Of a stretch of 40,423 nt of DNA, positions 1 through 40,423 are shown one piece after another (position 1 is the stretch's first letter; each line of letters begins with the position of its first letter). The stretch is from Deltaproteobacteria bacterium (GTDB lineage: Bacteria; Desulfobacterota; DSM-4660; Desulfatiglandales; HGW-15), in NCBI GenBank assembly GCA_016930835.1, contig JAFGGA010000015.1, positions 1-40,423 of the forward strand. Reading direction: 5' to 3'. The position numbers and the translations under genes are program-made. The notes beneath the pieces were generated by a model that saw only the letters and a program-made list of their open reading frames with translations, searched no databases and was not told the DNA's origin.

Positions 1-210
1 TGGTAAACGCTTATCAACGCACTCGCAAAAGGTCTCGTTTTCGTTTCCCAAATTCATCATATGCAAATACTTAACCGGAAATTAATGGAACAACGGCATC
101 TTATGAATCGTGTTTTAACTGATTTCACCACCGTCGTCGTTTTTTCAGATCGATTACGTGAATGCTATTCGGAGACTGTTCATAAACCTTCAAAAAAAGG
201 AAAATAGAGT
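1..210. other. Left-edge stretch without a recognised gene
   Basis: Nothing convincing is seen here. A short open frame runs from an ATG at 61 to a TAG at 205-207. It encodes 48 residues without recognisable motifs and has no clear ribosome binding site. The AGGAAAATAGAG just before 211 serves as the probable ribosome binding site of the next gene. Confidence 0.5.
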
Positions 211-525
211 ATGAAACTGAATAAAGATTTTTTCATCCCAATGATATGCATCATTTTTTTGATCTTAACGCCTTTGCAAGCCAAAGCAGGCGACTCGCGT
301 TTTACGGTCACCTTTGCGGGCGCAACGGTGATCGGCGGAGTTTATGTATTAATCTCCTGGTCTGTGTCCGATTCCTATAATCACCGGATCTCTTCCATCC
401 GTCATGCCGCCCTGTTGAACTATGATTCAAAGGATTGGTCGATTGGAATGCCGGATATAAAATCCATCCAATTTAACAACACACATATAACGCCGTATGT
501 AGAGGTATTCAAATATCGTTTCTAA
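211..525 (+). CDS. Small secreted hypothetical protein
   Basis: A 104-residue protein that I do not recognise. Its first 26 residues form a signal peptide: Met-Lys start, a hydrophobic core rich in Ile, Leu and Phe, then a small-residue cleavage site at Ala-Lys-Ala before Gly-Asp. It is therefore probably exported. A second weakly hydrophobic stretch (about residues 34-50) could be a membrane segment or a buried strand. The ATG at 211 is preceded by a purine-rich AGGAAAATAGAG, which supports this start. The next gene begins 38 bases downstream on the same strand and encodes a lipoprotein, so the two envelope proteins may be co-transcribed. No function is assigned. Confidence 0.6.
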   Translation: MKLNKDFFIPMICIIFLILTPLQAKAGDSRFTVTFAGATVIGGVYVLISWSVSDSYNHRISSIRHAALLNYDSKDWSIGMPDIKSIQFNNTHITPYVEVFKYRF

Positions 526-563
526 TCGTTTTCCTAAAAAGGGTTGCGCGGAGGATAAAATTT

Positions 564-1907
564 TTGCGTATTATCTGCTCAAAGTCTCGACTTCATGTGT
601 TGGTTAAAGTCTTTTTGGTAGTTAGTGTAATCATTGCGCTTCTAACTGGATGCAGCTATCTGAAGATGACGTATACCAAGGTAAAATTAAAACTGGTGGG
701 CTCCCAAGATCCCAAACCTCAAGATATTAAACAAGCGTTCCCTGCTAAATGCGGTGTTTTAATGGGTGAAGTAACCGATCGTACCAATCGTCATCAATCC
801 ATAATCATCGTCGCCTCCCCAAGCCAAAATGCAAATATCATCGCCGATTACACCGTTCTAGCAAGACCGGGGCCTTACTTGCTTTTTCTCCCCGAAGGTA
901 AATATCGCATCATCGCCTTTAAAGATCTGAACAACAATCAAGTGTGTGAAGAGAATGAATTCGTGGGTCAATTAGACCGCCCACATACGGTTTTCATAGT
1001 GGCCGAGCAAGTCATAGGAGGGCTTGATTTCGAAATCACGGAAAACAAAAATAATCCTTTTGTCTCCTATACGGATCTGAAAATCACCTCTCCGATGACT
1101 GGAGGATTGAACAGCCTCGAACAAGAGGGGTCGATTAACCTGGAGCACATATTCTTCTCCAAAGAATATGGCTCCATGGGACTCTGGAATATCGCATCGT
1201 TCATTAAAAAACTGGGGATCAATATTTTTGGCTTGACGCCGTACGACCCTTCCAAGGTGCCAATCCTTTTCATTCATGGTTCCGGAGGAACACCCAGGGA
1301 TTGGGAGTTCTTTGCCGAAAAAATCGATAATGAAAAATACCAAGCATGGTTTTTTTATTATCCCACAGGGTTACGTCTTCAAACCATTGCGGATCTGCTC
1401 TATGAAAAACTATCGGTCTTACATTCCAGGATTCAATTTGAGGAACTCATTATCACGGCACATAGCCTTGGGGGTCTTATTGCCAGACGATTCATCGACC
1501 GCTATGGCGCAAATAAAAAAGCATTCAACTTGAAACTATTTGTCTCACTGGCCACGCCCTGGGCCGGTGTTGATTCGGCCAAACGGGCTCCGGAAAAAGG
1601 CCTTTTTCAATATCCTCCTGCTTGGCGTGATCTCGCACCTGGCAGTCCATTTATCATGGATCTATTTCAAAAACCCCTCCCCCCCCATTTTGGATTTTAT
1701 CTCCTCTTCGGTTACCAGAGCACGAACATGCTTGTAAACGGGGGAGATGACGGTACGATTGCATTGCAAAGCCTTTTGGATCACCGCGCACAATCAGAGG
1801 CCACCAAATGTATTGGATTTAATGAGAATCACGCAAGCATATTATTTAGTGAAGAGGTGGTAAGATATTATCAGTCTATACTGGAAAGCGTTGACGGCCA
1901 TACCTAA
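564..1907 (+). CDS. Lipoprotein alpha/beta hydrolase (esterase/lipase-like)
   Basis: A 447-residue predicted lipoprotein. A hydrophobic N-terminus ends in a lipobox Leu-Thr-Gly-Cys with Cys30 as the lipidated residue. The N-terminal third (about 55-180) is beta-rich and unassigned. The C-terminal part has alpha/beta-hydrolase marks: an oxyanion-type His238-Gly239 (ILFIHGSGG), a nucleophile elbow AHSLGG with Ser301, acidic candidates Asp395/Asp396 (GGDDG) and a late His423 (NENHAS) that could complete a Ser-Asp-His triad. The family cleaves ester or lipid bonds; the substrate here is unknown. The start is TTG at 564, about 9 bases after a good GGAGG. Gram-negative lipoproteins of this type usually sit in the outer membrane facing the periplasm. 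Hydrolase class is fairly sure; specificity is not. Confidence 0.8.
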   Translation: MRIICSKSRLHVLVKVFLVVSVIIALLTGCSYLKMTYTKVKLKLVGSQDPKPQDIKQAFPAKCGVLMGEVTDRTNRHQSIIIVASPSQNANIIADYTVLARPGPYLLFLPEGKYRIIAFKDLNNNQVCEENEFVGQLDRPHTVFIVAEQVIGGLDFEITENKNNPFVSYTDLKITSPMTGGLNSLEQEGSINLEHIFFSKEYGSMGLWNIASFIKKLGINIFGLTPYDPSKVPILFIHGSGGTPRDWEFFAEKIDNEKYQAWFFYYPTGLRLQTIADLLYEKLSVLHSRIQFEELIITAHSLGGLIARRFIDRYGANKKAFNLKLFVSLATPWAGVDSAKRAPEKGLFQYPPAWRDLAPGSPFIMDLFQKPLPPHFGFYLLFGYQSTNMLVNGGDDGTIALQSLLDHRAQSEATKCIGFNENHASILFSEEVVRYYQSILESVDGHT

Positions 1908-2510
1908 GACCGCCCCGGATCGTCCCTGTTTTGAGATATATCGTGAAACCGAAGAAGAGATGAGGGCCGGTAAATTTGTTGTGGATCTTTGTGATCGGGT
2001 CAAACCGCTATAATCTGATTACACAATATGGCTGAGATTAAACCTTGTTTAACCATCAGATGTCCCTCTTTCCTACCTGTCTATGGAAAGGGGGATCATC
2101 TCTTTCATCCTATGTGAAATATTGATATCACTACATTGCTCGTCGGAGAAAAACCAAACAAAAATAATTTTTTCATTCTGATTTTTCTTGACTTCAAAAC
2201 TATTTTTTCGTTTTATGGGCGGAACAATCTTTCCTAACCATATAACCTTAAACAAGTGGTTGACCTATGAAACAATTGTTTAAGACAAACAATCCCGCCT
2301 TTAGACTGAAAGATGTCTATTATTTTCAAAATCCCGGCTTCTCTCCCGCGAATCACTTGCTTTTCATTACTTGATGCCGCAACGACTCGGATTTTTGAAA
2401 TATATTGATATCTGCCTAAGACCCTCTTCTACCGGTTGGCCTGCTTATTTTTCTGAAGTCACATTACATCCCATTCAAAAGCTTTTTTAATATCATGCAA
2501 GGATGAGTCT
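1908..2510. other. 600-base gap with a possible coding remnant
   Basis: No complete gene is seen. A readable frame from about 1891 to a TAA at 2011-2013 encodes a charged tail (FEIYRETEEEMRAGKF, then VVDLCDRVKPL) that looks more like protein than noise. It has no start of its own and overlaps the hydrolase end in another frame, so it may be the leftover 3' end of a lost gene. A strong hairpin follows at 2064-2094. The rest is AT-rich with no recognisable signals apart from the AAGGATGAG before the ATG at 2511. Confidence 0.35.
2064..2094 (+). terminator. Hairpin, possible transcription terminator
   Basis: CCCTCTTTCC at 2064-2073 pairs over all ten positions (one G-U) with GGAAAGGGGG at 2085-2094 around an 11-base loop. 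No clean T-run follows, only ATCATCTCTTTC, so it could be a weak terminator for the upstream lipoprotein operon or simply a palindromic repeat. Confidence 0.35.
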
Positions 2511-4364
2511 ATGTCTTATCAAATAAATTCCAAAAGATTGGAGCAAAGATTTGAGAATCTGGGGCCCGGCGACCATCTATGCCATTTTTACGACACCGAA
2601 GAAGAACATCGCGTTGTATTCGAACCATTTATACGGCTTGGCCTGGAACGTGAGGAAAAGGTCATGTACGTCACAGATAACCATACAGAGGAAGATATAC
2701 TAAACCGCCTTGAAAAAGATGGCGTGGATATCAAAGTTTACCAAGAAAAAGGTCAACTGGTCACTATAAAGGCGGATGATTTATATACAAAAGACGGTTT
2801 TTTTAGTCCTTTTGGAATGATCCAGCTACTTCAGGCCGAAACATTACGAGCATTGGATGAGGGATATTCAGCATTGAGGATAACCGGGGAGGCGACATGG
2901 TCCCTTAAAGGGGTGCCCGGATCTCAACGCCTGATCGAATATGAAGAGGAACTAAATCATTTTTTCCCGGGTAGCAAATGCCTGGCCATTTGCCAATACC
3001 CCAAAAATCGGTTTAAACCCAGAGTACTCATGGACGTCATGGCCGCGCATCCGATTGTCATTATTGGAACGGAGATCTTCAATAACTTCTATTACGAGTC
3101 TCCGGGGTATCTTCAGGGTCGAGTCTCCGATGATGTTAAATTAAATACTTGTTTGAATAATCTTCTGCAGTGGGGACGAACAGAAGAAAAAATAAAGAAA
3201 ATAGAGGCCGAATCCCACCAAGCCCAAAAAATGGAGGCCGTTAGAACCCTCGCGGGCGGGATTGCGCATGATTTTAATAACTTGCTTATGGGGATCCAAG
3301 GACGCGCCTCTTTGATGATGCTTAACACGGATGCGCACCATCCAAACTTCGAACACCTCAAAGGGATCGAGGAATGCGTCATGCGCGCAGCGGAGCTTGC
3401 GGGACAACTCCTGGATTTTTCGAAAATCGAATTTCGTCATGAACAGATAACCGATCTCAATATCATCATGAAAAGGATGAATCGGGTATTTGAATATGCT
3501 GAAAAACATGTTGTCCTACATGAAATGCTGGAAGAAAAACTGTGGCCGGTCAAGGTAGACCAGCCTCAAATTGAACAGGTCATTTCCAATATCTACACCA
3601 ATGCCGCACAGGCCATGTCGGGAAAAGGTAACCTGGACATTCGAACGGAAAATGTTGTTTTAAATAGATATGACGCCATGTCAATCGGTGTGGAAATGGG
3701 TGAATTCGTCAAAATTTCCATAGCTGATACCGGTATCGGCATGGATGAAAAGATCCTGCAAAGGATATTTGAACCATTCTTTTCCACCAAAAAAGTCGGC
3801 AGGGGAATCGGGTTGGGACTTGCGTCAGCATACAGCATCATCCGAGGACATCATGGCGCCATCAAGGTCTTTAGTAAAAAGGGGAAAGGATCCAAGTTTG
3901 ATATCTATCTCCCGGCAATAAATACGGAGATCAAGGACGAATTCGGGTTGACTGATGAGATATTGAGGGGTTCGGAAACGATTCTTCTGGTGGATGATGA
4001 AGGCATGATCATCCATGTCGGTAAGGAGATAATAGAAAGGATGGGATATAGGATATTGACGGCTAATAGCGGGAAAGAGGCCCTGGAAATATATGAGATG
4101 AATCATGATCGAATAGATCTGGTCATACTGGATATGGTCATGCCGGAAATGGGAGGGGGCGAGGTCTATGATAGGATGAAATCAATCAACCCCCATGTAC
4201 AGGTCCTTTTATCCAGCGGATACAGCATTGAAGGAGAAGCGCAGGAAATACTAAAAAGAGGGTGTAATGGTTTTATCCAGAAGCCTTTCGGAATGGAACA
4301 ACTATCTCAGAAGATTCGGGGTATCTTGGATAAAAAAATTTCATGTAAATTTCCATGTCAATGA
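2511..4364 (+). CDS. Hybrid histidine kinase with MEDS sensor domain
   Basis: A 617-residue cytoplasmic signalling protein with no transmembrane segment. Residues about 15-180 match the MEDS domain (GDHLCHFYDTEEEH near the start), a sensor type known from DcmR-like regulators of methylotrophs and methanogens. A linker leads to the histidine-kinase core with phospho-acceptor His253 in GGIAHDFNN, followed by an ATPase domain with an N box (NIYTNAAQAM), G1 box (ADTGIGMDE) and a GIGLGLAS G2-type box. A C-terminal receiver domain has acidic residues in LLVDDEG, phosphorylatable Asp541 in VILDMVMPE and Lys in QKPFG. It probably relays phosphate internally, with no output domain of its own. The ATG at 2511 follows AAGGATGAG. 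It sits just upstream of hdr operon A, so a link to C1 metabolism is possible but unproven. Confidence 0.88.
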   Translation: MSYQINSKRLEQRFENLGPGDHLCHFYDTEEEHRVVFEPFIRLGLEREEKVMYVTDNHTEEDILNRLEKDGVDIKVYQEKGQLVTIKADDLYTKDGFFSPFGMIQLLQAETLRALDEGYSALRITGEATWSLKGVPGSQRLIEYEEELNHFFPGSKCLAICQYPKNRFKPRVLMDVMAAHPIVIIGTEIFNNFYYESPGYLQGRVSDDVKLNTCLNNLLQWGRTEEKIKKIEAESHQAQKMEAVRTLAGGIAHDFNNLLMGIQGRASLMMLNTDAHHPNFEHLKGIEECVMRAAELAGQLLDFSKIEFRHEQITDLNIIMKRMNRVFEYAEKHVVLHEMLEEKLWPVKVDQPQIEQVISNIYTNAAQAMSGKGNLDIRTENVVLNRYDAMSIGVEMGEFVKISIADTGIGMDEKILQRIFEPFFSTKKVGRGIGLGLASAYSIIRGHHGAIKVFSKKGKGSKFDIYLPAINTEIKDEFGLTDEILRGSETILLVDDEGMIIHVGKEIIERMGYRILTANSGKEALEIYEMNHDRIDLVILDMVMPEMGGGEVYDRMKSINPHVQVLLSSGYSIEGEAQEILKRGCNGFIQKPFGMEQLSQKIRGILDKKISCKFPCQ

Positions 4365-4415
4365 AATTCATTTCTCCCTCCCTTCTTATGGAATATGCTT
4401 ATCTTTTTATCATCT

Positions 4416-4445
4416 TTGCCTTGACTTTTAATCACCGAATATAAT
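4416..4445 (+). promoter_or_regulatory. Candidate sigma-70 promoter for hdr operon A
   Basis: A -35-like TTGCCT (4416-4421) and a perfect -10 TATAAT (4440-4445) are separated by 18 bases. They lie about 140 bases upstream of the hdrA start at 4587, implying a long leader. No sigma-54 type -24/-12 pair was seen by eye in this gap. Confidence 0.35.
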
Positions 4446-4586
4446 AAAAAATCTAAACTTTATCATTTATGAATAAAAACGTATGGTATGGATATGAGGG
4501 CGGATCATGTATACAACTTAAGCTGGGGTTATAATACTTGAGACTTTTTGATTGTGTTCAAACAATTGGAAGAGGGATAAGGGATC

Positions 4587-7500
4587 ATGTCAAATGAAAG
4601 CGAAAACAAAGTAACCGGTTCCGTAATGGTCGTTGGTTCCGGCATCGCGGGTATCCAAGCCTCTTTGGATCTGGCCAATTCAGGTTATCTGGTCTATTTG
4701 GTGGAGAAGAAAACAGCCATAGGCGGGGTGATGGCTCAATTGGATAAGACCTTCCCCACTAATGACTGTTCCATGTGCATCATCTCGCCCAAATTGGTGG
4801 AATGCGGAAGACATCTCAATATTGATCTCCTGACCATGACGGAGATCAAGGAGGTCACCGGTGAAGCGGGTCACTTTCAAGTCAAGGTCTTGGAGAAACC
4901 CCGTTATGTGGATATATCGAAATGTACGGCGTGTGGCGAATGCGCGAAAGTTTGTCCCATTGACGTCCCCAACCTGTTTGACGAAGGACTTCGAGACCGG
5001 AAGGCGGCCTATAAACTCTATCCTCAAGCCATGCCCAGTGCTTTCTCCATCGAAAAAAGAGGAACGGCCCCTTGTAAAGCCACCTGCCCCGCCCATGTCA
5101 GCATTCAGGGGTATATCGCCCTCATCAATCAAGGGAAATACAGGGAGGCCTTGGAATTATTCAAAACATCCCACCCCTTCCCCGCCATATGCGGGCGCGT
5201 ATGTCACCACCCTTGTGAAGGGATCTGCACCCGTGGGGATGTGGAAGAACCCATTGCCATTCAATACCTTCACCGTTTTATCGCGGATGTGGACCTGAAG
5301 AGTAAGAACCCCTACGTTCCTGATGTAACCGAAAACCGGGATGAAAAAATTGCCATTATCGGAGCAGGTCCCGCAGGACTTGCGGCCGCCTATTTTCTAC
5401 GATTACAGGGTTATCAACCGACGGTCTTTGAGAAACTGCCTGTGGCCGGAGGCATGATGGCCGTGGGTATTCCAGCATACCGGCTCCCCCGCGACCTATT
5501 AGCGGCCGAAATCAAGATTATCCAGGATATGGGCGTTGAGATCAAAACGGGCATCACCTTCGGGAAAGATATTACATTGGAGTCATTGGAAAAAGACGGA
5601 TTTCAAGCCGCTTTTATCGCCACGGGGCTTCACCTGAGCCGTCGATTAAATGTGGAAGGGGAAGACCTCCCCGGTGTCTTGAAAGGCGTAGATTTTCTAC
5701 GCGATGCAGCCCTCGGCAATAAGGTCGATGTGGGAAAGAAGACCATCGTGATCGGTGGTGGAAACGTAGCCATAGATGTGGCCTTAACCGCCAAACGCAC
5801 CGGCGCTCAAGAAGTCACACTGGTCTGTCTAGAAAAACGTGAAGAGATGCCGGCCTGGGACTATGAGATCGAAGAGGCCCTTGAAGAAGGTGTCACCATT
5901 GTGAACAGTCTAGGGCCTAACCGATTTCTTGAACAGAGCGGCAGGCTTTCCGGTATTGAATTCAAATGTTGCACGGCGGTCTTTGACGACAATGGTGCTT
6001 TCAATCCTCAATACGATACCTCAAATTTGACCGACATGAAAGCTGAAACCATTATTGTGGCCATCGGGCAGGCTGCGGATCTTTCATTCGCGGATAAAAA
6101 CGGCGTGGCGGTGACCAGGAGGGGTGGCCTGGAAGCGGATCCCATCACTCTCGAAACGCCCATCAAGGGCGTTTTTGCGGGCGGCGATGTCTTTTATGGC
6201 CCTAAATCGGTTGTTGAGGCCGTGGAATGTGGGAAAGAGGCAGCCGAAAGTATCCATCGATATCTAAACAATATGGATCTAAAACAAGGCAGGAAAAAAG
6301 ATTGGTCTTATGAAAAGCCTGATATCCAAGGTGAACCCCGAAAAGCACGGATCTCCATGCAAACCCTGTCGGTAGAAGACCGGATCGGGAACTTTAATGA
6401 AATCGCCCTGGGCTTTACGGAAGACGAGGCCAGGGAGGAAGCCCAGCGCTGTCTGAAGTGCGGTATCTGCTCGGAGTGTTACCAATGCGTGGGCGCATGT
6501 TTGGCCGGCGCCGTGGATCACAATATGACGCCCACGGAACGAACCCTTGAGGTGGGCGCCATTATCCTTGCTCCGGGCTTTACCCCTTTTGATCCCAGCC
6601 GATTCACATCCTACAATTACGCCAACCATCCCAATGTCGTCACCAGCATGGAATTTGAGCGGATCCTTTCAGCTTCTGGCCCTTACGAAGGTCATTTGAT
6701 CAGGCCTTCGGACCACAAAGAACCCAAAAAAATCGCATGGCTACAATGTGTGGGATCACGGGACATCAATCGCTGTGATCATGCTTATTGCTCGGCCGTG
6801 TGCTGCATGTATGCCATCAAAGAGGCGGTTATTGCCAAAGAACATAGCAAGATTCCATTGGATACGAGCATCTTCTATATGGACATGCGCACGTATGGGA
6901 AGGATTTTGAGGAGTACTATGTCAGGGCGGAGGAGGAAAGAGGTGTTCGGTTTGTACGATCCAGGATACATACCGTCGATCCTATTGAAAACGATGATCT
7001 TTCCATAACCTATGCGGATGAGTCCGGTAAAACCCACACGGAAACCTTCGATATGGTGGTTCTCTCCATCGGTCTGGCCCCCAATCCCGATATCGTCCAA
7101 TTGGCTGAAACCCTTGGCGTCGAACTTAATAAGCATTCATACGCCCAGACCAACAGCTTTACCCCGGTCAGCACCAACCGTGATGGAATCTTCCTGTGCG
7201 GTGTATTTCAAGGTCCGAAAGACATCCCGCAATCGGTCATGGAGGCATCCGCCGCAGCCGCCGCATCCGGCGAGATCCTGGCCGATGTCCGGGATACCCT
7301 GACCCGCACCAAGGAGCTTCCGCAGGAGATTGACTTTTCCGGCCAAGAACCCCGCGTGGGGGTGTTTGTCTGCAATTGTGGCATCAATATCGGCGGGGTG
7401 GCGGATGTCCCTGCCGTCCGTGAATATGCGAAGACCCTTCCCAATGTGATTCATGTGGAGGACAACCTGTTTACTTGTTCGCAGGATACACAGGATAAGA

Positions 7501-9026
7501 TGAAAGAAGTGATCCAAGAGTTGGGCATCAACCGGGTTGTGGTGGCATCATGCTCTCCCCGGACACACGAACCCCTATTTCAGGAAACCATTCGAGAGGC
7601 GGGGCTGAACAAGTATCTCTTTGAAATGGCCAATATTCGGGATCAAGATACCTGGGTTCACATGAACGATCCGGAAAAGGCCACGGAAAAGGCCAAGGAT
7701 CTGGTGCGTATGGCCGTTGCCAAAGCCGCTCTCATCGAACCCTTACAACAGGTACCACTGACGGTTAAAGGGTCCATACTGGTCATCGGCGGTGGCGTAG
7801 CCGGTATGGAGGCCGCAATGTGCGCCGCTCAACAGGGACTACAGGTCTATTTGGTGGAAAAAACCGACCAATTGGGTGGAACGGCCCTCAAGCTTCGATC
7901 CACATGGAAAGGTGAGGACGTATCCGATTACGTCCAAAGTCTGATTCGACGTGTTCAGACGCACGAATCAATACGGATCTTTATGGAGACGACCATTCAA
8001 CAGACGGCCGGCATCATCGGTAATTTTACAACCACCCTGACCCCAATTAACGGAAATAACGAGTTAACCGTTATTGAACACGGTGCCACGATTTTCGCAA
8101 CCGGCGGCCATGAATACAGACCAAAAGAATACCTATATGGGCAAAATCTGAACGTCTTGACTCATTTGGACCTGGACCAGGCCGTGCTATCAGCGGATGA
8201 GCGTATCAGCTCGGCCAAAACAACCGCATTCATCCAGTGTGTCGGATCCAGGATCCCGGAACGTCCCTATTGCAGCAAGATATGCTGTACCCACAGTCTG
8301 GAAAGCGCCCTCACCCTGAAAGAAATCAACCCTGATATGGATATCTATATCCTTTATAGAGATCTTCGATCCTATGGGTTTCGTGAGGATCTTTATAAAG
8401 AAGCAAGAGAAAAAGGCGTCATTTTTATCCGATACACCCCGGATAAACCCCCGGATGTACGCTCGGAAGACGGACAATCACTCTTGCTGATCGTAAGAGA
8501 CCCCATCTTGGATCGTGACATCAAGATTTCCCCGGACCTATTGATCCTTGCGTCGGCCATCTTGCCAAACGAAAACAAAGAATTATACGAATTATTCAAG
8601 ATTCCTACCAATAGTGAAGGTTTTCTTATTGAGGCCCATATGAAATTGCGGCCGGTGGATTTTTCTTCAGAAGGGCTGTTTATGGCCGGTCTGGCCCACT
8701 ACCCGAAACCCTTGGATGAAAGTATCGCACAGGCAAAGGCGGCAGTGGCCAGGGCCATGACCATTCTGAGCAGAAAGACCATTATGGTGGGTGGTGTGGT
8801 GGCAACCGTCAATCCCGACCGCTGTGCGGCATGTTTGACCTGTGTTCGTACATGTCCATATAACGCCCCGCATATTGGTGAAGAAGGTTATGCCATCATT
8901 GATCCGGCCGAATGCAGAGGATGCGGGGCCTGTGTGGCGGAATGTCCCGGGAAAGCCATTACATTGCAACACTTTACCGATGAACAAATTCTCGCGAAGA
9001 CCGATGCCCTTTTTCAGGCAGGGTAG
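4587..9026 (+). CDS. hdrA: Giant HdrA-type electron-transfer flavoprotein with NAD(P)H module (Cys version)
   Basis: A 1,479-residue iron-sulfur flavoprotein of the heterodisulfide-reductase A family. Order of parts: an N-terminal HdrA FAD motif (GSGIAG, 17-22); the family CSMC motif with Cys61 and Cys64; a ferredoxin-like [12 protein letters not shown] (Cys113-123); an inserted GltD/NfnB-like module of roughly 155-575 with its own FAD site (IGAGPAGLAA, about 255) and NAD(P)H site ([10 protein letters not shown], about 388); an HdrA cysteine cluster CLKCGICSECYQC near 622; a second HdrA half starting near 920 with another FAD motif (GGGVAGMEAA, about 1065); and a C-terminal two-cluster ferredoxin (1412-1458). 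The likely role is flavin-based electron transfer or bifurcation between NAD(P)H, ferredoxin and the MvhD-MetVF partners encoded next. GAGGGATAAGG precedes the ATG. No hdrB or hdrC is nearby. Large HdrA fusions with such inserts (HdrL-like) are known in sulfate reducers. Confidence 0.92.
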   Translation: MSNESENKVTGSVMVVGSGIAGIQASLDLANSGYLVYLVEKKTAIGGVMAQLDKTFPTNDCSMCIISPKLVECGRHLNIDLLTMTEIKEVTGEAGHFQVKVLEKPRYVDISKCTACGECAKVCPIDVPNLFDEGLRDRKAAYKLYPQAMPSAFSIEKRGTAPCKATCPAHVSIQGYIALINQGKYREALELFKTSHPFPAICGRVCHHPCEGICTRGDVEEPIAIQYLHRFIADVDLKSKNPYVPDVTENRDEKIAIIGAGPAGLAAAYFLRLQGYQPTVFEKLPVAGGMMAVGIPAYRLPRDLLAAEIKIIQDMGVEIKTGITFGKDITLESLEKDGFQAAFIATGLHLSRRLNVEGEDLPGVLKGVDFLRDAALGNKVDVGKKTIVIGGGNVAIDVALTAKRTGAQEVTLVCLEKREEMPAWDYEIEEALEEGVTIVNSLGPNRFLEQSGRLSGIEFKCCTAVFDDNGAFNPQYDTSNLTDMKAETIIVAIGQAADLSFADKNGVAVTRRGGLEADPITLETPIKGVFAGGDVFYGPKSVVEAVECGKEAAESIHRYLNNMDLKQGRKKDWSYEKPDIQGEPRKARISMQTLSVEDRIGNFNEIALGFTEDEAREEAQRCLKCGICSECYQCVGACLAGAVDHNMTPTERTLEVGAIILAPGFTPFDPSRFTSYNYANHPNVVTSMEFERILSASGPYEGHLIRPSDHKEPKKIAWLQCVGSRDINRCDHAYCSAVCCMYAIKEAVIAKEHSKIPLDTSIFYMDMRTYGKDFEEYYVRAEEERGVRFVRSRIHTVDPIENDDLSITYADESGKTHTETFDMVVLSIGLAPNPDIVQLAETLGVELNKHSYAQTNSFTPVSTNRDGIFLCGVFQGPKDIPQSVMEASAAAAASGEILADVRDTLTRTKELPQEIDFSGQEPRVGVFVCNCGINIGGVADVPAVREYAKTLPNVIHVEDNLFTCSQDTQDKMKEVIQELGINRVVVASCSPRTHEPLFQETIREAGLNKYLFEMANIRDQDTWVHMNDPEKATEKAKDLVRMAVAKAALIEPLQQVPLTVKGSILVIGGGVAGMEAAMCAAQQGLQVYLVEKTDQLGGTALKLRSTWKGEDVSDYVQSLIRRVQTHESIRIFMETTIQQTAGIIGNFTTTLTPINGNNELTVIEHGATIFATGGHEYRPKEYLYGQNLNVLTHLDLDQAVLSADERISSAKTTAFIQCVGSRIPERPYCSKICCTHSLESALTLKEINPDMDIYILYRDLRSYGFREDLYKEAREKGVIFIRYTPDKPPDVRSEDGQSLLLIVRDPILDRDIKISPDLLILASAILPNENKELYELFKIPTNSEGFLIEAHMKLRPVDFSSEGLFMAGLAHYPKPLDESIAQAKAAVARAMTILSRKTIMVGGVVATVNPDRCAACLTCVRTCPYNAPHIGEEGYAIIDPAECRGCGACVAECPGKAITLQHFTDEQILAKTDALFQAG

Positions 9027-9144
9027 CAATGGATGGAGCTGCCAGAATTCAGCGGTCAGGTGGAGTGAAAGGCTATTTGTTAAACCAATCATGCCCATTC
9101 TGGTACGAAGTAATGGGTGTTAGGCCACTTTGAAAGGAGCTACC

Positions 9145-9567
9145 ATGTTGGACTTTGAACCCAGGATACTAGCTTATTGCTGCCAGTACTGAGCATATTC
9201 CGCCGCGGACCTGGCAGGTTCCATGAGGCTTTCATATCCAAGCAATATCAAAATTATTCAGGTCCCCTGTACCGGGCGGGTGGACATTATTCACCTGCTT
9301 AAAGCCATTGAAGACGGGGCCGACGGAGTATATGTAGCCGGATGCCTTGAAGGTGAGTGCCATTACCTGACCGGGAACCTCAAGGCCCGAAAACGGGTCA
9401 ATCATGTTAAAAAAATTTTAATGGATCTAGGCATAGAGCCTGAACGCGTGGAGATGTACAACCTTTCTGCGGGTGAAGGTCCTCGATTTGCTGAAATAGC
9501 CAGGGAGATGTATGAAAGAATCAAGGGATTGGGACCCAGCCCGGTAAAAATGAAAAATGCCGCATAA
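9145..9567 (+). CDS. mvhD: MvhD-type electron-transfer subunit, selenoprotein (UGA at 9190-9192)
   Basis: A 140-residue protein if the in-frame TGA at codon 16 is read as selenocysteine. The start at 9145 is chosen because AAAGGAG lies six bases before it and the reading AYCC-Q-Y-U-A-Y followed by SAADLAGSMRL matches the MvhD N-terminus, where the U position is normally Cys in a Cys-rich iron-sulfur motif. Further family marks are VPCTGRVD and GCLEGECHY. MvhD passes electrons between HdrA and a partner enzyme through a [2Fe-2S] cluster; here the neighbours suggest MetVF as partner. A gene finder that ignores Sec would start at the ATG at 9223 and lose the first 26 residues with the cluster ligands. 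Operon B has a paralog with the same Sec at the same codon. Confidence 0.92.
9190..9222 (+). promoter_or_regulatory. Sec codon and SECIS-like hairpin in mvhD (operon A)
   Basis: The UGA at 9190-9192 is followed 14 bases later by GGACCU-GGC-AGGUUCC (9207-9222), a six-pair stem with one bulged U and a short G-starting loop. The loop sits about 24 bases after the first base of the UGA, in the range of bacterial SECIS elements, which sit inside the coding region. The same 26-base stretch recurs unchanged in the second mvhD. Confidence 0.75.
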
Positions 9568-9579
9568 AAGAGGTGAATC

Positions 9580-10248
9580 ATGATAGTTGCAAATCCAAAG
9601 CCGATCAGTGAGATACTGGACATGATCAAGGATCTAAAAAAGATCCTTATTCTCGGATGTAAAGGTTGTGTTACGGTATGTAATGTCGGTGGCGCCAAGG
9701 AAGTCGGAATCCTTGCATCCACACTGAAGATCGCCCGAATAAAAGGGGGAAACCCTGTAGATATTACGGAAAGGACCTTGGAAAGGCAGTGCGATCCTGA
9801 ATACATCGCCCAAGTAAAAGATATCGTCCATGACTTTGACGGGGTCATTTCCATGGCCTGTGGTGTGGGTCCCCAATTCCTATCAGAGGCATATCCCAAA
9901 CAGCGTTTTTTTCCGGCTGTTGATACTACCTTTTTTGGAGGTGCCGTACAACACGGGATATGGGCTGAACGTTGCGCGGGTTGCGGTACTTGCATTATCC
10001 ACTACTTCGATGGTATGTGTCCCATCGCAAGATGCTCCAAAAGCCTTATGAATGGTCCCTGCGGCGGCTCGGCAGGTGGAAAATGTGAAATTTCCAAGGA
10101 TGTGGATTGCATCTGGGACATGATTGTTCGGAAAAAAATGGAACAAGGACGCCTCGATGATCTGGTTAGATTCAAACCTTCAAAAGATTGGCGAACCGCA
10201 AGAGATGGGGGCCCACGTCGGAGCATAAGGGAGGAATTAGTCATATGA
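9580..10248 (+). CDS. metV: MetV, methylenetetrahydrofolate reductase accessory subunit
   Basis: A 222-residue protein of the family annotated as methylenetetrahydrofolate reductase C-terminal-domain protein, known as MetV in acetogens such as Moorella, where it forms a complex with MetF. Cysteine motifs that fit metal or iron-sulfur binding are visible: GCKGCVTVC near residue 26, CAGCGTC near residue 132, then CPIARC and NGPCGGS. The ATG at 9580 is preceded by AGAGGTGAATC. The stop codon overlaps the metF start in an ATGA, a sign of translational coupling and of a fixed MetV:MetF ratio. The likely role is to connect MetF to MvhD/HdrA. A paralog lies at 21350-22018. Confidence 0.88.
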   Translation: MIVANPKPISEILDMIKDLKKILILGCKGCVTVCNVGGAKEVGILASTLKIARIKGGNPVDITERTLERQCDPEYIAQVKDIVHDFDGVISMACGVGPQFLSEAYPKQRFFPAVDTTFFGGAVQHGIWAERCAGCGTCIIHYFDGMCPIARCSKSLMNGPCGGSAGGKCEISKDVDCIWDMIVRKKMEQGRLDDLVRFKPSKDWRTARDGGPRRSIREELVI

Positions 10249-11177
10249 GCGATTTGAGATCCGGGAGTAACCTTGAAAAAGTCCTGAAAGCCGGCCATTT
10301 TGCATTTACGGGGGAATGCGGACCTCCAAAAGGCGCAAATCTTGAACACCTGAAAGAAAAATTCATGCCCCTTAAAGATATAGTTGATGCGGTTAACATT
10401 ACGGACAATCAGACAGCCGTTGTCCGCATGTCCAGTTGGGCGGCCTCAACCATTCTGATTCAGAACGGTCTGGAGCCGAATTTTCAGATGGTCTGCAGGG
10501 ATCGAAACCGTCTGGCCATTCAAAGCGATATCTTGGGTGTTTATGCCATGGGGGTGCGGAATATGCTTTGTCTTTCAGGTGACCATCAAAGCTTTGGAAA
10601 TCATCCCCAGGCCAAAAACGTCTATGACATCGATTCCATGCAACTAATCGCGTTGGTCAAAAAGATGCGGGATGAAGGAAAATTTATGAATGATGAGGAG
10701 ATTGACGGCCCGCCCAGGCTTTTCATCGGTGCAGCTTCCAATCCCTTTGCTGATCCTTTTGAGTTCAGGGTTTACCGGTTGGCCATGAAGATCGCGGCGG
10801 GTGCCGATTTTATTCAAACACAATGTATCTACAACATGAAAAAATTTCGTGAATTCATGAAAATGGCCGTGGATATGGGATTACATGAAAAATGCCACAT
10901 TCTCGCCGGTGTCACGCCCATGAAGAGCGTTGGTATGGCGCAATATATGGCCAAATCCGTTCCCGGTATGGATGTCCCCGAAGCCCTGATTCAGAGACTA
11001 CGTGATGCAGGGAAAGGAAAGGTCGCCGAAGAAGGCATCAAATTCGCCATTGAACAAATCGAAGAATTTAAGGAGATGGAAGGCGTGGCAGGCGTCCACC
11101 TCATGGCGATTGAATGGGAGCATCGCGTACCCGAGATCGCCGAGAGGGCTGGAATGCTGCCGAGGCCGAAGATCTGA
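10245..11177 (+). CDS. metF: Methylenetetrahydrofolate reductase MetF
   Basis: A 310-residue TIM-barrel flavoprotein that interconverts 5,10-methylene- and 5-methyl-tetrahydrofolate, in the methyl branch of the Wood-Ljungdahl pathway. Visible family marks are TGECGPPKGA near the N-terminus (the Glu is the usual catalytic position), DAVNITDNQTAVVRMS, CRDRNRLAIQSD, LCLSGDHQSFGNHPQA, GAASNPFADP, and FIQTQCIYN. An open frame extends upstream to 10188, but the ATG at 10245 is chosen because GGGAGG precedes it and it overlaps the metV stop in ATGA. In type III enzymes of this kind electrons come through MetV rather than directly from NAD(P)H. In a sulfate reducer that oxidises acetyl-CoA the reaction may run in the methyl-oxidising direction. 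Confidence 0.93.
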   Translation: MSDLRSGSNLEKVLKAGHFAFTGECGPPKGANLEHLKEKFMPLKDIVDAVNITDNQTAVVRMSSWAASTILIQNGLEPNFQMVCRDRNRLAIQSDILGVYAMGVRNMLCLSGDHQSFGNHPQAKNVYDIDSMQLIALVKKMRDEGKFMNDEEIDGPPRLFIGAASNPFADPFEFRVYRLAMKIAAGADFIQTQCIYNMKKFREFMKMAVDMGLHEKCHILAGVTPMKSVGMAQYMAKSVPGMDVPEALIQRLRDAGKGKVAEEGIKFAIEQIEEFKEMEGVAGVHLMAIEWEHRVPEIAERAGMLPRPKI

Positions 11178-11292
11178 AAGGAATAAAAGACATTATTGAT
11201 ATTGTATCTTGAATGTGCAAACTTGCCATATTTCGATGGTGCGATCAGCCATCAGCACCCAATCGTCAGTTATAGCTCTTTAGGTAGTGTAC

Positions 11293-11441
11293 ATCCAGAA
11301 ATACCCCAAATCCTCTCCCCCTTGATGGGGGAAGGGCGAGAGCCTGTCCCGTATTTGATACGGGAGTGGGGGTGAAAAAGCCAGGAATGTTAAAGAACAC
11401 CACGGTTTTCCCCCTCCCGTGTGGAGAGGAGGGATGAATGG
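11293..11441. repeat. C-rich palindromic dispersed repeat
   Basis: This fills most of the 284-base gap 11178-11461. It starts with ATCCAGAAATACCCC, holds CTCTCCCCCTTGATGGGGG palindromes and the 17-base hairpin CCCGTATTTGATACGGG (11348-11364), and ends with GGAGGGATGAATGG. A related copy lies at 23400-23611 with the same left phrase and a similar right end. No gene is seen in the gap. Confidence 0.7.
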
Positions 11442-11461
11442 ATAGGCCCAGCTAGATTCAA

Positions 11462-11722
11462 ATGATTATCACAACCCAAAATGGAAAATCCTTTGATACA
11501 CAAAAGGATTTAACAGCCCCGGAGCGTCATGTCCTCCAGAAGTTGTTTTTGTGGCAATCCATGGCCTCAAGCCTCCAGCAATTCAAAGAAAAAACAAACG
11601 AGGCATTCAATAAAGGATGGAATAACTCCGGAAGAATATACCAAAGTCCCGCCTTAAAGACGATTGTGCATGATCTGGAAACAAAAGTAATAGCCCGGTT
11701 GGCGGAGAGCCATGTCGAGTAA
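11462..11722 (+). CDS. Small conserved-looking hypothetical protein
   Basis: An 86-residue soluble protein without signal peptide, membrane segment or cysteines. It contains a charged helical middle (FKEKTNEAFNKGWNN, about 37-51) and the phrase APERHVLQKLF. I have no functional assignment. No strong ribosome binding site precedes the ATG (CTAGATTCAA), which lowers confidence in the start. It stands alone between operon A and the Rossmann-type kinase, on the same strand, with about 180 bases to the next gene. The protein-like composition and absence of internal stops argue for a real gene. Confidence 0.55.
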   Translation: MIITTQNGKSFDTQKDLTAPERHVLQKLFLWQSMASSLQQFKEKTNEAFNKGWNNSGRIYQSPALKTIVHDLETKVIARLAESHVE

Positions 11723-11906
11723 TAAGCGGTTATTCGTTCAAATTGAGTTCTCATCACCCTTTCCCGTATTGAAAGCGGAATAAATATGATAAAAATGGGA
11801 ATAGGGAAATATAAAGGGTTTAAAAAACCTGGATCATGGGTTAATCTTCAACAATAATCAACAATTTTTCATTGATACATAAGTCTCAAACATTCCTTTC
11901 GAGATA

Positions 11907-13898
11907 TTGGTATTGAAACCCACACTCTTTAGATTCGAACCGGAGATAAATAAGGAATCCATTCAGATTGTCCGCGGTCGGCAATCCAAGGTGATTTTTA
12001 ATGCCGGTGTGATCGGTGGAGGCAATGCCTGCCTCAACCTGCTTAAACTCCTGGACGAAGACCGTTCGTCGCGATTGAAGATGCGGATAATTGGGGTTTC
12101 CGATATCAACCCTGATTCGCCGGGATATGTTTGCGCAAAAAAACTCAACCTATTCACCACCACCAACTTTAAAGAACTTTTTTCCCTTAAAGGACTTAAT
12201 CTAATCATCGAACTCACAGGGTCCTATGAGGTTCTGGATCAAATCATCCAATCAAAGCCGTCTAATCTCTCCGTAATCGACCATGTGGGCGCCAGGTTTC
12301 TTTGGGATCTGATTCAATTGGAGGTGGAAAAGGTAGAACTGGAAAAGGAATGGCATCGGTATTTGGAGGCCCTTCGGAAACAGACCAAGGTTATACCGGA
12401 CTCCCTACCCTATCGTATTATGGTGATCAATATGGACAAGACGGTTGAGACCGTCAACCAAACCTTCCTGAACGCCTTTAACCTAACCGAGAGCATGGTC
12501 CTGGGCAAACATTGTTACGAGTTAAAATATGGGATTGACCGACCGTGCATGCGATCGGAAAACAATCGATGCTATATAGACGACAACCTGGCTGAAATAA
12601 AGGAAAAAGGGATTTTCAGTACCTATGAGGAATATCCTTCGAAGAGCGGAAAAAGCCGATGCGAAGTGATTACCATGGCCCCCATATTTGATGATGATGG
12701 AGAAATTGTCCAGATCTTGGAGGCTTCAAGGGATGTAACTGACAGGATTGAACTGGAAAGAGAGGCTGAAAAATCCAATACCTTTCTCCAGAATGTGATT
12801 CAGAGTACGGTGGATGGAATCGTGGTAGTGGATACAAAGGGAAATGTCCTCATCTATAACAAAGGCATGGAACGTTTAACCGGATTTCCTGCTAATGAAA
12901 TTATTAATAAAAGGCATTTGAGTACCTTTTATGATATTGAGACCGCCAGGGCAAATATGGAAAAGATGCGGAGCGACAAGTACGGCCCTCCAGGGAAGTT
13001 GAATCCCACCAGCATGACCATCAAGACAAGGTATGGGGAGGAGATTCCGGTCACCTTATCAGCATCCATCATCACCATCGAAGGAAAAGAGATCGGGAGC
13101 GTGGGCGTATTCACGGATATGAGGGAAATACTCGAAATGCGTAGAAATCTGGAAGAGGCCCATCTGCAGTTGGTGCAATCTGAAAAAATCGCATCGGTCG
13201 GTAGGATGGCCGCTGGAGTCGCGCATGAAATCAACAACCCCCTCTCCGGGATCATGATCTACGCGGAGTTATTAAAGGAAAACTTAAAGGATAATCTCCA
13301 ACATCTCAAAGATGTTCAAGAGATCATCACCCAAACATTACGCTGCAAAAAAATCGTTTCCGACCTGTTGGAATTCAGCCGTCAATCGGTTGGAAAAGTA
13401 TCATCCTTCAGTGTTGAAGAATTGATCAACAAGTCCCTGAATCTGTTTGTCAATCAAGCCTTATTCCAGGACATCCAAGTACAGCAGCTTATCGAGGAAG
13501 GTATGCCTCATATGGTAGGTGATCCGGGACAGCTTCAACAGGTCCTGACAAATCTCTTGTTAAATGCGGCCGATGCCATGCATGGTAAGGGCCGCTTAAA
13601 CATTGACGCAACATTCGATCACGCCAGGGAATATTTCATCATTAAGGTATCCGATACAGGTCCCGGCATTCCAAAGGACCTTCATGATAAGATCTTTGAC
13701 ATCTTTTTCACGACCAAACCGGTTGGAAAGGGGACCGGCCTCGGATTGAGTATCACGAAAAATATAATCCAATTGCATGGCGGAAATATCATGGTGGATT
13801 CCGCACCGGGTAAGGGAACCTCCTTCATTATAGAGCTCCCGCTCGGTTTTGTGGATCAGCCTCAAGATGAACCTGTTTTTATCGGATTGGATGAATAA
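11907..13898 (+). CDS. Histidine kinase with N-terminal Rossmann (NAD-binding-like) sensor domain and two PAS domains
   Basis: A 663-residue soluble kinase. Residues about 30-140 form a dehydrogenase-like Rossmann unit with the glycine motif NAGVIGGGNAC, an acidic strand end (GVSDINPDSPG) and LIIELTGSYEVL, resembling homoserine/aspartate-dehydrogenase NAD-binding domains. Two PAS-like regions follow (about 160-285 and 290-420), the first with a Cys cluster (HCYELKYGIDRPCM, then RCYID). The kinase core has His440 in AGVAHEINNP and an ATPase with SDTGPGIP and GTGLGLSI. The start is uncertain: TTG at 11907, or TTG at 11913. The stop overlaps the next start (TAATG), so it is probably coupled with the receiver-kinase that follows. 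A sensor of NAD(H) or another dinucleotide is a reasonable guess. A similar N-terminus occurs in the kinase at 26590. Confidence 0.85.
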   Translation: MVLKPTLFRFEPEINKESIQIVRGRQSKVIFNAGVIGGGNACLNLLKLLDEDRSSRLKMRIIGVSDINPDSPGYVCAKKLNLFTTTNFKELFSLKGLNLIIELTGSYEVLDQIIQSKPSNLSVIDHVGARFLWDLIQLEVEKVELEKEWHRYLEALRKQTKVIPDSLPYRIMVINMDKTVETVNQTFLNAFNLTESMVLGKHCYELKYGIDRPCMRSENNRCYIDDNLAEIKEKGIFSTYEEYPSKSGKSRCEVITMAPIFDDDGEIVQILEASRDVTDRIELEREAEKSNTFLQNVIQSTVDGIVVVDTKGNVLIYNKGMERLTGFPANEIINKRHLSTFYDIETARANMEKMRSDKYGPPGKLNPTSMTIKTRYGEEIPVTLSASIITIEGKEIGSVGVFTDMREILEMRRNLEEAHLQLVQSEKIASVGRMAAGVAHEINNPLSGIMIYAELLKENLKDNLQHLKDVQEIITQTLRCKKIVSDLLEFSRQSVGKVSSFSVEELINKSLNLFVNQALFQDIQVQQLIEEGMPHMVGDPGQLQQVLTNLLLNAADAMHGKGRLNIDATFDHAREYFIIKVSDTGPGIPKDLHDKIFDIFFTTKPVGKGTGLGLSITKNIIQLHGGNIMVDSAPGKGTSFIIELPLGFVDQPQDEPVFIGLDE

Positions 13899-15367
13899 TG
13901 GAAGAAACAATCAAGATCTTGGTGGTGGACGATGAAAAAGTCATCCGGGACGGATGCCATCGTGTCTTAAACGGAAAAGGATATCAGGTCTTGACCGCGG
14001 AAAACGGTAAAATCGCCTTGGACATCCTTATCAAGGATCACATTGACATCATTTTATTGGATCTGAAAATGCCCGTTATGAGCGGCGAAGAAGTGCTGGA
14101 AAGGACATCATCTCAATACCCAGAGATTCCCGTCATTATAATTACGGGGCACGGAACCATTGATACGGCCGTGGAATGCATGAAAAAAGGGGCTTACGAT
14201 TTTATCACCAAGCCCTTTCAGTTTGACCCGTTTTTACTGACCATTAATCGAGCGGCTGAAAAGCGGAAACTTGAACAAAAGGCAAAAAACCTTCAAGATG
14301 AAAACGTGAAAAACCTTTATGACCTGTATCTTGAGAAGAGCCGATTGAGGACCATCATCAACTGCATGGCCAACGGTGTCATGGTCAACAACCGCAACAT
14401 GGAGGTGGTGCTCCACAACCCCGCATTGATGAAACTCTTGGAGATATCCGAGCAGAAAGAAAACCCCTTACCCCTGAATAAAATCATTCGAAATGAATCG
14501 CTTGTTTCCACACTTGATAAGATACAATCCGGCAAGACCTCTGAAGGAGAATTCATCTCCCAGGAGATCAAGGCGATGAAGAAGACCCTCCGCGCCATTT
14601 CCGCTCCGGCCCTTGGACCCGATAATCAGGTGGTGGGAACGGTTACGGTTCTTGAAGACATCACTCCCTTCAAGCAACTGGATGAAATGAAGTCCGATTT
14701 TGTGAATATGGTCGCCCATGAACTCCGAAGCCCCCTGGCCGCTATCAGACAACAGAACAGCGTCATTCTTGAAGGATTGGCCGGTCCACTTCAGGAAAAA
14801 CAAAAAGCGCTTTTAGATAGAGTTATCCAAAAAATCGATACCTTACTAGATTTAATTAACGATCTTCTTGATATTGCCACCATTGAAGCTGGCAAGACTG
14901 TTCAGCGCCAGATCCCTTTGGACGTCTCTCAGATTATGGAAAACATGGTGGCACTCATGTCGGCCAAGGCCCAAGAAAAAGATATTCAATTAGCCTGTTC
15001 CTGTCAAAACATGAAAACCATTTTTGCAGACCCTAAAGGTATTGAGGAAGTGTTTTCCAACCTTATCACCAATGCCATCAACTATTCTCCAAGCCATGGC
15101 AAGGTTGAAGTAACGGCAGAGGGATTAAATGAATACATGGAAATCAAGGTTATGGATACGGGATTCGGGATACCACCCGATGAACTCCCGAAGATATTTG
15201 ATAAATTCTATCGTGTTAAACACCCCCAAACCCGTCAGGTCATGGGAACCGGCCTGGGACTCGCCATTGTGAAGGGTATTGTAGAGGCCCATAACGGGAC
15301 GATTGAGGTGGAGAGCACCCCCGATCAAGGTACAACCTTTAAGATCTTGCTTCCCATAATAAAATAA
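13898..15367 (+). CDS. Response-regulator/histidine-kinase hybrid (receiver first)
   Basis: A 489-residue protein whose N-terminal receiver domain (about 5-120) has the acidic pair in VVDDEKV, Asp55 in ILLDLKMPVMSG, Thr in ITGHG and Lys in TKPF. A coiled linker and a PAS-like domain (about 150-255) precede a kinase core with His274 in NMVAHELRSP and an ATPase domain with N box NLITNAINYS, MDTGFGIPPDE and GTGLGLAIV. No DNA-binding domain is present. The one-base overlap with the preceding Rossmann-kinase suggests that this receiver takes its phosphate and that the pair forms a phosphorelay. It lies between the two hdr operons on the same strand. The downstream target is unknown. Confidence 0.88.
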   Translation: MEETIKILVVDDEKVIRDGCHRVLNGKGYQVLTAENGKIALDILIKDHIDIILLDLKMPVMSGEEVLERTSSQYPEIPVIIITGHGTIDTAVECMKKGAYDFITKPFQFDPFLLTINRAAEKRKLEQKAKNLQDENVKNLYDLYLEKSRLRTIINCMANGVMVNNRNMEVVLHNPALMKLLEISEQKENPLPLNKIIRNESLVSTLDKIQSGKTSEGEFISQEIKAMKKTLRAISAPALGPDNQVVGTVTVLEDITPFKQLDEMKSDFVNMVAHELRSPLAAIRQQNSVILEGLAGPLQEKQKALLDRVIQKIDTLLDLINDLLDIATIEAGKTVQRQIPLDVSQIMENMVALMSAKAQEKDIQLACSCQNMKTIFADPKGIEEVFSNLITNAINYSPSHGKVEVTAEGLNEYMEIKVMDTGFGIPPDELPKIFDKFYRVKHPQTRQVMGTGLGLAIVKGIVEAHNGTIEVESTPDQGTTFKILLPIIK

Positions 15368-15406
15368 TGTAAGTTTGAATATCCATTCACCTTGGAGGTC
15401 AATCCT

Positions 15407-16282
15407 ATGCAGCTCAATGATAAAATCCGATCCGGTCAATTTGTTGTGCTAGGGGAATTTGAACCACCCAAAGGGATCGATTTTGGCGGTTTTTTAAAAA
15501 ACGCTGACCTCGTCAAAGGCCGTTTAGATGCTGTTGTCGTACCGGAAATGGCCAATGGGGTATTAAAGGCCAGCTCATTGGGCGGATGTGCCTTCCTCCA
15601 ATCCCATGGGACCGAGACCGTGCTGCAAATATGCCACAGGGATCGGAACCGTCTGGCTTTACAGGCGGACATCTTGGCCGCATCGGCATTGGGTATATCC
15701 AACGTAATGGCCGTCCCCGGTGATGACATTCGTTTTGGAGACCATCCTCAGGCAAGGGCGGTGAACGATCTGAACCTGCTTGATCTTCTCCAACTGCTGA
15801 AAACCCTTCAGGAAGGTAAGGATATGGCAGGGATAGAGCTTGCCGGAAAACCGCAATTCTGTACTGGATCATTACTGAATACAGGGGCCAGCGGAGGGTT
15901 GCTGGACATGGAATTGGACAATCTGGATCAGATGATTCGGCTGGGTGTCCGGTTTGTGATTACGACACCTGTTTTTGATATTCACCGTTTTCAACAATTC
16001 ATCAAACGGATCAACACCCTCCAAGTGGCTGTGATCCCGACGATTCTTCTTTTAAAATCGGCCGGCATGGCGAGATATATTGATAGAAATATGAAACATA
16101 TCAACATCCCCCCGGAGACCATCAGGGAGATTCAAAAGGCCCCGGATAAGCCCAAAAAATGTATTCAAATAGCGGGTGAACTCATCAGACAATTAAAGGC
16201 TCTGGGAATGGCTGGTGTGATGATCTCTACCGTAGGCTGGGAAGATAAATTACCACAGGTCCTTTCAGAAGCGAAGTTATAA
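15407..16282 (+). CDS. MetF-like protein, third paralog, without MetV partner
   Basis: A 291-residue member of the methylenetetrahydrofolate-reductase fold, clearly diverged from the two metF genes here. The N-terminal LGEFEPPKG keeps the catalytic-type Glu, and ICHRDRNRLALQADI matches the flavin-site region. However, the SGDHQSFG of the true copies is replaced by PGDDIRFG, and FIQTQCIYN by FVITTPVFD. The ATG at 15407 is chosen over a TTG at 15392 because GGAGG lies nine bases before it. It is 39 bases after the receiver-kinase and about 180 before the Sec-hdrA, with no metV of its own. It may be a MetF with another partner, a regulatory folate-binding protein, or a MetF of changed substrate. 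Confidence 0.8.
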   Translation: MQLNDKIRSGQFVVLGEFEPPKGIDFGGFLKNADLVKGRLDAVVVPEMANGVLKASSLGGCAFLQSHGTETVLQICHRDRNRLALQADILAASALGISNVMAVPGDDIRFGDHPQARAVNDLNLLDLLQLLKTLQEGKDMAGIELAGKPQFCTGSLLNTGASGGLLDMELDNLDQMIRLGVRFVITTPVFDIHRFQQFIKRINTLQVAVIPTILLLKSAGMARYIDRNMKHINIPPETIREIQKAPDKPKKCIQIAGELIRQLKALGMAGVMISTVGWEDKLPQVLSEAKL

Positions 16283-16298
16283 GGAGCGTCGCCCGATG

Positions 16299-16385
16299 TG
16301 TGTGGTTTACGGTCTATGGTTTATGGTACAAGGTTCATGGCATAAGGCCTTATACCGTACAACGTAAACCCTATACCTTTCGCTT
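16299..16385. repeat. Imperfect inverted repeat upstream of Sec-hdrA
   Basis: The region has alternating GGTTTACGG, GGTTTATGG and GGTTCATGG phrases, then ATAAGGCCTTAT (a perfect 12-base palindrome) and a complementary arm with CGTAAACCCTATACC. It could fold into a long imperfect hairpin in the leader of operon B. No T-run follows. It could be a dispersed repeat or a leader structure. Confidence 0.4.
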
Positions 16386-16462
16386 ATAGCGAAAAGGCTG
16401 GCATATCGAAACCATTTCCCAATTTGAGGTTTAACGTCAATCCCCAAAAAAGGATCTCCGCA

Positions 16463-19400
16463 ATGACCAACAAAAGCATCAAAAAAGTCTCCGGTTCCGT
16501 AATGATTGTGGGCGGCGGTATAGCCGGTATGCAGTCCGCCTTGGATCTCGCCAACTCGGGTTACTATGTTTATCTGGTTGAGAAATCATCCGCCATTGGC
16601 GGGATCATGTCCCAGTTGGACAAGACATTCCCCACCAATGACTGCGCCATGTGAATCATCTCGCCTAAACTGGTCGAGGTCGGCCGGCATCTAAACATCG
16701 AACTGCTCACCAATACCGAACTCCTTGAACTGCAGGGTGAAAAAGGAAATTTCACCGCCAAGGTCATGCAAAAGCCGCGTTACGTGGATATCTCCAAATG
16801 CACGGGTTGCGGGGAGTGCGCCAAGGTCTGCCCGGTGGTCCTGGACAACGAATACGACATGGGACTCTCGAGCAAAAAAGCCGCCTATAAACTTTACCCC
16901 CAGGCCATTCCCGGGGCCTTTGCCATACAGAAAGCGGACAAGGCCCCATGTAGACTCGCCTGCCCGGCCGGGCTCAATGTTCAAGGCTATGTCCAGATGG
17001 TTGGACAGGGTAAATACAAAGAGGCCTTGGAAATTATCATGAAAGACCTCCCCCTTCCTGGCGTATTGGGAAGGATTTGCCCGCATGGTTGTGAAGATGC
17101 CTGCAGGCGCTGCGAAGTGGATGAAGCGGTGGCCATCAGGAATCTCAAGCGGGTGGCTGCTGATCAGTTTGATCCCAGGGCGATAAAAGTGCCATGCGCT
17201 CCACCCCGAAAGGAAAAGGCGGCCATCATCGGTTCAGGACCGGCCGGTTTATCCGCCGCCTATCATCTTGCGAGAAAAGGGATATTATCCACCATCTTTG
17301 AGGCACTGCCTGAGCCCGGCGGGATGCTGCGCGTTGGGATCCCGGGACATAGGCTTCCACGAAACATCCTGGACCAAGAGATCGAGGTGATCACCAACCT
17401 GGGAGTGGAGATCAAAACCAACGCACCCATAGGGCCGGACCTGACCATCGATGCTCTTTTCAAGAAGGGATATGAGGCTGTTTACCTGGCCATCGGCGCC
17501 CACAAGGGCATGGAATTAGGCATCCCAGGCGAAAAGGCCGAGGGTGTTCAACAAGGTGTGGATTTCTTGAGAGAAGTAAACCTGAAAGGCACGGCCCCAG
17601 TGGGCAAAAAACTCGCCATCATCGGAGGCGGAAATGTGGCCATTGATGTGGCCCGCTCCGCGGTTCGTCTGGGTGCGAAAGAGGTTAATATCATTTATAG
17701 ACGCACCCGCGCGGAGATGCCCGCATGGGAAGAAGAGATCCAGGCGGCGGAAGACGAAGGGACCGCCATTACCTATCTATCCGCTCCGCAAGAGGTCTTG
17801 ACGCAGGATGGCAAGGTCGTGGGTCTGCGCTGCGTTCGAATGGAATTGGGTGAACCGGACTCATCCGGACGAAGAAGACCCGTCCCCATCCCCGGAAGTG
17901 AATACGATCTCGAGATCGATCAGCTGATTCCGTCCATCGGCCAGACCCCTGATCTCTCCATCATCGGTGATATTGAAGACGTGGGCACCTCTCGCTGGGG
18001 AACCATAGAAGTGGACCCCATCACCTATGCCACCACCAAACCAGGGCTTTTTGCCGGCGGCGATGTACAGACCGGACCATGGGTGGCCATTGGTGCCATT
18101 GCGGCCGGGAAAGAGGCGGCGGAGTCCATTCTCCGATACCTGGACGGGCGTGACATGGCTGAAGGCCGGGAACCCATCACCAATGAGAACCCTCAATACC
18201 GTCCCATACCTGAAAGGATCAAAAAGCAGGCGCGGTCCGCCATGAAAGAACTACCCATTCACGATAGGGTTGGCAATTTTCATGAAGTGGAACTGGGTTA
18301 TGATGAAGAAACAGGAAAAAGCGAGGCCAATCGATGCCTGAACTGTGGTTATTGCTGTGAATGTTTCCAATGCGTGGATGCGTGTATTGCTGAAGCCGTG
18401 TGCCACGACCAGCAACCTGTCGAACGCGATATCACGATCGGCTCCGTCATCCTATGTCCGGGCGCTTCTCTGTTTGATCCCTCACCATACGAGGGGTTCT
18501 ATAAATATAACCAGCATCCCAATATCCTGACCAGTACGGAATTTGAACGGATCTTAAGTGCCACGGGCCCGACCATGGGCCACATGAAAAGGCCATCGGA
18601 TGGAAAAGAACCGACGAAGATTGCGTGGCTCCAATGCGTAGGTTCCAGGGACACGGCCCATTGCAATAATGGTTACTGTTCAGCCGTGTGTTGCATGTAT
18701 GCCATCAAGGAGGCGGTCATTGCAAAGGAACACATGAAAGGGGATCTGGATACGGCTATCTTTTTTATGGATATCCGCACCTATGGAAAGGACTATGAAA
18801 AATATTACAACCGTGCCAAAGACGAACACGGTGTCCGGTTCATACGGTCCAGGGTTCATACCATCGATCCAATGGGTCATGATCTGATCCTCAAGTATTC
18901 CGATGAGATGGGTCAACTTCATGAAGAGATGTTTGATATGGCTGTCCTGTCTGTCGGCTTTGAAATCGATCAAGAAAGGATCGAATTCGCCGGCCGTTTG
19001 GGCATATCCCTCAACAAATACAACTTCGCCCTCACCCCCGCGTTCAAACCCGTTGAGACGTCCCGTCCCGGGGTTTATGTATCCGGTATTTTTCAGGCTC
19101 CCAAGGATATACCCAGTTCCGTCACGGAAGCAAGCGCCTCTGCGTGTGCAGCGAGTATCGACCTGAGTGAGGCCCGTGGAACGGATATCAAGACCCTGTC
19201 CATGCCGGAAGAGATTGATGTTTCCGATCAAGATCCCAGGATCGGCGTGTTTGTTTGTGATTGCGGCATCAATATCGCCGGGGTGGTGGATGTCCCAGCT
19301 GTGGTGGTATATGCCAAATCCCTTCCTAACGTGGTTTACGCACAAGAAAATCTCTTCTCCTGTTCCCAAGATACCCAGGACAGGATGAAGGGGATCATTA

Positions 19401-20902
19401 AAGAGAATTCCTTAAATCGTGTGGTGGTGGCATCTTGTTCACCCAGGACCCATGAACCGTTGTTTCAAGAAACCATGCAGGCCTGTGGTCTGAATAAATA
19501 CCTCTTTGAAATGGCCAATATCAGGGACCAGGATTCCTGGGTGCATGGGAGCAACCCCGAGGCCGCCACCCGAAAAGCCAAAGACCTGGTGCGAATGGCT
19601 GCGGCCCGCGCCGCCCTTCTGACGCCTCTTCAAGAAAAACGGATACCCATTACCATGCGGGCCCTTGTGATCGGTGGTGGTGTGGCGGGGATGAACGCCG
19701 CTCTAGGTCTGGCGGATCAAGGGTTTGAGACAATCATAGTGGAAAAAGAGGCCCAATTGGGTGGTCTGGCCAGAGAATTGACGACCACCATCGAGGGCGA
19801 TGATATACAGCGGTATCTCATCGAACTCATGGATCGGATCAACCGCCACGAAAAGATCCAGGTGCTTACGGAGACCCTTATTGTTGGTTTCGGGGGCTTT
19901 AAGGGTAATTTTTATACGGAACTTATGGTGGGCCCTGCCATGTACGCGCGTAAGATCGAACATGGTGTGGTGATCTTGGCCACCGGGGCCATCGAATACA
20001 AACCCAAAGAATACCTGTACGGGGAAGATCACCGTATCATGACCCAGATCGATCTCGGGAAACGGCTCGAGGTCAAGGGTGCGGATGACCTGAATCAAGT
20101 GGTCATGATTCAATGCGTGGGATCAAGGAACGAAGAGAATCCCAATTGCTCCCGCATCTGTTGCCAGAGCGCCATCAAAAACGCCCTGCATATCAAGGAA
20201 TTGAACCCGGATACCGAGGTATGGATCTTATACCGTGATATTCGCACATACGGCCTCCACGAGGATTATTACACCGCCGCCCGGAAAAACGGCGTTAAAT
20301 TTTTCAGATTCTCAAAAGATGAACCGCCGCGTGTGGAGGCAACGGACAAAGGCCTTTTTGTAATATTCAAGGATCATGTGCTTCAACGGGATCTCAGGGT
20401 CCCCACCGATCTATTGGCCTTGAGCGCGGGTATGGTCCCAACGGACACCGGTGAGCTGGCCTCCATCATCAAACTCCCGAGAAACGAGCAAGGTTATTTC
20501 TTGGAGGCCCATGTAAAGCTGCGTCCCGTGGATCTGGCCAATGACGGCATCTTCCTGTGCGGCACGGCACATGGCCCGAAACTCATCACGGAAAGCATTT
20601 CCCAGGCATATGCGGCCGCATCGAGGGCCGCGACATTTTTATCTCAACCGGAAATCATTCTGTCCGCCGTGACGGCAAAAGTGGACCAGTCCCGCTGTGC
20701 GGCCTGCTTGATATGCGTCCGGGTCTGTCCCTACAATGTCCCCCGGATCAATGAAAACGGCGTGAGCGAGATCGATGAGGCCCTTTGCCACGGATGCGGG
20801 ATCTGCGCATCCGAATGTCCCGCAAAGGCCATCGAATTAAACTGGTACGAGGATCAGCAAATCATGAGCAAATTGGATTCATTGCTGGAAGGGGTTCTCT
20901 GA
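16463..20902 (+). CDS. hdrA: Giant HdrA-type electron-transfer flavoprotein, selenoprotein (UGA at 16652-16654)
   Basis: A 1,479-residue selenoprotein if the TGA at codon 64 is read as Sec; it is exactly as long as the operon A paralog. The Sec replaces Cys64 of that copy, in NDCAMU-IISPK against NDCSMC-IISPK, and Cys73 is Val here. All other parts are kept: N-terminal FAD motif GGGIAG, ferredoxin [12 protein letters not shown], GltD/NfnB-like insert with [11 protein letters not shown] and the NAD(P)H motif [10 protein letters not shown], the HdrA cluster [13 protein letters not shown], the second half with [10 protein letters not shown], and the C-terminal ferredoxin ([11 protein letters not shown] and [11 protein letters not shown]). 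The ATG at 16463 is chosen by alignment with the paralog; an upstream in-frame start at 16424 would add 13 residues. Its stop overlaps the mvhD start (TGATG). Without Sec the gene appears broken into a 64-codon piece and a late-starting ORF. Confidence 0.92.
16652..16687 (+). promoter_or_regulatory. Sec codon and SECIS-like hairpin in hdrA (operon B)
   Basis: The UGA at 16652-16654 is followed by CUGGUC (16670-16675), loop GAGGUC (16676-16681) and GGCCGG (16682-16687). All six stem positions pair, counting two G-U pairs. The loop resembles the AGGUCU loop of the E. coli fdhF SECIS as I recall it, and lies about 25-30 bases after the start of the UGA. The Cys paralog has TTGGTG-GAATGC-GGAAGA at this place, which does not form the stem. 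Confidence 0.78.
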
Positions 20903-21333
20903 TGAAAGACTTCGATCCCATTATTATTACGTTCTGTTGTAACGCGTGAGGGTATACCGCCGCGGACCTGGCAGGTTCCATGCGACTTCAATACCCGGAG
21001 GCCATCCGGATCATACGTGTACCGTGTACCGGGAAAGTGGATATCCTCCATATCCTAAAATCCTTTGAAAAAGGCGCGGACGGTGTGTATATCGTGGGGT
21101 GCCTTGAGGGAGACTGTCGCTTTGACAACGGCAATCTTCGGGCCCGAAAACGGGTTCAACAGGCCCAGGCCCTGCTCGATAAGATCGGAATCGGTGGAGA
21201 GCGCGTACAGATGTACAATCTTTCATCGGGTGAGGGTCCGTTGTTTGCGGAAATAGCCGCTGAAATGACGGCAAAAATAAAAGAAATGGGGCCGAATCCC
21301 CTTAAGGAAGCACTCAAGAAACAGGCAGCATGA
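20902..21333 (+). CDS. mvhD: MvhD-type electron-transfer subunit, selenoprotein (UGA at 20947-20949)
   Basis: A 143-residue protein when the TGA at codon 16 is read as selenocysteine. The start at 20902 overlaps the hdrA stop by one base (TGATG), which points to coupled translation. The N-terminus reads ITFCCNAUGYTAADLAGSMR, parallel to the operon A copy; later motifs are VPCTGKVD and GCLEGDCRF. It should shuttle electrons between HdrA and MetVF via an iron-sulfur cluster with a Sec ligand or nearby Sec. Annotators that stop at TGA would place the start at 20980. Confidence 0.92.
20947..20979 (+). promoter_or_regulatory. Sec codon and SECIS-like hairpin in mvhD (operon B)
   Basis: The same GGACCU-GGC-AGGUUCC hairpin (20964-20979) at the same distance from the UGA as in operon A. 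The bases at 20957-20982 are identical to 9200-9225, including every third codon position, while flanking synonymous positions differ. Confidence 0.75.
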
Positions 21334-21349
21334 AGGGAGGTCAAATCAC

Positions 21350-22018
21350 ATGATTGTTGCGGAAAAGAAACCCATTGAAGAGATTATTGAAGAGATCAAG
21401 GATTACAAAAAGATCCTCATTGCCGGCTGCAATGAATGCGTGACGGTATGCGAGGCCGGTGGTAAGAAGGAAGTAGGGGTACTGGCGTCGGCACTACGCA
21501 TGTATTTCATTAATAACGGGAAAAAGATGGAAATCGATGAAGTCACCCTTGAACGCCAGTGTGACCATGAATATTTAGAGGAGATCCGCAACCAGATCGG
21601 CCAATACGATGCGGTCGTATCCTTGGCATGCGGTGTGGGGGTCCAGTTTATGGCGGAGAAATATCGACGGATTCCCATTTATCCGGGTGTGAATACCAGC
21701 TTTATGGGGGTTACGGAAGAAAGGGGCGTATGGACCGAAAGATGTCAAGGATGCGGCCAATGTATTTTAGCCAGGACCGCCTCCATCTGCCCCATATCCC
21801 GATGTGCCAAGAGGCTGTTAAATGGCCCCTGCGGCGGAAGCACCAACGGGAAATGTGAAATCAGTAAGGATCTGGACTGCGCTTGGCAACTGATTATCGA
21901 TCGTCTGAAAGAATTGAACCGGCTTGATGATTACGAGAAGCTGCTACCGATTAAAGACTGGTCAACCGAGAGGGCTGGCGGGCCCAGAAAAGTGGTGAGG
22001 GAGGATGTGAGACTATGA
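21350..22018 (+). CDS. metV: MetV, methylenetetrahydrofolate reductase accessory subunit (second copy)
   Basis: A 222-residue paralog of the operon A MetV, with exactly the same length. Cysteine motifs GCNECVTVC, CQGCGQC, CPISRC and NGPCGGS are retained, as are the C-terminal KDW and GGPRKVVRED phrases (KDW and GGPRRSIREE in copy A). A strong AGGGAGG ribosome binding site lies nine bases before the ATG. The stop overlaps the metF start (ATGA). It probably binds metal or an iron-sulfur cluster and links MetF to MvhD/HdrA. Confidence 0.88.
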   Translation: MIVAEKKPIEEIIEEIKDYKKILIAGCNECVTVCEAGGKKEVGVLASALRMYFINNGKKMEIDEVTLERQCDHEYLEEIRNQIGQYDAVVSLACGVGVQFMAEKYRRIPIYPGVNTSFMGVTEERGVWTERCQGCGQCILARTASICPISRCAKRLLNGPCGGSTNGKCEISKDLDCAWQLIIDRLKELNRLDDYEKLLPIKDWSTERAGGPRKVVREDVRL

Positions 22019-22953
22019 TTGAGACAAAGACACCCAGCAAACTTGAAAAAATCCTGTCATCCGGTCACATGGCCGTCACATCCGAGTGCGGTCCCCCGAG
22101 GGGTAGCAACCCGGAGGCTGTCACGAAAAAGGCTGAACTGATACGGAACCATGTGGATGCCATCAATATCACGGATAACCAGACGGCCGTCACCCGTCTC
22201 TGCAGTCTGGCATCTTGCATCCACCTTAAGATGATGGGGATCGAGCCTACCCTGCAAATGGTGACCAGGGACCGTAATCGAATCGCTCTGCAGAGTGATA
22301 TCCTGGGAGCGGCATCCTTTGATATCCATAATATCCTCTGCCTTTCAGGGGATCATCAATCATTCGGCGATTGCCCGACCGGCCAGAATGTCTTTGATCT
22401 GGATTCCATGCAACTCATCCAGACCGTTCGTTTGATGCGGGATGAAGGCAAGTTTTTAGGCGGTGATGGAATCGATCGCCCCCCCCAATTATTTGTGGGT
22501 GCGGCCGCCAATCCCTTTGCCGATCCCTTTGAAATACGCGTGCCTCGCCTGGCCAAAAAGGTGGCTGCCGGTGTGGAATTTATTCAAACCCAATGCATCT
22601 ATAACCTGGATAAATTCGAATTGTGGATGAAACAGGTTCGTGACCGAGGGCTCCATGAAAAAGTATATATCCTGGCGGGTGTGACGCCGCTCAAATCCGC
22701 CGGTATGGCCAAATACATGAAAAACCGTGTCCCCGGAATGGATGTCCCTGATGAGGTCGTACACCGGATGAGCGGCGTTTCTAAAGAAAAACAGGCCGAG
22801 GAAGGCATTAACATATGTGTGGAATCCATTCAAAGGCTTAAGGAGATCGAGGGGGTTCGCGGTTTCCATATCATGGCTATTGAATGGGAACAGAAGGTCC
22901 CGGAGATCGTGGAACGAAGCGGCCTTTTCCCAAGGCCGAAAATAGAAATGTAA
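22015..22953 (+). CDS. metF: Methylenetetrahydrofolate reductase MetF (second copy)
   Basis: A 312-residue MetF of the same subtype as the operon A copy. Visible motifs are TSECGPPRGS, DAINITDNQTAVTRLC, VTRDRNRIALQSD, LCLSGDHQSFGDCP, GAAANPFADP and FIQTQCIYN. It interconverts methylene- and methyl-tetrahydrofolate. The ATG overlaps the metV stop. The closing codons contain a CGGCCTT-AAGGCCG hairpin (22919-22937) but no T-run follows, so it is not called as a terminator. The MetV and MetF pairs of operons A and B look like old duplicates that moved together with hdrA and mvhD. Confidence 0.93.
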   Translation: MIETKTPSKLEKILSSGHMAVTSECGPPRGSNPEAVTKKAELIRNHVDAINITDNQTAVTRLCSLASCIHLKMMGIEPTLQMVTRDRNRIALQSDILGAASFDIHNILCLSGDHQSFGDCPTGQNVFDLDSMQLIQTVRLMRDEGKFLGGDGIDRPPQLFVGAAANPFADPFEIRVPRLAKKVAAGVEFIQTQCIYNLDKFELWMKQVRDRGLHEKVYILAGVTPLKSAGMAKYMKNRVPGMDVPDEVVHRMSGVSKEKQAEEGINICVESIQRLKEIEGVRGFHIMAIEWEQKVPEIVERSGLFPRPKIEM

Positions 22954-23011
22954 TTGACACTTTTTTGACTTTAATGCATCTTAGAATAACGATTATGAAG
23001 GAGGTATCACA

Positions 23012-23392
23012 ATGTCCCAAAAATACATTTTAGTGGTGGATGATGATCCTGATCTGGTGGAGACCGTGGCCATGATGCTGGAGAGCAAAGGATGTGAAGT
23101 CGGTAAGGCCTATGACGGTATGGAAGGCGAAGAATCCATCAAAGAACGCCGCCCGGATTTGATCATTCTCGATATCATGATGCCCCGTAAGGACGGTTAT
23201 GTGCTGTGTGCCGAGCTGAAAGCCAAAAAAGAGACCAGGGATATACCCGTCATTCTATTAACGGCCGTGGGGGAGGCGGTTCCCACCACACGATATTCAC
23301 ATGCCGACGGTATGGCCACCGAAGCGGATGAATACATCCCCAAACCCATTGATACCGAGGGTCTTTGGAGTGCGATCAACAATCTTCTCTAA
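23012..23392 (+). CDS. Single-domain response regulator
   Basis: A 126-residue CheY-like receiver with no output domain: acidic residues in VVDDDPD, phospho-acceptor Asp54 in IILDIMMPRKDG, Thr in LLTAVG and Lys in PKPID. A strong GAAGGAGG lies nine bases before the ATG. It starts 58 bases after metF of operon B on the same strand and may be co-transcribed with it; a TTGACA (22954-22959) in the gap could also give it its own promoter, though the matching -10 is poor. Its kinase is unknown; the nearby hybrid and Rossmann-type kinases are candidates. Confidence 0.88.
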   Translation: MSQKYILVVDDDPDLVETVAMMLESKGCEVGKAYDGMEGEESIKERRPDLIILDIMMPRKDGYVLCAELKAKKETRDIPVILLTAVGEAVPTTRYSHADGMATEADEYIPKPIDTEGLWSAINNLL

Positions 23393-23399
23393 TTTTGTA

Positions 23400-23611
23400 C
23401 ATTCATCCCCTTCCCTTCTCACTTAAATCGTGCTTATCCAGAAATACCCCGAATTCCCTTCCCTTGACGGGGGAGGGCGTCGGCGTGAGCTCAGCCGAAC
23501 GGTTAGGGTGGGGGCGGAAAAATTAGGTATATCACAAAGAATCCCTTATTATTGCCCTCTCCCTACCCCCCTCCCGTGAAAGGTCTCTGAAGGCAGGAGG
23601 GATTGATGAAT
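23400..23611. repeat. C-rich palindromic dispersed repeat
   Basis: This occupies most of the 309-base gap 23393-23701. It starts with ATTCATCCCC and ends with GGAGGGATTGATGAAT, so the ends are roughly inverted copies. Inside are ATCCAGAAATACCCCGAAT (shared with 11293), TTGACGGGGGAGGG and CTACCCCCCTCCCG. No gene is seen. Confidence 0.65.
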
Positions 23612-23701
23612 ATACGCTAAGCAAGGTTTATCATAAAGATGGAAGGGGCTTGCTACCCGAATTTCCGTTAAACATAAAACCACCCCGGAGACCAACCCTA
23701 T

Positions 23702-24718
23702 ATGACTCTCCCAACGAGACTCGGTGGATTTAAAATACTCAAGGGTCTGGCCCATTTTTCCATGGTTTGGCCGGATAAAGAACAAAAACGACCGGCAGAC
23801 TTGTATTCAGCCATGGCTCAAAAAAAGATCAATCTCCCATATTGCGCCCATATCCATTATGAAGGTAACTGGGGTGTGGATATTATCGTAGAGTCCATTG
23901 AAGGATTGCGTGTTTCACTCCTGTTCGAAGAGTTTTTTGGAAGGTCATTTCACCATGTCCCGGAAAGCGCCGTCATTTCCGTATTTCCGCACAAAAAAAA
24001 TCCGGAGGTCATTGGAAAATTATTGGAAGTGTTTGAACGAAACAAGATTGCGCCCGGCGCCTTGGGTCATTCCCCTTCGGCGGTCTCCATTATCCTGAGG
24101 GATGAAGAGGTCAGGAATGCCAGGAATGCCCTGTTTGAACCCTTCAGCTTTAGTGCCTATCGGACCCCTGAGGATTGGAAACTGGCCCAAAAAGGAAATG
24201 AACAGCTATATAAAGAAGTGATTGCGACCTATCAGGAACAGAGACCCAAAGTATACGGGCTGGAACTTTATGAAGGACAACAATTGCTGCTGGCGAAGAC
24301 ATCAAAATCCAAGATCACTCAACTCGGCTGGGTATTTAACCATTTTGCAGCATGCGGCATTCACCTTACATTCACCATCATAGGTCCTGCAGGGGGAGAT
24401 GAAGGCATGATCTTTGCCTTTTCCTTGCAAGAATCCTCAAATCCCGATGATTCTCAGTCTGCAAATCGATTCAAATACGAAATGGATTTGGTTCGAATCT
24501 CACCGGTATGTGTCTTTTCCATGAACGGACCCCATTTCGGAGATCGTTATGGAATTGCCAGTGAACTCTTGAGATCACTTGATCGAAAGAAGATCGAACT
24601 TCTTTGTTTGAGCTGCACCATTGCATCCATTACCGGGGTCTTGCCTGCCGAACAGACGGATGCCGCTGTTGAAGCGATTCAAGATTGTTTTGATGTCCCT
24701 GCGGTGATTAAGAAGTAA
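23702..24718 (+). CDS. ACT-domain protein resembling aspartate-kinase regulatory region
   Basis: A 338-residue cytoplasmic protein. The middle and C-terminal parts resemble tandem ACT domains like those at the end of aspartate kinase: AVISVFPHKKNPEVIGKLLE, APGALGHSPSAVSIIL and a later repeat of DRYGIASELLRSLDRKK followed by CTIASITGVLPAEQTDAAV. No kinase domain is present. ACT domains bind amino acids and control metabolic enzymes or act alone as regulators, so an amino-acid-sensing role is plausible but the ligand cannot be told. The ATG at 23702 has only a distant GGAG upstream, so the start is moderately sure. It stands alone between two repeat blocks. Confidence 0.7.
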   Translation: MTLPTRLGGFKILKGLAHFSMVWPDKEQKRPADLYSAMAQKKINLPYCAHIHYEGNWGVDIIVESIEGLRVSLLFEEFFGRSFHHVPESAVISVFPHKKNPEVIGKLLEVFERNKIAPGALGHSPSAVSIILRDEEVRNARNALFEPFSFSAYRTPEDWKLAQKGNEQLYKEVIATYQEQRPKVYGLELYEGQQLLLAKTSKSKITQLGWVFNHFAACGIHLTFTIIGPAGGDEGMIFAFSLQESSNPDDSQSANRFKYEMDLVRISPVCVFSMNGPHFGDRYGIASELLRSLDRKKIELLCLSCTIASITGVLPAEQTDAAVEAIQDCFDVPAVIKK

Positions 24719-24727
24719 TCAGGAAGA

Positions 24728-24755
24728 GGGCTCCAGAGGTTTGGACCTCTTTCCC
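24728..24755 (+). terminator. Hairpin after the ACT-domain gene
   Basis: AGAGGT-TTGG-ACCTCT (24735-24750) is a perfect six-pair stem, extended by outer GGG and CCC. It lies ten bases after the stop codon. An A-run rather than a T-run follows, so termination strength on this strand is doubtful. Confidence 0.4.
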
Positions 24756-24784
24756 AAAAAAATTAGATAAGGAATCTTGATGGT

Positions 24785-24957
24785 CTCGTAAAAAATCGAA
24801 AAATACCCGTTTTTGTCATTCCGGCCTGCCTGTGCGTGTCCACACGCGGACAGGTGAAGACAGGAATCCAGTGTTTTCAAATCGTTATATGGGCTATGGA
24901 CCCCGACTGCAGTCTACCCCGTACTTGATACGGGGGTGGGGGGACGACTTTGTACGG
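24785..24957. repeat. MITE-like element, degenerate copy
   Basis: It begins CTCGTAAAAAATCG and ends ACGACTTTGTACGGT, a worn version of the element at 37304-37447. Shared inner phrases are TTTTTGTCATTCCG, GGAATCCAGT, GTTAxATGGGCT, GGACCCCG and GCAGTCTACCCCGTACTTG. It contains the 17-base hairpin (24918-24934). It has no coding capacity. Confidence 0.75.
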
Positions 24958-24962
24958 TATTC

Positions 24963-25160
24963 ATCGAGAAATGCCCCATATTCCCCTCCCCTTGCGGGAG
25001 GCACGCATCGAAATATCCCCCTCCCCTTGTGGGATGGATGCGTCTGAATATCCCTCTCCCCTTACGGGGAGAACCGCATCGAAATATTTCACTCTTGCGG
25101 GAGGCACGCATCGAAATATTCCCCTCCCCTTGCGGGAGGGGTTAGGGGAGGGGTAAACAG
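24963..25160. repeat. Short tandem array of C-rich palindromes
   Basis: Units of about 35 bases, GCACGCATCGAAATAT followed by a CCCCTCCCCTTGCGGGAGG palindrome, occur four to five times with variation, ending in GGGGTTAGGGGAGGGG. Another copy of the 17-base hairpin (CCCGTACCTGATACGGG) lies at 25178-25194. No gene lies in the gap 24719-25259. Confidence 0.75.
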
Positions 25161-25259
25161 AATGGCTTAGAACCTTTCCCGTACCTGATACGGGGGGGTG
25201 TGTAGAAAAGCGTAAAAAGGGGAATTAACGGATAGATACCAAATAGTAAGGAGCCTGCC

Positions 25260-25808
25260 ATGACCAAAAAAGTTTTAGTCCCCATCGCCGACGGGACTGA
25301 AGAAATCGAAGCGATCTGCATCATTGACGTCCTGCGACGGGCCGGGGCCGATGTGATCGTTGCCTCGGTAGATGAATTGCAGATTATCGCATCCAGGGGA
25401 GTCAGGATCATCGCTGATAAACTCATCACGGAATGTATAGGTGAGACCTATGATCTCATTGCCCTGCCCGGTGGAATGCCCGGCGCGGAACATCTGCGTG
25501 ATTCAGATGTGCTGATTGCCCTTTTAAAACAACATATCGAACAGGGCCGTTACTATGGGGCCATTTGTGCATCACCCGTGGTTGTTTTACAGTATCACGG
25601 GTTTTTACAGTCCCAATCAGCCACTGCTCACCCTCAATTCGCGGGCCAACTGGACAATCCCGCAGCGATCGAATCCCGGGTGGTGGTGGACGGCCATTGC
25701 ATCACCAGCCGCGGCCCGGGAACGGCCATTGAATTTGCACTCAAATCGGTGGAAATACTTTATCATGAGAAAAAGGCCGGGGATATAGCTATGTCAATGG
25801 TTGTATGA
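25260..25808 (+). CDS. DJ-1/PfpI family protein
   Basis: A 182-residue protein of the DJ-1/ThiJ/PfpI superfamily. The conserved Glu17 (DGTEEIEA) and the nucleophile-elbow Cys103 (GAICASP) match the Glu18/Cys106 pair of human DJ-1, and ALPGGMPGAEHLRDS is a family signature. Members act as protein or nucleotide deglycases, redox-sensing chaperones or glyoxalases, and the exact reaction cannot be assigned. The length is typical. TAAGGAGCCTGCC precedes the ATG at 25260. The gene lies after a repeat block and 120 bases before the cytidylate-kinase-like gene. Confidence 0.88.
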   Translation: MTKKVLVPIADGTEEIEAICIIDVLRRAGADVIVASVDELQIIASRGVRIIADKLITECIGETYDLIALPGGMPGAEHLRDSDVLIALLKQHIEQGRYYGAICASPVVVLQYHGFLQSQSATAHPQFAGQLDNPAAIESRVVVDGHCITSRGPGTAIEFALKSVEILYHEKKAGDIAMSMVV

Positions 25809-25822
25809 ACGGAAACATTTTC

Positions 25823-25840
25823 AGGGTCAATCCCTTTTTT
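25823..25840 (+). terminator. Weak rho-independent terminator
   Basis: AGGG-TCAAT-CCCT forms a four-pair stem directly followed by a T-run (25835-25840), 15 bases after the DJ-1 stop codon. The stem is short, so the call is tentative. Confidence 0.4.
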
Positions 25841-25927
25841 AACCCTCCCATCAGAAACGTGATAAAAAAAAATCATTGGTTCGTCAAATATTGAATCTCA
25901 GAAATCAAAAAACAAAGGAGGAACCAT

Positions 25928-26566
25928 ATGGCCATCATCACTATTTCTCGACAGTTTGGTGCAGGCGGTGCGACCCTGGGAAAGGGAATCGCGGATAGAT
26001 TAAAATACCGTTTTGTCAGCTCCGCCATCTTGGATGAGATCGCAAAAGAAGCGAATGTATCGGTTAAATGGGTTAAATCCGTTGATAGAGATGCCGGAGA
26101 TTGGCTTATGCGATTTACATCAAAGTGGGTCACCATCGATATGGCACGCCATGTGGGGCAAGATAAAGCGGACTTTGATGAGAAAAAATATCGCCACTTT
26201 CTTAAAACAATCATACCCAAGATCGCAGAAAAGGACAATGCGGTGATCATCGGTCGCGCCAGTCAATTCATTCTCCAGGGCCATCCCAATGTGCTCCACA
26301 TCCTCTTTGTCGCGGATATGAAAGATCGCATCTCCTTTCTCACTGAACATTGGAAGGTCAGCAGGGCCGAAGCGGAAAAGACCATTCAAGTTCGCCGAAA
26401 ATGGAGGCGGGCCTTTCTAAAAAATTTCGACCCAAGAGAACCCAATGATCCCGGTATTTATCATGCCACCATCAACACCAGTAAAATAAGCCTGGAAAAG
26501 GCCAGAGACATGGTGGTCTGGATGGCAAAAAATCTGGGAACCAACCCCCCTGATAGGCCGCATTAA
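25928..26566 (+). CDS. Cytidylate-kinase-like P-loop protein
   Basis: A 212-residue protein of the cytidylate-kinase-like family. The N-terminus MAIITISRQFGAGGATLGK holds a P-loop variant, followed by LDEIAKEANVS, GRASQFIL and a lid-like basic stretch VRRKWRRAFLKNF. True Cmk proteins make CDP from CMP; this subfamily is often found next to regulatory genes in Desulfobacterota and its substrate is uncertain. AAAGGAGGAACC precedes the ATG. It ends 23 bases before the Rossmann-type kinase gene, so the two, and the NtrC-type regulator beyond, probably form one operon. Confidence 0.82.
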   Translation: MAIITISRQFGAGGATLGKGIADRLKYRFVSSAILDEIAKEANVSVKWVKSVDRDAGDWLMRFTSKWVTIDMARHVGQDKADFDEKKYRHFLKTIIPKIAEKDNAVIIGRASQFILQGHPNVLHILFVADMKDRISFLTEHWKVSRAEAEKTIQVRRKWRRAFLKNFDPREPNDPGIYHATINTSKISLEKARDMVVWMAKNLGTNPPDRPH

Positions 26567-26589
26567 AGCCATCACAAGGAGATTCTTTT

Positions 26590-28158
26590 ATGGCGGATAC
26601 GAATTCTTCCATCATCAATATCGCAATCATTGGAGGGGGCGCATATTGTAAAGATCTTCTCGAAAAAACCACCATGGATTATCGGCAAAGTGACGTCAAC
26701 GCCCGAATGGCTGCTGTTGCCGATCCCGACCCACAATCACCGGGGATATTAACGGCAAAGAAACTCGGCCTTATCACCGTCCGCGATTACCATGAACTCT
26801 ACGATCCCGTATATAACATCAATCTTCTGATTATACTCACACCCGATGAAGAGGTATTAGAAGATATCTTAAAGACCAAGCCGACCTCTATTCGAATCCA
26901 ATCATATCATGTCTTTAATATTTTTTGGAAGGCCATCAGCGTTGAAGAACGAAAACTTCGTGAGCGAACCAAGGAGATGGAAACCATCCTAAACGGCATC
27001 CAGGACTTCATCCTGGTTATTAGTCCCGAGCGAGAGGTTGTTGATGTGAACGAGGCATTTTTATCCAAAATGGGATATACCCGTGAAAACCTTATCGGCC
27101 GCAAATGTTACGAAGTATTCCATGAGGTCAGCCGAAATCAATATGAAATATGCGACTCCAATTGCCCGTTGACCAAGGTGGTTCAGGATAAAAAACCGGG
27201 TCAGATCGTCCTGAATCAGGTCGACAGGACTGGGGAACCACGATATATCGAAGTTACCATCCATCCCATATGGGAAAAGAACGGTAAGATCTCAAAATTT
27301 ATTGAGATCAGTCGCGATATCACTGTCCGCCTAAAAGAAGAAGAAGAAATAACCCGGCGCCTGGAAATGATGGTGGAGGAACGAACCCGTCAACTTCAGG
27401 AAACCCATAATAAATTGCTCCACCAGGATAAAATGGCCTCTTTGGGAAAGTTGGCTGCCTCGGTGGTTCATGAGATCAACAATCCCATCGCAGGCATATT
27501 AAACCTGATTATGCTTATCAAACGGATTATTCAAGACGGTAACTTGGAAGAAAAAGATGTCGCCAAATTTAACCAGTATCTGGATCTCATGGAAACGGAG
27601 ACCAGGAGAACCAGCAGGATTGTCTCCAACTTGTTGGCCTTTTCCAGACAGTCTAAGATGGAATTGGGACGGGTAAACATCAATCAACTCATGGAGCGTA
27701 TCCTGATCTTGAATTCCAACCTCCTCAAATTGCACGATATAAGGGTTGAAAAAACAATGGATCCCGACACCCCTGATCTTATTGGTTCCGAAGATCAACT
27801 TCAGCAGGTTTTTATGAATCTCATATCCAATGCCGTTGAATCCATGGAGCCCTTTGGAGGTGGTGTTTTAAAAATCGATATCACTCATTCCTTAAAGGAT
27901 GACAAAGTACTGGTCAGATTCACGGATACAGGCGGCGGCATACCCAAGGAGAATCTCCCAAATCTATTTGAACCGTTCTTTACCACTAAAAAAGGCAAGG
28001 GCGTGGGCTTGGGTCTCTCTGTGGCTTATGGTATCATCCAAGATCATGGCGGGACAATTGATGTGGAGTCCAGGCGAAATCAAAAAACCACATTCAGTAT
28101 TTCGATTCCTATTCGACAAGATTTATCCGAATCGAAAAGAGGGGGGAGGTCTTCATGA
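26590..28158 (+). CDS. Histidine kinase with N-terminal Rossmann-type sensor and PAS domain
   Basis: A 522-residue soluble kinase. Residues about 8-115 form a Rossmann-like unit: [14 protein letters not shown], then [20 protein letters not shown], then [16 protein letters not shown]. It is similar in order and motifs to the N-terminus of the kinase at 11907 (GGGxxC and DxxPxSPG are shared). A PAS domain follows (about 130-245) with a Cys-rich end ([15 protein letters not shown]). The kinase core has His294 in [10 protein letters not shown] and an ATPase with [18 protein letters not shown] and [19 protein letters not shown] precedes the ATG. The stop overlaps the NtrC-type regulator start in ATGA, so they form a cognate pair. 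An NAD(H)- or nucleotide-dependent signal is inferred. Confidence 0.87.
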
Positions 28159-29495
28159 GCGAAACAAAGATCCTGGTGGTGGATGATGAGTTGATCATGC
28201 GGGAATCCTTGGCCGATTGGCTTGCGCGGGATGGTCATGTGGTGGAAAAGGCATCCAGTGGAGAAGAGGCGCTCGCCAAATTCAAGGAAACCCGTTTTGA
28301 TATCCTCTTGGTGGATATTAAGATGGAGGGTATCAGCGGCCTCGAGGTCCTCAAACAGGTCAAGGAAAGCGACCCGGATGTGGTGGTCGTGATGATTACA
28401 GCATATGGTTCCATCTCTTCTGCCATTGAGGCCATGAAAAACGGTGCGTATGATTATCTCTTAAAACCGTTTGATCCCAACGGGCTTGGTGTGTTGATAG
28501 AAAAGATTATTGACCATCAGGACCGGGCCAGAGAAATCCTATACCTCAAAGAACAATATAAAGAACGAACCCGGTTTGAAAGCATGATCGGACAGTCCAG
28601 GTCCATGCAGGGAATATTCGACCTTATCCAGGATGTGGCTCCCATGCGATCCACGGTTCTCATCATGGGTGAAACCGGAACGGGAAAAGGTCTGGCAGCC
28701 AAGGCCATTCATTCCAATAGCCCATGGTGTGACGGACCCTTTGTGACGGTGAATTGTGGCGCCATCCCCGAACACCTCATGGAAAGCGAACTGTTCGGTC
28801 ATCAAAAGGGGGCCTTTACCGATGCCAAGGAGACCAAAAAAGGCCGCCTGGAACTGGCTCACGGCGGGACCCTCTTCCTCGATGAGATTGGGGAGATCAG
28901 CATGCGAATGCAAATCGATCTCCTAAGGGTCCTTGAAGACAGGGTGTTTTACCGGGTCGGCGGTACGCAACCCATCGAATCGGATTTCAGGGTCATTGCC
29001 GCCACCAATCGAAACATCGAAGAGGCCATCCATAAAAAGCTATTCCGTGAAGACCTGTATTATCGATTGAACGTGATCGTCTTAAAGATGTCTTCACTTC
29101 GTGAGCATAAGGAAGATATCCCCATTCTGGTGGATCATTTTCTCAAACGATTCTGTCACGAAACCAATAAAAACATCGATCATATCAGCCGAGAGGCATT
29201 GGATGAACTAATGCTCTATGAGTGGCCCGGCAATGTGAGGGAACTTGAAAACGCCATTGAACGAGCTGTTGTCGTAAGCAAAGGACGAGAGATTATACCG
29301 CAGGATCTACCCATCTTTCGAGCCGATCAAACCTATCATACCGGCTCATCCTTAAAAGAGATTGAAAAAGGGCATATTACACAGGTCTTAAATAACAATC
29401 AATGGAATATCTCTAAATGTGCGGTGATATTGGATATTGACCGATCCACGCTGTACCATAAAATCAAACGATATCAGATTCGCAGACCGGATTGA
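28155..29495 (+). CDS. NtrC-family sigma-54-dependent response regulator
   Basis: A 446-residue activator with three domains. The receiver (1-120) has acidic residues in VVDDELI, Asp54 in LLVDIKMEG and Lys in LKPFD. The AAA+ domain (about 145-375) has Walker A GETGTGKG at 171, the sigma-54 contact loop as GAFTDA at 219-224 (the usual form is GAFTGA), Walker B GGTLFLDEIGEI and the R-finger region. The C-terminal Fis-type helix-turn-helix (about 405-445) contains NISKCAVILDIDRSTLYHK. Phosphorylated by the kinase at 26590, it should activate sigma-54 promoters. No clear -24/-12 site was noticed in the window, so its targets may lie elsewhere. Confidence 0.92.
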   Translation: MSETKILVVDDELIMRESLADWLARDGHVVEKASSGEEALAKFKETRFDILLVDIKMEGISGLEVLKQVKESDPDVVVVMITAYGSISSAIEAMKNGAYDYLLKPFDPNGLGVLIEKIIDHQDRAREILYLKEQYKERTRFESMIGQSRSMQGIFDLIQDVAPMRSTVLIMGETGTGKGLAAKAIHSNSPWCDGPFVTVNCGAIPEHLMESELFGHQKGAFTDAKETKKGRLELAHGGTLFLDEIGEISMRMQIDLLRVLEDRVFYRVGGTQPIESDFRVIAATNRNIEEAIHKKLFREDLYYRLNVIVLKMSSLREHKEDIPILVDHFLKRFCHETNKNIDHISREALDELMLYEWPGNVRELENAIERAVVVSKGREIIPQDLPIFRADQTYHTGSSLKEIEKGHITQVLNNNQWNISKCAVILDIDRSTLYHKIKRYQIRRPD

Positions 29496-30061
29496 TTACC
29501 CTGTTTCCACATAATATCATTATCACTCCCATCGGCAAGCTTCATGCATTGGGGCTTGATCCCATTCGAAATGGAATCCAGGAGATATTTCAGTGTAACA
29601 CAGAGGTGCTGGATCTATTAACGGATATCGAATTCGCTTTCGACCCCAACCGGGATCAGTATCATTCCACCACCATCCTGGAAAAACTGGCCGATCTAGC
29701 GCCGGTGCGTGCCCATAAGATACTGGCAGTCTGCCATGTGGATTTGTTTATCCCCATCCTGACCCATGTTTATGGCGAGGCCCAATTGGGCGGAAAGGCA
29801 TGCATCATTTCCACCTTTCGGCTGGAACAGGACCTTCCCCCCATGAATCCACAAAAAAAATTTGAACAACGCATAATCAAAGAGGCCATTCACGAATTGG
29901 GACATACCTTTGACCTCCGCCACTGCAAGGACAAAACATGCGCCATGCATTATTGTCGCACCATCCATGATGTGGATGGAAAGTCCGCTCAGCTCTGTCG
30001 CTACTGTAAAACCTTGTTGGAAGATGAAAAAAAGCGTTTACGAGGTATACGCACTTATTGA
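29492..30061 (+). CDS. amzA: Archaemetzincin-like zinc metalloprotease
   Basis: A 189-residue protein with the archaemetzincin signature: HELGHTFDLRHC (His134, Glu135, His138, His144, Cys145), Cys150, Met152 and a terminal CRYC pair, so one catalytic and one structural zinc are expected. At the usual glycine position after the second His there is Asp141 (TFDL), a small deviation. The start is TTG at 29492, overlapping the regulator stop in TTGA; the resulting N-terminus (ITLFPHNIIITPIGKL) fits the family. These proteases are cytoplasmic aminopeptidase-like enzymes of poorly known role. Its position at the end of the kinase-regulator operon suggests it is co-expressed with them. Confidence 0.85.
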   Translation: MITLFPHNIIITPIGKLHALGLDPIRNGIQEIFQCNTEVLDLLTDIEFAFDPNRDQYHSTTILEKLADLAPVRAHKILAVCHVDLFIPILTHVYGEAQLGGKACIISTFRLEQDLPPMNPQKKFEQRIIKEAIHELGHTFDLRHCKDKTCAMHYCRTIHDVDGKSAQLCRYCKTLLEDEKKRLRGIRTY

Positions 30062-30345
30062 ACTTCGGTCTTTTGAGGCTCCCCACACCTACCCTTTAAC
30101 AACGAAAGATCCCCACCGCACCAGGTGATGAGGGGGAAATCCCTGCCGTTGACCGGGTTATAACAAAACCGATATGCAAAATTCGTTTTGGATTCCGAAC
30201 TTATCTTGGTCCGGCCCCTGATAAAATAATCGCAGGCATTATTATCACAATAAAACAGATCATGGTCCCACCCTCCATGGGGTGGCGGAGACCATTGTTT
30301 TAAAACCCCATTGCAATGGGGGCAGATATATTCTTTATCCTGCAT
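30055..30345 (-). CDS. Small zinc-ribbon protein
   Basis: A 96-residue cytoplasmic protein. CPHC (residues 8-11) and CDNNAC (about 34-39) form a probable zinc ribbon. The C-terminal FAYRFCYNPVNGRDFPLIT and WCGGDLSLLKGRC resemble a conserved family of unknown function that I recall from sulfate reducers. The open frame extends to 30531, but the ATG at 30343-30345 is chosen because GGAGG lies nine bases upstream on this strand and a promoter-like pair lies just beyond. The 3' end overlaps the archaemetzincin gene by seven bases, tail to tail. Confidence 0.7.
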   Translation of the reverse strand: MQDKEYICPHCNGVLKQWSPPPHGGWDHDLFYCDNNACDYFIRGRTKISSESKTNFAYRFCYNPVNGRDFPLITWCGGDLSLLKGRCGEPQKTEVQ

Positions 30346-31145
30346 CGCGATTATCCTCCGTGAATATTTATTTCCCCTCTTTCCATTCAAATTAAGGGGT
30401 AATGAACCCATGTCAACATTCAGACCAAAACCTTTCATATATGTAATGTCTGCCCATCGAATTTCTTGATTTTCGGCCAATGAATTGTTAAGCATATCAA
30501 AGAGCCCCCCTCTTTTGGGAGTTTGTGTCATAATACTTAACCGCCATACAAAGGCGCGAAGCGCCCGTCCTCCGTCACGCCTGGGCGTGACTACGGAGGG
30601 CGGAAGGTCCGGAATCCAGAACTACTTAGCATTCTTAAATATTTCTGGATTCCGGTTCGCGCCCCATTTCATGGGGCTTGTCCAGAATGACAATGATGAC
30701 ACAACCTCTGGCGAAGGGGGTCAACCTCAATCATTCCCTCCCTTGGGAGGAGGGGGTAATTCAGCTTTATTCCCCTCCCCTAGCGGACATAAGCGCTAAC
30801 TAAAGCTTTTACCTCAAGGGAAGGCAGGGCCAAAAGGTGAAAAACAGATGGATTCCGGCCTTCGCCGGAATGACGTAGCACAAAATCAACTTCCTTTCCT
30901 TTTTAAGTTAGCGCTCATGCCCCTGTCTGGAGGGGGCAACATCAATCATCCCCTTCCCCTATCTGGAGGAGGCAACGTCAATCATCCCCTCCCCCCTAGC
31001 GGGAAGGGGGTCAACCTTAATCATTCCCCTCCCCCTGTCTGGAGGGGGCAACGTCAATCATCCCCTCCCCCCTAGCGGGAAGGGGGTCAACCTTAATCAT
31101 TCCCCTCCCCTGGCGGGAGGGGTTAGGGGAGGGAGAGAAAATCAA
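30346..31145. repeat. Repeat-rich 800-base gap with tandem palindromes
   Basis: From 30541 the DNA is almost entirely repeats: a TGGATTCCGG/CCGGAATCCA type inverted pair (near 30608-30658), further GGATTCCGGCCTTCGCCGGAATG (30850-30872), then a tandem array from about 30920 to 31135. Two units of 76 bases (starting at 30973 and 31049) are nearly identical; each is made of two 37-38 base halves, AACGTCAATCATCCCCTCC and a CAACCTTAATCATTCCCCTCC type. All halves contain a CCCCTCCC...GGGAGGGG palindrome. Open frames here are proline- and glycine-rich artefacts of the repeat. The part 30417-30540 shows nothing clear. Confidence 0.75.
30389..30416 (-). promoter_or_regulatory. Candidate sigma-70 promoter for the zinc-ribbon gene
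   Basis: On the minus strand a perfect TTGACA (30416-30411) is followed after 16 bases by TAATTT (30394-30389). The spacer contains GGGTTCATTACCCC, a small palindrome that could be an operator. The leader to the ATG at 30345 would be about 35 bases and contains GGAGG. Confidence 0.5.
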
Positions 31146-31832
31146 ATGGACCAAAACAACCCCATTGGAACCATCACTACCAGACAATGCCCCGCATGCG
31201 GGCACCATGAAGTGGGTTACACAACCCATGACGGAACTTTTCATGCGCTGAGTCCCGGGGATAGGATACTGATCCTTCACCATGGTCATCCCGTGCCTTC
31301 CAATATCCATTCTATTTTGGAAGAGCCTTCGAGTATCCATGCAGTTCCGGAAGAACAAGTCCAACCGAGCAAGATGGACCAACCCATTGCGTTTGATGTG
31401 TGGTTACCTCCACCTGTCCGGTGTGACCGATCTCTCTGTATGAAATACGGTGTGCTCATTCCATCAGGCTCTTTAAATGGGGAGATGACCGGGGATCTTT
31501 ATGAACAAGCCTATAAAGAAAAACTGGTCATGCTCTTGGAACTAGACTCTTTCACGCCGTTGCCCGTTATTCTGGATCGCTTCTTCTCCGCTCCGAACCT
31601 GGCCGCCGGAAGCCCAAAACAAATCGCGCAGGCCCTACTCCAGGATATCAGTGAGGTCGAAGAACCGGTCACCAGGGTGAAAGAGTGGTTGGAGAAAAAG
31701 GATGAAAATAGCCTTGGAAAATTGATCCATCCTGGTTCCATTCAATCCCTAAATGACCAACCCATCAGTGATGAGGCACTGAAACAAGGACTACATGACC
31801 TTACATTAGAAGCCTTTTTCGAGTTGCTGTAA
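31146..31832 (+). CDS. Hypothetical protein with CPACG zinc motif
   Basis: A 228-residue protein that I do not recognise. Near the N-terminus CPACGHHEVGY looks like half of a zinc site, with Cys residues in RCDRSLCMKYG (about 97-107) as possible other ligands. The C-terminal half (about 150-228) is helical and acidic, with EEPVTRVKEWLEKK. No signal peptide or membrane segment is seen. The ATG at 31146 is preceded by GGGAGAG, which belongs to the end of the repeat array, so the repeat may supply the ribosome binding site. It is alone between the array and the flavoprotein gene. Codon use looks genuine. Confidence 0.6.
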   Translation: MDQNNPIGTITTRQCPACGHHEVGYTTHDGTFHALSPGDRILILHHGHPVPSNIHSILEEPSSIHAVPEEQVQPSKMDQPIAFDVWLPPPVRCDRSLCMKYGVLIPSGSLNGEMTGDLYEQAYKEKLVMLLELDSFTPLPVILDRFFSAPNLAAGSPKQIAQALLQDISEVEEPVTRVKEWLEKKDENSLGKLIHPGSIQSLNDQPISDEALKQGLHDLTLEAFFELL

Positions 31833-31990
31833 GAACCATCTATTATGAATCATTGGTATCCAAAATAGATTCAATTCGACCTTCTTGCTTCTTTAAGTTG
31901 TTTTTTGCATAACGTTCATAACAGGACAGAGTTATCCATTATTATAAAAAGGCAAAGGTTTTCAAATAAATCTCAAAAGGAGAAATGGCC

Positions 31991-33313
31991 ATGAACATTT
32001 GTATCATCGGTGCCGGGGCTGCCGGTAGAAACGCCTCGGAATACATCCGTCATCTGGACAAAAAAGCACGAATAGATATCTTCAGCACACAGGACGAGAT
32101 CGGGTACGCCCCCTGTGAACCACCCTTTGTGCTGAAAGGAATTGCACAATGGCAAGATATCTTTTATCCGGGCAAATTCTTTGAGGACAGGGGGATAAAC
32201 GTTCATCTGAATACTAAGGTTACCGATGTCATAAGAAAGGAAAAACGTATTATAGCCAACGACCAAAGCTACTCTTATGACAAATTACTTTTGTGCCCGG
32301 GCGCTATCCCTTCTATCCCCCCAATTCCCGGTCTGGACGGTCAAAACGAATTTACCATGAGCACGAATATCGCGGATGGAAGGGCCTTGGACAAAATCAT
32401 TCCCAAATATTCCACGGCCGCTGTTATCGGAGCGGGTGCCATAGGGATTGAGATAACCCTGGCCCTCATTGCCAGAGGATATCACGAGGTCTATCTTCTG
32501 GATATACAGGAAAATATTTTGCCAGCGGGCCTGGATAAGGATATGGCCTCCAAGGTCGAGCAGGTAATGCAGGATAAAGGTATCGAATTGATCCTGTCCG
32601 CGGATATACGTGGCATTGAAACAAAATCAGGAATGAAACAAATCAGCCTCCCCAACAGGGAACTGAAAGTAGAAATCGTATTCCTGACCACTGGGGCCAG
32701 ACCCAACGTGGAGATGGCAAAAAAGGCGGGAATCAAGATTGGGGAAACCGGAGGAATACTGGTCAACGAATATTTACAGACCAATGACCCTGATATATAC
32801 GCTGCCGGTGATTGTCTGGAAAACTGGGACATGATCACCAGATCAAAGACGCGCCGTCTCATGGTAACTACCGCCAGCAGGACAGGCATGGTGGCCGGAG
32901 AAAACCTGATGAAAGGTAATTCCACCCCCTATGAGGGTACTTTAATGAGCTTTGTCATTGAAATCTTCGGCAATCAAATAGGGGCGGTGGGTTTTACCGA
33001 AAAACTGGCCCGTGAAAAAGGAATGGACATCATCACTTCCACCCTAAGTAGTCCTACCACGCGCCCCCATTTGGGAAAAAACATCCTACATCATAAGCTT
33101 ATCGCCAATCGCCTGACCGGGACATTGATAGGGGCGCAGATTATATCTGGGGAAATAATAAGAGGTATAATCAATGAGTTAGCTCTGGCTATAGCTGAAA
33201 AAATCCCCCTGAATAGGCTAGCATTGATCGAAAGTCCTTATTCACCCGCTGTTGGGAGGGACCCCATCGGAGATGGTTTCCGAAAACTGATGCAGAAGCT
33301 CAAGACTTCATGA
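31991..33313 (+). CDS. Pyridine nucleotide-disulfide oxidoreductase, CoA-disulfide reductase/NADH oxidase type
   Basis: A 440-residue FAD/NAD(P)H enzyme. The N-terminal FAD motif is IIGAGAAG (5-12). Cys42 in YAPCEPPF aligns with the single redox Cys of CoA-disulfide reductases and NADH oxidases. The NAD(P) motif is VIGAGAIGIE (about 148-157), and ATGxRP-like TTGARPNVE and DIYAAGDCLE complete the pattern. A C-terminal dimerisation domain is present, but no rhodanese extension. Likely reactions are NAD(P)H-dependent reduction of CoA-disulfide, polysulfide or O2. The ATG at 31991 is preferred over 31985 because AGGAG is then eight bases upstream rather than two. The sirtuin gene follows about 80 bases later, so both could respond to NAD status. 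Confidence 0.85.
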   Translation: MNICIIGAGAAGRNASEYIRHLDKKARIDIFSTQDEIGYAPCEPPFVLKGIAQWQDIFYPGKFFEDRGINVHLNTKVTDVIRKEKRIIANDQSYSYDKLLLCPGAIPSIPPIPGLDGQNEFTMSTNIADGRALDKIIPKYSTAAVIGAGAIGIEITLALIARGYHEVYLLDIQENILPAGLDKDMASKVEQVMQDKGIELILSADIRGIETKSGMKQISLPNRELKVEIVFLTTGARPNVEMAKKAGIKIGETGGILVNEYLQTNDPDIYAAGDCLENWDMITRSKTRRLMVTTASRTGMVAGENLMKGNSTPYEGTLMSFVIEIFGNQIGAVGFTEKLAREKGMDIITSTLSSPTTRPHLGKNILHHKLIANRLTGTLIGAQIISGEIIRGIINELALAIAEKIPLNRLALIESPYSPAVGRDPIGDGFRKLMQKLKTS

Positions 33314-33395
33314 TCCCTATGATCTAATGAGCATATCTCAATGGGGAAAGAAGGCAATGGAGAAAAAAGGCATGATGAATGGGATATGATGATAG

Positions 33396-34154
33396 ATGGA
33401 AAATTTAGAAGAGAAACTCCGTAAGACAGCGGAACTGATCAAAAATTCCTCACGAATCGTCGCGTTTACAGGAGCGGGGGTATCCGTGGAAAGCGGGATA
33501 CCCCCTTTCAGAGGGGAAAATGGGTTATGGAGCAAATACGATCCCGGTTTCCTGGATATCCATTATTTCCTTCAGCACCCGAAGGAATCGTGGCAATTGA
33601 TTAAAGAGATCTTTTATGATTTCTTCGGAAAGGCCGTCCCTAATGAGGCCCATTTTGCTCTGGCCGCACTGGAACAATCAGGATATCTGCAATCAATTAT
33701 TACCCAAAATATCGATAACCTACACCAGGAAGCAGGCAGTAAAAAAGTCTATGAATTTCACGGCAATTCGCGGAACCTGATTTGTCAGCAATGTTCGAGA
33801 TATTATCCTATCAAGAAGATTGACCTTAACACCTTGCCTCCACGATGTCCAAATTGCAATGCAGTGCTTAAACCGGATTTTGTCTTTTTTGGTGAAGCCA
33901 TTCCCGAACCCGCCAATACCAATTCTCATGATGAGGCCTTAAAGGCTGATGTATTTATCTTGATCGGAACCACGGGGGAGATAATGCCGGCATCACTCAT
34001 CCCTTATGAAGCCAAAAGGAACAACAAGAAAATAGTGGAAATCAATGTGACTCCATCCCGGTATACCCATACGATTACGGATATATTTCTGGATGGAAAG
34101 GCCACTGTTGTCATGCAGGCATTGGTAGATGCCGTGATCGGCAAAAAACAATGA
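33396..34154 (+). CDS. Sir2-family NAD-dependent protein deacylase
   Basis: A 252-residue sirtuin. NAD-binding GAGVSVESGIPPFRG (26-40), TQNIDNLHQEAG, catalytic His122 in YEFHGN, the zinc-binding pairs Cys130/Cys133 and Cys151/Cys154, and GTTGEIMPAS are all present. It removes acyl groups from lysines using NAD and works in the cytoplasm. KPDFVFFGEAIPE is typical of bacterial sirtuins. In this organism acetyl-CoA metabolism is central, so acetylation control is plausible, but no substrate is shown. The ribosome binding site is weak (GGGATATGATGATAG). Confidence 0.92.
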   Translation: MENLEEKLRKTAELIKNSSRIVAFTGAGVSVESGIPPFRGENGLWSKYDPGFLDIHYFLQHPKESWQLIKEIFYDFFGKAVPNEAHFALAALEQSGYLQSIITQNIDNLHQEAGSKKVYEFHGNSRNLICQQCSRYYPIKKIDLNTLPPRCPNCNAVLKPDFVFFGEAIPEPANTNSHDEALKADVFILIGTTGEIMPASLIPYEAKRNNKKIVEINVTPSRYTHTITDIFLDGKATVVMQALVDAVIGKKQ

Positions 34155-34441
34155 CCCTTGGACCGGTCATCATCATTTTCCCTGAAAATCCGGCTCTCTT
34201 TTTCCAGGAAGACACGCGCCGCTTCCATATGATCCCGGGTCTCGGTCAGGAGGGCTAGATGGGAAGAGATATAATCCAGATGACCCCGCAGGGTGTGTGG
34301 TCCAGGCCCTGTACACCGCGCGCCCTGGTCAAGCGAACCGCCAGAGGTGGTTTTGAATGCAATCTTGCGGCAAAGGGCCGGGGTCTCTTGTATGAGTCCT
34401 TGCCCTAAACGCATAAGAAGGTGTTTACGAGCTTTTCCCAT
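34004..34441 (-). CDS. Possible small protein overlapping sirtuin and GcvH-like gene ends
   Basis: A 145-codon frame fills the 250-base gap between the convergent sirtuin and GcvH-like genes. Its middle (about residues 30-95, with HLDYISSHLALLTETRDHME) reads like helical protein, and AGGTG lies just upstream of the ATG. The ends overlap the sirtuin 3' end antisense by about 150 bases and the preceding gene by 37. It could be a real small gene, a decayed one or chance. I do not recognise it. Confidence 0.25.
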   Translation of the reverse strand: MGKARKHLLMRLGQGLIQETPALCRKIAFKTTSGGSLDQGARCTGPGPHTLRGHLDYISSHLALLTETRDHMEAARVFLEKESRIFRENDDDRSKGHCFLPITASTNACMTTVAFPSRNISVIVWVYRDGVTLISTIFLLFLLAS

Positions 34442-35331
34442 TCAACACCTGGCAGGCTGCCAAAGATATCATCTCCAAAATACCCCCCATCCGCGCTCAA
34501 GGGGCCTACGGAATCTTCAATGATCTGGTGGAGCTTTTCTACTTGTTGCTCAATAAAGGAAGCGGTTTCCTGTTTGATCATCAGATGTTTAAGGTCTTGT
34601 CGCAATCGGTCCGCTTGAACAGCCATCACCCATCCTTTCGTATAGGGGTGCTGATTGGCCAATCGCCCTGCATCCCGCAATTTTGTGTTAATGGCTGTCA
34701 CCACGCCGCTAACCGGTGAAAGCATCCTTACCTGATGATTCCCGCGGGAAATGTATATTTCCGCCCTGCCCTGCTTGACCTCTTTGCCCATGAGAGGGGT
34801 CTTGATCCTATCAAGCGGCCCCAAGAGCCGTAAAACGAAATCATCAAGACCGACCTTGACCAAATTACCCTCTTCCATCCTAACCCAAGTATGACCACGG
34901 TGGAAATAATATCCTTGAGGAATCTGAAAACCCTTTATATTCAGTACATAAACCGGATTGATCACGGCATGGACGAAGAATTGGTCATGAAAATATTGAT
35001 CAAATTCACAACTTCCGCAATGATATTCATGGGTGCATGTCCTGAATTCAATACGCCCTTTCAGGTGATGGATGCACGGCCGTTTTGCCAAAGGAAGCGA
35101 TCTCAATTTGTCTTTCCAAGAAACAATCTTTGCTTTTCTCCCGTCAGGTCTTCGTCCGGACTCCTTTAACGCGGCATTTTCGCGGGCAACAGTTTTCATG
35201 ATTTGATCAAAACGACACCCTATACAATGATAGTCTATCCTGCAATTCTTTCTGCTCACCACATCGGCCTGCATCCAAATACATTTAGGAAAGGTGCCTT
35301 TGGATCGGGCCTGCGAGTTTATTGGTTTCAT
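34405..35331 (-). CDS. GcvH-like protein with N-terminal cysteine motifs, no lipoyl lysine (copy 1)
   Basis: A 308-residue protein. The N-terminal half has two repeats of a cysteine motif: CIWMQADVV, then CRIDYHCIGCRFDQ (about 17-43), and CIHH, then CTHEYHCGSCEFDQ (about 86-112). These probably bind metal or iron-sulfur. The C-terminal half matches the H-protein fold of glycine cleavage: HTWVRMEEGNLVKVGLDDF and LSPVSGVVTAINTKL, then GWVMAVQ. Counting back from the SPVSG anchor, the position of the lipoyl lysine holds Asn, so it is unlikely to carry lipoate. No strong ribosome binding site precedes the ATG. It begins 24 bases after the upstream copy 2, so the two form an operon. Confidence 0.8.
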   Translation of the reverse strand: MKPINSQARSKGTFPKCIWMQADVVSRKNCRIDYHCIGCRFDQIMKTVARENAALKESGRRPDGRKAKIVSWKDKLRSLPLAKRPCIHHLKGRIEFRTCTHEYHCGSCEFDQYFHDQFFVHAVINPVYVLNIKGFQIPQGYYFHRGHTWVRMEEGNLVKVGLDDFVLRLLGPLDRIKTPLMGKEVKQGRAEIYISRGNHQVRMLSPVSGVVTAINTKLRDAGRLANQHPYTKGWVMAVQADRLRQDLKHLMIKQETASFIEQQVEKLHQIIEDSVGPLSADGGYFGDDIFGSLPGVEWEKLVNTFLCV

Positions 35332-35355
35332 AGGGATAAACCATTTTATAAAGTT

Positions 35356-36348
35356 TTAAACGCCCAAAAAGTTCTTGGTCAAATTACTCCAGCCCAAGCC
35401 AGGGAGATTACCGTAGATGTCATTGCTCAAATATCCGCCGTCAGCGGCCAAAGGTCCGGCTGTTTTTTCAATCATTATTTCAAGTCGCGTGACTTCTTGT
35501 GTCATCCATTCAAGCGTGTCCGTATCAACCATAAGTCTCTCGGCTTCCGCTTTGATATCAGGCGTCCGAACCATGAATAACCACCCTTTCCCATACGGGT
35601 CTTCATTGGCCAATGCCGGATTTTCCCTGGCCTGAAAGTTGACATCAACAATCACACCATCAATGGGTGAAAGAATATCCGCGGGATTGCCTTGCCGTTT
35701 AAGCCCCCAACCTGCCTTTCCATGATCCAGCACCTTACCCACAAGAGGAAGATCGAATTTGTCCGCTTTCCCGAGAAGTTTGAGGATAAAGTCATCGAGC
35801 CCGATTCGCATATTTCCACCGCTTTCAACCCGCACCCATGTATGGCCGTTATGGGCATAGTAGCCCATGGGGACATTGAACCCCTTCACATTCTGGACTT
35901 CTAAAGGTTTCATCCCGGTTCTCGGTGCCCAAACATCTTCAAATAGCTGATCAAAATCACAAGTTGCGCATTGGTAATCATAAGCGCACGCTCGCATGGA
36001 TATGCGTTTTGTGAGGCTATGACGACAGCTTCTCTGCAGGCTCGGCCGCTTTCTCATGGCATCCTGCCAGCTGATCTGTAATCCTTGATCGACCCTCCTC
36101 CGCATTCCGAGATCGTATTTGCAGGTGTTACAATCATAAAAATGATTACAGCTTTTAAAGTTCACTACCCCGCTTTGCATCCAGATACAGGGATTAGCCG
36201 CATGGACATCTTTATCCGGTTTGACCATCCAGATTTGACCACCCATAACCGCCCCAATCTCCGACTGACTGCCCAGATCCTCACGCTCTCCCTTTCGATA
36301 GGAGGACCCATATCCAATATGACTTCTTAATCTCTCTTTCCTTTCCAT
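35356..36348 (-). CDS. GcvH-like protein with N-terminal cysteine motifs, no lipoyl lysine (copy 2)
   Basis: A 330-residue paralog of the next gene. The N-terminus has CIWMQSGVVNFKSC then YDCNTCKYDLGM (about 53-80), and a second CRH...CAYDYQCATCDFDQ (about 107-130). The H-protein-like part reads HTWVRVESGGNMRIGLDDF, LSPIDGVIVDVN and GKGWLFMV. The lipoyl-lysine position relative to SPIDG is Gly. AAGGAGC six bases upstream of the ATG at 36348 is a good ribosome binding site. Such cysteine-plus-GcvH proteins are recurrent in Desulfobacterota and similar anaerobes, as I recall, with unknown role; electron-transfer scaffold or sulfur-carrier roles are speculation. Confidence 0.82.
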   Translation of the reverse strand: MERKERLRSHIGYGSSYRKGEREDLGSQSEIGAVMGGQIWMVKPDKDVHAANPCIWMQSGVVNFKSCNHFYDCNTCKYDLGMRRRVDQGLQISWQDAMRKRPSLQRSCRHSLTKRISMRACAYDYQCATCDFDQLFEDVWAPRTGMKPLEVQNVKGFNVPMGYYAHNGHTWVRVESGGNMRIGLDDFILKLLGKADKFDLPLVGKVLDHGKAGWGLKRQGNPADILSPIDGVIVDVNFQARENPALANEDPYGKGWLFMVRTPDIKAEAERLMVDTDTLEWMTQEVTRLEIMIEKTAGPLAADGGYLSNDIYGNLPGLGWSNLTKNFLGV

Positions 36349-37303
36349 ATTTTTGCTCCTTGTTTAAAGGTTGCTTTATGTCCAACCACTCATCTCTCCC
36401 TGCCCATGCGGGAAAGGGCTGGGGGGAGAGGATTTTGTACCTTTCCTCAATTCTATTCGTCACTATGATGGGGCTGCTATGAGTGACGTCGGCTCATGGG
36501 TTTTGGACCTGTAAGAAGATTCCCTTTTCCCTGAAACCGTTTTTGAACAAACGAAATTTCCGAAGTTCAATGGTTGGTAGAGCAAGGGCCGTGCCGATAG
36601 AGGTGAGCTGCCTCCAATAGCGGTTAACTTATTGATATGTAAAATTTTTCTGATTTGACATATTATTATGGAATGCTTTTAGAAAAGCTCGTTTGATTTC
36701 ATAAGTGATGCGATATGCGACAACATGCTTCGTGACATAGAAAAAAATAAATTTTCAGCCACATTATCCATGGGTTACATCATGCTGCATTCTACAACAT
36801 CGTATTCGCATTTTTCCACAAAGTAAGAGGGAATATAATTGGGTTCTCAATATTTTCACATTTAACCAAAATGATTCCGAGGGCAACAACGTGATGCAAG
36901 GCTCCAGGGGCATCCATCCTGGATTGCCTATAATGAACGTCTTTAGAAAGCAGTCAATAATAAGGAACAGATCATATTGCGGAAACCCGCCCGAGGTGGA
37001 TAAATCCCCCAACCCCCCTTTTAAAAGGAGGGCTAGAGGGGATTTAAAACAGTTTCAACATTTGACAAATAATTCATTGTTGTATGTCTATTTATATTGG
37101 TTGATTGCGATAGTCATCGGGAATGGACAACAGATGTCATCACCTGTCTCATAATTGTCCGCACCGTCGTCATTCCGGCCTGCCTGCCCGTGTCAGCATG
37201 CAGACAGGCGAAGGCCGTAATTCAGTAGTTTTTCAACATGACGAACCGTGAATACTATTATGAGACGATTAATAATAATCTTTTTAGCCTTAATTTTGAT
37301 GGT
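36349..37303. other. 950-base gap without a recognised gene
   Basis: The part near 36390-36433 is another C-rich palindrome (CTCTCCCTGCCCATGCGGG, GGGGGGAGAGG). A TTGACA (36655-36660) with a poor -10 (TTTAGA) stands at 17-base spacing on the plus strand. The middle (36540-36960) is AT-rich, without known motifs. 37162-37215 holds a GTCATTCCGGCCTGCCTGCC type repeat arm also present inside the element at 24785. Short open frames here show no protein character. Confidence 0.5.
37002..37045. repeat. 44-base palindromic repeat
   Basis: AAATCCCCCAACCCCCCTTTT (part of 37002-37022) is followed directly by AAAAGGAGGGCTAGAGGGG and ATTT, an almost complete inverted copy. This G/C palindrome with T/A core is a widespread bacterial dispersed-repeat type and could act as a bidirectional terminator. 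Confidence 0.65.
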
Positions 37304-37447
37304 CTCGTAAAAAGCCGGAAAATACGTATTTTTGTCATTCCGACGAAGGCCGGAATCCAGTCTTTTCAGATAGTTACATGGGCTCTGGACCCCGGCCGCA
37401 GTCTACCCCGTACTTGATACGGGACAGGGGTGACGACTTTTTACGAG
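37304..37447. mobile_element. MITE-like element with perfect 11-bp terminal inverted repeats
   Basis: The 144-base element begins CTCGTAAAAAG and ends CTTTTTACGAG, a perfect 11-base inverted repeat. It holds CATTCCGACGAAGGCCGGAA, the 17-base hairpin (37407-37423) and no coding frame. A degenerate sister lies at 24785-24957. It stops one base before the ATG of the integrase-HEPN gene. No clear target-site duplication is visible. Confidence 0.75.
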
Positions 37448-37448
37448 T

Positions 37449-38558
37449 ATGTCAATTTTCGATCCCGAAATCGTGAAGGACATGCTAACAATTCCTGAAT
37501 ATATTTCAGTCCAATTCAACAATGTCCTCAGACAAAAGGCAATCCCTGAGTCTTTCCATGTTCATTATAGAAAATGGCTTCGATATTTTCTCGATTTTTG
37601 TGAAAAACACCCTCTTCCTGAGGATAAATCAGAGCGGATCCGCTTATTCATCGAAAAGTTGAAATCCAAAAAACAAACCCCTCAACAATGCACTCAGGCC
37701 GCACATTCTGTTTCTCTATTTTTCGAATCACAGCAAGTGAAAAATCGCCCGCCTTCGGAAGCTATTAGGGGAAAGCGTTTTAATGAATGGCGCTGTCTGG
37801 AAAAATCGAAATATATACCCCTTTTTCTTTCCCGGCAGGAAATTGATATCATATTGAGTCATCTCGAATATCCATTTAATACCGTGGTCGGCCTTCTCTA
37901 TGGTTGCGGTCTCCGCCTTTTTAAGTGCATCGGTCTTCGAGTGCAAAATTTCAATTTCGAGGACAAAATTCTTACGGTCTATGGCAAAGGAGACAAGGAT
38001 CGAACCATTCCACTCCCCCGGAAGCTTACAGCAGTTCATATGGCAATCCCAATGTTATATGCACACTGGGAGGGTTATGTCCGAGAAACATGCCAGCTAT
38101 ACCTTGAGTATATTGAGTCTTGCGGTATAAAGATTGGGGATCTACGATCGGATTTGGTCGGATATTTGTGGACATCTACGCTTAAACCCCTTACCGGTGG
38201 TCTCAACTTTGCCAGAAAGAAAGCTGTCGCTGAGCTCGCTCTAAGATGCCTGCAAAATCCAGTTAAATTTGAGGAGAGCGAGCGTGCAATAAATACTAGG
38301 TCCAATTTGAATTTTGATGTTCTCGAAGACATTGCCGCTCATTTATGTTTGGATATATCGCCAATGTTACCGTTGAAGCGACATTTGAATGCATTAGTCC
38401 ATTTACGGAATCATATCGCTCACGGGTCAAGACCTCACTTGTTGGGCTACTCACATTTTCAAGAGCATGCGTCTTTTGTGATTGAACTAATGGAAGGATT
38501 TGAGTGTAGTCTTGCCCGATCTTTGGAAGACCAGAATTATTGCACGGTATCACCATGA
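37449..38558 (+). CDS. Chimera: truncated tyrosine recombinase fused to HEPN domain
   Basis: A 369-residue protein made of two unrelated halves. Residues 1 to about 190 are the N-terminus of an integron/XerC-like tyrosine recombinase: the core-binding region HYRKWLRYFLDFCEKH, box I LLYGCGLRLFKC with Arg156, and VYGKGDKDRTIPLP. The rest of the recombinase catalytic domain (HxxR and Tyr) is missing. From about residue 194 the sequence becomes a MAE_28990-type HEPN protein: MLYAHWEGYVRETCQLYLEY, INTRSNLNFDVLEDI and the RX4H ribonuclease-type motif RNHIAH (Arg320, His325). HEPN domains often act as RNases in defence or toxin systems. No ribosome binding site is visible, since the MITE ends just before the ATG. 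It lies upstream of a restriction-modification pair. Confidence 0.75.
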   Translation: MSIFDPEIVKDMLTIPEYISVQFNNVLRQKAIPESFHVHYRKWLRYFLDFCEKHPLPEDKSERIRLFIEKLKSKKQTPQQCTQAAHSVSLFFESQQVKNRPPSEAIRGKRFNEWRCLEKSKYIPLFLSRQEIDIILSHLEYPFNTVVGLLYGCGLRLFKCIGLRVQNFNFEDKILTVYGKGDKDRTIPLPRKLTAVHMAIPMLYAHWEGYVRETCQLYLEYIESCGIKIGDLRSDLVGYLWTSTLKPLTGGLNFARKKAVAELALRCLQNPVKFEESERAINTRSNLNFDVLEDIAAHLCLDISPMLPLKRHLNALVHLRNHIAHGSRPHLLGYSHFQEHASFVIELMEGFECSLARSLEDQNYCTVSP

Positions 38559-38644
38559 ATAATACCAAGGTCTACTGGAAGTGAGTGTCCTGTAAAAATA
38601 ATCATTTTCGCGGCTTGAAAATTTAATCTTAACCGGATGGAGCC

Positions 38645-39369
38645 ATGACAGAGATAATCGCTAATTTGGAAGATCACGTTTCGGAGGCAGTTGCCCATTA
38701 CTGGCAGACTCGTCAATCCCAAGTGGAAAGACAAAAAAATAAAGGAGTTTCTGATGCCGGGTTGCGGAGTGCGGTGACCGGCGGTGCTCAAATGGATGGC
38801 TTTATCCGCCTCTTCACGGAAATAGTGGTCGATGCCGGGCTTGACGAGAAATATGTTTTCAAAAAAAAACGTCTCGAATTGCCTGGTTTTTTCGACCCAC
38901 CAAGGAATGGGATTTGCTTGTAATTAAGAACGGACATTTGGTTGCAGCAATTGAAGCAAAGTCGCGGGTTGGCCCCTCTTTTGGCAACAACTTCAATAAC
39001 CGGACTGAAGAAGCTATGGGCAGCGCTCTTGACCTCTGGACGGCTTATCGGGAGGGAGCGTTCAACGCTGGAGTTCAGCCTTTCCTGGGGTATTTCTTCA
39101 TGCTTGAGGATTGTGATGCTTCAATTCGCCCAGTGAGGGTTAAAGAGCCACATTTCAAAGTGTTTCCGGAATTCGTTGGAGCGTCATACATGAAAAGATA
39201 TGAGATTTTTTGCCGAAAACTCGTTCTGGAGCGTCATTATACTTCGGCATCATTCATAACCTCGGAGAGCGAGACAGGTCTTAATGGTGCGTATCGGGAA
39301 CCTGCTAACGATCTTTCATTTACAATTTTTCTTAAATCACTTGTATCTCATATTGGAGCCTTTGCATGA
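38645..39369 (+). pseudogene. XhoI/PaeR7I-family type II restriction endonuclease with frameshift at a T6 tract
   Basis: Two frames together make one endonuclease of about 241 residues. The first (38645-38923) gives YWQTRQSQVERQKNKG, AVTGGAQMDGFIRLFTE and RLELPGFF; the second, best joined at 38893, continues RPTKEWDLLV, AAIEAKS, VGPSFGNNFNNRTEEAMGSA and EDCDASIRPV, all typical of the XhoI/PaeR7I family. The catalytic PD-(D/E)xK elements (Asp in EWDLLV, EAK) lie after the break. The break is a TTTTTT at 38887-38892, where one more T would restore the frame. The zero-frame reading T TTT TTC is also a classical -1 slippery site, and a slip there gives exactly GFFRPTK. By family the predicted target is CTCGAG. 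The end overlaps the methyltransferase start (ATGA). Confidence 0.85.
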
Positions 39370-40292
39370 AAAGCGACAAACATAAAACTTATCAGAGGCT
39401 AATTAACGGGGATGCAAGGGATCTGTCGTTTTTAGAAGATGAATCCATACATCTCATTGTTACCTCACCACCATATTGGAATTTAAAACGTTATAATGAA
39501 AATCCAGACCAATTGGGACATTTCCAAGACTATGAGACCTTCTTAAGGGCGCTTGAAAAAGTATGGAAGGAGGTTTTTAGGATATTTGTTCCAGGTGGCA
39601 GGTTGGTCTGTGTTGTTGGAGATGTATGTGTTTCAAGGAAGAGATTTGGACGGCATCTTGTTTTTCCATTACACGCGGATATCTGCGTTTTATGTCGTAA
39701 AATTGGTTTTGATAATCTCAATCCCATTATTTGGCATAAAATCGCAAATGCAAGATTCGAAGTGGAAAACGGATCAAAATTCTTGGGAAAACCATATGAA
39801 CCAAATGCAATCATAAAGAATGATATGGAATTTATCCTAATGCAAAGGAAGCCCGGCGGTTATCGTAAACCAACTGATGAACAAAGGAAATTAAGTAAAA
39901 TAGATAAAGAAAATTTTAATACTTGGTTTCAACAGATTTGGAATATTACAGGAGCCTCTACCAAAAACCACCCAGCCCCCTTTCCTCTTGAGCTTGCCTC
40001 TCGTCTTGTTAGAATGTTTTCATTTCATGGAGACACAGTTCTTGATCCTTTTTGCGGTACCGGCACAACAATGGTAGCGGCATTAAGATTTGGAAGGAAC
40101 AGTATAGGAATCGATATTGAACCTGAATATTGTCGTATGGCCGCGCGATATTTAAAAAAAGAGAGCAGCAATCTCTTTGTCAATACGGAATTAATATTCG
40201 AAAAAATGATAGCAGATCGATCAGGTCAAGTGCAAGTTTGTGAAGACCAAGCCCTTTACGAAGTTAAATCAGCCAGAAAATCACTTGGATAG
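39366..40292 (+). CDS. Site-specific DNA methyltransferase (beta-type, TSPPYW)
   Basis: A 308-residue amino-methyltransferase (N4-cytosine or N6-adenine). The catalytic motif IV TSPPYW is at 33-38, before the AdoMet motif I (DPFCGTGTT, 227-235), the order of the beta class. Other marks are NGDARDL at the start, WHKIANARFEVE and IGIDIEPEYC. As neighbour of the endonuclease it should protect the same site, probably CTCGAG. The ATG overlaps the endonuclease stop. The gene is AT-richer than the hdr region, which supports transfer. It looks intact, so it may remain as an orphan methyltransferase even if the endonuclease is dead. Confidence 0.9.
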   Translation: MKSDKHKTYQRLINGDARDLSFLEDESIHLIVTSPPYWNLKRYNENPDQLGHFQDYETFLRALEKVWKEVFRIFVPGGRLVCVVGDVCVSRKRFGRHLVFPLHADICVLCRKIGFDNLNPIIWHKIANARFEVENGSKFLGKPYEPNAIIKNDMEFILMQRKPGGYRKPTDEQRKLSKIDKENFNTWFQQIWNITGASTKNHPAPFPLELASRLVRMFSFHGDTVLDPFCGTGTTMVAALRFGRNSIGIDIEPEYCRMAARYLKKESSNLFVNTELIFEKMIADRSGQVQVCEDQALYEVKSARKSLG

Positions 40293-40307
40293 GCCAATCG
40301 GGTAGCC

Positions 40308-40361
40308 GGGGGTTTCTCTCCCCCAGCCCCCACAATACCCCTCATGCGGGTCCGCAAGGGG
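40308..40361 (+). repeat. Two adjacent hairpins after the methyltransferase
   Basis: GGGGG-TTTCTCT-CCCCC (40308-40324) is followed by CCCCTCATGCGG-GT-CCGCAAGGGG (40338-40361). The second has stems CCCCT/AGGGG and TGCGG/CCGCA with a CA bulge. They start 15 bases after the stop codon and could end transcription or mark the edge of a mobile element; no T-run follows. Confidence 0.5.
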
Positions 40362-40395
40362 CGTTTCACAAAGTCTATCGAACCGTAGTCGGATA

Positions 40396-40423
40396 ATGGA
40401 TATTCACCCACAGTTCTTTGACA
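40396..40423 (+). CDS. Possible gene start cut by the window edge
   Basis: An ATG at 40396 opens MDIHPQFFD before the window ends. A purine-rich GTCGGATA precedes it. The fragment is too short to identify, and it may be part of a mobile-element gene given the hairpins before it. Confidence 0.2.

Follow-up and report, generated by a model that had tools for sequence, protein, structure and literature searches.

Background

What is sensed by a histidine kinase whose gene sits between two redox operons and whose N-terminus resembles half of a dehydrogenase? The question is raised by a 40,423-nt stretch of a Deltaproteobacteria bacterium genome (contig JAFGGA010000015.1), referred to below as the window. 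The original prediction had read the N-terminus of this protein, here called RossHK1, as a Rossmann-like domain that could sense the NAD(H) ratio and control the neighbouring electron-transfer operons. The open-access literature was searched for a two-component kinase sensing pyridine nucleotides through a dehydrogenase-type domain, and no description of one was found.

Results and discussion

RossHK1 lies between two methylene-THF reductase clusters

The kinase, its domains and its immediate neighbours were located as follows.

4587..11177, + strand, HdrA-MvhD-MetV-MetF cluster upstream of RossHK1, of the bifurcating methylene-THF reductase type (Pfam)
11462..11722, + strand, 86-aa ORF between metF and RossHK1 (conservation)
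11907..13898, + strand, RossHK1, Rossmann-PAS-PAS-HisKA-HATPase sensor kinase of 663 aa with a TTG start (ORF and Pfam)
11991..12362, + strand, predicted Rossmann sensor domain, aa 29-152 (profile search, AF2 and Foldseek)
12015..12032, + strand, dinucleotide-loop motif GGGNAC, aa 37-42, with Cys42 at the place of the third glycine (alignment)
12102..12104, + strand, Asp66 at the end of strand 2 (alignment)
12399..12746, + strand, PAS domain 1, aa 165-280 (Pfam)
12783..13127, + strand, PAS domain 2, aa 293-407 (Pfam)
13200..13385, + strand, HisKA dimerisation/phosphoacceptor domain, aa 432-493, with HEINNP at aa 440 (Pfam)
13518..13844, + strand, HATPase_c domain, aa 538-646 (Pfam)
13898..15367, + strand, partner REC-PAS-HisKA-HATPase protein, conserved directly 3' of RossHK1 (Pfam and synteny)
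15392..22953, + strand, MetF-HdrA-MvhD-MetV-MetF cluster downstream of RossHK1 (Pfam)

The two flanking clusters bear out the proposed location between redox operons. Both segments that had drawn attention to the protein, GVIGGGNAC (aa 34-42) and VSDINPDSPG (aa 64-73), are present exactly as quoted, and the predicted fusion to PAS domains and a histidine kinase is recovered by Pfam, with HisKA at E 1.5e-16 and HATPase_c at E 3.3e-28 behind the two PAS domains. The kinase motifs are intact, comprising the phospho-His H440 and the N, G1 and G2 boxes (HEINNP, NLLLNAADAM, DTGPGIP and GTGLGL). No membrane segment was found in RossHK1, the highest 19-residue Kyte-Doolittle mean being 1.14, and by its sequence it is a soluble kinase of cytosolic type. 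It has in common with the soluble PAS histidine kinases of the AtoS/ZraS/NtrB type the PAS-HisKA-HATPase core, its best NCBIfam match being AtoS at a score far under the AtoS cut-off, and differs from them by an N-terminal sensor of Rossmann type instead of a periplasmic module or another one already known. The original prediction had overlooked the cysteine in the glycine loop, the partner protein and the 86-aa ORF, as well as a second kinase of this kind in the window, RossHK2 (26590-28158).

Homology and predicted fold of the N-terminal domain

Family libraries are silent on this part of the protein: Pfam gave no match within the first 160 residues of RossHK1, where neither GFO_IDH_MocA nor NAD_binding_3 reached the curated cut-off, and neither Pfam nor NCBIfam has a family name for the domain. 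More sensitive comparisons placed it among dehydrogenases. A 48-row family profile searched against PDB sequences matched the acylating acetaldehyde dehydrogenase 1nvm_B (E 4.2e-6) and, more weakly, GFO/IDH/MocA proteins and homoserine dehydrogenases. The AlphaFold2 model built from the 48-sequence alignment displays a Rossmann fold (mean pLDDT 90.2, pTM 0.81), with five parallel strands in the order b-a-b-a-b-a-b-a-b-a. Compared with the PDB by Foldseek, this model retrieved 22 matches at E<=0.001, nearly all of them NAD(P)-binding dehydrogenase-type domains; homoserine dehydrogenase (E 1.2e-4), acetaldehyde dehydrogenase and NAD-dependent glycoside hydrolases came at the top, and one Rex-family repressor at rank 20. 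Among more canonical relatives, one (L164) passes the Pfam cut-offs for both NAD_binding_3 and GFO_IDH_MocA, another (L158) that for GFO_IDH_MocA, and a member of the standalone and tandem forms described below, searched singly, matches the acetaldehyde dehydrogenase 7z3s. Homology and predicted fold are thus well supported, since profile, model, structural comparison and Pfam-passing relatives agree, and in sequence and predicted fold the N-terminal domain of RossHK1 is a dehydrogenase-type Rossmann domain. A non-Rossmann fold, which would have gone against the original prediction, was not what these searches returned. The domain had been placed at 11907-12330; it indeed starts within this interval and ends at about 12362, slightly past it.

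With the acylating acetaldehyde dehydrogenases (DmpF/BphJ type), the NAD_binding_3 domain of homoserine dehydrogenase and GFO_IDH_MocA, the domain shares the Rossmann fold, the GxG loop, the acidic end of strand 2 and a D..x..(A/S)xG...A motif after this strand. Unlike them, it has no catalytic domain, is fused to a kinase and usually carries Cys in place of the third glycine. The Rex repressor resembles the proposed reading of RossHK1 in using an NADH/NAD+-binding Rossmann domain for sensing, and its dimers are stabilised by C-terminal helices (PMC2883068). Rex differs by its N-terminal winged helix followed by a C-terminal Rossmann domain, whereas in RossHK1 the Rossmann domain is N-terminal, the winged helix is absent and the output is a histidine kinase; the sequence of the domain is also closer to dehydrogenases than to Rex.

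Distribution and domain architectures

The source genome holds two further kinases with this domain, RossHK2 and one on contig 127. The domain was detected in 53 of 61 genomes comprising this genome and its close relatives, and in 99 of 297 genomes drawn across the phylum. Named records that carry it are nearly all deltaproteobacterial or Desulfobacterota MAGs, with one "uncultured bacterium"; this range beyond the phylum was judged from a single scan of all genomes, which used an 11-row alignment and patterns tuned to the near clade. No relative was found in the plasmids searched.

Its architectural contexts are diverse. Two short proteins, L173 (354 aa) and L188 (389 aa), consist of Rossmann, HisKA and HATPase domains only, and in L172 the domain occurs together with GAF, PAS, kinase, REC and GGDEF domains. 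ORFs of ~760-780 aa (L156-L161) have two tandem Rossmann domains before PAS and kinase domains and are followed by a sigma-54 regulator; their first loop reads GAGRQG or GGGRQG and their second is mostly GGGKAG-like. Standalone Rossmann proteins of 130-165 aa (L163-L170) show a classical GLGRVG-like loop, and one of them, L164, directly precedes a kinase and a sigma-54 regulator. Being found in tandem and with GAF, PAS, kinase, REC and GGDEF domains, the domain therefore behaves as a mobile input module.

The minimal member L173 is informative on how such a module might be coupled to a kinase. In its AlphaFold2 model a single helix spans residues 102-160; it begins where the last Rossmann strand ends and includes the phospho-His at 143. 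The last Rossmann helix would thus run straight into the phospho-His helix in a protein where the Rossmann domain is the sole sensor; we consider this continuity suggestive, because the stretch has a pLDDT of 75-89 and the model is of a single chain.

The metV/metF neighbourhood and the putative output of RossHK1

Directly after RossHK1, the partner protein combines a receiver domain (Response_reg, E 3.7e-30) with a HisKA and a HATPase of its own (Pfam), the composition of a REC-PAS-kinase phosphorelay partner. In related genomes, the same REC-PAS-kinase directly follows the Rossmann kinase at 15 loci. Of these, 14 have metV and/or metF immediately 5' of the kinase, and the 15th (L067) stops at a contig edge. 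The chance of one gene falling <=3 kb from metV is ~0.3%, a rough figure that assumes ~3 metV loci per 4-Mb genome and ignores shared descent. The metF-linked kinases cluster with RossHK1 on the tree, in a 26-row clade that also includes members away from metF. At no fewer than 11 loci, including that of the window, metF and the kinase are separated by a conserved ORF of 83-107 aa, which has no Pfam match. Many loci with the same Rossmann domain have no metF nearby, and the one-carbon link is therefore specific to one clade.

The proposed control of the neighbouring operons finds support in this synteny, conserved in 14 of 15 orthologous loci, from which we infer that the hdrA and metF operons would be the targets of RossHK1. 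The more direct signs of such control did not appear: no promoter or regulator site tying RossHK1 to the neighbouring operons was found, the motif scan returned no -24/-12 site for sigma-54 before either the hdrA or the metF operons, and no DNA-binding response regulator adjoins RossHK1 in the window. In six relatives (L036-L039, L046 and L070) a sigma-54-type regulator does follow. Moderate sigma-54 scores before mvhD were discarded, as this spot is coding in hdrA and scores weakly in the window.

The homologous complex of Moorella, MetFV-HdrABC-MvhD, depends on NADH, for which HdrA carries the site (PMC8515935). By analogy, an NADH sensor beside an enzyme of this type would make sense.

Two further features of this region may be recorded. 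A third MetF-like protein, at 15392-16282, has diverged from the other two and is kept after the REC-PAS-kinase in many genomes. Just 5' of the first HdrA cluster, at 2511-4364, a MEDS sensory domain (methanogen/methylotroph DcmR type) is fused to a histidine kinase and a receiver.

RossHK2 and its probable GcvH-like targets

A clearer circuit than that of RossHK1 emerges around its paralogue, the features of which are given below.

26590..28158, + strand, RossHK2, Rossmann-PAS-HisKA-HATPase, 522 aa (domain search and Pfam)
28155..29495, + strand, sigma-54-type response regulator partnering RossHK2 (Pfam and synteny)
29492..30061, archaemetzincin (M54) after the RossHK2 regulator (synteny)
34405..36348, - strand, pair of GcvH-like genes that the RossHK2 system probably targets through sigma-54 (motif scan)
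36581..36596, - strand, -24/-12-like sigma-54 site CGGCACGGCCCTTGCT in front of the GcvH-like pair (motif scan)

The trio of RossHK2, sigma-54 regulator and archaemetzincin is kept in many genomes and often adjoins genes of ~300-350 aa with a GcvH-like domain. A sigma-54 motif scoring >=10 occurs within 350 bases upstream of 12 of 23 GcvH-like genes, against 0.48 expected from shuffles (maximum 4), and 1.5% of other ORFs reach this score within 300 bases upstream. The site of the window precedes the GcvH-like gene 35356-36348, at 233 bases from its predicted start. The regulator, which has GAFTDA in place of the classical GAFTGA, probably drives the GcvH-like genes, judging from these motifs.

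Further downstream, a single ORF (37449-38558) encodes both a phage-integrase-like and a HEPN (MAE_28990-like) domain, and positions 38914-40292 contain first a match to an XhoI-type restriction enzyme, whose N-terminal third is missing (profile from position 63), and then a DNA methyltransferase.

Conserved residues and the nature of the ligand

Residues were counted over 88 non-redundant homologous domains, the loop consensus of which is GxGxx(C/G). The first loop glycine (alignment position G11) is invariant and the second (G13) is kept in 86; the end of strand 2 (position 40) is acidic in all 88, as Asp in 81 and Glu in 7. As a rule, an acidic residue after strand 2 favours NAD(H) over NADP(H) in Rossmann enzymes, and this residue together with the loop, its third position apart, gives the signature usual for NAD(H). 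At the predicted cofactor edge, formed by the five loops at the C-terminal ends of the strands, the mean entropy is 1.65 bits, compared with 2.48 in the loops opposite and an overall 2.22, which fits a nucleotide pocket under selection.

One point against NAD(H) is the third loop position (position 16), where Cys, unusual for a dinucleotide loop, is found in 63 of the 88 homologues and in 46 of the 48 of the near set. Cys42, positioned where the first helix begins, could react with sulfide, persulfide or an oxidant, or bind a metal, the Rossmann domain acting as a scaffold in which nucleotide binding is lost or secondary; a host group that metabolises sulfur and the His found close to strand 5 in 54 of 84 homologues (position 100) would agree with a thiol sensor of this kind. 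However, the position is occupied by the classical Gly in 22 homologues (Phe in 2, Ala in 1), it has changed between Cys and Gly at least four times on the tree, the near orthologue L036 has Phe, and the glycines and the acidic strand-2 residue are kept more strictly than Cys, so that we regard this explanation as quite improbable. Another nucleotide or metabolite, such as NADP(H), a CoA or folate derivative or an adenylate, is a slightly better candidate and still an unlikely one. Rossmann folds bind many nucleotides, the neighbours of RossHK1 are folate enzymes and the connection of RossHK2 with GcvH-like genes also suggests one-carbon metabolism; against this stand the invariably acidic strand-2 end, a feature usually unfavourable to NADP(H), and nearest homologues that are NAD-dependent dehydrogenases. 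The least probable of the three alternatives would dispense with a small ligand altogether, the domain docking a partner enzyme such as MetVF-HdrA and reporting its assembly. There is a precedent in RtcR, to whose Rossmann-like CARF domain the target enzymes bind directly (PMC9650030), and both the strict gene linkage to MetVF and the existence of separate domain proteins beside kinases, as with L164, are in line with docking. Conservation is nevertheless concentrated at the cofactor-binding edge, and the wider family sits among many other neighbours. NAD(H) remains our favoured ligand, given the motif, homology and the acidic residue that follows strand 2 without exception.

Proposed mechanism

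Because a sensor made of half a dehydrogenase recurs, beside Wood-Ljungdahl one-carbon genes, the kinase probably reads the NAD(H) state of the cell. NADH and NAD+ would compete for the pocket formed by GxGxxC and the acidic end of strand 2, and the bound form would alter the arrangement of the domain and its last helix in the kinase dimer. The change would travel down the coiled coil, passing through the two PAS domains in RossHK1 and, in the minimal member, entering the phospho-His helix directly, to set autophosphorylation. The adjacent REC-PAS-kinase would then accept the phosphate on its REC domain, and in several relatives it would be handed on to the neighbouring sigma-54 regulator. The biological job of RossHK1 might be to match the MetVF-HdrA-MvhD methylene-THF reductase to the pyridine-nucleotide redox state. 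On balance, we hold it slightly more probable than its contrary that an NAD(H)-binding Rossmann domain devoid of a catalytic domain serves here as histidine-kinase input, tuning methylene-THF reductase to redox state.

Conclusions

A broader proposal is offered tentatively, with odds that we place below even: RossHK1 may represent a large undescribed Desulfobacterota family of cytosolic NAD(H)-ratio sensor kinases, in which the Cys-modified loop would give a combined nucleotide and thiol readout and drive the kinase helix directly, governing one-carbon flux through methylene-THF reductase in one clade and through GcvH-like genes via sigma-54 in another. Should binding be shown, strict anaerobes living near the energy limit would have a means of adjusting a bifurcating methylene-THF reductase to their NADH pool, and the input would be named for a large set of kinases whose PAS and kinase domains are all that present family libraries identify.
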